From an uncultured Gemmatimonadales bacterium (GTDB lineage Bacteria; Gemmatimonadota; Gemmatimonadetes; JACCXV01; JAHWKZ01), in NCBI GenBank assembly GCA_947259315.1, contig CAMYLR010000011.1, forward strand, positions 76,539-140,538: a stretch of DNA of 64,000 nucleotides, written 5' to 3'. Shown here piece by piece: positions 1 to 64,000 of the stretch. The notes below the pieces were generated by a model. That model did no database searches. It saw only the letters and a list, made by a program, of their open reading frames with translations, and was not told the DNA's origin. How positions within the stretch are numbered: position 1 is the stretch's first letter; every line of letters begins with the position of its first letter. Both the position numbers and the translations under genes were made by a program.

Positions 1-224
1 ATGTCCTCCTAGTGACGAACCCGGTCGGCCCGGAGCTTCCCGCGTTCACGACGCACACGCTTCGCGGCGGTTTGACCGTCTTCGAGAACACGTCCTACCG
101 CCAGCGGATCGGGATCACCGTCGCCAATCTGACGGACGAACTGTACGCCGAGTTCTCGAACGCCAGCTTCTTCCGGCCCGAGCCCGGCCGCACGTTGATC
201 GTGACGTGGGGGCTGGACTTCTAG
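1..224 (+). CDS. TonB-dependent receptor, C-terminal end (5' partial)
   Basis: The frame is open to the left edge of the window, so this is only the last ~74 residues of a longer protein. It ends in alternating polar/hydrophobic strands with an N-L-T-D-E-L-Y motif and a terminal aromatic residue (G-L-D-F stop). That is how TonB-dependent outer-membrane receptor barrels usually end: the last beta strand closes the barrel and the final Phe is the BAM recognition signal. The substrate cannot be told from this piece. The call rests on motif resemblance only. Confidence 0.75.
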   Translation, partial: VLLVTNPVGPELPAFTTHTLRGGLTVFENTSYRQRIGITVANLTDELYAEFSNASFFRPEPGRTLIVTWGLDF

Positions 225-259
225 TGTTGGATCTCAGCTAGCTCCAACGAGGGAGGGGC

Positions 260-967
260 ATGAGAGAGCCGGTCCACTTCATCCCGATCGCGACCACGGT
301 GATCGCATTGGTGTTCGCGCGAATCGTGTTCGAACGGTATCGCGGGCGCGGCGGAACACACCTCCTTTGGTGGTCGATCGGGATTCTGCTCTACGGAGTC
401 GGGACGCTAACTGAGTCGTTGGTGACCCTCTTTGGCTGGAATGCGGTCGTTTTCAAGGCCTGGTACATCTCGGGTGCCCTGCTGGGCGGCGCGCCGCTCG
501 CGCAGGGCACCGTGTACCTGTTGTTGAAACGGCGGACGGCCAATCGGTTGGCGAGCGTCCTCTTACCCTACATTGGCGTGGCGGCCGCTTGCGTGATTCT
601 CTCACCGGTCAATTACGAGCTCGTCGAAGCACACCGATTGACCGGTGCGGTCTTCGAGTGGCAGTGGGTGCGTTTATTCAGCCCATTCATCAACACGTAC
701 GCGTTCATCTTCCTCGTCGGCGGCGCCGTGTTGTCGGCGGTGCGATTCTATCGCAGCGCGGGTACGCACCACCGCTTTGTCGGAAACGTGTTTATAGCGG
801 TCGGTGCGCTCTTGCCGGGCATCGGCGGGATGGCCACCCGAATGGGACACACCGACGTTCTGTACGTCATGGAGTTCATCGGTATCGTTCTCATCTGGAT
901 GGGTTACCGATGGAACATCAAGACGCCCAAGGAAGTGCTTTCCAAACCACTGGCGGCAGCGACCTGA
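260..967 (+). CDS. Polytopic membrane protein, function unknown
   Basis: A 235-residue protein with about seven hydrophobic segments and short charged loops, ending in a basic tail. A strong GAGGGAGGGG ribosome site sits directly before the ATG. No catalytic motif is visible. It lies 35 nt after the TonB receptor and 14 nt before a DUF2007-like gene, so the three may be co-transcribed. Function is not recognised. Confidence 0.8.
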   Translation: MREPVHFIPIATTVIALVFARIVFERYRGRGGTHLLWWSIGILLYGVGTLTESLVTLFGWNAVVFKAWYISGALLGGAPLAQGTVYLLLKRRTANRLASVLLPYIGVAAACVILSPVNYELVEAHRLTGAVFEWQWVRLFSPFINTYAFIFLVGGAVLSAVRFYRSAGTHHRFVGNVFIAVGALLPGIGGMATRMGHTDVLYVMEFIGIVLIWMGYRWNIKTPKEVLSKPLAAAT

Positions 968-981
968 GGGGTTGGGTCGGC

Positions 982-1221
982 ATGCGTGACGATACCGACG
1001 GTCTGATCGTGGTCGCGACGTGTGATGCCCGGCACAAGGCTGAGCTGTTGGTGGAGCTGCTGGAGGATGGTGGGATCGCGGCTGTACTCGAAGACGGGGA
1101 GTCGATCGGGTTTGGATCCAAGCCGCCTTTCGGTCCGTTTCACGTTGCCGTGCGATCCGATGACGCCGAATCTGCGAAGGAGTTGGTGGCTGGCTGGTGG
1201 GAAGCTGACGACTCGGACTAG
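982..1221 (+). CDS. DUF2007-like small protein
   Basis: A 79-residue soluble protein with the layout of the DUF2007 family (annotated as putative prokaryotic signal-transducing proteins): an N-terminal beta strand (L-I-V-V-A-T), a helix that pairs 'HKAELLVELLEDGGI' with a following strand, a G-F-G-S-K-P-P-F loop and an F-H-V-A-V-R strand followed by a terminal helix. The internal ATG at 982 gives the family length; the frame is open further upstream but that part overlaps the preceding gene. Its stop shares a CTAG with the stop of the convergent gene. Confidence 0.75.
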   Translation: MRDDTDGLIVVATCDARHKAELLVELLEDGGIAAVLEDGESIGFGSKPPFGPFHVAVRSDDAESAKELVAGWWEADDSD

Positions 1222-2168
1222 GTAGTGCTTGCAGACGCGGGGATGGTCGTCGACTGGGCTCGAACCCACCATCCGAAAACGAATAACGTGAACAGTATCC
1301 GCGCGGCCTGACCCGCGGGCACACCGAAGCCGAGAGTCGCGGTCAACTGTGGAGCGGCGAACCAGTAGTAGGTCCCGACCGCCAACGCGGCCAGTACTGG
1401 CAGAATCCTCACTACGGAGACCCTGGCCAACCCCGTAATCACCGCAATGATGGCGTAGCTCGCTGCCGCACCCAGGAATACGGTCGCGTAGACCGAAGCC
1501 GCCGAGCTCAGCGGTCCGTCCGCGGTCTGGAAATATCCGAATACGAACCCCGGGAACCCGGCGGCGAACGCTCCAAACGGCGTGGCCAACCAGCGGTTGG
1601 AGTCGAGCGACTCGCCCAAGGCCACCAACGGCGCCTGCTGAGGCGATGGGTCGATACACGTGGCCGAACACACCGTGCAACACCGCGTGTGGCCGACCTT
1701 CAGGATCGGACGCTGGCCATAGAGACGTTCGACCGGCAGCACGGGGCAGACCGCGTTGCAGAAGCCGGATCTCGCCTTGAACAATGCGCCCAGCAGGACA
1801 GCCAGGACCCCGACTGCCAGTATCGTGATCGCCAGCGCGGTTCCGTTTTGATTGAACAGAAACCGTCGGGCGGGCACGAGGGCCCCAAACAGCGCGATTC
1901 CGATGATGGGGGCTGCGGTGACAAACCAGGACGGTGGCCAGGGTGCGTCCGAGATTCTGTTTCCGTGCAGGTTCAGCGTTGACAGCGGACAGGTGTTTCG
2001 CCACAGCAACGGTGTCAGCAGGAGTGACGCTGGGACCAACGGGATCACGACGTTCCAGAGGATCTCGAGCGTTGGTGCAGGCCATTGGAAGAGGCCGACG
2101 AGAAGGACCGGGGTAGCCAGCAGGCCGACCCACTCGGCGACTCTCCACGGGCGGCTATTACTGGTCAT
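1218..2168 (-). CDS. Cysteine-rich membrane protein, possible Fe-S (NapH/CcoG-like) protein
   Basis: A 316-residue polytopic membrane protein. The ATG at 2168 is preceded by AGAGGAG at 5-nt spacing and was preferred to the upstream start at 2240. Cytoplasm-style cysteine clusters lie between membrane segments: C60-P, C137-x3-C141-P, and C163-C164-x2-C167-x3-C171. Such clusters in a polytopic protein recall the membrane ferredoxins NapH, NosR and CcoG, but the spacing is not the classical double CxxCxxCxxxCP, so Fe-S binding is inferred. No redox partner is encoded next to it. Confidence 0.6.
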   Translation of the reverse strand: MTSNSRPWRVAEWVGLLATPVLLVGLFQWPAPTLEILWNVVIPLVPASLLLTPLLWRNTCPLSTLNLHGNRISDAPWPPSWFVTAAPIIGIALFGALVPARRFLFNQNGTALAITILAVGVLAVLLGALFKARSGFCNAVCPVLPVERLYGQRPILKVGHTRCCTVCSATCIDPSPQQAPLVALGESLDSNRWLATPFGAFAAGFPGFVFGYFQTADGPLSSAASVYATVFLGAAASYAIIAVITGLARVSVVRILPVLAALAVGTYYWFAAPQLTATLGFGVPAGQAARILFTLFVFGWWVRAQSTTIPASASTT

Positions 2169-2228
2169 CGTCTCCTCTGGTGCGTAGGCTCGTACTTGGC
2201 ACACAAACAGATCGAGAGGAGGAGCAGC

Positions 2229-2471
2229 GTGGCCAAACACGATGTCGGTTTCGAGATGCCGCAGCGGGCGCTCGACCGCTCGGACGTGATCTTCCGCGTT
2301 CGCGAGGACGGGGAGCTTCTAGGTACGCTGACGGTCTCAAAGGGATCGGTCGTATGGTTCCCCAAAAAGAGCCACTATGGTCACAGAGTCGGGTGGTCAA
2401 GGTTCGACGCCCTAATGCGCGAGCACGTCACGCGCTTCGAGAAGCGATCGCCGGCGCGCGACACAGACTAA
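2229..2471 (+). CDS. Conserved hypothetical protein (80 aa)
   Basis: A small soluble protein with a strand-rich middle (V-I-F-R-V, L-G-T-L-T-V-S-K-G-S-V-V-W-F-P) and a C-terminal helix ending in basic residues. I chose GTG 2229 because GAGGAG lies just upstream and the frame beyond it is unlikely coding. The pattern is that of a widespread short uncharacterised family. It is divergent from the Cys-rich membrane gene, with ~60 nt between the starts, and shares its stop with convergent hutF. Confidence 0.65.
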   Translation: MAKHDVGFEMPQRALDRSDVIFRVREDGELLGTLTVSKGSVVWFPKKSHYGHRVGWSRFDALMREHVTRFEKRSPARDTD

Positions 2472-3817
2472 TCTGAGTCCCTAGAGCGTGCGTTGGCCAC
2501 GCGAGCGGATCGCGACGGGCGCCAATCGCCCCCCACACACGTCGAGATGATCGTCTCGTTGCCGGTGCCGAAGATCCACGAGTCCAGTAACGTGTCCGCC
2601 TCGCTTCCTCTGAGTGCCGGGGCGGTCAGGTCGAGAGCCACAAAATCCGCCCAAAGACCCGGCCCGATGAGCCCAGCTTCTACGCCCAGCGCTCGCGCGC
2701 CGTTGAGTGTCGCGACGTCGAGCAATGAGGCTGCCACACCGCCGTCCTGGTCGGTCACGATACCTCGCTGTTGCGCCTTCAGTCGCTGACCGTACTCGAG
2801 CCACCGCATCTCTTCGGTCATGGCGATCCGGGCGTTTGAATCCGTCCCCAGGCAGATGTGGCCGCCAGCCCTGTGAATCGCCGGGACATCGGCGATTCCG
2901 TCCCCGAGGTTGGCCTCGGTCAACGGACAGATGCAGACGTTGCCGCCACGTTCGAGAAGACGCTGCATGTCATCGGACGCAGTGTGCGTGCAGTGGATCG
3001 CGGTAAAGCGGTCGTCGATCGCGAGCGCGTCGTCTAGCAGCGCCATCGGCCGGCGCCCGTGGAAACGGACACAATCTTCGACCTCCTGTGGCTGCTCTTC
3101 GACGTGGATGTGGAAGACGAGGTCTCGACGGCTGGACTCTTGGTGGAGCTCGACGATAGCCTCGATCGGGACAGCCCGAACGCTGTGGGCGGCCACGCCC
3201 ATCGTCTGGGTGTCGGGCTCAAGGCCCGAATAGAGTCGGTCGACCGACATCCAGAACTCACTCGGTGATCGGGTGTCAAACCGTTGTTGACTCCCATGCA
3301 GTGGCTTCCCGAAACCGCCAGCCTCGTAGTGGGTGTTCAGCAACACTAATCGAATCCCAGCCTCGGCGGCGGCGTCGAGCAGCACGATATCGAGGTCGTA
3401 ATCACGCTCGGTTGTCGCGTGGTGGACGTAGTGAAACTCGCCTACGGTGGTGATCCCGGCGTCGCGCATCTCGATAAAAGCCTCGAGGGTGAGCGCGCGG
3501 AAACGCTCGGGCTCGAGCGCATCGACGAGCTCGTACATCGCTTCGCGCCACGTCCAGAAGCTTCCGCGACCGCTGGGAAACCGCTCCCCGCGACCACGCA
3601 ACCCGATCTGGAACGCGTGTGAGTGAACGTCGACGAGTCCCGGCAGCAGCGCCTGGTCCCGAAGGCGACGGGTCGGGTTCAAACCCAGTCGCCCGACAGC
3701 CTCGATTCGAGCGCCAGCACCGACCGCCACCTGGACGCCAGCCTCGAAACGCTCACCAGTCCAGGTGAGATCCGCCTCGATGATCTCGGCCGGAGCGCCG
3801 GGTTGGGTGTCGCTCAT
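2468..3817 (-). CDS. hutF: Formimidoylglutamate deiminase
   Basis: Amidohydrolase of the HutF type, 449 residues: N-formimino-L-glutamate + H2O to N-formyl-L-glutamate + NH3, a late step of histidine breakdown. Visible signs are the metal-binding H65-S-H67 after L-P-G-L-V-D-V, the family-typical R-G-R-G-E-R-F segment, G-E-F-H-Y-V-H-H, the later H-x-H (F-H-I-H-V-E-E-Q), a C-T-H-T metal region, and the catalytic Asp in L-G-T-D-S-N. No other hut gene is in the window, so it is a stand-alone unit here. A weak TAAGG lies before the ATG. Confidence 0.9.
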   Translation of the reverse strand: MSDTQPGAPAEIIEADLTWTGERFEAGVQVAVGAGARIEAVGRLGLNPTRRLRDQALLPGLVDVHSHAFQIGLRGRGERFPSGRGSFWTWREAMYELVDALEPERFRALTLEAFIEMRDAGITTVGEFHYVHHATTERDYDLDIVLLDAAAEAGIRLVLLNTHYEAGGFGKPLHGSQQRFDTRSPSEFWMSVDRLYSGLEPDTQTMGVAAHSVRAVPIEAIVELHQESSRRDLVFHIHVEEQPQEVEDCVRFHGRRPMALLDDALAIDDRFTAIHCTHTASDDMQRLLERGGNVCICPLTEANLGDGIADVPAIHRAGGHICLGTDSNARIAMTEEMRWLEYGQRLKAQQRGIVTDQDGGVAASLLDVATLNGARALGVEAGLIGPGLWADFVALDLTAPALRGSEADTLLDSWIFGTGNETIISTCVGGDWRPSRSARVANARSRDSD

Positions 3818-3930
3818 GGCCTTAGCTTGCTGCGCGCCGGCGCGCCCGGCAAGCCGGGTCGTCGGGGAGCGCTCGATGGGCGATGAAACCTGGGGCGCCC
3901 GACCGCCGTAGGGCGGGAATGGAGGTGACG

Positions 3931-4638
3931 ATGACTGCTACCACACAGACTGCCACATTTCGTTCCAGTTCGATCCCGAACCCGTTCCTCGTCCTGGCCG
4001 AGGCGCGGACCTATACGACGCTGCTGTACCTGTTGCTGAGCTTTCCGCTGGGATTGGCCTACTTCGTGATCCTCTTGACCGGTGGAGCGCTGGGGATTGG
4101 GCTGTCGGTCATCGCCGTCGGCCTGGTGATCCTCTTCATGCTCGTCTTGGCCGGTTGGGCGCTGACCGTATTCGAGCGCCAGCTCGCGATACATCTCTTG
4201 GGCGCCGATGTCCCCCCCGCCAAACCGGAGGGTGCGCCCAAGGACGGATGGCTGTGGATCAAGAGCGTGTTTGGGAACCCCGTGACCTGGAAGGGGATCC
4301 TCTTCCTGGGGCTCAAGTTCCCGTTGGGTCTGGCCAGTTGGGTCGTAACGATCGTATTGCTGGCGATCGTTGCCACTTTTGTCACGGCGCCGTTGTCGTT
4401 GGCGCTCGGTGCTTCGATCAACATCTTCGAGTGGCAGGTCGAGACCTACGGGGAGGCCGCCGTGTTGACGCTGATCGGTCTCCTGGCGCTGTTGCCGACC
4501 GCCTATTTCCTCAACGCTTTGGGTGCCGTTTGGGCGCGTTTCGCCGAGGTCATGCTGGGCCGTGAGTGGCCCGAGCCTACACCGTCGCCCGTCGAAGCCG
4601 TCTCTTCAGGTGGTGAATCTTACGCCGGACTTTCTTGA
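3931..4638 (+). CDS. Membrane protein with putative sensor domain
   Basis: A 235-residue membrane protein matching the 'putative sensor' layout (PF13796-like): two similar halves, each beginning with a short soluble N-P-F or N-P-V segment followed by a hydrophobic hairpin with the pattern L-x-F-P-L-G-L-A. The ATG at 3931 directly follows GGAGGTGACG. In Actinobacteria and others this domain often precedes a histidine kinase, but no kinase is attached or adjacent here. Its 3' end overlaps a convergent gene by 62 nt. Confidence 0.65.
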   Translation: MTATTQTATFRSSSIPNPFLVLAEARTYTTLLYLLLSFPLGLAYFVILLTGGALGIGLSVIAVGLVILFMLVLAGWALTVFERQLAIHLLGADVPPAKPEGAPKDGWLWIKSVFGNPVTWKGILFLGLKFPLGLASWVVTIVLLAIVATFVTAPLSLALGASINIFEWQVETYGEAAVLTLIGLLALLPTAYFLNALGAVWARFAEVMLGREWPEPTPSPVEAVSSGGESYAGLS

Positions 4639-4900
4639 GTTCGGCCTTATCACCGGCCTCGAGTGCCGCCGCTCGCTCGACTTTTAGCGCCCGGATCTCG
4701 GCTTTCACCTTGTCTTTGTCGATCCCCACGACTTCATGGTGCACGTGGGCCTCGATCCCGAGCACCTCGCACAGCAGCGGGAGAAGCTGTTCTTTGTGCA
4801 TGGTGGTGTTGCCGATCAGTCTCTCGTCATTGATCTCGGCCGCTATATCACGCAGTCGGGCGACCGTCATGTCGTGCAGCTCTTCGTAGGTGTGGGTCAC
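4577..4900 (-). CDS. Rho-N/SAP-like helical protein
   Basis: A 107-residue protein. The N-terminal H-D-M-T-V-A-R-L-R-D-I-A-A-E-I segment is typical of a Rho N-terminal/SAP-like helix-extended-loop-helix, which may bind nucleic acid. The C-terminal half is a long charged helix, strongly basic at the end, likely coiled coil. I chose GTG 4900 because AGGAGG lies 10 nt upstream (4911-4916); the ATG ten codons inside is an alternative and a start at 5029 would add a poorly supported extension. The last 62 nt overlap the convergent membrane gene. Confidence 0.6.
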   Translation of the reverse strand: MTHTYEELHDMTVARLRDIAAEINDERLIGNTTMHKEQLLPLLCEVLGIEAHVHHEVVGIDKDKVKAEIRALKVERAAALEAGDKAELKKVRRKIHHLKRRLRRATV

Positions 4901-5239
4901 GTGCGTAATGCCTCCTATTTGAAGTGGCGGATCCCCAGTCCGGGAAGATATCACCGTGTTGTGGTCTTGAGGAGCGATCGGTAATAGGATTGGATACAGA
5001 GCTCCGATAACGGCGATCGCGATGTTCATCGCGAGCGCAACGCCACGGGTTCCGCCCTCCGAGCCTCATCCGCGCCCAGAGACGCTGGGATCACCTGGCT
5101 GCCGAAGAGCCCAGGAATACTGCTTCAGGCCGTGAACTTCCAACCCCGAGGAGGCGCACGTGAAGCATCTCCTGGAGGGCTTGCGAGGCTCGCGCTCGTG
5201 AAGTGAGTCGCTGACTGACCGTAGCGCGGAGGCGCGCCG
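4901..5239. other. Divergent intergenic region (339 nt)
   Basis: Spacer between the divergent Rho-N-like and cupin genes. It holds their ribosome sites (AGGAGG on the minus strand at 4911-4916, GGAGG on the plus strand at 5228-5232) and presumably both promoters. I see no convincing -35/-10 pair, RNA gene, repeat or further coding sequence. Confidence 0.5.
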
Positions 5240-5605
5240 CTGAAAAAAATCGACCTGAACCAGAAGCTCGCATCGGTCAACGAGGTGTACGTCCCCAAGA
5301 TCGTCGGCGAGCTGAACGGTCAGTACGTCAAAGTCGCCAAAGTCAAGGGCGACTATCCGTGGCATCATCACGCCGACGAGGACGAGTTGTTCTTGGTCCT
5401 CAAGGGGTCGATCACGATCCGGTTCCGAGACGGCGACGTCGAGCTCGGTGAGGGCGAGATGTGCATCGTGCCGAGCGGCGTTGAGCACAGCCCGACCGCC
5501 GACGAGGAAGCCCATATCCTCTTGTTCGAGCCCGTCACCACCCGCAACACCGGCAACGTCGATCACGCCTACACGATCGAGGCCGAGGACCTGGAACAGA
5601 TCTAG
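5240..5605 (+). CDS. Cupin-domain protein (apparent CTG start)
   Basis: A 121-residue single-domain cupin. Metal-binding motif 1 is H-H-H-A-D-E-D-E-L-F-x-V-x-x-G and motif 2 is P-S-G-V-E-H-S-P. Close relatives, as I recall them, begin K-K-I-D-L-N-Q-K-L, which here is encoded immediately before the first GTG (5285). The only way to include it is a CTG at 5240-5242: an in-frame TAG lies at 5222-5224 with no ATG, GTG or TTG between, and GGAGG (5228-5232) is 7 nt before the CTG. Substrate unknown. Confidence 0.8.
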   Translation: MKKIDLNQKLASVNEVYVPKIVGELNGQYVKVAKVKGDYPWHHHADEDELFLVLKGSITIRFRDGDVELGEGEMCIVPSGVEHSPTADEEAHILLFEPVTTRNTGNVDHAYTIEAEDLEQI

Positions 5606-5645
5606 CGCTCAACCCTCCACCAGTCTGCAATGGCGCTTTGAGCGC
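5605..5645 (+). other. Hairpin after the cupin gene
   Basis: An 8-bp perfect stem, GCGCTCAA (5605-5612) with TTGAGCGC (5638-5645), encloses a 25-nt loop right after the cupin stop. There is no U-tract, so it is at best a processing or Rho-assisted end rather than an intrinsic terminator. Confidence 0.3.
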
Positions 5646-5725
5646 CTCGTCCCGATTTGTAGTCCTTCTTCACATCACGCATCGACGCCAGCCCAGACAC
5701 GTGGTACGCCACGCGAGGAGGTGGA

Positions 5726-6704
5726 ATGAACGCGACATGTGTTCGAAGGACGGCTTACGGTGTTGCCGCGGTTGCTCTAGCGGCTGTTGGCCAGGAACGG
5801 ACGGTCTACGCACAGGTCGCGGAGACCGTTGCGTCGGTTGAGGTCACGACGGTAACCGACACGTTGCCGGCAGCGGTCGGCGGTCTCACCGTTGACCGAC
5901 TCGGCCACGTCTACGTAGCCGACTTTGGCGAACGAGTATGGAAAGTCTCTCCGTTCGGCGAGGTGACTGAGCTGGCGACGGGGCTCTACGGGGCCTCTGG
6001 CAACGCCGTCGATTCCCATGGCACCCTGTTTCAGGCCAACTTCTTTGGCAACACGATCAGCCGGATCTCACGTGACGGAACGACGGAGACCTTTGCTGCC
6101 GGGTTCAACGGACCGGTGGGGATCTCGATCGAACCGGGTGTACCGCGTGACGCTCGACGGTGACGTCACGACGGTCGCTGGCACCGGAGCGTTTAGCGCC
6201 ACCGATGGCCCAGGACCCCAGGCGACATTCGCGACGCCGAACGGGATCGCCTACGATGCGGTCCGCGATCGTCTGTACACCAACGACTACCTGATCCCGT
6301 TCTCGCAGCGGCGGTTTGTGCCGCCGAGGAGCGTCGTCCGGCAGATCCGTTTCCCGACGCTCACCGAAAGCTTTAATGCAGCCTACGAGGCGGGTGGAAT
6401 CGATGCTGCCGTGGCTGCGCAGAACGCGTACCGTGAGTCACGGCCCGGGCGATTCACCGAGCTCGAGGTGAATGCGCTCGGGTATCAGATCATGAGCACC
6501 GGCAACGTGCAGGACGCGATCGCCGTCTTCAAGCTCAACGTCGAGGCGTACCCGAACTCGTTCAACGTCTACGACAGTCTGGCCGAAGGGTACAAAGTGG
6601 CCGGCGAGCGCGATCTGGCGATCGAGTTCTACGAGAAGTCGCTCGAGCTAAACCCCGCCAACACGAACGCGGTGAGCATGTTGGAGGAATTGGGCGCGCG
6701 CTAG
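5726..6704 (+). pseudogene. NHL-repeat/TPR secreted protein, frameshifted
   Basis: Starts at ATG 5726 after AGGAGG, with a signal-peptide-like N-terminus. Frame 1 encodes NHL-type beta-propeller blades (G-G-L-T-V-D-R-L-G-H-V-Y-V-A-D-F; G-N-A-V-D-S-H-G-T-L-F-Q-A-N) as far as G-P-V-G-I-S-I at about 6128. The next blade resumes in the +1 frame with N-R-V-Y-R-V-T-L-D-G (6132 on), runs through a further blade and ends with two TPR-like helix pairs (about 6450-6690). Roughly 13 residues of a blade are missing at the junction, so a deletion of about 40 bp is more likely than a one-base slip. Both halves otherwise look intact. Confidence 0.75.
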
Positions 6705-6745
6705 CGCTTCAGACGCTTACTCGCGCCGGGCGTAGATTGGCCGCC

Positions 6746-8731
6746 ATGATCATCGGCGCCGACACCGGTGGTACGTTTACCGACTTCGTCGCTGCGGACG
6801 AGTCTGGGGTTTGGACGTGGAAGGTTCCTTCGACGCCCGACGATTTCGCTCGTGGTGTGTTGAGCGGGTTGGAGCAGCTCTTCGCGGAGCGTGGGGGTCG
6901 AGGCGCTAGCCAATCTGACGTCACGCTAGTCCACGCTTCGACGGTCGCGACCAACGCGCTCCTCGAGCGAAAGGGGGCGCGCACTGCGCTGATCACGACC
7001 CGCGGTTTCAAAGACGTGTTGGCGATCGGCCGCCAAACGCGCCCGCACCTGTACGACTTGGCGGCACACCCAGCCCCACCCGTTGTCCCCAGTGGTTTGC
7101 GTTTCGAGGTCAGTGAGCGTGTGACGGCTGACCGAGAGGTCCTCGAGCGGTTGCAACCGGCAGAGATCGAGCGTGTCCTCGATCAGGTCGTAGCGGCCGA
7201 TGTCGAGTCGCTGGCCGTCTGCCTGTTGTTCTCGTTCCTCGTTCCGGAGCATGAGCGGGCGATCGGCGAAGCGGCGAGAGCCCGGGGTCTGGAAGTCTCT
7301 CTATCGTGCGAGATCGCACCCGAGTTTCGCGAGTACGAGCGCACCAGCACGACGGTCGTCAACGCGTACGTGGCGCCGGTGGTTCGCCGCTACTTGGAGC
7401 GATTGGCCAAGGGGGCGGTAAGCGCTGGTGTGAGTCGCCTGCAGGTCGTCCACTCGGCGGGCGGGAGCTTGAGCCCTCGAGCGGCAACGGAGCGCGCGGT
7501 CGCGACGGTGCTATCCGGCCCCGCCGCGGGCGTGATGGGAGCGCTCGAGGTGGCCCGCCAGACGATAGGACCGGATCCGAAGGTGATCTCGCTCGACATG
7601 GGTGGAACGTCGGCCGACCTGTCGCTGATCGACGGTCAGCTCGGGAAAACGACCCAAACTGTAATCGGTGGTCTGCCGATTCAGGCGTCGATGGTCGACA
7701 TCCATACCGTCGGCGCGGGGGGCGGCTCGATCGCCCGGCTCGACGCTGGCGGGGCGCTGCAAGTCGGTCCGGAGAGCGCGGGGGCGGATCCTGGGCCAGC
7801 CTGTTACGGTCGCGGAGACGCGGCGACCGTCACCGACGCGAACCTGGTGCTGCAACGCATCGCTCCAGATCACTTCCTCGGTGGTCGCATGGCGCTCGAC
7901 GTGGCGCGCGGCGAAGCGGTGATCGATCAACTCGCACGGTCGATGGGCGTCGATCGGAGAGCTGCGGCGCACAGCGTTGTGACGGTCGTTAACGCGAACA
8001 TGGAGCGCGCGGTGCGCGTGATCTCGGTTCAACGGGGCCACGATCCACGCGACTTTGCGCTGGTTGCGTTTGGCGGCGCGGCTGGGCTCCACGCCTGCGC
8101 GCTGGCCGAGTCACTCGGGATAACGCACGTGATCGTACCCCGCGATCCGGGTGTCTTGTCGGCGCTGGGGGCCACCGAGAGCGACGTCGCAAAGGAGTAC
8201 GGCCGCACGGTCATGCAGCCGCTGGGGCCAAACGCCGCTTTCGCAAGTGTATTTGGGGATCTGGAGACGAAGGCTCGAGCGGCGCTCGATCGAGAGCGGG
8301 TCGATCCTCGATCGGTCGTCGTTACGCGCACCGCTGATGCTCGATACCGCGGTCAATCGCACGAGTTGACGATCGATTGGCACGACGATGTGGCTGATGT
8401 CGCTGCGACATTCCACGCCACTCACCAGCGATACCATGGTTATCGCGCCGACAACGAGCCGATCGAGATCGTGACCCTGCGGCTTCGCGCGGCGGCCACC
8501 GTCGAACGACCGCCTCCTATCGAATTGGACGGCGGGGCCGGCGTCGAGGAGGCCACGCTTAGTATCCGCGATGATGTAGCGGTCATCGATCGGTTGGCGC
8601 TGGCAGCCGGTGTTCGCATGGTTGGATCGGCGCTGTTGGTCGAACCCTACGCCACGACGTATCTACCGTCCGGTTGGGAAGCGACAGTCGATGCGCACGG
8701 TCATCTCATGCTCGTTTCAGAGGCAGCTTGA
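6746..8731 (+). CDS. hyuA: Hydantoinase/oxoprolinase subunit A
   Basis: A 661-residue member of the hydantoinase A/5-oxoprolinase family. The N-terminus has the ASKHA-type phosphate loop G-A-D-T-G-G-T-F-T-D; later come L-D-M-G-G-T-S-A-D-L-S-L and the G-A-G-G-G-S-I and G-P-x-S-A-G-A-D-P-G-P-A-C-Y-G segments typical of HyuA. With HyuB it would open a cyclic amide or lactam (hydantoin, 5-oxoproline or similar) using ATP; the exact substrate cannot be read from sequence. I took ATG 6746 over TTG 6737. hyuB overlaps its stop through TTGA. Confidence 0.9.
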   Translation: MIIGADTGGTFTDFVAADESGVWTWKVPSTPDDFARGVLSGLEQLFAERGGRGASQSDVTLVHASTVATNALLERKGARTALITTRGFKDVLAIGRQTRPHLYDLAAHPAPPVVPSGLRFEVSERVTADREVLERLQPAEIERVLDQVVAADVESLAVCLLFSFLVPEHERAIGEAARARGLEVSLSCEIAPEFREYERTSTTVVNAYVAPVVRRYLERLAKGAVSAGVSRLQVVHSAGGSLSPRAATERAVATVLSGPAAGVMGALEVARQTIGPDPKVISLDMGGTSADLSLIDGQLGKTTQTVIGGLPIQASMVDIHTVGAGGGSIARLDAGGALQVGPESAGADPGPACYGRGDAATVTDANLVLQRIAPDHFLGGRMALDVARGEAVIDQLARSMGVDRRAAAHSVVTVVNANMERAVRVISVQRGHDPRDFALVAFGGAAGLHACALAESLGITHVIVPRDPGVLSALGATESDVAKEYGRTVMQPLGPNAAFASVFGDLETKARAALDRERVDPRSVVVTRTADARYRGQSHELTIDWHDDVADVAATFHATHQRYHGYRADNEPIEIVTLRLRAAATVERPPPIELDGGAGVEEATLSIRDDVAVIDRLALAAGVRMVGSALLVEPYATTYLPSGWEATVDAHGHLMLVSEAA

Positions 8732-10335
8732 AACCGCGGCTGGCAGCGGCCGCGGAGCGATCGCTCTTTGCCGGACTTTTCGCCAGCATCGCCGACGAGA
8801 TGTTGGCGACGTTGATACGCACGGCGTACTCGCCAAACATCAAGGAGCGGCGCGACTGCTCGACGGCGCTCTTCGACGGTCAGGGTCAGCTAGTCGCCCA
8901 AGCCGCGGCGATTCCGGTTCACCTCGGCGCGATGCCGCTATCGGTCGCTGCAGTGCTCAGCGCGTTCGATGAATGGCAACCGGGTGACGTCGTGGCGCTC
9001 AACGACCCGTTCCGCGGTGGTACTCACCTACCCGACGTAACGATGGTGAGCCCGGTTTTCACGGGCGATAGTGAGGAACTGTTCGCTTTTCTCGCTTCGC
9101 GCGCGCACCACGCCGACATGGGCGGCGCGACGCCGGGGTCGATGCCGTTGAGCCGCGACGTGTACCAGGAAGGGCTGCGGATCCCGCCGACCAAGATCGT
9201 CGTCGCTGGCTCACGTCGCGATGACATCTGGAACATTTTGCTGGCCAACGTTCGAACACCTACAGAGCGACGTGGGGATCTTCGCGCGCAAGTGGCGGCG
9301 CACACGGTCGGCGCAAGGCGGCTCGGGGACGTGCTCACAAAGCATGGGAGGATCCAGCTGGCGACGCGCATGAGCGATCTCATCGAGTATGGCGAAAGCC
9401 TGATGCGCGCGGTCGTAGCCGCGATCCCGGATGGCCAGTACCGGTTCGAGGATGCGCTCGATGACGACGGGTTTGGGACCGAGACGATACCGATCGTCGT
9501 CACGGCAACGGTGGCTGGGGACCGCGCCGAGATCGACTTCGCCGGCACGGCACCGGCTTGCGAAGGGGGCGTCAACGCCGTCGAGGCGATCACCCTGTCG
9601 GCGGTTCGATACTGCTTCTTGTGTCTGATGGCGACGCGTTGGGAAGGGGCCCCCGTCGGTACCGGCGAACCACCGCTCAACGCGGGTTGCTTTCGGCCGA
9701 TCGAGGTCGTCGCGCCGGCGGGAACGGTCGTCAACGCCGGACCACCCCACGGCGTGGCCGCCGGCAACGTCGAGACGTCACAACGCATCGTCGACGTCGT
9801 CCTCGGTGCCTTAGCTCAAGCGCTGCCGGACGTCATCCCGGCCGCGTCTCAGGGTACGATGAACAACGTGACGTTGGGTGGGCGACATCCCGAGTCTGGT
9901 CAGCCGTACGCGTTCTACGAGACGATCGCCGGGGGCACCGGCGCCGGCCCGCTGGGTCCGGGGCTCGACGGCGCGCACGCCCACATGACCAACACGTGGA
10001 ACACACCGGTCGAGGCGCTCGAGTTCGCCTACCCGTTCCGCGTCGAGCGGTACGCGATTCGTGACGGGTCTGGTGGCGATGGCCGGCGGCGAGGTGGAAA
10101 CGGCCTGTGTCGCGAGATCCGGGTTCTCGGACGCGCCCAAGGCACGTTGATCTCCGAGCGACGCCGATCGAGGCCCTACGGGTTGGCGGGTGGCGACCCG
10201 GGTCAGGCCGGCGAGGATATAGTGTTGCGGGACGGGGAGATACACCCCTTGGGAGCGAAGGCGGTACTCGACCTGGCTGCCGGCGACGTGGTGCGGGTCA
10301 GCACTCCCGGAGGTGGGGGGTGGGGAAGACCCTGA
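8728..10335 (+). CDS. hyuB: Hydantoinase/oxoprolinase subunit B
   Basis: A 535-residue HyuB-family protein, partner of the upstream HyuA. Family marks are the early D-E-M-x-x-T-L-x-R-T-A-Y-S-P-N-I-K-E-R-x-D-C-S segment, G-D-V-V-A-L-N-D-P-F-R-G-G-T-H-L-P-D, the H-H-A-D-M-G-G-x-x-P-G-S-M-P loop, and a glycine-rich C-terminus ending G-G-G-G-W-G. Start is TTG 8728, overlapping the hyuA TGA as TTGA with GAGG just upstream, indicating translational coupling. The frame extends upstream but would overlap hyuA. Confidence 0.9.
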   Translation: MKPRLAAAAERSLFAGLFASIADEMLATLIRTAYSPNIKERRDCSTALFDGQGQLVAQAAAIPVHLGAMPLSVAAVLSAFDEWQPGDVVALNDPFRGGTHLPDVTMVSPVFTGDSEELFAFLASRAHHADMGGATPGSMPLSRDVYQEGLRIPPTKIVVAGSRRDDIWNILLANVRTPTERRGDLRAQVAAHTVGARRLGDVLTKHGRIQLATRMSDLIEYGESLMRAVVAAIPDGQYRFEDALDDDGFGTETIPIVVTATVAGDRAEIDFAGTAPACEGGVNAVEAITLSAVRYCFLCLMATRWEGAPVGTGEPPLNAGCFRPIEVVAPAGTVVNAGPPHGVAAGNVETSQRIVDVVLGALAQALPDVIPAASQGTMNNVTLGGRHPESGQPYAFYETIAGGTGAGPLGPGLDGAHAHMTNTWNTPVEALEFAYPFRVERYAIRDGSGGDGRRRGGNGLCREIRVLGRAQGTLISERRRSRPYGLAGGDPGQAGEDIVLRDGEIHPLGAKAVLDLAAGDVVRVSTPGGGGWGRP

Positions 10336-10414
10336 CAGCTGCTGCTGGACAAGCGGTCGCCACCCCACCAAATTGGTAGTCATCACAGGCCTAACCTGAC
10401 CAATGGAGGCGTGC

Positions 10415-13400
10415 GTGCGTACCCATCCGCTCTTGGTCCCCCACGCTCTTGTAGCAGGCTTGATCGCTTTGATCGCCTGCTCGGAAGATTCCCCCACAGC
10501 GCCTAGCGATCAAACGGTTCGTCCACCGGCGGCGGTCCTCCGTGCGTCCAGCGGCGACGCCTACGTGGCCGGCCGCGTACTGGTGGAGTTCAAACCCGGC
10601 GCCAATGAAACGGCGATCGCTAACAGCCAGGGCGCGGCGATGGGGAGGCGCTACCTCCGAAAGATCAGGATGCTGCACGTGACCAACGGCCAGGAGATGC
10701 GCATCGTGCAAGCGCTGCGCAGGCGGGCGGACGTTGTGTTCGCCGAGCCCGATTACATCCGCACGATCGACATCGGCTGCCCGTCGTGCTCGGTGCCGAC
10801 CGACGCGCTGTTTGGACAAAAGTGGGATCTCGACAACGACGGCACGGTCAGATCCGAGACGGGTGGGGTTCTGGCCAACACAGGTCAGGTTGACGCTGAC
10901 ATGGATTGGCTCGAGGCGTACGATCATCTCGGCCCGCAGTTCAGCGGGTCGGCCCGCATAGCGATCCTTGACACTGGGATTCGAGCCACGCACCAGGACA
11001 TCGTAGGGCGGGTCGCCGTCCAGTTCGACTTCGTGAATCAGGACCCGGACGCAGCTGACGATCAGGGACACGGCACCCACGTAGCCGGGATCGCTGGAGC
11101 GCGTGGAAACAATGCCATCGGTGTTTCGGGTGTCGCTTACGGCGCCAATATCGATTTCGCCATCGCCAAGGTTTGCCGGGTGACGGTGATCAGCGCCGAG
11201 TGCGCTAGCTCGGACATCATCGACGGGATCGACTGGGCGGTGCTGAACGGCGCCAACGTCATAAACATGAGCTTTGGCGGCGACACGCCGTCTGCCGGTG
11301 AGCAGACCGCCCTCCAGGCGGCTCGCGCCGCTGGAGTGCTGCCGTTTTGTGCGGCTGGCAACAACGCTGGTCCGGTGATCTACCCGGCCGCATTCCCGGA
11401 ATGCGTAGCGGTCAGCGCCACCGACTGGGGCGATAACCTCGCCAGCTACTCGAACTCCGGACCCGAGGTCGAGTTGTCCGCACCGGGCGGCGACTTTGAG
11501 AACCTCTTCGGCTACAGCCAGATCTTCTCGCCGTGCTTTGATAGCGATAGCGCCTACTGCTACAAATCCGGTACATCGATGGCGTCGCCAAATGCGGCCG
11601 GGCTTGGAGCGCTCATTTACGCGGTCGGTCTAACCGACGACGACGCGGTGCTCAATCAGATGAAGAGCACCGCGGATGACCTCGGTCCGGCCGGCGTCGA
11701 TAATCAGTTTGGTCACGGCCGCATCAACGCCTTCCAGGCGATCCAGAACTTGACGCCCGGTGACCCCAACCAATCACCGACCGCGGCGTTCACGTATTCC
11801 TGCAACGATCTCGATTGCGGGTTCACCGATCAGAGCACCGACTCGGACGGTACCATCGTTTCATGGAGTTGGACGTTTGGTGACGGCGGGACGTCGACGC
11901 TCCAGAACCCGTCTCACACGTACGCTTGCAGCGGCGACTATTCGGTTACGCTGCGGGTGACCGATGACGGTGGCCGCTCGGGCATCGATTCTCAAACGGT
12001 CAGCGTGACCGCCAGCACCGGGCCGCCTGGTGGTCCGGGCGATATAGCGGACCTCATGATGTGGTTGCAAGCGGACGCGATTACTGGCCTCAACGACGGC
12101 GACCCGGTATCGAGCTGGTCCGACTTGTCTGGGAGCTGCAATCCGGCTACGCAAGGGACGGCGTCCAAGCAGCCAGCTTACAGGGTCAATCAGGTGAATG
12201 GCTTGCCGGCGGTCGTATTCGATGCCACCGACGACGGCATGTCGACGACCGCGAACCCCGGCACAGCGACGACGATCGTCGCCGTGTACGCGTCCCGCGC
12301 GGGCGCGTCGGGCAAGATGCTCAATGGCGGTTTCTCGTTCTTTATGGGTCCCTACGTCAGCTTCTATCGCAACTTCACCTTCGCCTATGTGACCGGCCCG
12401 GGCGTGACGAGCGGTCGATGGGTGATCCACACATTGCGGCAATCGTCGTCGTCGGCAGAGATGCACTTCGATGGCGCGCTGATCGGTTCGACGGGCTCAG
12501 TGTCGAACCCGGGAAGCATCTTGCTGGCGAAGCAGGGCACGTACGGTGAACAGCTGGACGGGTCGATCGCCGAGGTGTTGGTCTACAACCGCACGCTGAC
12601 CGATACCGAGCTCGGCGACGTCCACAACTTCTTGTCGACCAAGTACACGGCGCCACCGGGGAACGCATCACCGACGGCCGCGTTTAGCTCGAACTGCACA
12701 GACCTTGACTGCACATTTACCGATCAGAGTACCGACTCGGATGGCAGCGTAGTCTCGTGGAGCTGGGACTTTGGCGACGGCAACACGTCGACGGCTCAGA
12801 ACCCGTCGCACAGCTACGCCGCGGCGGGCACGTATTCGGTGTCGCTGACGGTGACCGATAACGAGGGTGCGACGGACGCCACATCATCGGATGTGACGGT
12901 GACGGCGCCGGCGGCGAACGTGCCGCCGACAGCGGCATTCTCGTCGAGCTGCACGGATCTCGGCTGCAACTTCACGGACCAGAGCACCGACTCCGATGGC
13001 AGTGTCGTGTCGTGGAGCTGGGACTTTGGCGACGGCAACACGTCGACGGCTCAGAACCCGTCGCACAGCTACGCCGCGGCGGGCACGTACTCGGTGTCGC
13101 TGACGGTGACCGACGACGACGGCGATTCCGACGCGACATCGAATAACGTGACCGTTACCGAGCCCGGACCGTTCGACCCGAGCGATGTGCCGGATCTCCT
13201 GATGTGGCTCAAGGCGGATGCGATCACCGGTCTCAGCGACGGCGATAAGGTGTCGACATGGCCAGACGCTTCGGGCAACGGCAAGCACGCGACCCAGTCC
13301 TCGAACTCGAAGAAGCCGAAGTACCGAACGAACCAGGTGAACGGTCTCCCGGCGGTCGAATTCGACGCTTCGAACGACGGAATGTCGACCAGCGCCAACT

Positions 13401-14941
13401 CGCCGACGACGACGACGATCATCGCCGTCTACAAGTCACGCACGGGGGCTTCGGGCAAGTTGCTCAACGCTGGCTTCTCGTTCTTTATGGGGCCGTACGT
13501 CAGCTTCTACCGCAACTACACGTTTGCGTACGTGAACGGCCCGGCCGTCACGAGCGGTCGGTGGATAACCCAGACACTGCGTCAATCGTCGTCGTCGGCA
13601 GAGCTCCACATCGACGGTGCTTTCGTTGGGTCGACGGGGTCGGTCTCGAACCCGGGGAGTATCCTGCTCGCGCGACAGGGCACGTACGGTGAGCGGTTGG
13701 ACGGTTCGATCGCCGAGGTGTTGGTCTACAGCCGAACTCTGACCGACACCGAGCTCAGTGATGTCCACGACTGGCTATCGAACAAGTATGTGGCACCGCC
13801 GGGTAATGCGTCGCCGACGGCGGCGTTTAGCTCGAGCTGCACGGATCTCGACTGCAACTTCACCGACCAGAGCACCGACTCCGACGGCAGCGTGGTGTCG
13901 TGGAGCTGGGACTTTGGCGACGGCAACACGTCGACGGCTCAGAACCCGTCGCACAGCTATGCGGCGGCAGGGACGTATACGGTTTCGCTGACGGTGACCG
14001 ATAACGAGGGTGCGACCGACGCCGCGTCATCCGATGTGACCGTGACGGACCCGGCGGTGAATGTCCCGCCGGCGGCGGCGTTTGGTTCAAGTTGTACGGA
14101 TCTCGACTGCAACTTTACCGACGAGAGCACCGACTCCGACGGCAGCGTGGTGTCGTGGAGCTGGGACTTTGGCGATGGGAACACGTCGACGGCGCAGAAT
14201 CCGTCGCACAGCTATGCCGCGGCGGGGACGTACACGGTGTCGCTGACGGTGACCGACGACGACGGTGACTCCGACGCGACCTCGAGTGATGTGACGGTTA
14301 CTGAGCCGGGCTCATTTGACCCGAGTGACGTGCCAGATCTGCTGACGTGGCTCAAGGCCGATGCGATTACCGGTCTCAACGACGGTGATCCGGTAGGGAC
14401 GTGGCCCGACGCATCGGGTAACGGAAAGGACGCTACTCAGACGACGTCGTGGAGGCGGCCGATCTACGCAACGAACCAGGTCAACGGCCTGCCCGCGCTG
14501 AAGTTCGACGCTTTCAACGACGGCATGGTGACCAGCGCGAATCCGCCCAAGTCTTCGACGATCATCGCCGTTTACAAGTCGAACGCGGGAGCCTCGGGCA
14601 AGACGTTGAACGGTGGGTTCTCGTACTTCATCGGCCCGTACGTCAGCTTCTACCGCAACTACACCGGTGCATTTGTGACCGGACCGGGGGTGACCTCGGG
14701 TCGCTGGTTGATCCACACGATTCGCCAGGGCTCACGCGCTGAGTTGTTCATCGACGGTGTGGCAAACGGCTCGACGAACCGGACCGCAAATCCGGGCAAC
14801 ATCTTGCTGGCCGGGTCGGGGACCTATGGCCAGAAGCTAGATGGCTCGATATCCGAGGTGTTGGTGTACAGCCGGACGCTGACCGATACCGAGTTGGCGG
14901 ACGTCCACGCCTGGCTCCAGGCGCGGTACGCGATCCCGTAG
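10415..14941 (+). CDS. Giant S8 (subtilase) lipoprotein with PKD/LamG array
   Basis: A secreted subtilisin-type protease of about 1508 residues. GTG 10415 is 5 nt after GGAGG; ATG 10403 is the alternative. Domains: lipoprotein signal with Cys at ~22 (L-I-A-L-I-A-C), inhibitor-I9-like propeptide (~50-115), S8 catalytic domain (~160-450) with Asp186 (A-I-L-D-T-G-I), His219 (G-H-G-T-H-V-A-G), oxyanion Asn316 and Ser388 (G-T-S-M-A-S-P), then PKD, LamG-like, PKD, PKD, LamG, PKD, PKD, LamG. PKD units carry F-G-D-G and a C-x4-C pair. The C-terminal modules probably bind glycans or extend the enzyme from the surface. Confidence 0.92.
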   Translation: MRTHPLLVPHALVAGLIALIACSEDSPTAPSDQTVRPPAAVLRASSGDAYVAGRVLVEFKPGANETAIANSQGAAMGRRYLRKIRMLHVTNGQEMRIVQALRRRADVVFAEPDYIRTIDIGCPSCSVPTDALFGQKWDLDNDGTVRSETGGVLANTGQVDADMDWLEAYDHLGPQFSGSARIAILDTGIRATHQDIVGRVAVQFDFVNQDPDAADDQGHGTHVAGIAGARGNNAIGVSGVAYGANIDFAIAKVCRVTVISAECASSDIIDGIDWAVLNGANVINMSFGGDTPSAGEQTALQAARAAGVLPFCAAGNNAGPVIYPAAFPECVAVSATDWGDNLASYSNSGPEVELSAPGGDFENLFGYSQIFSPCFDSDSAYCYKSGTSMASPNAAGLGALIYAVGLTDDDAVLNQMKSTADDLGPAGVDNQFGHGRINAFQAIQNLTPGDPNQSPTAAFTYSCNDLDCGFTDQSTDSDGTIVSWSWTFGDGGTSTLQNPSHTYACSGDYSVTLRVTDDGGRSGIDSQTVSVTASTGPPGGPGDIADLMMWLQADAITGLNDGDPVSSWSDLSGSCNPATQGTASKQPAYRVNQVNGLPAVVFDATDDGMSTTANPGTATTIVAVYASRAGASGKMLNGGFSFFMGPYVSFYRNFTFAYVTGPGVTSGRWVIHTLRQSSSSAEMHFDGALIGSTGSVSNPGSILLAKQGTYGEQLDGSIAEVLVYNRTLTDTELGDVHNFLSTKYTAPPGNASPTAAFSSNCTDLDCTFTDQSTDSDGSVVSWSWDFGDGNTSTAQNPSHSYAAAGTYSVSLTVTDNEGATDATSSDVTVTAPAANVPPTAAFSSSCTDLGCNFTDQSTDSDGSVVSWSWDFGDGNTSTAQNPSHSYAAAGTYSVSLTVTDDDGDSDATSNNVTVTEPGPFDPSDVPDLLMWLKADAITGLSDGDKVSTWPDASGNGKHATQSSNSKKPKYRTNQVNGLPAVEFDASNDGMSTSANSPTTTTIIAVYKSRTGASGKLLNAGFSFFMGPYVSFYRNYTFAYVNGPAVTSGRWITQTLRQSSSSAELHIDGAFVGSTGSVSNPGSILLARQGTYGERLDGSIAEVLVYSRTLTDTELSDVHDWLSNKYVAPPGNASPTAAFSSSCTDLDCNFTDQSTDSDGSVVSWSWDFGDGNTSTAQNPSHSYAAAGTYTVSLTVTDNEGATDAASSDVTVTDPAVNVPPAAAFGSSCTDLDCNFTDESTDSDGSVVSWSWDFGDGNTSTAQNPSHSYAAAGTYTVSLTVTDDDGDSDATSSDVTVTEPGSFDPSDVPDLLTWLKADAITGLNDGDPVGTWPDASGNGKDATQTTSWRRPIYATNQVNGLPALKFDAFNDGMVTSANPPKSSTIIAVYKSNAGASGKTLNGGFSYFIGPYVSFYRNYTGAFVTGPGVTSGRWLIHTIRQGSRAELFIDGVANGSTNRTANPGNILLAGSGTYGQKLDGSISEVLVYSRTLTDTELADVHAWLQARYAIP
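12041..14941 (+). repeat. Tandem LamG-PKD-PKD coding repeat, period 1143 bp
   Basis: The equivalent codon at the start of the LamG-like domain falls at 12041, 13184 and 14327, exactly 1143 bp (381 codons) apart each time. Each full unit is one LamG-like domain (~620 bp) plus two PKD domains (~240 bp each); the third unit has only the LamG. Stretches inside the PKD units, for example the block around 12770-12840 and its copy around 13020-13090, look almost identical at DNA level, including codon choice, which suggests recent duplication or gene conversion. Confidence 0.9.
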
Positions 14942-14954
14942 GTCAAGAGGGGGA

Positions 14955-15305
14955 CTAGCGCCTACCGGTACGAATAACGATCTCGCCGTCGCGGCCGATC
15001 ACGATGTCGCCCTGCCGGGTGCGACCGCGGCGGCGGGTGTCGAACAGGACATCCCGACCGAGCCCGAACCCCTTCCGCAAACACCAACGCCGCCCGTGTA
15101 CGGGGTGACCCGCGCCTGAGCGGCAGAACGACGGGCCTCGGCCGCGGCGGTTCTGACCGCGGAAGAGATCGTCGTCCAGAACGATGACCAACCGGCCATC
15201 TCGGTCGTTTCCACCTCCGCGGCCGCGTCCCTGGGCCCACAGATCGCTCGCCCCGGCGATCGTCAGAACCAGCGCGGCCGCCAAAATCCAACCCGACTTG
15301 CTCAT
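14955..15305 (-). CDS. Small basic secreted protein, function unknown
   Basis: A 116-residue protein with a clear Sec signal peptide (about residues 1-25, ending L-W-A-Q). The mature part is very rich in Arg and Gly with two cysteines and ends in short strands (I-V-I-G-R-D-G-E-I-V-I). No family is recognised. It lies convergent to the protease gene (14-nt gap) and divergent from the MarR-GNAT gene, so its promoter is in the same 148-nt spacer as the palindromic operator. Confidence 0.6.
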   Translation of the reverse strand: MSKSGWILAAALVLTIAGASDLWAQGRGRGGGNDRDGRLVIVLDDDLFRGQNRRGRGPSFCRSGAGHPVHGRRWCLRKGFGLGRDVLFDTRRRGRTRQGDIVIGRDGEIVIRTGRR

Positions 15306-15374
15306 TCACACCTCTGTTCAGTCACGGCGACCCAGCCTCTGTTACCCGGTCGATCGCGTCGCGATCCCACTTGG

Positions 15375-15408
15375 TGGACGACTCGCATGGTTAGTTGTAT
15401 AATACAAC
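15375..15408 (+). promoter_or_regulatory. Promoter of the marR-GNAT gene with overlapping palindromic operator
   Basis: TGGACG (15375-15380, 4 of 6 to the -35 consensus), a 17-bp spacer and a perfect TATAAT (15398-15403). The -10 lies inside the palindrome GTTGTAT-A-ATACAAC (15394-15408), a typical MarR-family operator shape. A repressor bound there would block the promoter of the gene that begins at 15453, so autorepression is likely. The divergent secreted-protein gene could also be affected. Confidence 0.75.
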
Positions 15409-15452
15409 CATTATCGTTCACGCTGCGCTCTAGCAGGAATCGGAGGATCCCG

Positions 15453-16382
15453 ATGCCTACTTCACACGATGTTGAGTCGCTTGTTCCCGCAATACGTCGC
15501 GCCTCGCGCGAATTCGTGCGAGAGTTGGACTTGTTGGATGTACCACATGATGGGTGCACGATGAGCGATTGCCACGCGTTGATCGAGCTCGGTCGTCACG
15601 GCGTGCTCACGGCGGCTCAGCTGGGGCGCCACCTCGGGCTCGAGAAGTCGACGATAAGCCGCAAACTGACTCGGCTGCAGAAGAAGGGATTCGTTCGATC
15701 GCGGCGCGATAGTGGCGATGGCCGATACAAGCGGCTGGTTCTAGCCCGTCCGGGTCGGGCGGTACTCGATCGGATCGACAAAGCCGCAGACCGGCGGGTC
15801 AGCGATGCGTTGTCCCTGTTGACCCCTGGTGAACGTGAGACGGTGCTCGAGGGCTTTCGGCTGTACGTCGACGCGCTGGCGCGATCGGGTCTTCGCGGCG
15901 CTGTGCGAACGCGGCGGATGCGTCGATCGGACAACGCCGATATCGCGTTTATCGTGCGCACGGTGATGATGGAGTTCGACCTGGCCCGTAAGGGATTCGC
16001 GTACTTCGACGCCGAGGTCGACCGCATGTACGAGCACTTTCAGGGGCGCCGCAGCGCCTACTTCGTAGCGACCGTTGGTGATCAAGTAGTCGGGGGTGCG
16101 GGGATCGCGCCGCTCAGGGCGGGACCCGATGACACGTGTGAGCTCCAGAAGATGTACTTGCTGCCGGCGGCTCGCGGCCGCGGACTGGGCAAGCAGCTGC
16201 TCGAGCGGTGCCTCAAGGCAGCGCGCGTGGCCGGTTTTCGGCAGTGTTACCTGGAGACGATGCCTCAGTTGACGACTGCGCGCGCGCTATACGAACGCGC
16301 CGGCTTCAGTGCGATCTCCGAGCGGCTGGGAGATACCGGCCACCCCAACTGTCAGAATCACTACGTCATGTCACTCGAGTAG
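15453..16382 (+). CDS. MarR-family regulator fused to GNAT acetyltransferase
   Basis: A 309-residue two-domain protein. Residues ~1-145 are a MarR winged helix with L-G-R-H-L-G-L-E-K-S-T-I-S-R-K-L-T-R-L as recognition helix and a wing at R-R-D-S-G-D-G-R-Y-K-R. Residues ~165-305 are a GNAT N-acetyltransferase with the acetyl-CoA loop R-G-R-G-L-G-K-Q-L-L. The internal ATG at 15453 has GGAGG 6 nt upstream and is preferred to 15387. Fusions of this type are known in several phyla; the substrate acetylated is unknown. A palindromic operator overlies its promoter. Confidence 0.9.
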   Translation: MPTSHDVESLVPAIRRASREFVRELDLLDVPHDGCTMSDCHALIELGRHGVLTAAQLGRHLGLEKSTISRKLTRLQKKGFVRSRRDSGDGRYKRLVLARPGRAVLDRIDKAADRRVSDALSLLTPGERETVLEGFRLYVDALARSGLRGAVRTRRMRRSDNADIAFIVRTVMMEFDLARKGFAYFDAEVDRMYEHFQGRRSAYFVATVGDQVVGGAGIAPLRAGPDDTCELQKMYLLPAARGRGLGKQLLERCLKAARVAGFRQCYLETMPQLTTARALYERAGFSAISERLGDTGHPNCQNHYVMSLE

Positions 16383-16398
16383 AGCTCCCTCGCAACAC

Positions 16399-17208
16399 CT
16401 ACTCAGCGACATTGGGCTCGATCGATGACACCGCCATTTCGATCTTGAACTTCCCGGAACCCGCCATCTCCCGGAGGTTCTTTAGTTGGTCGCCCATTAC
16501 TCGCTCAACCATCTCCCGCTCTTGGTCAGACATGTCCTCGAGGCTTTTCTCTAGTTCTGCGAGCGATTCCTGGGCTTCCGCCATGTCGACCTCGGATGCA
16601 CCGCCGGGTCCCATAATGCCATCCGCCTCGATCAGGATGCGGAACGGGTGGTACATCCCGTTGACCTGCCGGTAATCGGTCATGAGAGCCTCGACGGACA
16701 TGGGTCGAGTTGAGTCCTCAACCACCATGTTGCCTTTCATTCGCATACGGCGCGGAAGAGAGCTCTCGGTATCGAGCGCGATCGACATCCAGGTCGGCTG
16801 GAACTCACCGTCCGACTGCATTCCGGGTCCCAGTTCGAGGCCTTCGAAGTTATCGATCGAAACGACATGGCAGGTGCGACCGTCGACTTCCTCGGTCCCG
16901 TCGTATTTCGCCCGATCGGCGATTTTGCGGAACCAGTTTTGGGGGCTTTCCCACTTTGAACTCATGGATTCGTTGACTTGCGCGGGAACGAATACTGGAT
17001 GCCCGTCAACGATCTCCTTCTTCATGAGCGTCGTGCTCTCGAAGCCCATCGTCTTGGCCGTCATCCGGTAGTTGTCGGTGTTCTTGGCGCCATCTTCGTA
17101 TACCTGCAGAGCTTGCTGGATGATTTGCGCGGCGTCCTGGGCTGGCGCGATGGTGGCGGTGACCATGACCGCCATGCAGACAGCAGCGAAAACATGGATG
17201 AAACGCAT
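16399..17208 (-). CDS. Secreted protein, LolA/LppX-like fold possible
   Basis: A 269-residue protein with a Sec signal peptide (cleavage about residue 24, A-P-A-Q). The mature part is strand-rich in the middle and has a long acidic helix near the C-terminus (E-L-E-K-S-L-E-D-M-S). The layout of repeated strands (G-N-M-V-V-E-D, Y-R-Q-V-N-G-M-Y-H-P-F-R) recalls periplasmic LolA-like proteins, but I see no decisive motif. The start is the ATG at 17208 with GAGGAGAG upstream; the longer frame beyond it overlaps the divergent gene. Function unknown. Confidence 0.6.
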   Translation of the reverse strand: MRFIHVFAAVCMAVMVTATIAPAQDAAQIIQQALQVYEDGAKNTDNYRMTAKTMGFESTTLMKKEIVDGHPVFVPAQVNESMSSKWESPQNWFRKIADRAKYDGTEEVDGRTCHVVSIDNFEGLELGPGMQSDGEFQPTWMSIALDTESSLPRRMRMKGNMVVEDSTRPMSVEALMTDYRQVNGMYHPFRILIEADGIMGPGGASEVDMAEAQESLAELEKSLEDMSDQEREMVERVMGDQLKNLREMAGSGKFKIEMAVSSIEPNVAE

Positions 17209-17290
17209 CGTCTCTCCTCGTGAAGTCCTTGGATTGCCCCAAAACCGGTCGGGTTCCGTGACCCGGGGCGCAGAGTTAACGTGACAGCGG

Positions 17291-17302
17291 TTGCCGCGGC
17301 AA
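17291..17302. promoter_or_regulatory. Perfect 12-bp palindrome in divergent spacer
   Basis: TTGCCGCGGCAA lies between the secreted-protein gene (start 17208, minus) and the aldo/keto reductase gene (start 17356, plus). A perfect palindrome here could be an operator, but it is short and made of common GC-rich words, so chance cannot be excluded. Confidence 0.3.
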
Positions 17303-17355
17303 GTGTGCGTATATTCCGCGTCGATCTGATGTGATACCCAAGACAGGAGGCGTTG

Positions 17356-18321
17356 TTGCGTTATCGGCGACTGGGTGATGCCGGGGTCAAAGTCTCGGCG
17401 ATCAGCCTCGGATCGTGGCTCACCTACGGCGGTCGGGTCGAGGAACAGACCGCCCACTCGTGCATCGCGCGGGCCTACGATTTGGGGGTCAATTTCTTTG
17501 ACACTGCGAACGTCTACGCGCACGGGGCCGCCGAGCAGGTGATGGGCCAAGCGCTGGCGGAGTATCCGCGCGACAGCTACGTGTTGGCCACAAAGGTGTA
17601 CTTCCAGATGGGGGATGGTCCCAACGACCGCGGTCTGTCCCGCAAGCACGTATTCGAACAGTGCCACCATTCGCTGCGGCGCTTGGGTGTCGACTATATC
17701 GATCTGTACCAGTGCCATCGGTACGACGACGAGACGCCGCTCGAGGAAACGTGTGAGATCATGAACGATCTCATCCGGCAGGGGAAGATCTTGTACTGGG
17801 GCGTGTCCGAGTGGTCGGCCGGGCAGATCGAGGCCGCGTTCGAGGTGTGTCGAACCCTTGGATGGACTCCGCCTAGGAGCAATCAGCCGGAGTACAACGC
17901 GCTCCAGCGATCGATCGAAGCGGCCGTCTTGCCGGTTTCCGAGGAGCTCGGGATCGGAAACGTCGTCTGGTCACCGATCGCCCAAGGGGTCCTGACCGGT
18001 AAGTACGTGTCCGTGGATGAGCTGCCTTCTGGCAGCCGGGCCACCGGGGAGGCGGCGGGGTTCATGGGTCGCTACATGAACCAGGATGTGCTCGACGCCG
18101 TGCAGGCACTCAGGCCCGTGGCCGAGCGGTCGGGGTGCTCGCTGACCCAGCTCGCGCTCGCCTGGTGCCTGAGACAACCGAGGGTGTCGAGCGTGATCGT
18201 CGGCGCGACCCGAGTTGAGCACGTCGATGAGAACGTCGCCGCTGCAGATATCGATCTCGACCCGACCGCGATCGCCGAAGTGGATCAGCTGATCGGGGCG
18301 ACCGCGGTGCCGAGCGTATGA
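17356..18321 (+). CDS. Aldo/keto reductase (Kv-beta-like)
   Basis: NADPH-dependent oxidoreductase of the aldo/keto reductase superfamily, 321 residues. The catalytic tetrad is visible: Asp49 and Tyr54 (F-F-D-T-A-N-V-Y), Lys80 (L-A-T-K-V-Y-F) and His121 (Y-Q-C-H-R-Y). The G-D-G-P-N-D-R-G-L-S-R-K-H segment is typical of the Kv-channel beta-subunit-like AKR6 branch. Two adjacent TTGs (17353, 17356) are possible; the second has CAGGAGG at 5-nt spacing. The downstream peptidase gene overlaps as ATGA. Confidence 0.9.
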   Translation: MRYRRLGDAGVKVSAISLGSWLTYGGRVEEQTAHSCIARAYDLGVNFFDTANVYAHGAAEQVMGQALAEYPRDSYVLATKVYFQMGDGPNDRGLSRKHVFEQCHHSLRRLGVDYIDLYQCHRYDDETPLEETCEIMNDLIRQGKILYWGVSEWSAGQIEAAFEVCRTLGWTPPRSNQPEYNALQRSIEAAVLPVSEELGIGNVVWSPIAQGVLTGKYVSVDELPSGSRATGEAAGFMGRYMNQDVLDAVQALRPVAERSGCSLTQLALAWCLRQPRVSSVIVGATRVEHVDENVAAADIDLDPTAIAEVDQLIGATAVPSV

Positions 18322-19622
18322 GACATCGGAAGCTGTCAATAGCGGTCGCGGCGGTGACCTTCGTCGCGACACTTGCTGGGACGGTCAAGGCTCAGGAGCT
18401 CTCGCCGGTCGAGCAGGAGATCGCTGCCCATGTCGAGGGTCATGCAGCCCAAGCCGAGGCGCTTCTCGAGCAGATCGTCAACATGAACAGCGGAACGATG
18501 AACCACGATGGCATCCGAGCCGTGGGTTCCATCGTTCAACAGCGGTTCGAAGGGCTGGGGTTCGCGACCCGCTGGATCGATATGCCGGATAGCGTAAATC
18601 GCGCCGGGCACTTATTCGCGGAGCGAATCGGTACACGCGGGCGTCGCGTGTTGCTGATCGGACATCTCGATACGGTGTTCGAACCGGGCGATCCGTTCCA
18701 GGAGCTGTCTCGCGAAGAGTCCACCGCGAGCGGACCCGGGGTGGTCGACATGAAGGGTGGGGTCGTGGCCATGGTTTACGCCCTCGCAGCGCTGGAGGCG
18801 GCGGGTGCGCTGGATGGGGCGACGATCCGTGTCGCGTTGATTGGCGATGAGGAGTTTGCCGGGCTGCCGCTGGAGCTGAGTCGCGGGGACCTGGTGGCGG
18901 CTGCTCAGGAGAGCGACGTGGCGCTCGGCTTCGAGGGCGGCGAGACCGGACGAGCGGTGGTCGCGCGCCGCGGATCGAGTGCCTGGACGCTCGAGGTCAG
19001 CGGTCAGCAGGGTCACTCGTCGCTGATCTTCGGCGAGCGATTCGGCAGCGGCGCGATCTTTGAGGCCGCGCGGATCCTGCATCGTTTTCACGACGAGGTT
19101 CGCGGACCCGAGTACCTGACGTTCAACCCCGGGATCATCCTCGGGGGCACTGACGTCAGCTATAACGCGACCGACAATCGCGGAACGAGCTTTGGCAAGA
19201 CCAACGTCATCGCCCAGCGCGTGGTTGTCGATGGCGGCCTGAGGTTCATCTCTGAAGAGCAGAAAGAAGCCGCTCGCGAGCAGATGCGCGCCATCGTGGC
19301 CGATCACCTGCCGGGCACCTCGGCCGAGGTGTTTTTCAAGGACAAGTATCCCGCGATGCCCCCAACGGAAGGCAATCAGGCGTTGCTGGCGCTGCTCGAT
19401 CAAGTCAGCCGTGAGCTAGGACAGGGGCCGGTCGAAGCGTTCGATCCCGCCGAACGCGGCGCCGCCGACATCTCCTTCGTCGCTCCGTACGTCGACGGCC
19501 TGGACGGCCTGGGCCCATTCGGTTCAGGCGCCCACACGCCGGACGAGCAGCTCGATCTGGTGTCGCTCCCGGCGGTTACCAAGCGGGCGGCGCTCATGAT
19601 CTATCGCTTGACACAAGAGTAG
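18318..19622 (+). CDS. M20 family metallopeptidase, secreted
   Basis: A 434-residue zinc peptidase of family M20 (glutamate carboxypeptidase/ArgE group). A signal peptide spans residues 1-25. Metal and catalytic residues follow the family pattern: His116 and Asp118 (G-H-L-D-T-V), Asp144 (G-V-V-D-M-K-G-G), Glu178-Glu179 (G-D-E-E-F) and a C-terminal His (G-S-G-A-H-T-P-D-E). The dimerisation-domain G-H-S-S is present. It would release terminal amino acids from peptides in the periplasm. Start ATG overlaps the reductase stop (ATGA). Confidence 0.9.
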   Translation: MRHRKLSIAVAAVTFVATLAGTVKAQELSPVEQEIAAHVEGHAAQAEALLEQIVNMNSGTMNHDGIRAVGSIVQQRFEGLGFATRWIDMPDSVNRAGHLFAERIGTRGRRVLLIGHLDTVFEPGDPFQELSREESTASGPGVVDMKGGVVAMVYALAALEAAGALDGATIRVALIGDEEFAGLPLELSRGDLVAAAQESDVALGFEGGETGRAVVARRGSSAWTLEVSGQQGHSSLIFGERFGSGAIFEAARILHRFHDEVRGPEYLTFNPGIILGGTDVSYNATDNRGTSFGKTNVIAQRVVVDGGLRFISEEQKEAAREQMRAIVADHLPGTSAEVFFKDKYPAMPPTEGNQALLALLDQVSRELGQGPVEAFDPAERGAADISFVAPYVDGLDGLGPFGSGAHTPDEQLDLVSLPAVTKRAALMIYRLTQE

Positions 19623-19632
19623 GGGGCCGACG

Positions 19633-20303
19633 ATGAAGTGCAGTCGGGTCGCGATTAGCACGATGGTGCTGCTTCTGCTGGGCTTCGGATTGGGACGCGC
19701 ACAGGGGCCGACGGGAGCCCCGATCGATCTGTCGTACCCGTTCAATGAGGAGACCGTGTACTGGCCCACCGCGTCGCCGTTTGAGCTGACCGTCGAGGCG
19801 GCGGGTCAGACAGAAGCGGGCTATTGGTACGCCGCTAACTCTTTTCGCGCCGCTGAGCACGGTGGGACCCACCTCGATGCACCGATCCATTTCGCCGAAG
19901 GCAAGCGTACCGCGGCCGAGATCCCGCTCGACGACCTGATGGGGCCTGGGGGAGCCGTTGGCCCGATCGATCGAGCTACTTGGGCACAGCGGAGCTCGGT
20001 CCAAGTGCGGTGGCTGATCTCCACTTTCCAGGCTTGGGTCCCGATGCGGCCACATGGTTGGTCGAAGAGCGTCGGGTGCGGGCGGTAGGGATCGATACCG
20101 CCTCGATCGACCGCGGCCAGTCGACCGAGTTCCACGCGCATCGAGTGTTGGCCGAAGCCAATGTCCCGATCTTCGAGAACGTGGCCAACCTCGACCAACT
20201 GCCACCGACCGGAGCGTGGGTTGTGGCGTTGCCAATGCAGATCGAGCGCGGCACCGGCGGTCCCCTGCGCGCCGTGGCGTTCGTACCCGACTCGGGACAG
20301 TGA
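19633..20303 (+). pseudogene. Cyclase/kynurenine formamidase-like gene with internal deletion and frameshift
   Basis: Frame 1 from ATG 19633 gives a signal peptide and the metal-binding H76-G-G-T-H80-L-D82-A-P-I-H86-F signature of the cyclase (PF04199) family, up to G-P-G-G-A-V at about 19963. The rest, R-S-S-Y-L-G-T-A-E-L-G-P then D-L-H-F-P-G-L, V-G-I-D-T-A-S-I-D and E-N-V-A-N-L-D, is in another frame from about 19972 to 20303. Compared with the usual family length about 50 residues between the two parts are absent, so a frame-breaking deletion, not a single slip, is implied. It cannot encode a full enzyme as read. Confidence 0.8.
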
Positions 20304-20304
20304 T

Positions 20305-20553
20305 GTGAGCGATACAATCGAGCGAACGGTGGGCGGCGTGACGGTACGCATCGATCGCCTCTTGTGCGTCGGTTTTGGTGACTGCATCGACGAAGCACCG
20401 CACGCGTTTGCGTTGGACGATGAGGGGATCGCGGAGTTTGGCGAGGCAGTCAACGGCGTCGACCGGGGGCAACTTATCCGCGCCTGCGAAGCGTGTCCGG
20501 TCGATGCCCTGTCGGTGCACGACGCCGACGGCAACCCGCTGGCGGCAGAGTGA
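20305..20553 (+). CDS. Small ferredoxin (3Fe-4S/4Fe-4S type)
   Basis: An 82-residue monocluster ferredoxin. Cysteines are C21-x5-C27 near the N-terminus (L-L-C-V-G-F-G-D-C) and C61-x2-C64-P near the C-terminus, with the usual P-x-x-F after the first pair. The second half is acidic, as in electron-donor ferredoxins. GTG 20305 is 1 nt after the cyclase stop, and the Mrp gene overlaps the end as GTGA, so it is probably co-translated with Mrp and may supply electrons or clusters to the same pathway. Confidence 0.8.
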   Translation: MSDTIERTVGGVTVRIDRLLCVGFGDCIDEAPHAFALDDEGIAEFGEAVNGVDRGQLIRACEACPVDALSVHDADGNPLAAE

Positions 20554-21455
20554 CCGAGCGGACGCGCAAGGTACGGACGTACCACGAGGTAGCTGATCCG
20601 GACTCCGAGGATATCGTCGGCCAAATCGAGGCTCAGCGCTCGAAGTTGGTTGGCCGTTTGGCGGACATCGATCGATTGGTGGTCGTGGCCAGCGGCAAGG
20701 GCGGGGTGGGAAAGAGCGCGATAACCGCCAATCTTGCGGCGTTGATAGCCGAACGCGGGCGTCGCGTCGGCGCCATCGATGGGGATCTGCACGGCCCGTC
20801 GTTGGCTGCCATGCTCGGTGCCGAGCGTACACCGTTGGTCGTCTCCGAGCACGGAGTCGAGCCAGCCGTCGGTGCGGCCGGCGTCAAGCTGATGTCGATG
20901 GACCTCGTGCTGTCGGATGGTGCGCCGCTCGAGTGGCGTCAACCCGAGGTGGCTGGATTTGTGTACCAGAGCACCCTCGACACCGGTGCGGTGCGGGAAC
21001 TGCTGGCCGACGTCGTGTGGGGTGAGCTCGATTTTCTGTTGATCGATGCACCGCCGGGTACCGACAAACTGGCGCGTTTGCTGGAGCTATTACCGGTGAT
21101 CGACACACTATTGTTGGTCACGACGCCATCCGAGGCGGCTCGCCGAGCGGTGGGGCGCACTGTTCGACAAGCGCACGGGACGGGGATTTCGACGATCGGG
21201 CTGGTGGCTAACATGACCGCTCACGAGTGCCCCGACTGCGGTCGGTCGGAACCGATGTTCGAGGCCGACGGCGCCGCCCGGCTGGCGACCGAAACGGGAC
21301 TCGAGCTGTGGGCCGAGGTGCCGTTCGAGCCCCGCTTCGCGGTGGCTACCGACGCCGGGCGGCCGCTCGTCCTCGAAGCGCCTGAGTCGCCAGCCGCACG
21401 CGAGCTCGGTCGCCTCGCGACCAAGCTCGCGAACGCAACGAGCGACACCGCATGA
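20550..21455 (+). CDS. mrp: Mrp/ApbC/NBP35-family Fe-S carrier ATPase
   Basis: A 301-residue P-loop ATPase. Deviant Walker A motif G-K-G-G-V-G-K-S, Walker-B-like D-F-L-L-I-D-A-P-P-G-T, and the C-x-x-C pair in H-E-C-P-D-C-G that binds a bridging 4Fe-4S cluster in the dimer. It moves Fe-S clusters to target apoproteins. The N-terminal ~45 residues are a charged extension and no DUF59 domain is present. GTG 20550 overlaps the ferredoxin stop. Its position before a radical SAM protein suggests it serves cluster loading in this block (inference). Confidence 0.88.
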   Translation: MTERTRKVRTYHEVADPDSEDIVGQIEAQRSKLVGRLADIDRLVVVASGKGGVGKSAITANLAALIAERGRRVGAIDGDLHGPSLAAMLGAERTPLVVSEHGVEPAVGAAGVKLMSMDLVLSDGAPLEWRQPEVAGFVYQSTLDTGAVRELLADVVWGELDFLLIDAPPGTDKLARLLELLPVIDTLLLVTTPSEAARRAVGRTVRQAHGTGISTIGLVANMTAHECPDCGRSEPMFEADGAARLATETGLELWAEVPFEPRFAVATDAGRPLVLEAPESPAARELGRLATKLANATSDTA

Positions 21456-21892
21456 AGTTCCTGTGTATCGACTGCGATGAGGTAATGACGTTCGCCGAAC
21501 GCGAGCTACCCGGCGACGGCACGTTGGCGGCGGTGTTCGAGTGTCCTGATTGTGGGCGCGAGATGGCGATGCTCACGAACCCGATGGAGACCAAGCTGGT
21601 GAGCGGGCTCGGGATCCAGGTCGGAGGCCGCACCGTCCCCGATCAGCCGCTGGAGCTGGTGCGATCATCGGTGACCACCGGCGACGAGCAAGCGTTCGCC
21701 GATTTGCCATTAACGGCCGGAACGGTGCGCTGGAGTGAAGCCGCTGCTGAGCGACTCCAAGGCGTCCCGGGATTCGTGCGCGGCATGGTGAAGAAGATCT
21801 ACGGCGAGTACGCCGTCGAACGGGGGATCGAGGAGATCACTCCCGAGATCATGGACCGCGCCCGGCAAGATCTCGGGCTCGAGGGGATGTAG
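21452..21892 (+). CDS. Zinc-ribbon protein with PCP_red-like domain
   Basis: A 146-residue protein. The N-terminus has two C-x2-C knuckles (C5/C8 and C31/C34), a zinc ribbon or rubredoxin-like site. Residues ~92-142 match the PCP_red pattern (PF08369-like) found at the C-terminus of ChlB/BchB: W-S-x-E-A-x-x-R-L, then V-P-x-F-V-R-G-M-V-K-K, then G-I-E-E-I-T-P-E-I-M-D-x-A. In ChlB that domain helps form the protochlorophyllide pocket. No other bch/chl gene is present, so the role must be different. It overlaps mrp by ATGA. Confidence 0.78.
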   Translation: MKFLCIDCDEVMTFAERELPGDGTLAAVFECPDCGREMAMLTNPMETKLVSGLGIQVGGRTVPDQPLELVRSSVTTGDEQAFADLPLTAGTVRWSEAAAERLQGVPGFVRGMVKKIYGEYAVERGIEEITPEIMDRARQDLGLEGM

Positions 21893-21894
21893 CG

Positions 21895-22281
21895 ATGCTG
21901 CGGCGGGCCGAGCACGAGCCACACCGGGCTCACAAGTTCCGTCAGGCGGCGATCGCCTACCTCCACTACGCGGTGCTCTACGAGCTCGGTGTTTACGCGC
22001 TCTACGAGCAGGAGATGTTTCCCGCCAGCCGCGGCTCGCCGACGGTGTGGCTGGTTTTTGGCGTGGTCATCACCGGTCTCGTCGTATGGGGTCTGTGGTG
22101 GTGGCAGAACCGGTGGTTCGCGCGCGTCGTGTGGGTGGTGATGTCGTTGCGGCTCCCGGCGCTCATGGCGGGCGCCTTTTTGGGGACCGCGACCACCGTT
22201 GCTCCGGGTTTCTACCTCGCCGGCGGTATCGTCGTAATCGCTGCGATGTGGATGATCGCTCGGGCAGCCTGGGACGTGTGA
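21895..22281 (+). CDS. Small membrane protein, function unknown
   Basis: A 128-residue protein with a soluble basic N-terminus and about three membrane segments (about residues 52-70, 85-102, 105-122). It begins 2 nt after the PCP_red gene, so it belongs to the same transcript. No motif is recognised; it may anchor or assist the module. Confidence 0.65.
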   Translation: MLRRAEHEPHRAHKFRQAAIAYLHYAVLYELGVYALYEQEMFPASRGSPTVWLVFGVVITGLVVWGLWWWQNRWFARVVWVVMSLRLPALMAGAFLGTATTVAPGFYLAGGIVVIAAMWMIARAAWDV

Positions 22282-22296
22282 GCCCGGGCCGCCGGA

Positions 22297-22325
22297 TTGA
22301 CACTACCCCCAGCCGTCAGTATATA
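22297..22325 (+). promoter_or_regulatory. Sigma70-like promoter before the USP/radical-SAM/bd-like operon
   Basis: Perfect TTGACA (22297-22302), 17-bp spacer, TATATA (22320-22325; 5 of 6 to TATAAT). The distance to the USP start at 22379 leaves a leader of about 45 nt. It would drive the gene train from USP onward; no other equally good promoter is seen as far as the end of the oxidase cluster. Confidence 0.75.
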
Positions 22326-22378
22326 AGGCGCCAACATCGCCGAAGGGTTTACGCCCCGCCGCTCTAGTCCCGGACGGC

Positions 22379-24406
22379 ATGTACCACGAGATACTGGTTC
22401 CAGTAGACAATTCAGAGCACTCTGATTGGGCGGTCGATCGTGCCATCGAGATCACCGGTCAATCCGGCGGCCGGATCACCGGTAACCACGTCTACGCCGC
22501 TCGCCTTCACGATGTTCGCTTCCGACAGCTCGAGACGGGACTTCCGGCTCAATTCCAGACACCCGAAGAGATCAAGCGACAGCGCAAGGTTCACGACAAG
22601 CTGATCGAGAAGGGCCTGCAGCTGATCAGCGATAGCTTTCTCGATCAGGTCGAGAAGCGGTGCCACGAGGCGGGCGTCGACCTCACGCGGCAGCTGCTCG
22701 AGGGGATCCACTACGAGGAGCTGATCCGCGAGGCCAATCAAGGGGTGGGACGTCTGCCTTCGCTTATCGGGTTCGACCCCAACATCGCCGACAAGTACGA
22801 CGGCGGTGACGCCGTTCGTTCCGACGTGCGCCTGGGCGCCGACGGTCGGATCGAGGCCGAGGAGGAGTCACTCGAGGAGAAGCTTGCGGGCACCTCGGAG
22901 CGGGCCTACGACCTGGTGGCGATCGGCGCCCACGGGCTCGGCCGGCAGCAGTTCAGCCAGCTCGGTGGGGTCGTCGCACGGGCGATCCGCGGCATAGAAA
23001 AGGACATCCTGATCGTCCGTGACGAGCGACCGATTCGCGACGGCAAGTACATGGTGTGCGTCGACGGCTCAGCCTACAGCTACAAGGCGATGCGTCACGC
23101 GCTCGAGCTGGCACAGATGTTCGGCGGCAAGTTGTTCGTTTGCAGCGCGTTCGACGTTGAGTACCACCACGTCGTCTTCCACAACATCAAGGATGTCTTG
23201 TCCGTACAGGCATCGAAGGTGTTCAAGTTCGAGGAGCAGGAAGAGCTCCACAACAACATCATCGACAAGGGGTTGCTCAAGCTCTGCCAAGCGAACATCA
23301 AGCGCGCCCAGGTCATGGCCGAGGAGTACCCGGACGTAGAGGTCGAAACCCAGATCCTGATCGGCAAGCCATTCCAGGTCGTGCTTCAGTGGGCCGAAGA
23401 GATCGAGCCGTCGCTGTTGATCTTCGCCCGCCACGGCAGCCATCGGATCGAGGGCACCGAATTGGGTTCGCAGGCCGAGAACTTGGCCCGCCTGGCACCT
23501 ACCAACGTGCTGCTGATCGGCACCACCGAAGTTCATCCGGAAGAGATTCCGTGGATCGAAGAAGATGGGGAAACCGGTCTCGAATGGGCTCCCGAAGCGG
23601 AAGTCCGGATCCTTCGGGTACCGCCGTTCGCGCTCGGCATCGCCCGCAAGGCGGTCGAGGAGTACGTGATCGAACGGTACGCTTCCAACGGCAACGGCTC
23701 GGGCGCGTTGCCGATAGTGACCAACGCGCGGCTCGATGAAGCGATCCAGAAACTGCTTCCCACGCACATGCAGCTCATCATGGGGATCGGCACCGCCGAA
23801 GAGCTGGCGCTAGCCGAGGTCAAGGCGGAAGAAGCGATGAAGCGCACGGTGGTGGAAGGGCACGACGACGTTCCCGTGCCCGAGACGCGGATCGTGGAGG
23901 CCAAGTGCCCCTACACCGGCCACGTCGAACAACGACCGTGGACAGCTAGCGATCCGGTCGTTTGGACGCACGAGGCGCGGCAACGTCTCGAGCTCGTTCC
24001 GCTCATCGCGCGCCCATTGGCCCGCAACACCGTTGAGCGCTTTGCCCGCGATCACGGATGGTGGCGCATCACGACGCCGGTCATGGACGAGAACAAGCAG
24101 GCGATGATCGAGGCCGACGAGTTCGATCTCGATACGATGCTCGTCATGTTCAAGGAGCTGCAGACGAAACAGATCAAAGCCGCGGCCGAAGGAGTCGACG
24201 GACTGACACCTGAGATGCGCAAGTTCATCGACGAGGCTAAGGAGGCCGGGGTCACGCGCTGTCCGATACGGGATATCGAGGCCGCTGCGGACAAGTGCCC
24301 GGTGGACTTCAAGACCGCTACCCCGGCCGAGGCCAAAGCGGCGATCGAGGCGGTCATGAAGGAGCAGAAGAGCGACGCCAACGGTGACGACCGGGACGAA
24401 GCTTGA
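22379..24406 (+). CDS. Double universal-stress protein with PCP_red-like domains
   Basis: A 675-residue cytosolic protein. Residues ~1-220 and ~224-392 are USP folds (E-I-L-V-P-V-D-N-S and M-V-C-V-D-G-S-A-Y-S openings; R-H-G-S-H-R nucleotide-loop region in the second). The first has a ~90-residue charged insert. Residues ~401-463 (L-E-W-A-P-E-A) and ~527-580 (V-V-W-T-H-E-A-R then A-R-D-H-G-W-W-R-I-T) are PCP_red-like; a third, weaker helical unit follows with cysteines (T-R-C-P-I-R-D, D-K-C-P-V-D-F). USP domains may sense ATP or energy state. The architecture is one I have not seen described. Confidence 0.8.
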   Translation: MYHEILVPVDNSEHSDWAVDRAIEITGQSGGRITGNHVYAARLHDVRFRQLETGLPAQFQTPEEIKRQRKVHDKLIEKGLQLISDSFLDQVEKRCHEAGVDLTRQLLEGIHYEELIREANQGVGRLPSLIGFDPNIADKYDGGDAVRSDVRLGADGRIEAEEESLEEKLAGTSERAYDLVAIGAHGLGRQQFSQLGGVVARAIRGIEKDILIVRDERPIRDGKYMVCVDGSAYSYKAMRHALELAQMFGGKLFVCSAFDVEYHHVVFHNIKDVLSVQASKVFKFEEQEELHNNIIDKGLLKLCQANIKRAQVMAEEYPDVEVETQILIGKPFQVVLQWAEEIEPSLLIFARHGSHRIEGTELGSQAENLARLAPTNVLLIGTTEVHPEEIPWIEEDGETGLEWAPEAEVRILRVPPFALGIARKAVEEYVIERYASNGNGSGALPIVTNARLDEAIQKLLPTHMQLIMGIGTAEELALAEVKAEEAMKRTVVEGHDDVPVPETRIVEAKCPYTGHVEQRPWTASDPVVWTHEARQRLELVPLIARPLARNTVERFARDHGWWRITTPVMDENKQAMIEADEFDLDTMLVMFKELQTKQIKAAAEGVDGLTPEMRKFIDEAKEAGVTRCPIRDIEAAADKCPVDFKTATPAEAKAAIEAVMKEQKSDANGDDRDEA

Positions 24407-25683
24407 TCTCGGCAGTACCGCATATCGTCGCTTGGAACCTCACCCGGCGCTGCAATCTCGCCTGCGCCCATTGTTACATCGCGGCTGGATCGTGGCACGC
24501 GGCTGGAGAGGAGCTGCCGACCAGTGACTGCCACCGGATCGTGGACGAGATCCTGGCGGTCAACCCGTCGCCGATGTTGATCCTGTCCGGCGGTGAGCCG
24601 CTGCTGAGGGATGACTTGGAATCGATCGCCGCTCGCGCTTCAGCCGGCGGTGCAACGGTCGTAGTCGGTACCAACGGCACTCGATTGACAGACGCGCGAA
24701 TCGCGTCGCTCATGGCGGCCGGGGTGCAGGGTGTCGCGGTGAGCGTCGACTCCCTCGACCCTGTGTATCACGATCGTTTTCGACACGGCGCGGGCGCGCT
24801 CTCCGACACGTTGGCCGCGGTAGAGCGATTGAGCGACAACCGCTTGGATCTCGTTCTGCAGACCACCGTGACCCGCGGGAATCAAGCCGAAATAGGACGC
24901 CTCGCGTCATTGGCCGCTGATTCCGGGGCGGTCGCTTTCAACGTCTACTTCGTTGTAGCCACTGGAAGAGCCGGCACCATGAAGGGGATGTCGACCGCGG
25001 AAAATGATGATGTCTTGACAGAGCTCGCCGCGCTCGAGCGCGAGTACCGCGGTCGGATGCTCGTTCGGTCGAAGTGCCAACCCCAGATCATGCGTCACGT
25101 CTACGATTCGGATCCCGAATCACCGCTGTTGAACTACGCCACTCGTTGCCCGTGCGGAGTGCAGTACTGTCGGATCACGCCCGACGGGAAAGTGACGCCG
25201 TGTCCCTACATGGAGGTCGTTGCCGGCGACTTGAGTGCGCAATCGTTCGGTGAGATCTGGAGCGACTCGCCGGTGTTTGGGGATCTGCGCAGAGGAGAGC
25301 TGGGTGGGAAGTGTGGTCGTTGCGGGTATCGTGAGATCTGCGGTGGATGCCGCGCGCGGGCCTTCGCCGAGACGGGCGACTATCTGGGACCGGACGGGTC
25401 GTGCGGCTATGAGCCTGATGGTGTCGAGTCGCCGGTGACGCGGACGCGTGAGATCACCTACGGCACGCCAGCCCGGGCCGAGCTCGAGTGGTCACCCGAG
25501 GCGGCGGAACGAGTCGCTCGGATCCCGAGCTTCGTCCGCGGTGTCGTGACTCATCGCGTCGAGACCTTTGCCGCTGACCACGGTCACGATCGCGTTACCG
25601 CCGCGCTGCTCGACGAGGTGCGATCCCAGATGCCGATCGACTTCTCGAAACGCCGACCCTTCTTCAGCCGGAAGCGCGAGTGA
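24403..25683 (+). CDS. AhbD/NirJ-like radical SAM/SPASM protein with C-terminal PCP_red-like domain
   Basis: A 426-residue radical SAM enzyme. The S-adenosylmethionine cluster motif is C17-x3-C21-x2-C24 (R-R-C-N-L-A-C-A-H-C-Y). The SPASM-type C-terminal Cys set is C-P-C-G-V-Q-Y-C ... P-C-P-Y-M ... G-K-C-G-R-C-x-Y-R-x-I-C-G-G-C-R-A-R-A, which is the form seen in the heme-maturation enzymes AhbD and NirJ. Residues ~361-410 are PCP_red-like (L-E-W-S-P-E-A-A-E-R). A tetrapyrrole substrate is likely; whether it makes heme b or a modified heme is unknown. TTG start overlaps the USP stop. Confidence 0.85.
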   Translation: MISAVPHIVAWNLTRRCNLACAHCYIAAGSWHAAGEELPTSDCHRIVDEILAVNPSPMLILSGGEPLLRDDLESIAARASAGGATVVVGTNGTRLTDARIASLMAAGVQGVAVSVDSLDPVYHDRFRHGAGALSDTLAAVERLSDNRLDLVLQTTVTRGNQAEIGRLASLAADSGAVAFNVYFVVATGRAGTMKGMSTAENDDVLTELAALEREYRGRMLVRSKCQPQIMRHVYDSDPESPLLNYATRCPCGVQYCRITPDGKVTPCPYMEVVAGDLSAQSFGEIWSDSPVFGDLRRGELGGKCGRCGYREICGGCRARAFAETGDYLGPDGSCGYEPDGVESPVTRTREITYGTPARAELEWSPEAAERVARIPSFVRGVVTHRVETFAADHGHDRVTAALLDEVRSQMPIDFSKRRPFFSRKRE

Positions 25684-25684
25684 G

Positions 25685-27508
25685 ATGAGTAGTGTCGCGA
25701 CGGTGTTTCGAATCGCCGCGGTGGGGAATCTGCCACGGCTACGTGGAACGCGTTCGTTGGTTCCTAGCTTTGGCGCGGTCGCGCTGGGGCTGCTTATGGC
25801 GCAATCGGGGTTCGCGCAGGAAGCCGGTATCGCGACCCGCGAGTACGGCGACTTCCCTTACATCGGCAGCCGAGTAGCGGTGTGGATAGCGGCGCAGGTC
25901 CACCTCATGTTCGCGGCGTTTGTTCTTGGCGTCCCGATGTTCGCGATGGTCGCCGAGGCGATCGGCATCTTTGGTGGCGACAAGCGCTACGACCGACTGG
26001 CCAAGGAGTTTACCCGACTTCTGCTGATCGCTTACAGCGCGACCGCCATCTGGGGTGCGGTTCTGGTTTTCTTCCTGACCACGTTGTACCCCCGGTTCTG
26101 GGCTCACCTGTCGGAGATCTTCGAAGTCTCGATGTGGATCTACGTCGGGCTCTTCTTCCTCGAGTCGTTCACTCTGTACCTCTACTACTACGGTTGGGAT
26201 CGTTGGAAGGCAGGGACCGCGAAGTACGCGCACTGGGGGTTGGCGATCCTGCTCAACATCTGGGGCACGGCGGTCATGTTTATCGCCGACAGTTGGTTGA
26301 GCTACATGATGAGCCCGCCGGAAGTGATCACGGCCGATCCATCGCCGGGGGTCGTTCAGTTGTGGAGCGCGATCAACAACGCCACGTGGATGCCGATCAA
26401 CATCCATCGCATCATCGCCAACGTCGTGTTCGGGGGCTCGGTCGTCGGCGCTTACGCCGCGTACCGGTTCCTGGCCGCCAAGTCCGATGAAGAGCGCGCG
26501 CACTACGACTGGATGGGGTACGTCGGCAACTTCATCGCGATCGGGGCGCTCATCATCCTGCCGTTCGCCGGTTACTACCTGGGACGCGAGATCTACGAGT
26601 TCAACCAGCAGATGGGGATCACGATGATGGGTGGTTTCATGAGCTGGTTGTGGATCATTCAGGCCTTCTTGATCGGCGTCTTGTTCTTGACCGGCAACTA
26701 CTACTTGTGGGTCGGCATGACTCGCATCCCCGGTGCCGAGCGGTTTCTTCCGTACACCAAGTGGATGCTCGTAGTGTTGGTCATCGGCGTTATCGTGTGG
26801 GCCACGCCACACACGATGATCGCCAATCGTGCCGAGCTCGAGGCGATGGGCGGCTCTCACCATCCGTTCCTGGGTGTGTTGGGCGTCATGAGCGCCAAGA
26901 ACACCGCGGTCAACCTGATGATTCTGACGACGTTCCTTTCGTTCCTGATGTACCGACGAGCCAACAAGCGCCCGGTGGTCGGGTGGGCCAAAACAGGGAC
27001 AATCGTGCAGGCTTCGCTCTTCGCGTTATCCGCCGCGGTCGTGCTCTTCTACGGCGTCTATGGCTACTTCGTGACAGCGATCGTGCGGATCGGCTTCAGC
27101 GTCTACCAGGTGCTGGCGGTGCTGGGGACGATCATCGCCGTCATGGTGCTCGATGTGTTGATGCTGCGCGGCTCCGAATCGCGAGGCGCGATTCAGTGGG
27201 GCAACATGCCGGCGCGATCGCAATACGCACTGTTTGTCTTGGTGGTCACGTTTACCTGGCTCATGGGATTGATGGGCTTCGCGCGCAGCGGCATTCGCCA
27301 ACACTGGCACGTTTGGGAGGTCATGCGCGACACCAGTCAGTGGGCGGCCACCCCAGCGTTGGGACCCGCGGCTCAGGTGATCAGCGTGTGCGTTCTGATC
27401 TTCCTCGTGCTGATCGCATTCATCTTCTGGCTTGGCGGGTTGGTGGAGAAACCGCAGCTAGTACCGGAACAACCGGCACCTGGAGCTTCCGGAACCGTGA
27501 CGAGCTAA
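25685..27508 (+). CDS. CydA-like membrane oxidase (cytochrome bd superfamily), no CydB
   Basis: A 607-residue membrane protein aligned by eye to CydA. His73 (Q-V-H-L-M-F) matches the first heme-ligand His, Glu160 (F-L-E-S ... Y-G-W-D-R) the conserved helix III Glu, and His241 (N-I-H-R-I-I-A-N) the b558 His. An N-terminal signal-like or extra membrane segment precedes the usual start of CydA. No cydB is present; c-type cytochromes follow at once. The bd superfamily includes proposed OR-C and OR-N branches without quinol-oxidase features, and this may be one of them (inference). ATG 25685 is 1 nt after the radical SAM stop. Confidence 0.8.
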   Translation: MSSVATVFRIAAVGNLPRLRGTRSLVPSFGAVALGLLMAQSGFAQEAGIATREYGDFPYIGSRVAVWIAAQVHLMFAAFVLGVPMFAMVAEAIGIFGGDKRYDRLAKEFTRLLLIAYSATAIWGAVLVFFLTTLYPRFWAHLSEIFEVSMWIYVGLFFLESFTLYLYYYGWDRWKAGTAKYAHWGLAILLNIWGTAVMFIADSWLSYMMSPPEVITADPSPGVVQLWSAINNATWMPINIHRIIANVVFGGSVVGAYAAYRFLAAKSDEERAHYDWMGYVGNFIAIGALIILPFAGYYLGREIYEFNQQMGITMMGGFMSWLWIIQAFLIGVLFLTGNYYLWVGMTRIPGAERFLPYTKWMLVVLVIGVIVWATPHTMIANRAELEAMGGSHHPFLGVLGVMSAKNTAVNLMILTTFLSFLMYRRANKRPVVGWAKTGTIVQASLFALSAAVVLFYGVYGYFVTAIVRIGFSVYQVLAVLGTIIAVMVLDVLMLRGSESRGAIQWGNMPARSQYALFVLVVTFTWLMGLMGFARSGIRQHWHVWEVMRDTSQWAATPALGPAAQVISVCVLIFLVLIAFIFWLGGLVEKPQLVPEQPAPGASGTVTS

Positions 27509-27512
27509 AACG

Positions 27513-28307
27513 ATGTGGGCGACGAACCTCAAGATTCTGGGCATCGTGCTCGGCACACTCGCCCTGTACACGTTGATCGCCAACGGCATCCCCCAGGTCG
27601 AGTCCGAGGTACCGCAGGAGTTGTCGTTCACAGGCGAAGTGAGCGCGGCCGAGTTGGTGGCGGCGGGTGAAGAGTTGTACGCCGGGGCTGGCGGCTGCAC
27701 CGCCTGCCACGGGCTCGGCACGCGGGCGCCCAACTTGTTGAGCGACGCCGGCGGTCAAGGTGCGATCGGCGCGCGCTGCGGCCAGCGCGTAGAGGGTGAA
27801 TCGTGCAAGGAGTATCTGTATCGATCGATGATCGAGCCCAATGTGTTTGTCGTTGAGGGGTTTCAGCCGATCATGCCGGACATGCGACGGACGCTGTCGG
27901 AGGTTCAGATCTGGGCCATGATCGCCTATCTGCAAAGCGTGGGGGGCGAGGTGACGGTCACCGGCGACGACATCGCGGCTGCGCAACCTGCCGGTGAAGA
28001 CGAGGCGTCGGATTCAGGTGCGGGAGCGATGATCGTAGCGACCACTGATCCGCTCGAGTTGCTGCGTGAGATGCAGTGCCTGGCTTGTCACTTGCTAGGC
28101 GACGAGGGGGCTCAAGTGGGTCCGCCTCTCGATGACCTCGGAAGCCGCCTGACGACTGATCAGATTCGTGAGTCGATCCTCGACCCCAACGCGGAGTTGG
28201 CGGCGGGCTACGAACAGTTCGGCGGTATGATGCCGGCCAACTTCGGTCAAAGGCTGACCGCCGAGCAGCTCGAGGTGATCGTGTCGTATCTCGGATCCCA
28301 AAAGTGA
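27513..28307 (+). CDS. Membrane-anchored diheme cytochrome c
   Basis: A 264-residue protein with an N-terminal membrane anchor (~7-24) and two cytochrome c domains: CTACH at 62-66 with later Met (M-P-D-M, ~121) and CLACH at 189-193 with Met-Met (~239-240). Cys89 and Cys98 may pair. An acidic linker (~150-172) separates the domains. It starts 4 nt after the CydA-like gene, which suggests it passes electrons to that protein in the periplasm. Confidence 0.88.
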   Translation: MWATNLKILGIVLGTLALYTLIANGIPQVESEVPQELSFTGEVSAAELVAAGEELYAGAGGCTACHGLGTRAPNLLSDAGGQGAIGARCGQRVEGESCKEYLYRSMIEPNVFVVEGFQPIMPDMRRTLSEVQIWAMIAYLQSVGGEVTVTGDDIAAAQPAGEDEASDSGAGAMIVATTDPLELLREMQCLACHLLGDEGAQVGPPLDDLGSRLTTDQIRESILDPNAELAAGYEQFGGMMPANFGQRLTAEQLEVIVSYLGSQK

Positions 28308-28314
28308 GCGTGAC

Positions 28315-29118
28315 TTGAGCATCAATCGGTATCTGCGCCATCCGTTTTGGCAGGCGATTCTGGTCCTAGTGATCGCGTACGTGTTGATCGAGTACGGCAT
28401 CCCGTATTTGCCTCCGCTAATCGGGATCAGCAGCGCGCCGGTACCACAGTCGGTCGTGTTGCAGTACATGCTGACCGTGTTGGCGGGAGTACTGATCTGG
28501 GTCAGCGACAATGAGGAGCGTTGGGCGCGGTTTCGCGAGCCGATCCGCGCGACGCTCGTCGATCGCGACAAGCGAGTGTTACGGATTGCGCTACTCGTCA
28601 TCGTCCCGCTGCTGACCGGATGGCTCACTTTCCGCGCCGTGCGTCAGACCGTGGCCGCGCCCCCCAGCTTGCGGTCGATCCATCCGGCACCACCGTCGTC
28701 GATCACGTTTCGTGGCCAAACGATGCAACTCGCTGGGCTGGAGAACCCGCTGCGCGAAGGCGACTTGATGGCTGAGGCCTATCGTGTCGGGAAGCGCGTT
28801 TACTACCAGAACTGTCTGCCGTGTCATGGCGACGCGCTGAGCGGAGACGGGCACTACGCGCACGGATTCACGCCCGCACCGCTGGCGTTTACCGGTTCGA
28901 GCACGATCGCTCAGCTGACCGAGAGTTTTGTGTTCTGGCGGATCGCCAAGGGCGGCCCGGGACTTCCACGCGAGGGCACGCCGTGGAACTCGGCCATGCC
29001 GGCGTGGGAGGACATCCTGAGCGAGGACGAGATCTGGTCGGTGATCGTGTTTCTGTACGAGCAGGCAGGCGTCTCGCCCCGGACTTGGGAAGAAGCCGAG
29101 GGGTCTGGTGAGCACTAA
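28315..29118 (+). CDS. Membrane cytochrome c with N-terminal transmembrane segments
   Basis: A 267-residue protein with about three hydrophobic helices (~12-30, 45-63, 90-108) and a C-terminal cytochrome c domain with one heme site, CLPCH at 167-171, then a G-x-x-x-S-A-M-P axial-Met region. The only usable start is TTG 28315, 7 nt after the previous stop. The end overlaps the next cytochrome gene by 11 nt. It is part of the bd-like oxidase train. Confidence 0.85.
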   Translation: MSINRYLRHPFWQAILVLVIAYVLIEYGIPYLPPLIGISSAPVPQSVVLQYMLTVLAGVLIWVSDNEERWARFREPIRATLVDRDKRVLRIALLVIVPLLTGWLTFRAVRQTVAAPPSLRSIHPAPPSSITFRGQTMQLAGLENPLREGDLMAEAYRVGKRVYYQNCLPCHGDALSGDGHYAHGFTPAPLAFTGSSTIAQLTESFVFWRIAKGGPGLPREGTPWNSAMPAWEDILSEDEIWSVIVFLYEQAGVSPRTWEEAEGSGEH

Positions 29119-30655
29119 GGGGTTTGCGATAGGGGTCGCGTTGAGCGCATTTGTCGCGGCCGCGCCGGCGGCCGCTCAGGAAACGCCTGTCGGAAAGGCG
29201 ATATACGATAAATGGTGCGCCGAATGCCACGGCGAGGACGGTGCAGGCGACGGCTCGGCAGCAGCCTACATGTTGCCGCAGCCGAGGGACTTCACCACCG
29301 GGCTGTACCAGATTCGCACCACGCCCAGCGGCGAGCTTCCCACCGATGATGACATCCTCAGAATGATCGACGAAGGCATGCCCGGGTCGGCGATGCCAGG
29401 CTGGAAAGAGTACCTGAGCGACACCGAGCGCAACGACCTGGTTCAGTACCTGAAGACCTTTTCACCGTTCTTCGAAGACGAAGCCCCGTCGCCGGTCGAG
29501 TACGGTGGACCGCCTGGAGTGAACGAGGAGGGCCTCGCCGAGGGGAAAGAGTTCTACGACAAGATCGAGTGCTGGAAGTGCCATGGACAGGCTGGCCGCG
29601 GAGACGGTCCGTCGGCGCCGACTCTCGAGGACGATTGGGAGCTTCCGATCCGAGCCACAGACTTGACCGAGGGTTGGAACTTCAACGGCGGCCACACGAC
29701 GGAAGCGATCTTCGCCCGGCTGATGACGGGGCTCAACGGAGCGCCGATGCCGTCGTTCGCAGACCTGATCGACGCTGAGTTCATGACCGAGGAACAGCTG
29801 TGGCGCGTTGCGCAGTACGTGAAGAGCCTCTCTCCCGAGACGCCTGAGGTTCGAGAGGTCGTTCGGGCGGCTCTGGTCGAGACGCTTCCCACGAGTGTCG
29901 ACGATCCGGCGTGGGATGCAATCGAGAGGTTTTACATCCCTCTCGTCGGGCAAATAATCGTCGAGCCGAGGTGGTTCGCGCCGACGGTCGACGGCGTGTG
30001 GGCGCAGGCCGCTCATGACGCCCAGCGCGTCGCGTTGCGCCTAACGTGGAACGATCCATCGGAGAGCCCGAATCCGGAATGGGAGGAGTGGCGGCAGCGC
30101 GTGGTCAGCGTCATGGAGCCAAGCGTCGAGGCCACTGACGAGTTGCTATCCGATGCGCTTACGGTTCAGTTCCCAACCACGATCCCCGAGGGCATGAAGC
30201 GTCCCTATTTCTTGATGGGTGCTCAGGACGAGCCGGTGTACTTGTTGAGTTGGAACAGCGGTGGCGGCGCAACCGAAGCGCTCGGTCGCGGGATGAACGC
30301 GATCGAGCCGATCGGGGGTGCCTCGACGTTGACCACTGAGTCGACGTTCGATGATGGACAATGGCGGCTCTATTTGAGTCGCGATCTGATCACTGAGAGT
30401 GCAGATCGGCTGGCTATCGAGACTGGCCGTCCGATTCCCATGGCGATCTTCGCCTGGGACGGTTCGAACGGCGAGTCCGGTACGCAGGGCGCGATAAGCA
30501 CGTGGTACTTCTTGTATCTCGATCAGCCGACGGAGAACATTACGTACGCGTTTCCGGTAGTGGCGGTGCTTTTGACAGCCGTGCTGGGCTTGGTCATCAT
30601 TGCGCGCGCTCAGCGCGCAACCGGCGGCGGTGGCCCTGAACCCGGGTCTGATTAA
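29108..30655 (+). CDS. Diheme cytochrome c fused to ethylbenzene-dehydrogenase-type heme domain
   Basis: A 515-residue protein: Sec signal (~1-24), cytochrome c domain with CAECH at 37-41, a second with CWKCH at 155-159, then ~270-470 an EB_dh-like domain (the gamma-subunit heme-b fold of DMSO-reductase-family enzymes), and a C-terminal membrane anchor (~478-500). The EB_dh call rests on W-x-x-A-A-H-D-A-Q-R-V-A-L-R-L-T-W-N-D and W-R-L-Y-L-S-R patterns. It would form a c-to-b electron wire outside the membrane. No molybdopterin catalytic subunit is nearby. Confidence 0.82.
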   Translation: MSTKGFAIGVALSAFVAAAPAAAQETPVGKAIYDKWCAECHGEDGAGDGSAAAYMLPQPRDFTTGLYQIRTTPSGELPTDDDILRMIDEGMPGSAMPGWKEYLSDTERNDLVQYLKTFSPFFEDEAPSPVEYGGPPGVNEEGLAEGKEFYDKIECWKCHGQAGRGDGPSAPTLEDDWELPIRATDLTEGWNFNGGHTTEAIFARLMTGLNGAPMPSFADLIDAEFMTEEQLWRVAQYVKSLSPETPEVREVVRAALVETLPTSVDDPAWDAIERFYIPLVGQIIVEPRWFAPTVDGVWAQAAHDAQRVALRLTWNDPSESPNPEWEEWRQRVVSVMEPSVEATDELLSDALTVQFPTTIPEGMKRPYFLMGAQDEPVYLLSWNSGGGATEALGRGMNAIEPIGGASTLTTESTFDDGQWRLYLSRDLITESADRLAIETGRPIPMAIFAWDGSNGESGTQGAISTWYFLYLDQPTENITYAFPVVAVLLTAVLGLVIIARAQRATGGGGPEPGSD

Positions 30656-30723
30656 CGTCTAGCCGACATTTAAGGGGTCGATAGCATCGTTGCATTGATC
30701 AACCACACATGAAGGAGAGGGAT

Positions 30724-31551
30724 ATGAACTTTTCACTGAGGCAGATCCTCGCCTTGGTCGTGGTGTCGGGGATCTCGATCGCCACCGCTTGTGGTGGTGG
30801 TGGCGAGCCAACCGATGACGGGGCCGACGGCGACGCTCCGGCAGCGGCCGGTCCGGTCGTAAGCCCGGACAGTGCGGCCATGATCACCGGGACGGTTTCG
30901 TTCGAAGGCACGGCGCCGGCGGCCGAGCCGATCGATATGAGCGAGGAGCCGACTTGCGCCGAGAAGCACCCCGATGGCGCCATGCGCCAACTGGTCATGG
31001 TTGCGGGCGGTGGGTTGGCCAACGTCTATGTCTACGTGAAGTCGGGGTTGGGGGACCGGAGTTTCCCGACTCCGTCGGCGCCGGTGACGCTGGACCAGGA
31101 CGGCTGCGAATACATGCCGCACGTCTTGGCGATACAGGTAGGGCAATCGCTGGAGATCAAGAACAGCGATGGGATCCTCCACAACATCAACACCCAGCCC
31201 ACCGTGAACCGCGGTTTCAACATCAGCCAGCCGGTCGTGATGGAAACGTCGCGGGAGTTTTCGCAACCGGAAGTCATGATCCCGGTCAAGTGTGATGTCC
31301 ACGGTTGGATGGAAGCGTTCATCGGTGTCCAGGCTCACCCGTACGCGGGTGTCAGTGGCGCCGACGGATCGTTCTCGTTGGCGGATCTGCCTCCCGGTGA
31401 GTACGAAATCGAAGCCTGGCATGAGTTGTACGGGACGCAGTCCCAAACGGTCACCGTAGGGGTCAAAGAGACCGCCGAAGTGAGCTTCACGTTCAGCTCC
31501 GATATGGCCGGGAACCACGTGCCTCTAGGCGAACCGCTCGTTCTCAGATGA
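30724..31551 (+). CDS. Cupredoxin-like lipoprotein with carboxypeptidase-regulatory-like domain
   Basis: A 275-residue lipoprotein, lipid Cys at ~23 (I-A-T-A-C-G-G). The central part has a likely type-1 copper site: His153 (I-L-H-N-I-N), Cys190, His193 and Met196 (V-K-C-D-V-H-G-W-M). The C-terminus (~207-265) is a carboxypeptidase-regulatory-like beta sandwich (F-S-L-A-D-L-P-P-G-E-Y-E-I-E-A-W-H). ATG 30724 follows AAGGAGAGG. The coxB start overlaps its stop (ATGA), so it is likely a periplasmic electron donor or copper-site factor for this oxidase. Confidence 0.8.
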   Translation: MNFSLRQILALVVVSGISIATACGGGGEPTDDGADGDAPAAAGPVVSPDSAAMITGTVSFEGTAPAAEPIDMSEEPTCAEKHPDGAMRQLVMVAGGGLANVYVYVKSGLGDRSFPTPSAPVTLDQDGCEYMPHVLAIQVGQSLEIKNSDGILHNINTQPTVNRGFNISQPVVMETSREFSQPEVMIPVKCDVHGWMEAFIGVQAHPYAGVSGADGSFSLADLPPGEYEIEAWHELYGTQSQTVTVGVKETAEVSFTFSSDMAGNHVPLGEPLVLR

Positions 31552-32306
31552 ACTGGAGTTGGCTGATGCCCGAGCCGGCGTCGACGTTTGGCGCCGGCAT
31601 CGACTCGATCTACTACATCATCCTGTGGATCACCGGGGCGATCTTCGTGCTCGTCGAGACCGCGTTGATCGTGTTCATCATACGGTATCGGCATCGCGAG
31701 GGTCGGGTCGCCGCTTACTCCCACGGCAACAAGAAAGCCGAAATCGTATGGACAGTGATCCCGTTCATTTTGGTGCTGTTTATCGTCTACGCCAGCAACG
31801 ACATCTGGTTGGAGGTCAAACGAGCCGACCAAGGCGGTGCGGCTCCGGCGGACGCGCTACCGCTCAGGGTAGTCGCTAAGCAATTCGAATGGAACGTGAC
31901 GTACCCGGGCCCGGACGGAGAGCTCGACACCGCTGACGATTTCGTCAAGCGAAACCAGCTTCACGTCCCCATCGGAAGGGCGGTTCGGATCGATCTCGGA
32001 TCCGAAGACGTAATTCACTCGTTCTTCCTGCCGGATTTTCGCGTCAAGCAGGACGCCGTGCCGGGGATGACGATCCCGGTCTGGTTCGAGGCCACACGAA
32101 CCGGAGAGTTCCCGTTGGCGTGCGCTGAACTGTGTGGGTTGGGGCACTATCGTATGCGCGCCTCGCTGACGGTCCACGAAGCTGCCGATTTCGATCTTTG
32201 GCAGTCCCAAGAGATCGCCGCCAGCGGCTCGCCGACTGGTGCCAGTGAGATCGATACCGAAAGAGCAAATGAAGCCGAGATCAGCGAAGGGGAGGAGAGC
32301 GCATGA
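31548..32306 (+). CDS. coxB: Cytochrome c oxidase subunit II
   Basis: A 252-residue subunit II with two N-terminal membrane helices and a CuA domain: His in D-V-I-H-S-F, then C-A-E-L-C-G-L-G-H-Y-R-M carrying both Cys, the Glu, His and Met ligands. No cytochrome c fusion, unlike the second copy at 38759-39790. It accepts electrons from a soluble or membrane cytochrome c or cupredoxin. It overlaps coxA by ATGA. Confidence 0.95.
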   Translation: MNWSWLMPEPASTFGAGIDSIYYIILWITGAIFVLVETALIVFIIRYRHREGRVAAYSHGNKKAEIVWTVIPFILVLFIVYASNDIWLEVKRADQGGAAPADALPLRVVAKQFEWNVTYPGPDGELDTADDFVKRNQLHVPIGRAVRIDLGSEDVIHSFFLPDFRVKQDAVPGMTIPVWFEATRTGEFPLACAELCGLGHYRMRASLTVHEAADFDLWQSQEIAASGSPTGASEIDTERANEAEISEGEESA

Positions 32307-34108
32307 GTACGACCCAGCTGTTGGCGCCCAACGTAACCGCGCAGCACTGGGCCGATCCGAGCCATCCGGATGATCGCCCATTCATCCGGAGATACATCTT
32401 TTCAACCGATCACAAGACGATCGGAAACCAGTTCATGTTTATGAGCTTGTTCTTTCTGCTGGTTGGCGGAGCGCTGGCGATGATGATCCGTTGGCAGCTC
32501 GGTTGGCCGGGTCAGCCGATGCCCGGGGGAGGGGTGCTGCCCGAGACGATGGCGCCGGGCGGAATCCTGTTGCCCGAGTTCTACAACTCGCTGGTCACCA
32601 TGCACGGCACGTTCATGATCTTCTTTGCCATCATGCCCTTGCTGGTAGGGATGTTCGGCAACTGGCTAATCCCGCTCCATGTCGGTGCTTCTGACATGGC
32701 GTTCCCGCGGCTCAACATGATGTCGTTTTGGTCGGCTGTCCCCGCGGGGTTCATCATGCTGGCCAGCTTCGTCGTCGAAGGTGGAGCCGCCGGGGCGGGG
32801 TGGACGGCTTATCCGCCACTGAGCGCGGTGCCGGAGTACAGTGGGGTCTCGACCGGACAGCAACTTTGGTGTGTGAGCCTGATCATCCTCGGGTTCTCTT
32901 CGCTGATGGGGGCGGTCAACTACATCACTACGATCGTCAATATGCGCGCTCCCGGTATGACCTGGATGCGCATGCCGTTGCCGATCTGGTCGCTCTTTAT
33001 CACCGCGATCTTGATCCTGCTGGCGATCCCGATCCTGGCTGGCGCAGCGATCATGTTGCTGTTCGACCAGACGATCGGCACGACGTTCTTCCTGCCCGAG
33101 GCCGGTGGTCAGCCGCTACTGTGGCAGCACCTGTTCTGGTACTTCGGCCACCCCGAGGTCTACATCCTGATCCTACCAGCGATGGGCGTCGCGTCCGAAG
33201 TGATCGCAAATGGATCACGCAAGCCGATCTTTGGTTATCCCGCGATGGTCGGCGCGATCGTGGCTATCGCGTTCCTCGGTTGGATCGTGTGGGGACACCA
33301 CATGTTCCAGAGCGGGATGAACCCGCTTCTGGGATCCAGCTTTATGCTGTCGACGATGATCATCGCCGTGCCTTCAGCGATCAAAGTGTTCAACTGGCTG
33401 GGTACGATTTGGCGCGGCGACATTCACTTCCATACGCCTATGTTGAACGCTCTAGCTTTCGTCGGGATGTTCGTGATCGGTGGATTGTCGGGCGTGTTCA
33501 TGGCGTCGACGCCGGTCGACATTTACATCCACGACACGTACTTCATCGTCGCGCACCTCCATTACGTGCTGTTTGGCGGCAGCCTGTTCGCGATCTTCGC
33601 CGGGATCTACTTCTGGTTCCCGAAGTTCTTCGGCCGGATGTTGAGCCCAACCCTCGGCAAGATTCACTTCGCACTCACGTTCGTGTTTTACAACCTGGTG
33701 TTCTTTCCGATGCATAATCTCGGGTTGGGCGGCATGATGCGGCGCATCTATGACCCCAATCAGTACGGCTTCCTCGAGCCGCTTCAGCCGATGAACACGT
33801 TCGTGTCGGTGTTCGCGTTGGCACTCGGTGTGAGCCAGCTGGTGTTCTTCTTCAACATCCTCTGGTCGCTGTGGCGCGGAGAGAAAGCGCCAGAGAATCC
33901 GTGGCGGTCGAACTCGTTGGAGTGGAGCCTGGCGTCGCCGCCGCCGCACGGAAACTTCGAAGCGATGCCGGCGGTGTATCGCGGGCCATACGAGTACAGC
34001 TACCCCGGTCGAGGCGAGGACTTCTGGCTCCAGGGTGAGCCACCGGACGGCGGAGCGGTCCATGCGCCCACCGGTGGGGCACCGGTGGGCGAGGGGGTGC
34101 CCCAATGA
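32303..34108 (+). CDS. coxA: Cytochrome c oxidase subunit I
   Basis: A 601-residue heme-copper oxidase subunit I. F-G-H-P-E-V-Y-I carries the CuB His, the D-channel Glu and the cross-linked Tyr (A1-type); W-G-H-H-M-F has the two other CuB His; H-D-T-Y-F-I-V-A-H-L-H-Y carries the heme a3 and heme a ligands. Reduces O2 to water with proton pumping. Tightly coupled to subunits II and III through ATGA overlaps. Confidence 0.96.
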   Translation: MSTTQLLAPNVTAQHWADPSHPDDRPFIRRYIFSTDHKTIGNQFMFMSLFFLLVGGALAMMIRWQLGWPGQPMPGGGVLPETMAPGGILLPEFYNSLVTMHGTFMIFFAIMPLLVGMFGNWLIPLHVGASDMAFPRLNMMSFWSAVPAGFIMLASFVVEGGAAGAGWTAYPPLSAVPEYSGVSTGQQLWCVSLIILGFSSLMGAVNYITTIVNMRAPGMTWMRMPLPIWSLFITAILILLAIPILAGAAIMLLFDQTIGTTFFLPEAGGQPLLWQHLFWYFGHPEVYILILPAMGVASEVIANGSRKPIFGYPAMVGAIVAIAFLGWIVWGHHMFQSGMNPLLGSSFMLSTMIIAVPSAIKVFNWLGTIWRGDIHFHTPMLNALAFVGMFVIGGLSGVFMASTPVDIYIHDTYFIVAHLHYVLFGGSLFAIFAGIYFWFPKFFGRMLSPTLGKIHFALTFVFYNLVFFPMHNLGLGGMMRRIYDPNQYGFLEPLQPMNTFVSVFALALGVSQLVFFFNILWSLWRGEKAPENPWRSNSLEWSLASPPPHGNFEAMPAVYRGPYEYSYPGRGEDFWLQGEPPDGGAVHAPTGGAPVGEGVPQ

Positions 34109-34734
34109 GCGAGGCGGCAGCCATTCACGCCCACGCTCCGCGCCCCATGGAGGGGATCCGGGTCTACAACGTGAAGCTCGGAATGTGGGTCTTCCTGCTG
34201 TCCGAGGTGATGTTTTTCAGCGGGCTGATCGGCGCGTACATCATCCTGCGGTTTGCAAACCCAGAACAATGGGCGGCGCCGGGTGAGGTGCTAAACGTCA
34301 CGCTGACGGCGTTCAACACGTTTATGCTGATCTGTAGCAGTGTAACGATGGTGAAGGCCTTTGCCGCGATCGAGCACGGCGATCAGGCCGGGCTCAAGAG
34401 GTGGCTGCTGGCGACGATCGTTCTGGGCGCGGCGTTTGTCGGCATTCAGGTCTTCGAGTACATCAAGCTCGCCGAGCACGGGTTTGTGCCGATGGCCAGC
34501 CAGTACGCTGCGGACGGCGGCGGGCCACTGTATGGCTCCACGTTCTACACGATGACCGGCTTCCACGGTGCGCACGTTACGATCGGCGTGCTGTGCCTCA
34601 TCTTCACGTTGGTCAAGGCGCTACGCGGTCACTACACCGAGGAGTACTACTCGGGCGTGGAGATCATGGGGTTGTACTGGCACTTCGTGGATCTGGTTTG
34701 GATTATCTTGTTCACGATCGTTTACTTGATCTAG
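34105..34734 (+). CDS. coxC: Cytochrome c oxidase subunit III
   Basis: A 209-residue subunit III with about five to seven membrane helices. Family marks are K-L-G-M-W-V-F-L-L-S-E-V-M-F-F, T-G-F-H-G-A-H-V-T-I-G and the C-terminal Y-W-H-F-V-D-L-V-W-I. Overlaps coxA by ATGA. Confidence 0.93.
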   Translation: MSEAAAIHAHAPRPMEGIRVYNVKLGMWVFLLSEVMFFSGLIGAYIILRFANPEQWAAPGEVLNVTLTAFNTFMLICSSVTMVKAFAAIEHGDQAGLKRWLLATIVLGAAFVGIQVFEYIKLAEHGFVPMASQYAADGGGPLYGSTFYTMTGFHGAHVTIGVLCLIFTLVKALRGHYTEEYYSGVEIMGLYWHFVDLVWIILFTIVYLI

Positions 34735-34743
34735 GACGTCGAC

Positions 34744-35013
34744 GTGGCTAACAAGAAACCGAACTACTACTTGGTCTGGTTGTACCTGTTGGTCCTGACG
34801 ATCGCCGAGGTGGGAGTAGCCTTCTTGTCGGGGCTACCGTTCGAGGTGCTGGTCTTCATCCTGCTGTCGTTGGCGATCTGGAAAGCGGCGCTCGTAGCGA
34901 TGTACTACATGCACCTTCGGTTCGAGCCGCCCCGGCTCGTTATCATCGCTCTGGCTCCCCTTCCGCTGGCGGTTCTGATCACGATCGTCGTGGTGACGAT
35001 GGAGGTCTTCTGA
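34744..35013 (+). CDS. Cytochrome c oxidase subunit IV (prokaryotic type)
   Basis: An 89-residue protein with three membrane helices and the small-subunit pattern K-A-A-L-V-A-M-Y-Y-M-H-L-R-F. GTG start 9 nt after coxC. It stabilises the oxidase complex. Confidence 0.85.
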   Translation: MANKKPNYYLVWLYLLVLTIAEVGVAFLSGLPFEVLVFILLSLAIWKAALVAMYYMHLRFEPPRLVIIALAPLPLAVLITIVVVTMEVF

Positions 35014-35024
35014 ACCCCGGGCTG

Positions 35025-35159
35025 ATGGAAGGGATGCTGTGGGCGGGGCTCGTCATGATCGGCGTCCCGCTATTGGTGGGCATCGGGGTCGCGATCGTGA
35101 TCGTGCGCCATCGTTCTCGCTACCACTCAGAAACCCGAACCGAGTCAGAGTCGAGGTAA
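35025..35159 (+). CDS. Very small single-helix membrane protein
   Basis: A 44-residue frame with one hydrophobic helix (~5-27) followed by a basic then polar tail, in the gap between subunit IV and the next small gene. GGAGG at 35001-35005 is better placed for a CTG at 35010 (spacing 4) than for the ATG at 35025. Its position and membrane helix suggest a small accessory of the oxidase. Chance ORF not excluded. Confidence 0.45.
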   Translation: MEGMLWAGLVMIGVPLLVGIGVAIVIVRHRSRYHSETRTESESR

Positions 35160-35163
35160 ACTG

Positions 35164-35361
35164 ATGGCTCGCTCCTCGCTGATCGGCTTTCATCGGGTGT
35201 TGATCGGGGCGGCCATTCTGTTCTGTATCGGATTCGCCGTGTGGATATGGTGGGCTGGACACAACACGGTGCTGGCGGTCGTGTTTGTCGTCCTCGGACT
35301 CGGGCTCAGCTACTACTTGAAGAACCTCCACCGCTTCGTCGATTACAAGGACGACAGCTAG
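35164..35361 (+). CDS. Small two-helix membrane protein
   Basis: A 65-residue protein with two membrane helices (about 12-32 and 35-51) and a charged C-terminus. GAGG lies 7 nt before the ATG. It is the last plus-strand gene of the oxidase block and ends 9 nt before the convergent caa3 cluster. No family recognised. Confidence 0.6.
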   Translation: MARSSLIGFHRVLIGAAILFCIGFAVWIWWAGHNTVLAVVFVVLGLGLSYYLKNLHRFVDYKDDS

Positions 35362-35370
35362 CCCTAGCTA

Positions 35371-35901
35371 TTACTCGTCCCAAATCCGGTTGAAGTGCGT
35401 CAGCAACCGGGGGTGGCGGTACCATAGCCAGGCCGCCATCCCGGCGGCAGCCAGCAGGTTCGCGACCGCGACGCCCCAAAACGCGATGCTTCCGAGCAAT
35501 GGTTGGCCGATCGCCACCATGTAGACGTGGAAAGCGACCTCGAAGAAGATAAAGAAGAAAACCAGGGCGATCCCGAGCGGTGGGATGCGCTCGATCTCGG
35601 TCACCAGAAACGACGCTACGACGCCGACGCCGATGAACGCCGCGTGGTGCACGATCGTGTAAGCCGCGACCATACCCGGATCGATGACCGTGTGACCGGC
35701 AGCCGCTTCACCTCCCTTGAAGAGCACAGTTCCGAGGAGCGACGGGGTGTAGAGCGCCTGATACTGGACTACGTCGAGGAACAGGAACCAAGCGGCAACG
35801 ATCCCGGCACCGATCATCCCGGTCACAAAGCCTTCGATCAGGACGTTTGGGGCGGAAGCGGGTGGGACGATGGGTCGTGTTGCTGAAGGGGCGTCGGTCA
35901 T
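35371..35901 (-). CDS. Four-helix membrane protein in the caa3 cluster
   Basis: A 176-residue membrane protein with about four helices. ATG 35901 is preceded by GGAGG at 4-nt spacing and was preferred to an upstream ATG at 36240 that would overlap the subunit IV gene. Histidines H-H-A-A-F and A-F-H-V-Y-M-V in the helices could bind metal or heme, but no family is recognised. Last gene of the minus-strand oxidase operon. Confidence 0.6.
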   Translation of the reverse strand: MTDAPSATRPIVPPASAPNVLIEGFVTGMIGAGIVAAWFLFLDVVQYQALYTPSLLGTVLFKGGEAAAGHTVIDPGMVAAYTIVHHAAFIGVGVVASFLVTEIERIPPLGIALVFFFIFFEVAFHVYMVAIGQPLLGSIAFWGVAVANLLAAAGMAAWLWYRHPRLLTHFNRIWDE

Positions 35902-35975
35902 TGTACCTCCCGAAGCGCGAGTGGAAGGCAGATGATGGCCGGGCGTCTGCTGTGACGCAAGCCTGATCCCATCGA

Positions 35976-36293
35976 TCAGGCCGGCGCCATCAGCCTCAGC
36001 GCCCCGAACAGCAGCATGAGGGCGAGGATGATGGCCGCGGCAACGACCAGCCCGGTCGACAGAATCGCGGTCAAGATCGGCCGATCGTACCGCAGGTGCA
36101 TGAAGAACATCGCCACCAGCGCGAACTTCGTCGCCGAGAGTACCAACAGAATCGGCGCGATCACTGTTCGCAGGAACGGGATGTAGAACACCGCCACCTC
36201 GAGCAGCGTGATGATCGCCAAGATGAGCGCCACCAGCCAATACGTGCTTCGGCTGGCGTGAGCACCACTGTGATGTTCAGCGATCTCGTTCAT
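35976..36293 (-). CDS. ctaF: Cytochrome c oxidase subunit IV (caa3 set)
   Basis: A 105-residue protein with three membrane helices and the subunit IV pattern K-F-A-L-V-A-M-F-F-M-H-L-R-Y, closely like the copy at 34744. A His-rich N-terminus precedes the first helix. 13 nt downstream of ctaE. Confidence 0.85.
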   Translation of the reverse strand: MNEIAEHHSGAHASRSTYWLVALILAIITLLEVAVFYIPFLRTVIAPILLVLSATKFALVAMFFMHLRYDRPILTAILSTGLVVAAAIILALMLLFGALRLMAPA

Positions 36294-36306
36294 GCGCGCG
36301 CACCCC

Positions 36307-36879
36307 TCATTGGATGAGGTATACGACCGTAAAGATCACGATCCACACCACATCTACGAAATGCCAATACAACCCCGCGACCTCCACGTCAAGGCTTCGC
36401 TCTGGTCCCAGCCGTCCACGGAACGCCATGACGAGCAGCGTCGCCATCCAGATCACGCCGACCGTCACGTGGGCGCCGTGGAAACCGGTGAGCACGAAGA
36501 AGGTCGAGCCGAAGAGGTTTTGCTGGAGGGTCAATCCCTCGTGGTAGAAATGCGAGAACTCGTAAACCTGACCCGCCAGGAAGATACCCCCGAGGACGAT
36601 GACGCCGCCGATCCAGATCTTCGCCTGACGCGTGTCATCGCGCTGGACGGCGTCCAGGGCCAGCACCATGGCGAGGCTCGACATGAGTAGTACGAAAGTC
36701 GAGACCGACGTCAGTGGGATGTTGAGGATTTCGGCCGGTGTGGGGCCGACCACGCTTTTTCCTTTGTAGGAGAGATACGTCGCGATCAGCGACCCGAAAA
36801 ACATGCACTCGGATCCAATGAACACCCACATCGCCATCTTACGGTGCGGAACTCCGAACGTCGTTGCGTGCGTGCTCAT
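36307..36879 (-). CDS. ctaE: Cytochrome c oxidase subunit III (caa3 set)
   Basis: A 190-residue subunit III: K-M-A-M-W-V-F-I-G-S-E-C-M-F-F, L-T-G-F-H-G-A-H-V-T-V-G and Y-W-H-F-V-D-V-V-W-I. Its ATG overlaps the ctaD stop (ATGA). Confidence 0.93.
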   Translation of the reverse strand: MSTHATTFGVPHRKMAMWVFIGSECMFFGSLIATYLSYKGKSVVGPTPAEILNIPLTSVSTFVLLMSSLAMVLALDAVQRDDTRQAKIWIGGVIVLGGIFLAGQVYEFSHFYHEGLTLQQNLFGSTFFVLTGFHGAHVTVGVIWMATLLVMAFRGRLGPERSLDVEVAGLYWHFVDVVWIVIFTVVYLIQ

Positions 36880-38762
36880 TCGGTCCCTCTCGCCGGCTCA
36901 AATATGGGGTTCCCCGGGCGCTCTAGCGGCTGGAAGGCCCACCAGTAGACGGCGACCACGAGCACCGCTACTCCCGCTAGCACAGGTAGCAAACCGACCA
37001 TCGTTCCGCCGCCGGCGAGCGTAAGCCCGGCCGCGGCCACCAGCGGCCAGTGGCTGGGCGAAGGCAACTCGATCCGTTCGACAGGGTGATCGGGCTGGGG
37101 TGGGGTGCCGTCTTCCCTGGTGTGGGTCGAGATGTCCCTGGTCGGGCCGTACTTGTGGAGCCACAGCGGTCGCGCGCTGTTGACGGTCGGAATGACGGCG
37201 AAATTGTACTCGGGCGGTGGCGAGCTCATCGACCACTCGAGCGTGGCTCCATCCCACGGATCCGGCGTGGCCGCTTCTCCCGATCGCAGACTGCGCACCA
37301 GGTTTACGTAGAACAACAAAACGCCGAGCGTGAGAACGAAGGCGCCAACGGTCGCCATCAGGTTCCACTGTTCCCACCCGGCCCCGGCTGGGTAGGTGTA
37401 GATCCGCCGCGCCATGCCGTCGAGACCGAGAAAGTGCATCGGGAAGAACGTCAGGTTCATGCCCAGGAACATGACCCAGAAGCTGAGCTTCCCGAGCCCC
37501 TCACCGAGCATCCGGCCGGTGACCTTGGGCCACCAGTAACAGACGCCGGCCAGGAGACCAAACACCGTGCCGCCAAAGAACACGTAGTGCAGGTGCGCGA
37601 CCACGAAGTACGAATCGTGCTGCTGCAGGTCGATCGGCGCCGATGCGTGCATGATTCCAGACAGCCCGCCGACGATGAACAGCGCCACCATGCCAACGGC
37701 GAAGTAGAGCGGCGTCCGCATGACGATATGGCCGCCCCACAGCGTTCCGATCCAGTTGAAGATCTTTACACCGGTTGGGATCGCGATCAGCATCGTACCG
37801 AGCGAGAACGCGGTGTCGGCGATCGGTCCCAGGCCGGTCGTGAACATGTGATGGCTCCACACCCCAAAACCGAGGAAACCGATCAAGATCCCCGAGAAGA
37901 TCACAAACGGCGCCCCAAACAGCGGCTTCCGCGAGAAGGTGGGAAGGATCTCCGATACGATGCCAAAGGACGGCAGAATCAGGATGTAGACCTCGGGATG
38001 TCCGAAGATCCAGAATAAGTGCTGCCACAGCACCGGCGTCCCGCCTGCGGCCGCGACGTAGAAGTTGGTGTCAAAAAAGCGGTCGAACAGCAGGAAGATG
38101 AGGCCCACTGTGATGGCCGGAAACGCCAGCAACATGAGGATCTGAACGATCAACGCCATCCACACGAATAGCGGCATCCGCATCAGCGACATGCCTGGTG
38201 CTCGCATGTTGAGAGCCGTGACCGTGAAGTTGACCCCCGAGGCGATCGAGGCGATGCCCATGATCTGCAGGCTCAACACCCAGAAATCGATTCCGAGTCC
38301 TGGGTTGTACTGCTTGGACGTCAGATTGGCGTAGCCAAACCAGCCCGCATCTGGGGCTTGATTCACGAAAAACGCCAGGTTCAGCAAGATCGCGCCAAAG
38401 AACCAGGTCCAGAACGAGAACGCGTTCAGCCGCGGGAACGCGACATCTCGAGCGCCGACCATGAGCGGGATCAAGAAGTTGAACATCGCGGCCGCCAGCG
38501 GCATGAGCACCAGGAACACCATGGTGGTCCCGTGCATCGTGAACAGCTGGTTGTAGGCGTCCGCGCCGACGACCGCTCCTTCGGGCGCAGCGAGCTGGAG
38601 CCGGATGATGAGCGCTTCCACGCCGCCAACGATGAAGTAGAGCAGGGCCGTGGCCCCGTACATGACACCGATTCGCTTGTGATCGACGGTGGTCAGCCAC
38701 GAGGCGATGGATCCGGAGTAGATCGACTCGTGCTGCACGGTGTCCGTTGGCGCAGCGTTCAT
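36876..38762 (-). CDS. ctaD: Cytochrome c oxidase subunit I (caa3 set)
   Basis: A 628-residue subunit I. Ligand motifs F-G-H-P-E-V-Y-I, W-S-H-H-M-F and H-D-S-Y-F-V-V-A-H-L-H-Y are intact. The C-terminal ~90 residues after the usual end add two further membrane helices, as in some caa3 oxidases. ATG 38762 has AGGAG upstream and overlaps the ctaC stop as ATGA; the longer frame to 39065 overlaps ctaC and is not used. Confidence 0.95.
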   Translation of the reverse strand: MNAAPTDTVQHESIYSGSIASWLTTVDHKRIGVMYGATALLYFIVGGVEALIIRLQLAAPEGAVVGADAYNQLFTMHGTTMVFLVLMPLAAAMFNFLIPLMVGARDVAFPRLNAFSFWTWFFGAILLNLAFFVNQAPDAGWFGYANLTSKQYNPGLGIDFWVLSLQIMGIASIASGVNFTVTALNMRAPGMSLMRMPLFVWMALIVQILMLLAFPAITVGLIFLLFDRFFDTNFYVAAAGGTPVLWQHLFWIFGHPEVYILILPSFGIVSEILPTFSRKPLFGAPFVIFSGILIGFLGFGVWSHHMFTTGLGPIADTAFSLGTMLIAIPTGVKIFNWIGTLWGGHIVMRTPLYFAVGMVALFIVGGLSGIMHASAPIDLQQHDSYFVVAHLHYVFFGGTVFGLLAGVCYWWPKVTGRMLGEGLGKLSFWVMFLGMNLTFFPMHFLGLDGMARRIYTYPAGAGWEQWNLMATVGAFVLTLGVLLFYVNLVRSLRSGEAATPDPWDGATLEWSMSSPPPEYNFAVIPTVNSARPLWLHKYGPTRDISTHTREDGTPPQPDHPVERIELPSPSHWPLVAAAGLTLAGGGTMVGLLPVLAGVAVLVVAVYWWAFQPLERPGNPIFEPARGTE

Positions 38763-39790
38763 CGTAGGCTCCTCAGATAGGCGACCAAGCTCGCGATACG
38801 CTCTTCTGAGAGGTTGAGGTTTGGCATCCGAACGCCCGGCTTGATGCTTTCGGGGTCCCGCAGCCAGGCTGCCAGCTGGTCCGGTTCGTTGGCGAGCAGC
38901 CCGGAGGCGATCGTCGATCGGCTTCCGAACTTGGTCAGATCGGGTCCGATCTTGGCTTGCGCAGGTGTTCCGGCGATCGCGTGACAGGCGGCGCAACCGG
39001 AAGAGAGAAACGCTTGCAGACCAACGGAATCCTGCACTGCCGGCCGGCGCTGCTGCTCGACCCATGCGTCGAACGAGTCGGCCGTTTCAACGAACACTTT
39101 CAACCGCATGTTGGCGTGCGACGTACCGCATAGCTCGGCGCATTGGCCAATGAACACGCCGACGGAATCGGGCGTGAACCAAAGCTTGTTTTCGCTGCCC
39201 GGGTTGAGATCGCGCTTGCCTCCCAGCCGCGGCACCCAAAACGAGTGGATCACATCGGCTGACGCCAGCGCGAGGTTGGCTGTTCGTCCGACTGGCAAAT
39301 GGAGCTCGTTGGCGGTCACGATCCCGAGATCGGGATACTCGAACTCCCACCACCACTGATGACCGATCACCGCTATTTCGATTCTGTCGGCTGGCGGCTT
39401 CTGCTGGACCTCGAAGATCGTGCGCACGGTGGGAATCGCGATGAAGAACAGGATCGCAGCCGGTACCAACGTCCAGGCGATCTCGAGCGCGGTGAAGCCG
39501 TGCACCTGGTCGGGTACGCCCGAGTCGCCGGGCCGGCGCCGATAGCGGATGATCGCGTAGACGAGGAGCAGTTCGACGACGACAAAAATCCCCGCTGTCC
39601 AGAACCACACTGTCTTGTACACATCCTGAATCGAACGTGACAGATCGGAGGCCGGTTGTATGGTCGACCAATCAGGGACGTCGGCGAGGCCACACGCCGC
39701 GAGCGAGCCCCCCAGGACCAAGAGCGCGACTGCGGAGCAGAGCCCACGCCCTGACGAGATGCTTCTAGGCTGTGGTGACCGCGGCTCCAC
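38759..39790 (-). CDS. ctaC: Cytochrome c oxidase subunit II with fused cytochrome c (caa3)
   Basis: A 343-residue subunit II. Lipoprotein-type signal (L-G-G-S-L-A-A-C), two membrane helices, CuA domain with H-S-F-W-V-P and C-A-E-L-C-G-T-S-H-A-N-M, and a C-terminal cytochrome c domain with CAACH and a Met in V-R-M-P-N-L. This is the caa3 arrangement. I chose GTG 39790 with GAGGGGG upstream; a weaker GTG at 39844 would add 18 residues. Divergent from the TPR gene across a ~195-nt spacer that must hold both promoters. Confidence 0.92.
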   Translation of the reverse strand: MEPRSPQPRSISSGRGLCSAVALLVLGGSLAACGLADVPDWSTIQPASDLSRSIQDVYKTVWFWTAGIFVVVELLLVYAIIRYRRRPGDSGVPDQVHGFTALEIAWTLVPAAILFFIAIPTVRTIFEVQQKPPADRIEIAVIGHQWWWEFEYPDLGIVTANELHLPVGRTANLALASADVIHSFWVPRLGGKRDLNPGSENKLWFTPDSVGVFIGQCAELCGTSHANMRLKVFVETADSFDAWVEQQRRPAVQDSVGLQAFLSSGCAACHAIAGTPAQAKIGPDLTKFGSRSTIASGLLANEPDQLAAWLRDPESIKPGVRMPNLNLSEERIASLVAYLRSLR

Positions 39791-39984
39791 GTGCCCCCTC
39801 AATGCGTGCGCGATGGTTGTCGAAGGCGGAAAAATCGCCGACACTCTACCCAGACCCGCGGGGCGCCGTCAAGGTGGGGAACCTCTCTCCGCCTCGAGGG
39901 GTTTACATAGTGCTGGTCCGCAGGAAGGCTCGGGGGATAGGTTTCCCGGACGTTACGGATCGAGAAAATACCGGGAGGAACACA

Positions 39985-41604
39985 ATGTTCGTTCGTCGTC
40001 TAGTGCAGACATCCACAACGCTCGTGGCGTTATTCTTACTCTCCGGTGGTGGGGCGGCTTCGCTTCACGCCCAGGCTCCGGACGACGATCGTTTTGTGAT
40101 CGCCGTGCTACCGTTCGTCTCGGCCGATGATGGGAAAGCCAAGGACCTGCAGGAAGAGATCATCGCTGAGTTGAATGATCTCGGCCCCTACACACTGGTC
40201 GCCGAGGACGAAGTCAACGACGCGGTGGAGCAGAACGGTTTCAAGCCAGGCTCGCCGATTCCCGACGTCAAGACGCTCGAGATCGCTCAGTCGCTGGAAG
40301 CCAAAATCGTCGCCCGTGGCACACTCGATCGCCAGGGTGACATGTGGATCGCCAAGTCGACTTTCGTCGACGTTGCGACCCGCAACACCCAGCACCTGCC
40401 GCAGGTCACTGACTCCGACATAGACGACTTGGGCGAAAGCCTGGTGGAAGCGTTCAACGCCCGGAACCAAGCCGATAAGCACATCATCTTCGGTCGCGAC
40501 TACATGCGATCGGAGAATCACGAACGGGCGATCTCGAACTTCGAGCAGGCGCTCGAGTACGATCCGGGACTGGCGCTGGCCTACTTCTTCATGGGCCAGT
40601 CGTACTTGGAGCGAGATATGGTCGACCCGGCCCTCGTAGCGTTGGAGAAGGCGATCGAGCTCGACCCGGCGTACATCAACGCCTACCACTCGATCGGTGA
40701 GGCCTACCTCGAAAAAGGCGATACAACACATGCCCGTGACTTCTTCGAGGAGTTGATCCGCCGCAAGAGCGACGATTGCGATATCCAGGTCGCTTATGGC
40801 TACGTGATGGCCAATCAGCTACAGGAAATCGAGAAGGGTTTGGCGGCGTTCGAGCAGGCGACGACACTCTGTCCGAATAATGCAGCCGCTCATCAGTACT
40901 TGGCCTATGCGTTGCCGGACGACCGTCGGGACGAGAAGATCGCCAATCTCAAGAAGTACCTGGAGCTCTCGGCCGGCGGCGCGACCGATCCCGAAGCGTT
41001 GCAGTTTCTTTTTGGTCTCTACTTTGCAAATGAGCAATACGAGGAGGCGAGAGCCACCGCCGACGAGGCGCTAGCTGCCGATCCGGGCAATGCCAACCTG
41101 CTGGGTTCGGCCGGGTACGTTCAATACAAGCTCGGCGAGTACAACTCCGCGATCGATTATTACAATCGAGCGCTGGAGGTCAATCCCGATTTCGAGCGCA
41201 ACACGGTTGAGTTCGCCAAGGATCTCGAGCGCGCCGGCAAAGGGCAATCGAGCGCGATCCTGGCCAATATCTTCCTCAAGGACGCCTCCGATGCGCTGAA
41301 GGGCGGCCGCTACGGTGCAGCCCTCGAGTTCCTGGGCCAGGCCTCGCGACTTGGGGGCAATTCGTGCGCGATCTCCTATTACCGCGGAGATGCCTATTAT
41401 CGGATGGCGAAGGCGCTCCAGGGGGAGGACAAGTCGATCCCGCAGAACGAGCGGTCGCGGTCGCTGTTCACGACGGCGATCTCGCACCTCCGGAACGCTT
41501 GTGGCGATTACGCATCCTATGGGCAGGGTCTGATCGGGAACTCGAACCAGTATATCGAGCGGGTCGATTTGATCATCAAGAAGCTGAGCCGACAGGGCGG
41601 GTAA
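39985..41604 (+). CDS. Secreted TPR-repeat protein
   Basis: A 539-residue protein with a signal peptide (~1-30, S-L-H-A-Q-A), an N-terminal domain like those that detect or bind nucleotides or ligands in some TPR outer proteins (R-F-V-I-A-V-L-P-F-V), and at least seven TPR motifs (~165-490) with the W/L-G-Y/A-F-A-P patterns. GGGAGGA precedes ATG 39985; the frame upstream is not needed. TPRs scaffold protein complexes, here on the periplasmic side. Followed by a terminator. Confidence 0.8.
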   Translation: MFVRRLVQTSTTLVALFLLSGGGAASLHAQAPDDDRFVIAVLPFVSADDGKAKDLQEEIIAELNDLGPYTLVAEDEVNDAVEQNGFKPGSPIPDVKTLEIAQSLEAKIVARGTLDRQGDMWIAKSTFVDVATRNTQHLPQVTDSDIDDLGESLVEAFNARNQADKHIIFGRDYMRSENHERAISNFEQALEYDPGLALAYFFMGQSYLERDMVDPALVALEKAIELDPAYINAYHSIGEAYLEKGDTTHARDFFEELIRRKSDDCDIQVAYGYVMANQLQEIEKGLAAFEQATTLCPNNAAAHQYLAYALPDDRRDEKIANLKKYLELSAGGATDPEALQFLFGLYFANEQYEEARATADEALAADPGNANLLGSAGYVQYKLGEYNSAIDYYNRALEVNPDFERNTVEFAKDLERAGKGQSSAILANIFLKDASDALKGGRYGAALEFLGQASRLGGNSCAISYYRGDAYYRMAKALQGEDKSIPQNERSRSLFTTAISHLRNACGDYASYGQGLIGNSNQYIERVDLIIKKLSRQGG

Positions 41605-41629
41605 TCCTGTGGTCCAGCTGTTCAAGCCG

Positions 41630-41661
41630 AACGGGCCGCCCTTTCGAGAGTGGCCCGTTTT
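41630..41661 (+). terminator. Intrinsic terminator after the TPR gene
   Basis: AACGGGCC (41630-41637) pairs with GGCCCGTT (41652-41659) around a 14-nt loop, followed by TTTT including the last two stem bases. The -35 box of the tRNA promoter starts only 4 nt further. Confidence 0.8.
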
Positions 41662-41664
41662 GCG

Positions 41665-41693
41665 TTGACACTTTCGCCCGGGTTCCGTAGGTT
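41665..41693 (+). promoter_or_regulatory. Promoter of tRNA-Asp and probably hemA
   Basis: Perfect TTGACA (41665-41670), 17-bp spacer and TAGGTT (41688-41693; 3 of 6) end about 47 nt before the tRNA. A perfect -35 with a weak -10 is plausible for a stable-RNA gene. Confidence 0.6.
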
Positions 41694-41740
41694 CTCTCCC
41701 CTGCATTTCTTAAGCGTTCGTTCGTCATTCATGCACGCGC

Positions 41741-41818
<78 letters not shown>

Positions 41819-41852
41819 TGCAAACAAGCTTGCCCCAAACCGTTTCCCGCCG

Positions 41853-43103
41853 ATGACCGGGCCCGCCGTCAACCTGGTAGGTATCAGCCACAAAACGGCG
41901 CCACTCGCCCGCCGAGAGCGGTTTGCGTTTCCTACCGCGACGTGTCGCGAGATCCTCTCGCAATCGACCGAAGAGACGCTGATCCTGGTGACCTGTAATC
42001 GAACTGAGCTGTATGGTTTGGCCGGGGCGGCGGAGCTCGAATCGAGCCTGTTGGCGGCAGCCAACGCCGGCCAGGGGCCGTTCTATGTCCGCGAGGGCCG
42101 CGAGGCGGTCGAACACCTCTACGAGGTCGCCGGCGGGCTCGACTCGATGGTGCTGGGAGAGCCCCAGATACTGGGACAAGTGAAACGGGCGATGGGGACG
42201 GCGCGCGACGCGGGTCGGTTGGGACCCGTTCTAGACGAGCTGACCCGCCGTGCGGTCCGTGTTGGTCGGAGGATCAGGGGCGAAACCGGTGTTGGGCGCG
42301 GGTTGCCGTCGATCCCGAAGGTCGCCACTGGGATGGCACGACTGACGCTCGGCGAGCTAAGTGGACGCTCGATGCTCATCATTGGCTCCGGAAAGCTCGG
42401 TGATTTGACCGCACAGACGCTGCAGCGGGCTGGTGCGGCCGACATCGTGGTTACCAACCGCCACTCGGAATCGGCCCAGCGGCTGGCTCAATCGATCGGC
42501 GGTCGAGCGGAACCGCTCGGCGAGATCGATCGGCTGCTCGCCGACGCCGACATCGTCATATCGTGCACATCTTCACAGACCCCGATCCTCGACCGCCACC
42601 AGTTGGAGCGCGTGGTCGGGCAACGTCGTTCGCCGCAGCCATTGGTCATCATCGACATCGCGGTGCCGCGAGACATCGAGCCGACGGCCTGCGAAATCGA
42701 GGGTGTACACCTGTTCGATCTCGATGACCTGCGCGGATGGAGCTCGGAGGCCGTTCCCAGGAAAGCGATTGACGCGGCTCGAGACATCGTCGCTGCCGAG
42801 GCGCAGGATTTCGATGTGTGGTTGGCGGGTCGCTCCGCGGTGCCAACGATCCGGGCGCTTCGCGATCGAGCCGAGCGAATCGTCGCCGCGGAGGTGGAGC
42901 GAGCGGGCTCAAATGACCAGGAGACGCTACGAGCCTTTGGAAGGCGAGTGATAAACAAGCTGCTACACCATCCGACAGCCAGACTCAAAGACCGGGCCGC
43001 CTCGGAAGGGGAGACCTACCTCGACCTCGCTCGCGATCTCTTCGCTCTCGATCTCGAGTTTCCTGACGAGCGGGGCAATGGTGGGCGTGACAGTGGTGGG
43101 TGA
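41853..43103 (+). CDS. hemA: Glutamyl-tRNA reductase
   Basis: First enzyme of the C5 heme pathway: glutamyl-tRNA(Glu) to glutamate-1-semialdehyde with NADPH. 416 residues. The catalytic Cys48 is in L-V-T-C-N-R-T-E; G-I-S-H-K-T-A-P at the N-terminus and G-E-P-Q-I-L-G-Q-V-K are typical; the NADPH loop is I-I-G-S-G-K-L-G, with a Lys where many enzymes have A/G. ATG 41853 gives the family start but has no clear Shine-Dalgarno. It overlaps hemC. Confidence 0.95.
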   Translation: MTGPAVNLVGISHKTAPLARRERFAFPTATCREILSQSTEETLILVTCNRTELYGLAGAAELESSLLAAANAGQGPFYVREGREAVEHLYEVAGGLDSMVLGEPQILGQVKRAMGTARDAGRLGPVLDELTRRAVRVGRRIRGETGVGRGLPSIPKVATGMARLTLGELSGRSMLIIGSGKLGDLTAQTLQRAGAADIVVTNRHSESAQRLAQSIGGRAEPLGEIDRLLADADIVISCTSSQTPILDRHQLERVVGQRRSPQPLVIIDIAVPRDIEPTACEIEGVHLFDLDDLRGWSSEAVPRKAIDAARDIVAAEAQDFDVWLAGRSAVPTIRALRDRAERIVAAEVERAGSNDQETLRAFGRRVINKLLHHPTARLKDRAASEGETYLDLARDLFALDLEFPDERGNGGRDSGG

Positions 43104-44019
43104 AGCGCGGCCGCGGTTGCGGATCGGGACCCGGGGTAGCGCACTAGCCAGAGCCCAAACGCGGCTCGTCTCGCGGGCACTCGAAGCGGCCGGTTGGGAA
43201 ACCGAGGAAGTCGTCGTGCGAACGGCTGGGGATCGGTCTCCGGATGCGTCTCCGGCCGAGTTGGGGCGCGGCGCTTTCGTGGCTGCGCTCGAGCGTGCCC
43301 TCACGGATCGGTCGGTCGACCTGACCGTGCACAGCGCCAAGGACTTGCCAACTGGTGATCGGCCCGCGGTGACGGTGATCGCTTACCCACCACGCGCGGA
43401 CGCCCGCGACGCGATCGTGACCCGCGACGGGGAACCACTGGCGAGTCTGCCGCCGGGTGCGCGGGTCGCAACATCGAGTCCTCGCCGACGCGCATTCCTG
43501 CTGTCCGAGCGTGACGACCTCAACGTGGTCCCGATTCGCGGCAACGTCGATACGCGACTCGCCAAGCTGGATCGGGGTGACGTCGACGCTTTGTGCGTTG
43601 CAGCAGCGGGGCTCGATCGGCTCGGTTTGGCGAGCCGCGCCGCTGAGCGGCTTGCGCCAGCGCGTATGCTCCCGGCTGTTGGTCAGGGCGCTCTCGCGGT
43701 TCAGATCCGAAACGAGGATGAAGACCTCGAGGGTGATCTCAGTTCGCTTGATGATCCGATTACGCGCCGGGCGGTGACCGCGGAGCGCAGTTTTCTGGGA
43801 GCGATGGGGGGTGGCTGCCAGACCCCGCTGGCGGCTTACGCGATCTGCGAAGACGACCAGCTGACGATCGATGGGGCAGCGATCGACCCCGCTGGCGGCC
43901 AGGCGTTCTTTGATCGCTCGACCGGCCCGATCGACGAGGCCGCTCGGATCGGGAGTCAGCTCGCCGAGCGACTGCTGGCGAATGGCGCCGATGTGATCGT
44001 GGGGGTGGGACTGAAGTGA
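43078..44019 (+). CDS. hemC: Hydroxymethylbilane synthase (porphobilinogen deaminase)
   Basis: Joins four porphobilinogen to the linear tetrapyrrole. 313 residues. The N-terminus has I-G-T-R-G-S-A-L-A-R-A-Q; H-S-A-K-D-L-P-T and the dipyrromethane Cys247 in G-G-G-C-Q-T-P-L-A are present. Several in-frame starts near 43078; it overlaps hemA by 26 nt and hemD by GTGA. Confidence 0.95.
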   Translation: MVGVTVVGEARPRLRIGTRGSALARAQTRLVSRALEAAGWETEEVVVRTAGDRSPDASPAELGRGAFVAALERALTDRSVDLTVHSAKDLPTGDRPAVTVIAYPPRADARDAIVTRDGEPLASLPPGARVATSSPRRRAFLLSERDDLNVVPIRGNVDTRLAKLDRGDVDALCVAAAGLDRLGLASRAAERLAPARMLPAVGQGALAVQIRNEDEDLEGDLSSLDDPITRRAVTAERSFLGAMGGGCQTPLAAYAICEDDQLTIDGAAIDPAGGQAFFDRSTGPIDEAARIGSQLAERLLANGADVIVGVGLK

Positions 44020-44789
44020 AGGGCAACCTCTTGCACGGTTGGCGCGTCCTTGTGACCGCCTCGGAGGGTGGTCGGTTCTGCGATCATCTAGAGCGCAACG
44101 GTGCGCTATCGGTTCACGTCCCGACGATAGCGATTCGGCCGCTCGGTGGTGAGCTGATCGATGGCGCGTTGCGCCGACTCGAAGCCTACGACTCGATTGT
44201 GCTGACCAGCAGCAACGGGGTGGACTCGCTGGCAAACCGGCTGGTGGCGCTTGGGGTGACAGTGCCCTCGGGACTGGCTTGGGTAGCGGTCGGGCCCCGG
44301 ACGCGTGACGCGCTCGAGTCGTCGCTAGGCGTCGAGGTGCGCGCCATGCCATCCGAACAACGGGCGGCGGCGATTCCCGACGTGATGGGAGACGTCGAGG
44401 GCCGACGAGTGCTCCTCGTACGGGCCAAGCGAGCTACCGAGGAGCTGCCGATGATTCTGCGCCAGCGGGGTGCGGTGGTGGACGATGTGGCGGCTTACGA
44501 GACGATCGAGGGGCCGGAGGATGTGCGCAGTGCGCTCGAGTTGGCACTGACCGAGCCCCCGCGTGCGATCGTATTCACCAGCGGCTCGACCGTACGGGGT
44601 TTTGCGCGACTCGTCCCCGACCCGCGAAGCGCGTTGGACGGAGCGGTGATCGCCTGCATCGGGCCAGTGACGTCGGAGGCTGTTCGGCAAGCCGAGCTAG
44701 GTGTCCCGGTCGAGGCAGCCGAGCCCACTCCCAAAGGGATCGTCGAAGTACTGGTGGCTGCTTCGGGACCGGATCGCGCCCGTGTCTAG
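44016..44789 (+). CDS. hemD: Uroporphyrinogen-III synthase
   Basis: A 257-residue two-lobed protein with the loosely conserved HemD pattern: W-R-V-L-V-T start, I-V-L-T-S-S-N-G-V, V-L-L-V-R-A-K-R-A and the second-lobe I-V-F-T-S-G-S-T-V-R-G-F. Cyclises hydroxymethylbilane with ring D inversion. GTG overlaps the hemC stop. Confidence 0.92.
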   Translation: MKGNLLHGWRVLVTASEGGRFCDHLERNGALSVHVPTIAIRPLGGELIDGALRRLEAYDSIVLTSSNGVDSLANRLVALGVTVPSGLAWVAVGPRTRDALESSLGVEVRAMPSEQRAAAIPDVMGDVEGRRVLLVRAKRATEELPMILRQRGAVVDDVAAYETIEGPEDVRSALELALTEPPRAIVFTSGSTVRGFARLVPDPRSALDGAVIACIGPVTSEAVRQAELGVPVEAAEPTPKGIVEVLVAASGPDRARV

Positions 44790-45756
44790 TTCGAGGTTCG
44801 AGCGTTTTCGAAGGCTGCGGCGAACGCCAGCGATGCGAGCGTTGATCGCCGAGACTCGACTCTCTGCGCGCCAGCTGGTGTATCCGATGTTTGTTCGGGA
44901 CGGACAGGGGGTACGCGAACCGATCGCGTCGATGCCGGGCCAGGAGCGGGTGTCGGCCGACGAGCTGGTGCGCGATGTCGACCGTGCCTCCGAGCTCGGG
45001 ATCGGTGGAGTCTTATTGTTTGGCTTGCCGGCCGAGAAAGACGGTGTCGGCAGCGGCGCATGGGACGAAGACGGGGTCGTTCAGCGCGCGATTAGGGCGG
45101 TGCGCCAAGCCGATCCGGGCTTGGTCGTGGCGGCCGACGTTTGTCTGTGTGGCTACACCGATCACGGTCACTGCGGGGTGTTACGCGATGGCGATGTGGA
45201 CAACGACGAGACGTTGCCGTTGCTGGCGCGAGCTGCCGCGTCCCTGGCGGCAGCAGGGGCGGATATCGTCGCGCCGAGCTCGATGATGGACGGCCAGGTC
45301 GCGGCGATCCGTTTGCAGCTCGACGAGGCGGGTCACCGGGACGTGGCGATCATGGCTTATGCCGCCAAGTACGCGTCGGCGTTCTACGGCCCGTTTCGTG
45401 ACGCCGCCGATTCAGCTCCCCAGAGCGGAGATCGGCGGGGGTACCAAATGGATCCGTCCCATGTTCGGCAGGGGTTGGCGGAGATCGCTACCGATCTCTC
45501 CGAGGGGGCCGACGTGGTGATGGTCAAACCCGCGCTGGCCTATCTCGACGTGATTCGCGCCGCGCGCGAGCGGTTCGACGCGCCCCTCGCTGCGTACAGC
45601 GTGAGCGGTGAGTACGCGATGCTGGCGGCGGCCGCCGAACGCGGTTGGCTGGATCACGAGGCCGTGGTTCTCGAGTCGCTGAACGCGATCGTCCGTGCGG
45701 GTGCGGACATCGTGATCACCTACTCCGCACTGGATGCCGCCCGTTGGCTGAGTTGA
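44782..45756 (+). CDS. hemB: Delta-aminolevulinic acid dehydratase
   Basis: Joins two 5-aminolevulinate to porphobilinogen. 324 residues, family length. Lys196 (A-K-Y-A-S-A-F-Y-G-P-F) and Lys249 (V-M-V-K-P-A-L) are the Schiff-base lysines; Cys121, Cys123 and Cys131 (C-L-C-G-Y-T-D-H-G-H-C-G) give a zinc-dependent type. GTG 44782 overlaps hemD by 8 nt. Confidence 0.95.
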   Translation: MSSSRFERFRRLRRTPAMRALIAETRLSARQLVYPMFVRDGQGVREPIASMPGQERVSADELVRDVDRASELGIGGVLLFGLPAEKDGVGSGAWDEDGVVQRAIRAVRQADPGLVVAADVCLCGYTDHGHCGVLRDGDVDNDETLPLLARAAASLAAAGADIVAPSSMMDGQVAAIRLQLDEAGHRDVAIMAYAAKYASAFYGPFRDAADSAPQSGDRRGYQMDPSHVRQGLAEIATDLSEGADVVMVKPALAYLDVIRAARERFDAPLAAYSVSGEYAMLAAAAERGWLDHEAVVLESLNAIVRAGADIVITYSALDAARWLS

Positions 45757-46439
45757 GCGCTCGCAATTTCGTCCACGTGCTGGCGTTACGGGTCGACCCC
45801 GCCTGGCGGAGGGAATCGCGTGAAACGCGTCGCGTCGAGTGCGAAGAGCTGCTCGAGGCCGCCAGTCGAGCCGCCGAGAGAGTGACGACATACACGTACT
45901 CGATGATCGGCACACGGACCGACGTGGATCTGCTGTTTTGGCGACTCGGTGCGTCGCTCGAGGACCTCGAGGAGACCGCGAGTTCGCTGTTGTGTTCGGG
46001 TGTCGGGAAATGGTGCACGATCTCCCATTCCATGATCGGCTTGGTCCGACCTTCTAAGTACGTAAAAGAGAGAACTCCCCAGGAGGAGGCGATGTTCACC
46101 GGCGATCGTTCCCGGTATCTGATCGTCTACCCGTTCGTCAAGACGACCGAGTGGTACTTGCTGCCGGAAGACGAGCAACGTCGTCAGATGTCGGAGCACA
46201 TCCGGGTGGGGCGGCGCTACCCGATGATCCAGCAGTTGCTCGCATATTCGTTTGGACTCGACGATCAGGAGTTCATCGTCGCTTACGAGACCGATGATCT
46301 TGGCGCTTTTCAGGACCTCGTTCGTGACCTCAGAGCGACCGAAGGCCGGTTGGCGACGGTCCGCGACGTTCCGCAACTGGTAGGGGTCCATCGTCCGCTG
46401 GCCGACATAATGGCGTTGATCGGAGGGTCGGAGGCGTGA
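45753..46439 (+). CDS. hemQ: Coproheme decarboxylase (chlorite-dismutase family)
   Basis: A 228-residue member of the Cld/HemQ family: decarboxylates Fe-coproporphyrin to heme b. Y126-P-F-V-K130-T-x-E-W-Y matches the Y-P-M-S-K-T-R-x-W-Y signature with the catalytic Tyr; His149 (M-S-E-H-I-R-V-G-R-R-Y) falls where the proximal heme His is expected. TTG start overlaps the hemB stop. Its presence in the operon favours the coproporphyrin-dependent route. Confidence 0.85.
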   Translation: MSARNFVHVLALRVDPAWRRESRETRRVECEELLEAASRAAERVTTYTYSMIGTRTDVDLLFWRLGASLEDLEETASSLLCSGVGKWCTISHSMIGLVRPSKYVKERTPQEEAMFTGDRSRYLIVYPFVKTTEWYLLPEDEQRRQMSEHIRVGRRYPMIQQLLAYSFGLDDQEFIVAYETDDLGAFQDLVRDLRATEGRLATVRDVPQLVGVHRPLADIMALIGGSEA

Positions 46440-47707
46440 ACCAGACGCTGTTTGCGCAAGCCAGAGAGCTCTTCCCCGGGGGGGTCAACAGCCCGGTGCG
46501 CGCCTTCGGTGCGGTGGGGGGGACCCCGCGCTTTATCACGCGCGCTGAAGGCGCCCACGTGTGGGACGCGGACGGCGTCAGACGAATCGACTACGTCTCG
46601 TCGTGGGGCGCGATCATCCTCGGTCACGCCGATCCCGGCGTCGTCGATGTGGTCCGTTCAGCTGCCAGCCTTGGCACGAGCTACGGCGCGCCGACTCCGG
46701 CTGAGATCGCGCTCGCGGAGCGCATTCGGGCTGCGATACCGTCGGTCGAGCGGATGCGTTTCACATCCTCGGGGACGGAAGCGGCGATGAGCGCAGTCCG
46801 CTTGGCGCGAGCCCACACAGGCCGGACAAAAATCCTGAAGTTCGCTGGGTGTTACCATGGGCATATCGACGCGCTCTTGACGGCGGCGGGCTCCGGGGTC
46901 GCGACGATGGGATTGCCGGGGAGTGCCGGGGTGTCCCCAGAAGCCACCCGTGACACGCTGGTGGCTCCGTACAACGATCTAGGCGCGGTGAACGAGCTAT
47001 TCGACCGTTATGGAGATGAGCTCGCGGCCGTATTGGTCGAGCCGGTGGCTGCTAACATGGGGCTGGTCCTGCCAGCGCCGGGCTTTCTCGAGCTCCTGCG
47101 CGAGCAGGCCAGCGCGCATGAAGCATTGCTGGTCTTCGACGAGGTCATAACGGGGTTTCGCGTGGCGCCGGGTGGCGCTCAGGAGCGGTACGGCGTGATC
47201 CCTGACTTGACGTGTCTGGGGAAAGTGATCGGTGGCGGTCTTCCGGTCGGGGCGTTTGGCGGCCGGGCCGATATCATGGCTCAGGTCGCACCCGATGGAC
47301 CTATGTATCAAGCCGGGACTCTGTCAGGCAACCCGTTGGCGATGGTCGCGGGCGCGGCGACTTTAGGTCGCCTCACGGACCGCAGTGTGTTCGATCGGTT
47401 GGAACAACAGACCGCTCGGCTGGCGACCGGGCTTGCGGAAGCGATTGACGCCAGCCCGCACGCCGGACGCGCTAGCGTGGCTACGCTTGCATCTCTGCTG
47501 ACGCTCTTCTGGACGCCGCAACCACCGACCTCGTTCGCCGAAGCCCAAGCCGGCGACGACGAAGCGTTCGCGCGGTTCTTTCACGGCCTGCTCGATCGCG
47601 GCATCAGCCTGCCACCTTCGCCCTACGAAGCCTGGTTTGTGACGCTGGCTCACGGCGAGGACGAGATCGAAGCCACGTTGGCGGCTGCCGGGCAAGCGCT
47701 TGCCTAA
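46436..47707 (+). CDS. hemL: Glutamate-1-semialdehyde aminomutase
   Basis: PLP enzyme turning glutamate-1-semialdehyde into 5-aminolevulinate. 423 residues. G-G-V-N-S-P-V-R-A-F at the N-terminus, S-S-G-T-E-A-x-M-S-A-V-R-L-A-R, V-F-D-E-V-I-T-G-F-R and the PLP Lys in C-L-G-K-V-I-G-G-G-L-P-V are intact. GTG start overlaps hemQ. A small AACCGG-TC-CCGGTT palindrome (47706-47719) spans its stop. Confidence 0.95.
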   Translation: MNQTLFAQARELFPGGVNSPVRAFGAVGGTPRFITRAEGAHVWDADGVRRIDYVSSWGAIILGHADPGVVDVVRSAASLGTSYGAPTPAEIALAERIRAAIPSVERMRFTSSGTEAAMSAVRLARAHTGRTKILKFAGCYHGHIDALLTAAGSGVATMGLPGSAGVSPEATRDTLVAPYNDLGAVNELFDRYGDELAAVLVEPVAANMGLVLPAPGFLELLREQASAHEALLVFDEVITGFRVAPGGAQERYGVIPDLTCLGKVIGGGLPVGAFGGRADIMAQVAPDGPMYQAGTLSGNPLAMVAGAATLGRLTDRSVFDRLEQQTARLATGLAEAIDASPHAGRASVATLASLLTLFWTPQPPTSFAEAQAGDDEAFARFFHGLLDRGISLPPSPYEAWFVTLAHGEDEIEATLAAAGQALA

Positions 47708-47722
47708 CCGGTCCCGGTTCTC

Positions 47723-48733
47723 GTGAGCGATCGTTTCCTCCTCGCCTGTCGCAGCGAAGAGGTGGATTGTACGCCGGTCTGGTTTATGCGACAGGCGGGT
47801 CGATGTTTGCCCGAGTACCGCGCGATTCGAAAGCATCATTCGTTGCTGGAGATCGTTCGCCAGCCCGAGCTCTGCACAGAAGTCACGCTCCAACCGGTCG
47901 ACCGGTTCGGGGTCGATGCCGCGATCGTGTTCTCTGACATCACGCTGCCTTTTCTTGGCCTCGGCGTTCAATTCGAGATTCAATCCGGGGTTGGCCCGGT
48001 GGTCGAGAGCCCTTTGCGGGAGCCGGTTGACGTCGAACGGCTGTCGGTATTCGATCCGCATTCCGACGTGGCCGAGCTGTTCGCCGCGATCGATTTGATA
48101 CGACGCGCGAGCGCGGTGCCCGTGATCGGTTTCGCGGGCGCACCGTTTACGCTGGCGGCATACCTGATCGAGGGTCGACCATCGAGACGGTTCCATCTCG
48201 TGAAGGGTTTTATGCACCAACACCCCGGTGCCTGGCGGCGGCTGATGGAACAGTTGACTGACGCGACGATCGCGTATCTGGCGGCTCAGGTCGAAGCTGG
48301 CGCCCAAGCGCTGCAGGTCTTCGATTCGTGGATCGGAGCGCTGAGCCCGAGCGATTATCGCGCGTCGATTCAGCCGCATATGGAACGCTTGTTTGGGAGC
48401 CTGCCGCCGGTTCCGACGATCCACTTTGGGACCGATACGGCGGGGTTGCTGCCGTCATTGGCGGAGGCTGGGGGTGATGTCATCGGGCTCGACTGGCGTA
48501 TCGATCTCGACCGTGGGTGGGAGATCGTCGGCGACCGTGGGATCCAGGGTAACCTCGACCCAGTGGTCGCAGCCGGCCCGTGGGAGGTCGCCGAGCGTCA
48601 GACCCGTGCGATCCTGGCCGCGGCGGGTGGCCGGCGAGGGCACGTGTTCAACCTCGGCCACGGCGTTCTTCCCCACACACCCGTCGATAACTTGAAACGG
48701 TTGGTCGAGCTGGTTCACGAGGAGACCGCGTGA
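47723..48733 (+). CDS. hemE: Uroporphyrinogen decarboxylase
   Basis: Decarboxylates the four acetate side chains of uroporphyrinogen III. 336 residues. P-V-W-F-M-R-Q-A-G-R-x-L-P-E-Y-R is the hallmark; the substrate Asp lies in F-S-D-I-T-L-P and G-F-A-G-A-P-F-T-L-A and the C-terminal F-N-L-G-H-G-V follow. GTG start, 15 nt after hemL. hemH overlaps. Confidence 0.96.
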   Translation: MSDRFLLACRSEEVDCTPVWFMRQAGRCLPEYRAIRKHHSLLEIVRQPELCTEVTLQPVDRFGVDAAIVFSDITLPFLGLGVQFEIQSGVGPVVESPLREPVDVERLSVFDPHSDVAELFAAIDLIRRASAVPVIGFAGAPFTLAAYLIEGRPSRRFHLVKGFMHQHPGAWRRLMEQLTDATIAYLAAQVEAGAQALQVFDSWIGALSPSDYRASIQPHMERLFGSLPPVPTIHFGTDTAGLLPSLAEAGGDVIGLDWRIDLDRGWEIVGDRGIQGNLDPVVAAGPWEVAERQTRAILAAAGGRRGHVFNLGHGVLPHTPVDNLKRLVELVHEETA

Positions 48734-49641
48734 CTCCGGGATTGCTGGTCATGTCGTATGGGACCCCTGAGCGACTCGAGGACGTCGAGTCGTATTACAC
48801 CCACATTCGGCGTGGCGATCCGCCCCCTCCGGAGCTGCTCGACGAGCTAGTGGAGCGTTACCGGGCGGTTGGGGGTCCCACGGCTCTAAATCGCATCACG
48901 CGTCGACAGGCGGCCGCGCTGGAAGCGACGCTCGGAGATCGTGGAGCCCATGTTCAACTGTATATCGGGTTCAAGCACGTGGCGCCGTTCATCGGCGATG
49001 TCGTTGAACAGATGGCCGCCGATGGCATCGAAAGGGCGGTCGGCCTCGTGTTGGCTCCGCACTATTCGCTGCGCTCGATCGCCGAGTACCAGACGTATGC
49101 GGAAAAGAAGCGACCCGACGGTATGCGGTTAGACATCGTTTCAAGTTGGCACGACCATCCGGCGTTTATCGACGGGCTCGCCCGGCGGCTCAGCGATGCG
49201 CTGCCGGGCGCAGGCGACAACCCGCACGTCGTTTTCACGGCACATTCGGTGCCCGCATCGGTGCTCAATCGCGGCGATCCATATCCTGATCAACTCCAAC
49301 GCACGGCCCAACTGGTAGCCGAGGCCGCAAGCCTTGACGGGTGGTCCTTCGCCTATCAGAGCGCTGGTCGTACCGGCGAACCGTGGCTGGGCCCGGACAT
49401 CCTCGAGACGATCGATGAGCTCGCGGAGCGGCGGGAGAGAGGTGTGGTCGTGCAATCGATCGGATTCGTGGCCGACCACCTCGAAGTGCTCTACGACCTC
49501 GACATCGAAGCCCGCGATCTGGCGAACCGGCGTGGACTCGCCTACGCTCGCGCCGCAATGCAGAACGACGATCCGGACTTCATCGAAGCGCTGGCGACCA
49601 TCGTTGAAGATCGATTGGCGACACTCGAGTCGACAGGATGA
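48730..49641 (+). CDS. hemH: Ferrochelatase (probably coproporphyrin type)
   Basis: A 303-residue ferrochelatase inserting Fe2+ into the porphyrin. Conserved metal-site His is in A-P-H-Y-S and Glu in D-H-L-E-V-L-Y-D-L-D; F-T-A-H-S-V-P and Y-Q-S-A-G-R-T-G-E-P-W-L-G-P-D are typical. With HemQ in the operon the substrate is probably coproporphyrin III. No oxidase (hemY/cgoX) lies in the window. GTGA overlap with hemE. Confidence 0.93.
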   Translation: MTPGLLVMSYGTPERLEDVESYYTHIRRGDPPPPELLDELVERYRAVGGPTALNRITRRQAAALEATLGDRGAHVQLYIGFKHVAPFIGDVVEQMAADGIERAVGLVLAPHYSLRSIAEYQTYAEKKRPDGMRLDIVSSWHDHPAFIDGLARRLSDALPGAGDNPHVVFTAHSVPASVLNRGDPYPDQLQRTAQLVAEAASLDGWSFAYQSAGRTGEPWLGPDILETIDELAERRERGVVVQSIGFVADHLEVLYDLDIEARDLANRRGLAYARAAMQNDDPDFIEALATIVEDRLATLESTG

Positions 49642-49699
49642 ATGTGAGTTGGGGGGCCGCTCGGCAGAGCGTAGCTTGATGGCAACGAAAGGGTGAATC

Positions 49700-49999
49700 T
49701 TGAGCGTCTTTGGTAGACTGATCTTTGGCAGATGGTTCGCGCGATGGCTGCTCCGCGGTGGGCCGTGGGCGATCGCTGCCAAGCTGGCCGCAGTTGGCAT
49801 TTGGGGCGCGTTCAAGTGGCGCCGTGAAACGCGCCGTCTCGCGCGCGAGGTGGAGCGCCGGGAGATCGAGGCCGAGTACGAGGTCCTGCCAGGAACCTCG
49901 GCTCCTGGGACGGGTACCGGTTCTCGGAGGCCGACCGCCGAATTGCCCGAAACATCAGCCGATAGTCAATACCCTCAGAGGAGAACAGACGGTGCTTAG
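49700..49999 (+). CDS. Small membrane-associated protein, function unknown
   Basis: A 99-residue protein with a basic N-terminus, one weak hydrophobic segment (~17-37), a charged helix and a disordered Ser/Thr/Pro-rich tail. TTG start after AAAGGGTGA. Overlaps the next gene by 8 nt. No family. Confidence 0.5.
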   Translation: MSVFGRLIFGRWFARWLLRGGPWAIAAKLAAVGIWGAFKWRRETRRLAREVERREIEAEYEVLPGTSAPGTGTGSRRPTAELPETSADSQYPQRRTDGA

Positions 50000-50735
50000 A
50001 ACATTTTTTGTCGGAGTGTTTGCCACGTTTGTATTGACCATGCCGGTCCTGGCTCAGGACGATACCGCGGAGAACGGTGAGCCCGAGGTGGCCGCCGATG
50101 CCGCACCAGCGGCCGAAGAAGAGCCAGCGGCCGAAGAAGAACCAGCGGCCGAAGAAGAGCCAGCGGCCGAAGAAGAGCCAGCGGCCGAAGAAGAGGTCGT
50201 GTCAATGCACGATTGGGAGTTCGCGCTCCAGCCGACCCAGCACGCGCCCAGCGGCGCGGGAGTGGTCAAGGTGACCGAGGGCGACGCCGGACAGGCTCTG
50301 GTGGTCGAGGTCGAGGGGCTACCGCTGATCGATGAGCTCGACCAGGAAGACCGCGACGTCAACGCCTACACGGTATGGATCGTCCCGAGCAAGGAGCGCG
50401 TCAAGGAATCGACCTTGGCCGGTGTGGTCACGGTGGGTCCGGAGGGAACCGGCGCGTTTGAGAGCACGACCTCGCTGGAGACGTTTGGCATCATCGTTAC
50501 CGCCACGCCGGACGGTGCGCCGGAGGCGATCTCGGGGGTCCCGGTCCTGACCGGAATACCGGTGACATCGGCGCCACCAGCCGCCCCAGCTGAAGACGCC
50601 GCGGCCGATACGCCGCCCGCGGAAGGGGAAGCGGCTCCAGCTGAGGACGCCGCCGCCGATGCCCCGCCAGCTGAGGGCGAGGCCGAGCCCGAAGCCGAGG
50701 AGCCGGACGAGGAAGCGCAAGGCCAAGCTTTTTAG
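49992..50735 (+). CDS. Secreted acidic-repeat protein, anti-sigma-K (RskA)-like domain possible
   Basis: A 247-residue protein with a Sec signal (~1-22). After it come five P-A-A-E-E-E hexapeptides, then a domain (~70-190) with Y-T-V-W-I-V-P ... G-V-V-T-V-G-P-E-G-T-G-A-F and F-G-I-I-V-T-A-T-P-D-G that recalls the extracytoplasmic part of RskA-type anti-sigma factors, and a C-terminal acidic Ala/Pro/Glu tail with a duplicated 17-residue unit. No cytoplasmic zinc domain, so an anti-sigma function is unlikely. GTG 49992 has AGAGGAG upstream. Confidence 0.6.
   Translation: MLRTFFVGVFATFVLTMPVLAQDDTAENGEPEVAADAAPAAEEEPAAEEEPAAEEEPAAEEEPAAEEEVVSMHDWEFALQPTQHAPSGAGVVKVTEGDAGQALVVEVEGLPLIDELDQEDRDVNAYTVWIVPSKERVKESTLAGVVTVGPEGTGAFESTTSLETFGIIVTATPDGAPEAISGVPVLTGIPVTSAPPAAPAEDAAADTPPAEGEAAPAEDAAADAPPAEGEAEPEAEEPDEEAQGQAF
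50106..50195 (+). repeat. Five tandem 18-bp repeats (PAAEEE coding)
   Basis: Five contiguous copies of an 18-bp unit, CCAGCGGCCGAAGAAGAG, with one base different in the second copy. The length keeps the frame, so copy number could vary by slippage without breaking the gene. Confidence 0.95.
50586..50687 (+). repeat. Two tandem 51-bp repeats
   Basis: Two 51-bp units coding P-A-E-D-A-A-A-D-x-P-P-A-E-G-E-A-x in the C-terminal tail of the same gene, diverged at several third positions and two codons. Confidence 0.85.
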
Positions 50736-50776
50736 CGTCGCTTAGCGACTCTTAGTAGGACCAGCCACACAGGATG

Positions 50777-50809
50777 ACCGCCTCCCCCGCTCGGGGAGGC
50801 GGTTTTTTG
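50777..50809 (+). terminator. Intrinsic terminator before the dcw cluster
   Basis: Perfect 11-bp stem, ACCGCCTCCCC (50777-50787) with GGGGAGGCGGT (50793-50803), 5-nt loop, then TTTTTT. It closes the transcript of the acidic-repeat gene, 10 nt before the mraZ promoter. Confidence 0.95.
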
Positions 50810-50818
50810 TGGGTCTAC

Positions 50819-50848
50819 TTGACACGGCTGGCGCGTTCGTCCTACAAT
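50819..50848 (+). promoter_or_regulatory. mraZ (dcw cluster) promoter
   Basis: Perfect TTGACA (50819-50824), 18-bp spacer and TACAAT (50843-50848; 5 of 6). Start of transcription would fall at about 50855, inside the MraZ box array. Confidence 0.88.
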
Positions 50849-50849
50849 G

Positions 50850-50884
50850 TGGGGCCAGGTGGGAAATAATGGGAGAAAGTGGGC
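50850..50884 (+). promoter_or_regulatory. MraZ-box array (four TGGG repeats)
   Basis: Direct repeats TGGGG, TGGGA, TGGGA and TGGGC begin at 50850, 50860, 50870 and 50880, exactly 10 bp apart. This is the known MraZ-binding pattern (TGGGN repeats with 5-nt spacers). The array starts just after the -10 and reaches the start codon of mraZ, so MraZ autorepression of the cluster is expected. Confidence 0.93.
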
Positions 50885-51340
50885 TGTGGACACGAACGTT
50901 GTGGGGTCAAAACGTCGTTTCTTGGTCAGTACACGCATTCAATCGATGAGAAGGGTCGGGTCAGCCTCCCAGCACGGTTCAGGGACGGCGAGGCGGGTCA
51001 ATCTTTTGTTGCCACCCGTGGGCTCGGGTCATGTCTCTTCCTCTACCCGTTGGCCGAGTGGGATCGGGTCCTCGCGCGATTCGACCGTCAGAAGGCTCGA
51101 ATCGATCCCGAGCAGCGACGTCACTTTCTCCAACTCATGCGACACACCGTCGAGACGACCGTCGACGCCCAGGGGAGAATCCTACTCCCGAGCCCTCTCG
51201 CCAAGCTGGCAGGCATCGGCGATGAGGTCACGTTCGTGGGCGCTGGGGACGTGATCGAGATGTGGGACCCGAAGCATTATGAGGAGTTTGTTGGCCAAGC
51301 TGGTGAGGAGTTCGATCAATGGTTGACTCAGTACCTGTAG
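50879..51340 (+). CDS. mraZ: Transcriptional regulator MraZ
   Basis: A 153-residue DNA-binding protein with two AbrB/SpoVT-like units: S-I-D-E-K-G-R-V-S-L-P-A-R-F-R and T-V-D-A-Q-G-R-I-L-L-P are the DNA-contact signatures. It binds its own TGGG boxes. GTG 50879 is the only usable in-frame start and adds ~10 residues before the usual F-L-G-Q-Y-x-H; a GGGAG is 4 nt upstream. The start codon lies in the box array. Confidence 0.92.
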   Translation: MGCGHERCGVKTSFLGQYTHSIDEKGRVSLPARFRDGEAGQSFVATRGLGSCLFLYPLAEWDRVLARFDRQKARIDPEQRRHFLQLMRHTVETTVDAQGRILLPSPLAKLAGIGDEVTFVGAGDVIEMWDPKHYEEFVGQAGEEFDQWLTQYL

Positions 51341-51347
51341 CGCGACC

Positions 51348-52298
51348 GTGCCCGAGCGGCGGTTCCACGAACCGGTCCTGTTGACGGAGACGATCGCGAT
51401 GCTGAGGCCAGTTACAGGAAAAACGTATCTCGACGCCACGCTCGGTGGTGGTGGGCACGCCGAGGCGATTCTCGAGGCGTCGGCGCCAGCCGGACGATTA
51501 GTGGGACTGGATCGGGATCCGCAGGCGATCCAGTTCGCAGGCCAGCGGTTGGCGCGGTTTGGTGATCGGGTCGAGTTATTGAATACGAACTTCGCCGAGA
51601 TCGACCGGACGTCGAGGCTCGAGCAAGCGCATTTCGATGGCGCTCTGCTCGACCTCGGCGTTTCCTCGGCGCAAGTCGACGACGTGGTGCGCGGCTTCAG
51701 CTACCGTCAGGACGCTCCGCTGGATATGCGGATGGGGCCCAGAGGGGAACCTGCTCGGGAATTGTTGTCGCGCGCCGCACCATCGACCCTCGAGCAGATC
51801 ATTCGAGACTACGGTGAAGAACGTCACGCACGGCGTATCGCCAAGGCGATCGTGCGTGAGCGCGAACGCGAGCCGATCAATACTACCAATCGGCTGCGAG
51901 CCATCGTCGAGTCGGCAGTCCCAGCGAGCTCGCACCAGCTCAAGAGCGTCGCGAGGGTCTTCCAGGCGATCCGAATCGCCGTCAATGACGAGCTGACGGC
52001 GTTAAAGAGTGGTCTTAAACAAATTGAGCGGCGGCTGAACGCCGACGCCCGGCTAGTGGTGATCGCGTATCACTCGTTGGAAGACCGTGTAGTCAAGCGG
52101 TATTTCCGCGAGTTGGCGGCGGATTGCGAGTGTCCGCCCGATCTCCCCGTTTGCCGGTGTGACAAGGTTTCTGAGGCGGACGTGCTCACCCCCCGACCGA
52201 TCCGTCCGACCGAGGCCGAAGTCGCCGCCAATCCTCGTGCTCGGAGCGCGCGTTTGCGCGCCATCGAGCGGCGCCGCCAGGTGGCGGACCAAACCTAG
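51348..52298 (+). CDS. rsmH: 16S rRNA (cytosine(1402)-N(4))-methyltransferase
   Basis: A 316-residue SAM-dependent methyltransferase. H-E-P-V-L-L at the N-terminus, SAM loop Y-L-D-A-T-L-G-G-G-G-H-A, D-L-G-V-S-S-x-Q and the C-terminal Y-H-S-L-E-D-R-V-V-K are all present. A C-terminal C-x-C ... C-x-C pattern (C-E-C-P-P, V-C-R-C) is the family's usual cysteine cluster. GTG start, 8 nt after mraZ. Confidence 0.95.
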   Translation: MPERRFHEPVLLTETIAMLRPVTGKTYLDATLGGGGHAEAILEASAPAGRLVGLDRDPQAIQFAGQRLARFGDRVELLNTNFAEIDRTSRLEQAHFDGALLDLGVSSAQVDDVVRGFSYRQDAPLDMRMGPRGEPARELLSRAAPSTLEQIIRDYGEERHARRIAKAIVREREREPINTTNRLRAIVESAVPASSHQLKSVARVFQAIRIAVNDELTALKSGLKQIERRLNADARLVVIAYHSLEDRVVKRYFRELAADCECPPDLPVCRCDKVSEADVLTPRPIRPTEAEVAANPRARSARLRAIERRRQVADQT

Positions 52299-52318
52299 CG
52301 CCGGAAAGTAGGGAGTCG

Positions 52319-52765
52319 GTGAACGTCTACGTTCGTGAGTATCGCAAGATCGAACACCGAACCCGTCGCCGAACCAGTTTTGCGTGGCATTATCTGCCGA
52401 CGCTCCTGTTGCTCACGGCTGCAGTCGTCGTCGGCAAGGTCTACGTCCAGTCGGTCGCGATTCGGTGGTCTGATCGCGCTTTGGAGCAGAAAACCACGGC
52501 GCGAGATCTAGAGACCACGAATGATGCGCTGGCGCGTTCGATCGCAGTGTTGACGACCCGAGACCGGGTAACGCACGTTGCAGACCGGCGCCTGGGCATG
52601 GTCACTCCGACCGAGATCGACATCGTTTGGCTGCCGGTTCCCGATGGTACCCCCGCGCACGCACCGCCACTGCCAGCCAAGATCGATGGTGGAGTGCTGG
52701 CCACCGTGGGCGGTTGGCTTGATGCGCTCTGGCAGGAGGAAGCTCTCGCGCTGACGAGCCAATAG
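52319..52765 (+). CDS. ftsL: FtsL-like cell division protein
   Basis: A 148-residue bitopic protein in the usual place between rsmH and ftsI: basic cytosolic N-terminus, one membrane helix (~25-43), then a coiled-coil stretch and an extra C-terminal extension of about 40 residues. FtsL sequences are poorly conserved, so the call rests on topology and position. The ftsI GTG shares its stop base. Confidence 0.8.
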   Translation: MNVYVREYRKIEHRTRRRTSFAWHYLPTLLLLTAAVVVGKVYVQSVAIRWSDRALEQKTTARDLETTNDALARSIAVLTTRDRVTHVADRRLGMVTPTEIDIVWLPVPDGTPAHAPPLPAKIDGGVLATVGGWLDALWQEEALALTSQ

Positions 52766-54789
52766 TGGCTCGCACCCGAGGGATCCGCTCCAAGAAGGTG
52801 AGTGAGTCCGATCGCCTTCGAATCGGACGTCGTCGCCAACGGCTCATCTTCGTCTTGCTTCTCATGTTTTCAGCCCGGCTCGGAGTCGCGTTCTTCGAGA
52901 TCCAGGTTCGCGGCCACGACGAATACCGGGCAACAGCCCAAAAACAGCAAAAGAAGCGCATCGTCATCCCGCCCGAGCGGGGCACGATCTACGATCGTAA
53001 CGGGGTGCCACTTACGGTCAATGAAGAGGAGTACGGCGTTTACCTCGTCCCACGCCACGTTGATCCCGATGAGACAGAGCAGTTTGTCGAGACGTTGACC
53101 TCGATCTTGGGGGTCAATGCCCGAGAGGTCAAGCGCCGTCTGGAGGAGGGTGGGTGGTACGTGCGTCTTACGCGTGGGATGTCGCCCGAGATCGTCCACC
53201 AGCTCGAAGCCGCGAAACTGGATGGCGTGGGTGTGGAGTCGTATCGGGTGCGCCGGTATCCCTACGATCGGCTGGCGGGCGATCTGCTTGGCAAGGTCAA
53301 CACCGAAAACAAAGGCCTCGACGGCATAGAGCTGTATTACGACGAGGTCCTTCGTGGAACTCCGGGTTACGCCATCCACCAACGAGACGCCTTGGGGCAT
53401 GAGTACCCGAACTTCACATTCCCGGTTAAGGCTCCAGTCCACGGTCGGGCCTTGTACCTGACGATCGATCTAGGGGTGCAAGAGATCGTCGAGGCTGCTC
53501 TCGAGACAGCCATGGGTAAGACTCACGCGAAAGCCGGAAGTGTTGTAGTCGTCGACCCGCGAACCGGCGAGGTGCTGGCGATGGCGACTCGCGGCGGACC
53601 CAGAAAGAGCGACCAACGGGGGAGAAACGTAGCTGTGGTCGATCAGTTCGAGCCCGGGTCGACTTTCAAGATCGTGCCCCTCACCGGGTTGTACGAGGAG
53701 TCGCTGGCGGCTCCAAACGATTCGCTGTTCTGTGAGCGCGGCACGTGGCGACACAAGGGGCGCACGATTCGCGATGTCCACCCGTACGACTATCTCACCG
53801 TCGAGCAGGTCATCGAAGCTTCGTCGAATATCTGCTCGATTAAGCTCGCGGATCGCCTCGGCGACAATCGACTCTACGAGTACGCCCGCAAGTTCGGGTT
53901 CGGATTGCCAGCTGGTCTCGATTTTCCCGGCGAGCCGCGCGGCCTGCTCAAACGTCCGGATGAATGGTCCGTGCTGACGGCCGGATCGGTGACTATGGGG
54001 TATGAGGTCATGGTGACCTCGGTCCAGATGGCGATGGCGTACAGCGCGGTGGCCAACGGTGGCGAGCTACTGAGACCCTATTTGGTAAGACGGATCGTCG
54101 ACACCGAGGGCGGGGTCGAGTTCGAGGGTCGTCCGCAGCTCGTTCGCCGGGTCATGAAGCCGCAGACGGCGCATCTGGTGACTCAGGCACTCGTTCGCGT
54201 GGTGGAGTTTGGCACTGCCAGGAGTGCGCAGATCGACATGCTCCCGGTGGCTGGGAAGACAGGCACCGCCCGCAAGGTCGGCGAGCGGGGGTATGACTAC
54301 AAGCGGCACACCTCCTCGTTCGCGGGGTTTTTCCCCGCTGATGATGCGCGATACGCTGTCTTCGTCCGTATTGATGAACCGGTGGGCAAGTTCTACGGGG
54401 GGTTGGTGGCGGCACCGGTGTTCCATGAGATCGTCGAGAACACACTTCTGACCCGCGCGGTGGATCGATCACCCGCACTGGTTGAGCGGTTTCGGTCGCC
54501 CCAGCAGGTTGTGCAGCGTGTTTCAGACGGGTTTGGTGCATTGCCCGCCGCGACGGAGCCCGATACGCTCGCTTCGTCGCAGCCGGTGGAATTACCGGAC
54601 GGCGTCGATCCGCGCACGCACGTAAAGGTACCGGATTTCACTGGACTGGGTCTGCGCGAGGCGATCCGCCGCGCGTCGCGTCTTGGGATCGAGCTCGCAT
54701 TTGATGGAACGGGGACGATCGTTGGCCAGGATCCGGAGCCTGGGGAGGTGCTGACCCGCGGCGGCGTGGTACTGGTTCGGGATCGATAG
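52765..54789 (+). CDS. ftsI: Division transpeptidase (PBP3-type) with PASTA domain
   Basis: A 674-residue class B penicillin-binding protein: short cytosolic tail, one membrane helix (~26-45), dimerisation domain with R-G-T-I-Y-D-R-N-G, transpeptidase with Ser299-x-x-Lys302 (S-T-F-K), S-S-N at 353-355 and K-T-G-T at 498-501, and one C-terminal PASTA domain (~615-674, V-P-D-F-T-G-L-G). It crosslinks septal peptidoglycan. PASTA domains on FtsI are more usual in Gram-positives and some other phyla. GTG start. Confidence 0.94.
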   Translation: MARTRGIRSKKVSESDRLRIGRRRQRLIFVLLLMFSARLGVAFFEIQVRGHDEYRATAQKQQKKRIVIPPERGTIYDRNGVPLTVNEEEYGVYLVPRHVDPDETEQFVETLTSILGVNAREVKRRLEEGGWYVRLTRGMSPEIVHQLEAAKLDGVGVESYRVRRYPYDRLAGDLLGKVNTENKGLDGIELYYDEVLRGTPGYAIHQRDALGHEYPNFTFPVKAPVHGRALYLTIDLGVQEIVEAALETAMGKTHAKAGSVVVVDPRTGEVLAMATRGGPRKSDQRGRNVAVVDQFEPGSTFKIVPLTGLYEESLAAPNDSLFCERGTWRHKGRTIRDVHPYDYLTVEQVIEASSNICSIKLADRLGDNRLYEYARKFGFGLPAGLDFPGEPRGLLKRPDEWSVLTAGSVTMGYEVMVTSVQMAMAYSAVANGGELLRPYLVRRIVDTEGGVEFEGRPQLVRRVMKPQTAHLVTQALVRVVEFGTARSAQIDMLPVAGKTGTARKVGERGYDYKRHTSSFAGFFPADDARYAVFVRIDEPVGKFYGGLVAAPVFHEIVENTLLTRAVDRSPALVERFRSPQQVVQRVSDGFGALPAATEPDTLASSQPVELPDGVDPRTHVKVPDFTGLGLREAIRRASRLGIELAFDGTGTIVGQDPEPGEVLTRGGVVLVRDR

Positions 54790-56264
54790 TGGGGGTGGCC
54801 GTCGAGACGACACGTCTCTCCGCGCTGGCTAAGCGGGTCGGCGGGCGGGTCGTTGGCGACGAGGACCCTCGCGTCGTCGGAGTATCCCATGATAGCCGTC
54901 GTGTGCAAGCAGGGGATTTGTTCGCGGCGATCACCGGCTTTGAAGCCGATGGCCATCGTTTTGTCCCTGCGGCGGTCGAGGCGGGCGCCGTCGCTGGGTT
55001 GGTCGATCACGAGGGCTCCTGGCCGGTGCCAGTGATCGTCGTCGATGACGTGCGCCGTGCGATCGGACCCATAGCGCATGCTGTTGTGGGTGACCCCACG
55101 ACTCGTATGCGGGTGATCGGGATTACTGGAACCAATGGCAAGACGACGACGACGTTCATGACAGCGGCGGTCTTGGGTGGCGATGAGGTGGCGACGCTGG
55201 GAACGCTCGGTGCCCGGCGTGGCGAGCGGGTTTTCAAGACCGGGTTTACGACGCCCGAAGCGCCCGACTTGGCGCGCCTTTTTGCGGACTTGGAGCGGGA
55301 AGGGGTGAGATCGATCGTGATGGAGGTCTCGAGCCACGCGATCGCGCTCGAGCGCATCGGCGGGATTCACTTTACGGCGGGCGGGTTTACGAACTTGAGC
55401 CCTGATCATCTCGATTTTCACCCCACCATGGAAGATTACGGCGAAGCGAAGCTCGATTTCTTTCGTCTGCTTCGTGAGCAACACGGCTTTGGGGTGGTGA
55501 ACGCAGACGACGCCTGGGGTGATCGGTTTCGAGCCGCAGGGCCCGACGAGACGTGGCGCTTTAGCGAGAGTAATCCCGAGGCCGAGGTGTACGCCGAGCG
55601 GATGGAGATCGAACGCGACGGCACGACGATGGATGTACGCACTCCGCGCGGACGCTTTACGACCCGTCTGTCGATGGCTGGTCGCTTCAACGCTGCCAAC
55701 GCGCTGGCAGCGGCGGCGTTGGGTGTTGGGCTCGGGACTGAGCCGGAGGCGGTGGCGCGAGCGCTAGCGGAAGTTGACCACGTACCCGGTCGCTACGAGG
55801 TGTACCGTGGCGTCGATATCACGGTAATCGTGGACTACGCCCACACGCCGGAGGCGATCGAAAGGGTCCTGCTGGCGGTACGTGATACCGGAGCCCGACG
55901 GATCTTGTGTGTCTTTGGCTGTGGGGGCGAGCGTGACCGCACCAAGCGACCAGAGATGGCCCGAGTTGCGGGAACGTTGGCAGAGGTCGCGATTCTCACC
56001 ACCGATAACCCGCGCCGCGAGTCGATCGATCAAATCGTCGCCGACGCCATCGTCGGATTTGATGACACCCCGGCCCGGTGGGAGCGGATCGATGACCGCG
56101 CGGCGGCGATCGAACATGCGATCGGCGAAGCTGAGCGCGGTGACGTTGTATGTGTGCTCGGCAAAGGAGACGAGGAGCACATCTTGATCGGCAACCAGCA
56201 GATACCGTTTTGTGATCGTGACGTGGTTCAACGCGCCTTGGCAGTCCGAGACGGTGCAGAGTGA
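54789..56264 (+). CDS. murE: UDP-MurNAc-tripeptide ligase (meso-DAP-adding)
   Basis: A 491-residue Mur ligase: ATP loop G-T-N-G-K-T-T (114-120), E-V-S-S-H-A, and D406-N-P-R409 (D-N-P-R-R-E), the signature of enzymes that add meso-diaminopimelate rather than Lys. N-terminal UDP-binding domain with S-H-D-S-R-R-V. GTG overlaps ftsI stop by one base. Confidence 0.94.
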   Translation: MGVAVETTRLSALAKRVGGRVVGDEDPRVVGVSHDSRRVQAGDLFAAITGFEADGHRFVPAAVEAGAVAGLVDHEGSWPVPVIVVDDVRRAIGPIAHAVVGDPTTRMRVIGITGTNGKTTTTFMTAAVLGGDEVATLGTLGARRGERVFKTGFTTPEAPDLARLFADLEREGVRSIVMEVSSHAIALERIGGIHFTAGGFTNLSPDHLDFHPTMEDYGEAKLDFFRLLREQHGFGVVNADDAWGDRFRAAGPDETWRFSESNPEAEVYAERMEIERDGTTMDVRTPRGRFTTRLSMAGRFNAANALAAAALGVGLGTEPEAVARALAEVDHVPGRYEVYRGVDITVIVDYAHTPEAIERVLLAVRDTGARRILCVFGCGGERDRTKRPEMARVAGTLAEVAILTTDNPRRESIDQIVADAIVGFDDTPARWERIDDRAAAIEHAIGEAERGDVVCVLGKGDEEHILIGNQQIPFCDRDVVQRALAVRDGAE

Positions 56265-57649
56265 GTGCTAGGCTGACCGCCGATCAGGTGACCGCCGCGC
56301 TGGGCGTAAAACCCAGCCGACAGCCGCCTCAAGCCTTCAGGGGTGTAACGATCGACACCCGCCGAGCAACGGATGGAGAGCTTTTCGTTGCGATCCGTGG
56401 CGACCGCTATGATGGCAATGATTTCTTGGACGCTGCGGTGGCTGCTGGTGTGTCCGGTGCGGTGGGCGAGGATAGGGGTTTCGCCGATCGTGCCGAGATC
56501 GCGTTCTGGGCGGTACCCGACGGGCGGGCTGCGCTCCAGGCGCTGGCCGCTCATTATCGGAATGCGCTCTCGACCCAGCTCGTCGCGGTCACCGGCTCGA
56601 ATGGAAAGACGACCACAAAAGAGCTGATCGCGGCGGTGCTGGCGCAACGTTTCTCGACCTCGGCAACCGCTGGCAACTTGAATAACCAGATCGGGGTCCC
56701 ACTCACCTTGCTCGATATCGATCCCAACGACGATTGGGCGGTGGTCGAGCTGGGGTCCAGCGAGCCCGGGGAGATCGCGATTCTGTCGCGCATCGCTCAA
56801 CCAACGATGGCGGTCCTTACCAGCGTCGCGGCCAGCCACCTCGAGGGGCTGGGTTCGGTCGAGGCGGTGATGGAGGAGAAGCTGGCTCTCGGACGTGTTC
56901 TCTCTCCTGACGGGACCCTGTTCTATAACGGCGATGATCCGCGCTTGACAGCTGCGGTTTCGAAGTTGAAGTGCCGACTGGTCTCCTACGGTATCGAGCC
57001 ATCGAACGACGTTCGACCGGAGCGCTGGGAGTTGGACGGCGAAGGCCGCGGGATGTTCGAGATCGATGGGCGCACCTACCGCCTGCGGCTGGTCGGTCGG
57101 CACAACGTCGTGAACGCGCTGGCGGCCGTCGCCGTGGGCGGCGAGGCGGATATCTCGCCGGGGGCGATCGCCGTCGGGATCGCCGAGCCCGATGCATTGC
57201 CGCTGCGGATGGAATTGGAGCGATGGGGGGACGTGATCGCGCTGGTCGACTGCTACAACGCCAACCCCGAGAGTGTGGCGTCGGCGGTGGCTACCCTGGT
57301 GGCCCTCGATGATGCTCGTCGACGCGTCGTCGTGCTCGGCGAGATGCTGGAATTGGGCGACCAAAGCGAAATGCTGCACCGGCAGGTCGGGTGCGATCTG
57401 GCGTCGGCCGGTGTTGAAGTCGTCGTGGCGGTTGGCGCTGGCGCCGCACCGGTAGCCACTGGGGCCGAGGATGAGGGCGTGACCGCGCTGCGATTCGACT
57501 ACCAGCCGGGATCGATCCGGTGGCTTATTGACAACCTCCGCCCTGGTGACGCGGTCCTCTTCAAGGCCAGTCGTGGTGCAGCGCTGGAGCGAGTGGTTGA
57601 ACCGGTTCGCGAGGCGTGTCTGGGTTGCTCGGTCGAGATCAATCGATGA
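56261..57649 (+). CDS. murF: UDP-MurNAc-tripeptide:D-Ala-D-Ala ligase
   Basis: A 462-residue Mur ligase: I-D-T-R at the N-terminus, ATP loop G-S-N-G-K-T-T-T-K, N-L-N-N-Q-I-G-V-P-L-T-L, L-G-S-S-E-P-G-E-I and D-C-Y-N-A-N-P-E-S, all typical for MurF. GTG start overlapping murE by GTGA. Confidence 0.95.
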   Translation: MSARLTADQVTAALGVKPSRQPPQAFRGVTIDTRRATDGELFVAIRGDRYDGNDFLDAAVAAGVSGAVGEDRGFADRAEIAFWAVPDGRAALQALAAHYRNALSTQLVAVTGSNGKTTTKELIAAVLAQRFSTSATAGNLNNQIGVPLTLLDIDPNDDWAVVELGSSEPGEIAILSRIAQPTMAVLTSVAASHLEGLGSVEAVMEEKLALGRVLSPDGTLFYNGDDPRLTAAVSKLKCRLVSYGIEPSNDVRPERWELDGEGRGMFEIDGRTYRLRLVGRHNVVNALAAVAVGGEADISPGAIAVGIAEPDALPLRMELERWGDVIALVDCYNANPESVASAVATLVALDDARRRVVVLGEMLELGDQSEMLHRQVGCDLASAGVEVVVAVGAGAAPVATGAEDEGVTALRFDYQPGSIRWLIDNLRPGDAVLFKASRGAALERVVEPVREACLGCSVEINR

Positions 57650-57660
57650 GGCAGCGGTAG

Positions 57661-58746
57661 ATGCTCTACGACCTGCTCGTTCCACTGGCTGATCAACACA
57701 CGTTCTTCAACGTTTTTCGATACATAACGTTTCGCTCTGCCTACGCGACGGTCACCGCGCTTGCGCTCGCGTTCCTGCTGGGTCCATGGCTGATTCGACG
57801 CTTGAGCGTTCTTGGGGCGGGACAGCCGATCCGACAAGAGGGTCCAAAGGCCCACTACAGCAAGGCCGGCACGCCGACCATGGGTGGCGTGTTGATCATC
57901 CTGGCCGTCGTCGTCCCGACTCTTCTTTGGGCCGATTTGAGTCAGCCGTTCATTCAGATGATTCTCGTGGCTACGCTTTGGATGGGAGGGTTGGGATTCC
58001 TCGATGACTATCTGAAAGTCGTGAAGCAGAAGTCAGAGGGACTGATCGCCATCCAGAAGGTCGTCGGTCAAGTCCTGCTAGGTGTGGTGCTCGGCGTGTG
58101 GCTCTACATGCAACCGGTTCACGGCGAGTACACGACACTCACCTCGGTGCCGTTCTTCAAGGAGCGCTTTGTCGATTTCGGTTTCCTATACATCCCGTTC
58201 ATCATCTTGGTGGTGATCGCTGCCACCAATGCGGTCAACCTTACCGACGGTCTGGATGGGCTGGCGATCGGGTTGGGGGCTATCGCGGCGACCGCATTTG
58301 CCGCGTTCGCATACGTGATCGGTCGTGCCGACTGGTCAGGCTATCTGCAGATCCCGTACTTCTCGGGTGCCGGTGAACTCACCGTCTACTGCGCGGCGTT
58401 GCTCGGCGCTGCACTTGGGTTTCTCTGGTACAACGCTCATCCAGCCGAAATCATCATGGGCGACACCGGATCGCTCGCGCTCGGCGGCGCGTTTGGGACG
58501 CTCGCGGTGCTGCTCAAGATGGAGTTCGCCTTGATCTTTGTCGGCGGCGTGTTCGTGCTCGAAACATTGTCGGTGATCATCCAGGTGGCGTCGTTCAAGC
58601 TGCGCGGGAAGCGAGTTTTCAAGATGAGCCCGATTCACCACCATTTCGAGCTTCTTGGGTGGGACGAGCAGAAGATCGTCATGCGGTTCTACATCCTCGG
58701 GGTCCTGTTCGCTCTGCTCGCTGCCTCGACGCTGAAACTGCGGTGA
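57661..58746 (+). CDS. mraY: Phospho-MurNAc-pentapeptide transferase
   Basis: A 361-residue membrane enzyme with ten predicted helices making lipid I. F-L-D-D-Y-L-K, N-A-V-N-L-T-D-G-L-D-G-L-A-I-G and S-P-I-H-H-H-F-E are the catalytic loops. ATG start 11 nt after murF. murD overlaps its stop by GTGA. Confidence 0.96.
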   Translation: MLYDLLVPLADQHTFFNVFRYITFRSAYATVTALALAFLLGPWLIRRLSVLGAGQPIRQEGPKAHYSKAGTPTMGGVLIILAVVVPTLLWADLSQPFIQMILVATLWMGGLGFLDDYLKVVKQKSEGLIAIQKVVGQVLLGVVLGVWLYMQPVHGEYTTLTSVPFFKERFVDFGFLYIPFIILVVIAATNAVNLTDGLDGLAIGLGAIAATAFAAFAYVIGRADWSGYLQIPYFSGAGELTVYCAALLGAALGFLWYNAHPAEIIMGDTGSLALGGAFGTLAVLLKMEFALIFVGGVFVLETLSVIIQVASFKLRGKRVFKMSPIHHHFELLGWDEQKIVMRFYILGVLFALLAASTLKLR

Positions 58747-60072
58747 TCGATCCACCGGTCCAGGTCGATGGTGCACGCGTAGCGGTGCTCGGGCTGGCGC
58801 GCTCGGGGATGGCGGTCGCGCGTCTGTTGCAGCGGGTGGGGGCTAGCGTCTACGCGTCCGACGTCTCGGCGTCAGATCATGTCGTCGCTGCAGCTCGTGC
58901 TCTTGAGGACGAAGGCATCGAAGCCGGCACCGGGGGTCACGATCGTGAGCTGATCTCAGACTGCGACTGGGTCGTGGTTAGCCCTGGAATCCCGCCCAAC
59001 GCCGAGATCCTGGTGGCACCGCCGGTCTGCGATCTCCCAATCTTCAGCGAGATCGAGGTTGCGTGGTGGTTTGCCCGCGCACCCGTAGCTGCAGTCACGG
59101 GCACCAACGGCAAGACGACGACCACGGCGCTGCTTGGAGCTGTTGCTCAGACGGGCGGCATCTCGGTCAGACGTCGAGTGGTATGTGCTCGAGGTGTCGT
59201 CGTTCCAGTTGGCCCGGATCGAAACCTTCAAGCCGCGGGTGGCGGTGGTCCTAAACCTGACCGCCGATCACCTCGATACCTATCCCGATGTCGAGGCGTA
59301 CGCTCGGGACAAGGCACGTATCGCTATGAACCAGGATCGCGGCGATCACCTGTGCCTGAATGGTGAGGACCGTGCGCTGTCGAGTTTCGGTTCCGATCGA
59401 CCAGCAACCCGGCACTGGTTTAACCGTTACGAGTCGGTTGAGCGAGGCGCTTGGGTCGACGATGGTTGGATTACGCTGACCGGCGAGGCGTACTCGGGCC
59501 CGATCATCAAGACAGCCGCGCTGAGAATACCAGGGCAGCACAACGTGCAGAACGCATTGGCGGCGACGCTCGCAGCAGAGCTCATGGGGGTCGAGCCGAC
59601 GGCGATCGGCTCGGGGTTGGCGTCTTTCGGCGGGGTCGAACACCGTCTCGAACAGGTAGGGGTCGTCGACGGGGTGACGTTTGTCAACGACTCGAAGGCG
59701 ACCAACGTCGAGTCTGTAACCGTCGCGCTCGAGGCGTTCGAACAACCGTTGATCGTCATTCTGGGGGGCCGTCACAAGGGCTCGCCTTACTCACCGTTGG
59801 CCCCACTATTGGAGGCGCGTGCGCGCCACGTGTTGGCGATCGGTGAATCGGGTCCCCAGATCGTCAGCGAGCTCGACGGCGTCGTCGATGTGACCGATGT
59901 CGGTACTCTCGAGCGAGCCGTGGAACGCGCGCGCGAGCTGGCTCAGCCCGGCGATTTGGTGCTGCTGTCGCCGGCGTGCTCTTCCTACGATCAGTTCGTC
60001 AACTACGAGGCGCGAGGCGAGCAGTTTCGCCAGCTGGTGACAGCCGCTGCCAAACGGGAGGTCGCCCGATGA
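58743..60072 (+). pseudogene. murD: UDP-MurNAc-L-Ala:D-Glu ligase, interrupted by deletion/frameshift
   Basis: GTG 58743 opens a normal MurD: Rossmann-like A-V-L-G-L-A-R-S-G start, V-V-S-P-G-I-P-P and ATP loop G-T-N-G-K-T-T-T (~120). After A-Q-T-G-G-I-S at about 59165 the frame must shift by +1 to reach S-D-V-E-W-Y-V-L-E-V-S-S-F-Q-L and the rest (L-N-L-T-A-D-H-L-D, N-D-S-K-A-T-N, G-G-R-H-K-G). About 15 residues, including the usual G-N-I-G, are absent between the halves. Both parts are otherwise under good conservation. As read, no full MurD is made. Confidence 0.85.
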
Positions 60073-61319
60073 TCGGTCGTCCCCAAAAGCGCGCCAACCG
60101 TCGCCGGAAGACCGAGCGCAACGCGAGGCGACCGCCAAAGGCTCCCCGCGGACAAGCCGACCGACGGCTGCGGACTTTGGTGTTGCTGCTGGTCGGGTTC
60201 GGGCTCGTGATGGTCTATAGCTCGAGCTCGGTACTGTCGTTGGCGCGTCACGGTAGCAGCACGACGTTTTTTCAGAGCCAGGCGGCCAAGGCGCTGGTTG
60301 GCGTCATCGTGATGGCGATCGCATCGCGGCTCGACTACCAAATCTGGGCACGGGTATCGAAGCCGCTCATGTGGGTGGCGCTGGCACTGTTGTTGTTCCT
60401 GGCGCTGCCGCTCGGCACCGCACTGACGCCCGAGATCAACGGCGCCCGGCGGTGGATCGCTCTGCCCGGACTCACGTTCCAGCCGATCGAGCTGGCCAAA
60501 CTGGCGATTATCGTGTGGATGGCAGCGATACTGGCACTGAAGGCCAAGAAGTTGGACCAGGGAGGCGACCAGCTCGTCCCCTTGCTGCTACTGCCGGTAT
60601 TGATGGCCGGGTTGGTCGTCCTCCAGCCGGACTTTAAGGGCGCGATGATGATCGGGGTTTTGGCGGCGACGTTGCTCTTCATGGCCGGTGTCAAGTGGCG
60701 GTATCTGTTGCAGGCCGGCGCCGCGGGGATTCCATTGGCGGCCCTGGTGATGGTGCTCGAGCCCTATCGAATGCGACGGCTAGCAGCATTCTTGGACCCG
60801 ACACAAGACGTACAGGGGATTTCGTACCAGATCAATCAATCATTGATCAGCTTGGGGTCAGGTGGCTGGTTTGGTGTCGGGCTTGGATCCAGCAAGCAGA
60901 AGTTCGCTTTTCTACCGATGGCACATACCGACTTCATCTTGTCGATCGTCGGCGAGGAGTTAGGGATCGTCGGCACAATGACTGTGCTGATAGCGTTTGT
61001 ATACCTGGGTGCTTTGGGGTACCGGATCGCCCGACGTGCGCCGGATGGCTTTGGCTTCTTGCTGGGCTCGGGATTGACGACGTTGATTCTGCTCTCAGCG
61101 TTGGTCAATATCGGTGTCGCGACGGCGGTCTTGCCGACCACCGGGCTGCCGCTGCCGTTCGTCTCGTATGGCGGTACGGCGTTGATCGTTCACATGGCTG
61201 CGATCGGGATTCTCTTAAGCATTTCCCGTGATGGCATCGACCCGCCGCGCCGGGAACCTGCGATCAAGCGCTGGCGGTGGTGGAGGAGGGTGGTCCCCGT
61301 TGGACGCCAGCGAGCATGA
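60069..61319 (+). CDS. ftsW: SEDS glycosyltransferase FtsW
   Basis: A 416-residue SEDS-family membrane protein polymerising septal glycan with FtsI. Basic N-terminus, about ten helices; V-Y-S-S-S-S, N-G-A-R-R-W-I-x-L-P-G-L-T-F-Q-P-I-E-L-A-K, catalytic-loop H-T-D-F-I-L-S-I-V-G-E-E-L-G and P-L-P-F-V-S-Y-G-G are intact. ATG overlaps murD stop (ATGA). Confidence 0.94.
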   Translation: MIGRPQKRANRRRKTERNARRPPKAPRGQADRRLRTLVLLLVGFGLVMVYSSSSVLSLARHGSSTTFFQSQAAKALVGVIVMAIASRLDYQIWARVSKPLMWVALALLLFLALPLGTALTPEINGARRWIALPGLTFQPIELAKLAIIVWMAAILALKAKKLDQGGDQLVPLLLLPVLMAGLVVLQPDFKGAMMIGVLAATLLFMAGVKWRYLLQAGAAGIPLAALVMVLEPYRMRRLAAFLDPTQDVQGISYQINQSLISLGSGGWFGVGLGSSKQKFAFLPMAHTDFILSIVGEELGIVGTMTVLIAFVYLGALGYRIARRAPDGFGFLLGSGLTTLILLSALVNIGVATAVLPTTGLPLPFVSYGGTALIVHMAAIGILLSISRDGIDPPRREPAIKRWRWWRRVVPVGRQRA

Positions 61320-62424
61320 TGAGACCGCGGCTCGCGTGTTGATCGCCGGTGGCGGCACCGGAGGGCATCTGGTTCCGGCGTTGAACCTGGCCCGCGAGCT
61401 GGCACAGCGACGACATCCACCCGCGATCATGCTGATCGGCAGCCACCGCGGAACGGATCGCGAGTTGTTGTCGGCGGCGGGCTTTCAGTACCAGCTGATC
61501 GATGCGCCGATCGTGGACCGTCACCGACGAATCAAGAACGCGACGCTGCCGTGGCGGCTCGGGCGGGCGGTTGGCGCGGCACGAAAAGTCGTCAAGGGCT
61601 TTCAGCCGGACGTCGTGGTCGGCACCGGTGGTTACGTCTCGGTGCCGATCGGCGTGGCCGCTCGTTTGGCACACCGGCCACTGATCCTGCAGGAGCAGAA
61701 TCGCCAGCCGGGACTGGCGACTCGATTCTTGGCCCGTTGGGCCGACCGGGTGTGCGCGGCGTACCCCGGTGTCGACCGTGCGCTGCCGGGTGGCTCTCGA
61801 GTCAGCGTGACCGGTAACCCGATCGCGCCGCAGGAATCGACCGAAGCAGAGTTCAAGGGGCGACTCGATGTGGCTCGCCCGACACTCGGCGTTTTTGGAG
61901 GTAGCCAGGGCGCAGAGGCGCTCAACGTGGCGATCATCGAACTGTTCGCCGACCAGACCGACGCGCTCCCAAACTTGATTTGGCAAACCGGAGAGCACCA
62001 TTACGATCACGTGGTTGCGGCCGGTCAGTGGCCGGAACGGGTTGTGATAAAGCCCTTCTTCTCACCCATGGGGGCGGTCTACCCATTGCTCGATCTGGCG
62101 CTCTGTCGAGCCGGGGCGATGACGCTGGCGGAACTGGCCGCCTGGGGTGTCCCGGCGATCCTGGTTCCGTACCCGCATGCTACGGCCGATCATCAGATGG
62201 TCAATGCGAGGGCCGTCGAAGCGGCCGGCGCCGCGATCGCCATTTCGGAGTCCGAGGCTACCGCACGGCGACTCGGCAATCTGATCACCGGTTTGCTCGA
62301 TGACCGACCGCGACGCGAACGCATGGCGGCAGCGGCGCGCACGCTAGCCCAACCCGAGGCGGCACGGATCATCGCTGACCAGATCCTCGAACTGGCTGGA
62401 CGAACACCAGCAGGTGACTCGTGA
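61300..62424 (+). CDS. murG: UDP-GlcNAc:lipid I GlcNAc-transferase
   Basis: A 374-residue GT28 enzyme making lipid II. G-G-G-T-G-G-H-L-V-P-A-L, G-T-G-G-Y-V-S-V-P, H/Q-E-Q-N, G-G-S-Q-G-A and the donor-site L-A-E-L-A-A-W-G-V-P-A-I-L-V-P-Y-P are present. TTG 61300 with GGAGGAGGG ~9 nt upstream is the likely start, overlapping ftsW by 20 nt; GTG 61228 is an alternative. Confidence 0.92.
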   Translation: MDASEHDETAARVLIAGGGTGGHLVPALNLARELAQRRHPPAIMLIGSHRGTDRELLSAAGFQYQLIDAPIVDRHRRIKNATLPWRLGRAVGAARKVVKGFQPDVVVGTGGYVSVPIGVAARLAHRPLILQEQNRQPGLATRFLARWADRVCAAYPGVDRALPGGSRVSVTGNPIAPQESTEAEFKGRLDVARPTLGVFGGSQGAEALNVAIIELFADQTDALPNLIWQTGEHHYDHVVAAGQWPERVVIKPFFSPMGAVYPLLDLALCRAGAMTLAELAAWGVPAILVPYPHATADHQMVNARAVEAAGAAIAISESEATARRLGNLITGLLDDRPRRERMAAAARTLAQPEAARIIADQILELAGRTPAGDS

Positions 62425-63833
62425 GTGTCTTGGATACCCACCGTCGGCTCCACTTCATGGGAATCGGCGGCGCTGGGATGAGCGGCCTCGCGGAATTCTT
62501 GGTACAGCGCGGCTACGCAGTGACGGGTTGTGACGTGAGTCGCTCCGCCAACACCGACCGGTTGGAGGCGCTGGGCGTCGCGGTTCGCATCGGCCACGGA
62601 ATCGACCACGTGCGGCCGACCGATGCGATCGTCATCTCAGCCGCCATACCGACCGACAATGACGAGCTGAAGGCGGCTCGCGATCAGGGTTGTCAGATCG
62701 TTCGGCGCGCCGAGCTCCTGGGTGCGGTGATGACTGGTAGCCGTGGGATCGCCGTCGCCGGCACGCATGGCAAGTCAACGACCACGACGATGATCGGCGC
62801 CATCCTCGAGGCTGCGGGCTGGGACCCGACGGTGCTGGTCGGTGGGCGGATACGTGGACAGGACGGCAATGTCCGAATCGGCGCCGGCGAGTGGCTGGTG
62901 GCCGAGGCCGATGAGTTCGATCGCTCGTTCCTCGCTCTCGAGCCCGATCATGCGGTTATCACCAACATCGAGCCCGATCACCTCGACACATATGAGTCAG
63001 TGGCTCAAGTTGACGCCGCATTTGCGCAATTCGCGGCTCGTGTCCACGAGCACGGAAAGCTGGTTCTCGGTATCGACGACGCGGGTGTCCGACGTTTCGA
63101 GCTACCGACCGGGTTGAGTGTTGTCACCTTTGGGCTCTCGTCAGATGCCGACGTGCGTGGAGCCGAGATCGAAACGCGTCAACTCGACACTCGGTTCGAA
63201 ATGCGACTTCCGGACGGACGTCGCGAGGACGTCGAAGTGTCACTCCCGGGTCGACACAACGTTCTCAACGCGCTGGCCGCTGCGGCGATGGGTTGGTCGC
63301 TGGGCCTCGAGCCAGGAATCCTCACCGCCGGCCTGGCATCCGTGCGCGGAGTCGAGCGGCGATTCGAGATCGTTTTCGAGGACGAGGATGTGATGATTGT
63401 CGACGACTACGCGCACCACCCGACCGAGGTTGCGGCTACTCTGGCCAGCGCGCGAACGGGTTGGCCGGGACGCCGCTTGGTGGCTGTCTTTCAGCCCCAT
63501 CTCTATAGCCGGACGCGTGATTTTGCGAATGAGTTCGGGACCGCGTTGGCGGATGCCGACGTGGTGTTTGTAACGGATGTGTATCCGGCCCGGGAAGCAC
63601 CGATCGCGGGGGTGACAGGGCGTTTGGTCTGTGACGCTGTGGAGCGCGCCGGCGCCGACGATGTCACGTATGTGGAGAACGGTTCGGTAAGCGACATCGT
63701 TGCTGCACGTCTGACTGAAGGCGATTTGGTGGTCACGCTGGGGGCCGGAGATGTCGATCGAGTTGCTCGTCGGCTGGCGCAAGAGCGGCGAGTGGGGGGC
63801 GAATCAAGACAGGCGAACGATGGGTCGAGCTAA
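62421..63833 (+). CDS. murC: UDP-MurNAc:L-alanine ligase
   Basis: A 470-residue Mur ligase. G-I-G-G-A-G-M-S-G-L-A at the N-terminus, ATP loop G-T-H-G-K-S (114-119), E-A-D-E-F-D-R-S-F and the C-terminal D-D-Y-A-H-H-P-T-E identify MurC. GTG overlaps murG by GTGA. Confidence 0.96.
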   Translation: MSVLDTHRRLHFMGIGGAGMSGLAEFLVQRGYAVTGCDVSRSANTDRLEALGVAVRIGHGIDHVRPTDAIVISAAIPTDNDELKAARDQGCQIVRRAELLGAVMTGSRGIAVAGTHGKSTTTTMIGAILEAAGWDPTVLVGGRIRGQDGNVRIGAGEWLVAEADEFDRSFLALEPDHAVITNIEPDHLDTYESVAQVDAAFAQFAARVHEHGKLVLGIDDAGVRRFELPTGLSVVTFGLSSDADVRGAEIETRQLDTRFEMRLPDGRREDVEVSLPGRHNVLNALAAAAMGWSLGLEPGILTAGLASVRGVERRFEIVFEDEDVMIVDDYAHHPTEVAATLASARTGWPGRRLVAVFQPHLYSRTRDFANEFGTALADADVVFVTDVYPAREAPIAGVTGRLVCDAVERAGADDVTYVENGSVSDIVAARLTEGDLVVTLGAGDVDRVARRLAQERRVGGESRQANDGSS

Positions 63834-64000
63834 GCTCAAAGATGCCCTCCCGGCTTGTTGCCAGTCCGACGTGGAGCTGGCGCCGATGACGTACTGCAAG
63901 ATCGGCGGCGTGGCCAAGGTCTTCTGCGTCGTGGAGAGCGAGGCGGAGTTGATGCACGTGATCGAGTACCGCAAGGCCACCGGGCTCGCTGTCGAGGACA
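63820..64000 (+). CDS. murB: UDP-N-acetylmuramate dehydrogenase, N-terminus (3' partial)
   Basis: The first 60 codons of a gene running off the window, starting at ATG 63820 inside the murC end (14-nt overlap). T-Y-C-K-I-G-G-V-A-K-V-F-C-V-V resembles the N-terminal FAD-binding strand of MurB (N-T-F-x-I-G-G). It is in the expected place after murC. Identity rests on this short stretch and context. Confidence 0.75.
   Translation, partial: MGRAKLKDALPACCQSDVELAPMTYCKIGGVAKVFCVVESEAELMHVIEYRKATGLAVED

Follow-up and report, generated by a model that had tools for sequence, protein, structure and literature searches.

What do three proteins with PCP_red domains do beside the gene of a CydA-like membrane cytochrome? 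The question is raised by the window, a 64,000-nucleotide stretch of a contig from an uncultured Gemmatimonadales bacterium, in which 14 same-strand genes lie head to tail at 20305-34734 (+ strand). All genes that a sequence-only reading had placed in such a run were present; past 30655, the run continued unbroken through a cupredoxin-like gene and then coxB, coxA and coxC, to 34734. Neighboring genes overlapped by 4-61 bp or were separated by gaps of 1-97 bp, a spacing as in one operon. Families were assigned by Pfam and NCBIfam profile searches of the block's proteins, as follows.

20305..20553, +, single-cluster 4Fe-4S ferredoxin (Fer4_15 2.8e-9, Fer4_13 2.5e-7)
20493..21455, +, Mrp/ApbC/NBP35-type P-loop NTPase (PF10609 4.9e-62) with a CPDC Fe-S motif read off the translation; the true start is probably 20550, not 20493
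21452..21892, +, zinc-ribbon-like N terminus and PCP_red (PF08369 2.4e-14, 53.5 bits, cut-off 32.5)
21895..22281, +, small hydrophobic protein of 128 aa without a family (no Pfam match)
22379..24406, +, Usp domains (1.4e-32) and two PCP_red domains (3.3e-15, two stretches)
24403..25683, +, radical SAM/SPASM protein with C-terminal PCP_red, AhbD/NirJ2-like (Pfam, NCBIfam)
25685..27508, +, CydA-like (bd-like, OR-N-related) membrane cytochrome subunit (PF01654 3.8e-21, 75.6 bits)
27513..28307, +, diheme cytochrome c (two CXXCH; Pfam)
28315..29118, +, membrane-anchored monoheme cytochrome c (one CXXCH; Pfam; anchor read from sequence)
29108..30655, +, NxrC-like protein with two heme c motifs (two CXXCH), EB_dh (1.5e-14) and a C-terminal TM helix
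30709..31551, +, cupredoxin-like/carboxypeptidase-regulatory-domain protein (CarboxypepD_reg 1.1e-8)
31548-32306, +, coxB (Pfam)
32303-34108, +, coxA (Pfam)
34105-34734, +, coxC (Pfam)

The NxrC-like protein also matched the type II DMSO reductase gamma family (1.7e-24), and its TM helix was read from sequence. The product of 30709..31551 is a putative cupredoxin, with a His/Cys/His/Met pattern and a sub-threshold plastocyanin match; CxxC pairs and sub-threshold matches likewise make the N terminus encoded at 21452..21892 zinc-ribbon-like. The same gene order recurred across the Gemmatimonadota phylum, with coxBAC kept downstream and the small hydrophobic protein gene present in part of the clusters and absent in others. 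Because the order recurs in many genomes, the block is not a product of chance assembly or contamination.

The CydA-like/cytochrome/NxrC half of the block is not new, since its genes match a "bd-like oxidase/alternative NxrC" cluster known, in the available text of PMC3578206 and PMC6606698, from Nitrospira, Nitrospina and anammox bacteria; the OR-N-type CydA of that cluster is treated in the available parts of PMC10839748 and PMC12342949. As described in that text, the cluster resembles the block in having a CydA homolog (without the Q-loop quinol residues, a trait that is probable for the block's protein), a diheme and a monoheme cytochrome c, an alternative NxrC with two heme c motifs and a TM helix, and cupredoxin-like and zinc-finger proteins nearby. 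The block contained the bd-like gene, both cytochromes c and an NxrC-like gene with two heme c motifs; however, NxrA and NxrB were not seen in it, and in Gemmatimonadota coxBAC follows. The PCP_red, USP and radical SAM genes go without mention in the available text of those descriptions (PMC3578206, PMC6606698), and nothing relevant on PCP_red combined with USP, nitrite oxidoreductase or radical SAM was found in the literature searched, which left most subscription papers outside. Thus, the sequence-only reading, which took the whole module for undescribed, stands for the PCP_red half, which appears undescribed, but not for the CydA-like half.

The CydA-like protein was compared with E. coli CydA by aligning 17 relatives, an alignment that agrees with hhalign in the N-terminal part and is less certain in the C-terminal part, where M393 was not assignable. 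Equivalents of E. coli H19, H186, E107 and R448 were kept in 17/17 sequences, as in canonical cytochrome bd (CydAB), whereas Glu99 was replaced by Tyr in 17/17 and Glu445 was not conserved. The canonical ligand set (H19, H186, E99 and E445) is therefore incomplete, and the predicted heme region is unusual; residues invariant in this family specifically include Tyr153, His393 and His542. The best Foldseek matches were CydA chains, and the AlphaFold model (pLDDT 75.6) supports a predicted CydA fold only, not heme geometry. The block's protein also differs from canonical CydAB in its accompanying cytochromes c and in its want of a CydB partner: the host genome gave no match to CydB (PF02322), a profile positive in 10/14 control genomes. 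A canonical cytochrome bd oxidase was thereby ruled out, and, given this and the changes at E99 and E445, the CydA-like protein is only a putative oxidase.

PCP_red (PF08369) is shared with ChlB/BchB, subunit B of the light-independent protochlorophyllide reductase, and scored above the curated 32.5-bit cut-off in three window proteins. The zinc-ribbon/PCP_red protein matched DPOR subunit B (2xdq; phmmer, 4.9e-6) in the C-terminal part of the latter, with which PCP_red is homologous. Unlike ChlB/BchB, the block's proteins have no nitrogenase-like part, and PCP_red is fused to USP, radical SAM or zinc-ribbon regions. A profile search of the host genome gave no PCP_red match beyond the block's proteins; therefore, it has no BchB. 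A leftover of photosynthesis was ruled out for this genome; BchB-type matches do occur in other Gemmatimonadota, together with a close CydA-like gene in one genome only (G099).

The radical SAM/SPASM protein was matched best by NirJ2 (269 bits) and AhbD (TIGR04545; 264 bits, 2.4e-78), at about half of the curated cut-offs (500 for both), which it did not reach, and less well by NirJ (170 bits, cut-off 515). NirJ2 and AhbD were also the best NCBIfam models for all 17 radical SAM relatives, and peptide-maturase models scored far lower on the window protein (about 90-125 bits). The AhbD motif is CX3CX2C plus a full SPASM set of CX20-33CX17CX36-37CX2CX5CX2CX17-35C (PMC10452713). This spacing was found in 15/17 sequences, including the window protein, in which all eight SPASM cysteines lie at residues 225-334; two Fibrobacterota relatives depart from the exact spacing, while their cysteines still align. 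Thus, the protein resembles the heme b synthase AhbD and the heme d1 enzymes NirJ and NirJ2 in its radical SAM and full SPASM regions with the AhbD cysteine spacing, but differs in its extra C-terminal PCP_red, and the block lacks AhbA/B/C and heme d1 genes. Its AlphaFold model had a pLDDT of 87.8; the nearest solved structures were PqqE, SkfB and SuiB, with no AhbD or NirJ structure among the solved-structure matches.

Among 150 Gemmatimonadota genomes, with BchB-type photosynthetic PCP_red matches left out of the module count, 41 had both PCP_red and a close CydA-like gene, none had the CydA-like gene only, two had PCP_red only (in one of them on a short odd contig, in the other as a weak match) and 107 were others (Fisher test, 8e-35; the statistic ignores phylogeny and thus overstates the independent evidence). 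The two genes agreed in 74/77 Nitrospinota genomes (both, 70; PCP_red only, 3; CydA-like only, 0; neither, 4) and in 61/62 genomes of the anammox order (both, 51; PCP_red only, 0; CydA-like only, 1; neither, 10), often without adjacency; true Nitrospira was not among the genomes sampled. In 26 anammox-order genomes, a PCP_red gene lay 7.5-9.1 kb from the CydA-like gene, and it was of the USP-PCP_red kind in the single genome in which it was typed. In Bacteroidota, SAR324, Fibrobacterota and Anammoxibacter, PCP_red and bd-like genes also lay in clusters, with the gene order changed, and both were present in 12/13 genomes that were entered by way of loci from several phyla. Nitrospinota CydA is nearly all of OR-N type in the available part of PMC10839748, and our profile found CydA-like genes in 70/77 Nitrospinota genomes; an OR-N assignment of the block's protein is tentative. 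The few genomes with a single partner are probably assembly gaps. One genome (G016) has a diverged module but no close CydA-like counterpart; this module was set aside, being on a 9.6-kb contig cut at both ends and unlike the rest of its group. The module and the CydA-like gene were thus co-inherited almost perfectly in at least six bacterial phyla, nitrite oxidizers and anammox bacteria among them, and the module was not regularly seen without the CydA-like gene in the genomes surveyed. The sequence-only reading had linked the PCP_red genes, as one module, to the CydA-like gene; this part of it is borne out, as both genomic checks that it named, gene order in other genomes and co-occurrence, gave positive outcomes across several phyla, and a functional linkage between the two is very probable.

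We propose, at roughly even odds, a cytosolic module for handling tetrapyrroles, made up of the PCP_red proteins, through which a bd-like membrane cytochrome complex with CydA-like, diheme c, monoheme c and NxrC-like subunits has its heme matured. The PCP_red domains of the zinc-ribbon and USP proteins would hold a tetrapyrrole or pass it on, and the AhbD/NirJ-like enzyme, with its own PCP_red and three Fe-S clusters, would alter a heme or coproheme side chain; that the module modifies heme at all is about evenly balanced. The ferredoxin and Mrp would supply electrons and Fe-S clusters, and the product would go to the CydA-like subunit in preference to the others. The USP domains may have an ATP role here; the energy sensing that the sequence-only reading ascribed to them is conjectural. 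Several points speak against the proposed mechanism: PCP_red might be a docking domain, SPASM radical SAM enzymes frequently act on peptides and the nearest solved structures are of PqqE, SkfB and SuiB, the AhbD and NirJ2 scores reach about half of their cut-offs, and the spacing is inexact in the two Fibrobacterota relatives.

The nearest alternative takes the radical SAM protein for an oxygen-independent coproheme decarboxylase (the AhbD function), making heme b when HemQ fails and placed in this operon as the complex is rich in heme. The AhbD-type cysteine spacing (PMC10452713), the AhbD match of 2.4e-78 and the occurrence of PCP_red genes in the anaerobic anammox order agree with it, and coproheme would come from the genome's coproporphyrin pathway genes. 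We consider it unlikely: the score reaches half of the AhbD cut-off, the NirJ2 model does just as well, and a general heme supplier should neither follow a single cytochrome so closely in several groups nor come with USP- and zinc-ribbon-PCP_red partners. In addition, the separate heme b pathway with HemQ that had been reported for this DNA was seen at 41757-49641, with HemH; with this pathway present, ordinary heme b does not require the radical SAM enzyme, which was rejected as a necessary heme b enzyme.

Most characterized SPASM enzymes modify peptides or proteins. The enzyme might accordingly modify a protein side chain in a subunit of the complex (e.g., a Tyr or Cys crosslink), with PCP_red as a protein-docking domain; the PqqE, SkfB and SuiB folds and invariant CydA-like residues such as Tyr153, His393 and His542 are compatible with this, but the margin of NirJ2 and AhbD over the peptide-maturase models and the fact that no conserved precursor peptide gene was seen in the clusters make it quite improbable. 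A similarly low probability is given to service of another part of the complex (NxrC-like heme, c-type cytochromes or copper sites), or to regulation or storage, with the CydA-like protein a mere companion. The genes for the CydA-like, cytochrome c, NxrC-like and cupredoxin-like proteins occur as a set, and therefore co-occurrence cannot separate these targets; Usp, a stress domain that binds nucleotides and has ATP-binding relatives of solved structure, also counts on this side. Against it, the CydA-like family tracks the module, whereas the EB_dh, cytochrome c and Cox families are also widespread elsewhere, and an enzyme of AhbD/NirJ type points to a reaction on a substrate.

For heme maturation as proposed above, the near-perfect co-inheritance suggests an undescribed route that builds or modifies a heme for the bd-like protein. 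Nitrite oxidizers, anammox bacteria and many Gemmatimonadota may, as a tentative extension, have an undescribed pathway in common: PCP_red carriers and the AhbD/NirJ-like enzyme would make a new modified heme, the cofactor of the bd-like (OR-N) complex. If the module does serve maturation, PCP_red would have a role outside chlorophyll synthesis, and expression of the bd-like protein in a standard host without its dedicated maturation module could fail or yield the wrong heme. The bd-like protein of nitrite oxidizers is a proposed terminal oxidase, with putative subunits and cofactors, and it is also carried by anaerobic anammox bacteria; such a module would offer a direct genetic handle on this question of the nitrogen cycle.

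All of the genes named by the sequence-only reading were present, in the order given and on the + strand. The genes as far as 30655 also agreed with that reading, but the block did not end there, since a cupredoxin-like gene and coxB, coxA and coxC run on to 34734. The features were as follows.

19633-20088 and 19980-20303: putative cyclase (PF04199), split into two overlapping frames, just upstream of the block
from 20305, + strand: ferredoxin, Mrp, zinc-ribbon/PCP_red, small membrane, USP/PCP_red and radical SAM/PCP_red proteins (the module)
25685-27508, + strand: CydA-like protein
to 30655, + strand: diheme cytochrome c, monoheme cytochrome c and NxrC-like protein
to 34734: cupredoxin-like protein, CoxB, CoxA and CoxC
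41757-49641: HemA, C, D, B, Q, L, E and H

The cyclase (19633-20303) looks like a case of frameshift or assembly error. Spacing within the block was operon-like (overlaps of 4-61 bp or gaps of 1-97 bp between neighbors), and the cupredoxin-like and coxBAC genes downstream were kept in the fetched regions of gemmatimonadotal relatives. All three PCP_red proteins scored above the Pfam curated cut-off. A PCP_red profile search of the genome gave no other match, and therefore no BchB.

The cytochrome half corresponds to a cluster already known from nitrifiers and anammox bacteria. The Nitrospira moscoviensis cluster comprises a putative bd-like oxidase, a pair of c-type cytochromes and an alternative NxrC, which carries two heme c motifs and one transmembrane helix (PMC6606698), and the clusters of Nitrospina gracilis, Kuenenia and Nitrospira also include cupredoxins and a zinc-finger protein (PMC3578206). 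The counterparts in the window are the CydA-like, diheme c, monoheme c and NxrC-like genes; NxrA and NxrB are absent from the block. Nitrospinota and Nitrospirales relatives are assigned to the OR-N type, for which electron supply from cytochrome c is a proposal (PMC10839748, PMC12342949). No link of PCP_red, USP or radical SAM proteins to this cluster was found in the part of the literature covered.

We searched 150 Gemmatimonadota genomes for PCP_red and the CydA-like protein. A close CydA-like gene (>900 bits) was present in 41 (own genome counted), and the PCP_red set was present in the identical 41. Gene neighborhoods were examined for adjacency in 20 fetched regions, 19 of which contained the close CydA-like gene. 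The leftover PCP_red matches were mostly BchB-type (71-77 bits, long frames; a label we assigned from score and frame length), plus those in two genomes, G016 and G093. In G016, a diverged module lies on a 9.6-kb contig (C1, locus L040) that looks like contamination from another phylum. At another gemmatimonadotal locus (L110, 3453-14391), two CydA-like/cytochrome c/NxrC-like sets flank one USP/PCP_red-radical SAM pair. The PCP_red/CydA-like pair was probably gained or lost jointly more than once, because families f2 and f5 each contain genomes with and without it.

The linkage proposed from the sequence also held elsewhere, with gene orders rearranged. When named genomes were searched with a USP/PCP_red alignment and genes at the loci were called by HMM, the module adjoined cytochrome genes in varied orders in Bacteroidota (L041, L042), SAR324 (L044), Fibrobacterota (L046), a Rokubacteria MAG (L084) and Candidatus Anammoxibacter (L095). 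In Chloroflexota (L077), cytochrome c-NxrC-cupredoxin-coxBAC adjoined USP/PCP_red, mrp, zinc/PCP_red and radical SAM genes. A CydA-like gene was present in 12 of the 13 genomes reached through such loci. Co-occurrence by group is given below; Fisher values ignore phylogeny and are descriptive.

Genomes with PCP_red and CydA-like genes
Nitrospinota: both 70, PCP_red only 3, CydA only 0, neither 4
Anammox order: both 51, CydA only 1, neither 10
Phylum of 24 genomes around locus L050: both 22, PCP_red only 1, neither 1 (p = 0.08, not significant alone)

The two genes were mostly on different contigs in Nitrospinota and in the phylum around L050; the association therefore goes beyond synteny. The distance between a PCP_red gene and the CydA-like gene was 7.5-9.1 kb in 26 genomes of the anammox order, and the single such PCP_red gene typed (L138) was USP/PCP_red. 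Around the L095 module lie a pair of NxrC-like genes and genes for cupredoxin-like proteins and for a cytochrome c with four hemes; the bd-like protein occurs here in an anaerobic lineage.

Equivalents of E. coli CydA H19, H186, E107 and R448 were invariant in all 17 aligned CydA-like sequences from several phyla, and the E99 position was Tyr in all 17. The N-terminal part of the alignment was matched by hhalign; the alignment was weaker in the C-terminal part, where E445 was not conserved and M393 had no assignable equivalent. CydA chains were the best Foldseek matches of the predicted model, with modest scores. A profile search found no CydB in the window genome, and CydB matches occurred in only 7 of the 41 module genomes, always on a contig with a separate canonical-like CydA. 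Tyr153 (at the Glu99 position), His183, His393 and His542 were invariant family-wide and are candidates for altered heme ligation.

The radical SAM protein resembles AhbD/NirJ-type enzymes, because its best models were NirJ2 (269 bits) and AhbD (264 bits), well above peptide-maturase models, and because it carries CX3CX2C and the AhbD-type SPASM motif; the NCBIfam cut-off for membership (500 for each) was not reached. The same two models were best across the 17 relatives, with CX3CX2C in 17/17 and the full published SPASM motif (PMC10452713) in 15/17 (window protein, residues 225-334). In the structure model (pLDDT 87.8), PCP_red forms a three-helix C-terminal domain; the closest solved structures were PqqE, SkfB and SuiB.

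The heme pathway indeed lay outside the block, and an ordinary heme b role for the module is unnecessary in this genome because that pathway, with HemQ, is present; beside it, the module may still act as an anoxic back-up for heme b. USP/PCP_red proteins of other phyla had at least five PCP_red copies each (SAR324, Deltaproteobacteria and Fibrobacterota; L044 9410-11827, G151-G154), a copy number that would suit carriers or stores; one also had a rubredoxin-like domain. The whole would be a variation on a known kind of system, radical SAM tetrapyrrole maturation. Two features suggest that the module matures or modifies heme for the bd-like complex: three of its proteins share a domain derived from tetrapyrrole enzymes, which in one of them is joined to an AhbD/NirJ-like enzyme, and the module is tightly tied to a single family of heme proteins. 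The product would be handed to the CydA-like subunit, a recipient that we infer, since the cytochromes travel with its gene and are inseparable from it by co-occurrence.
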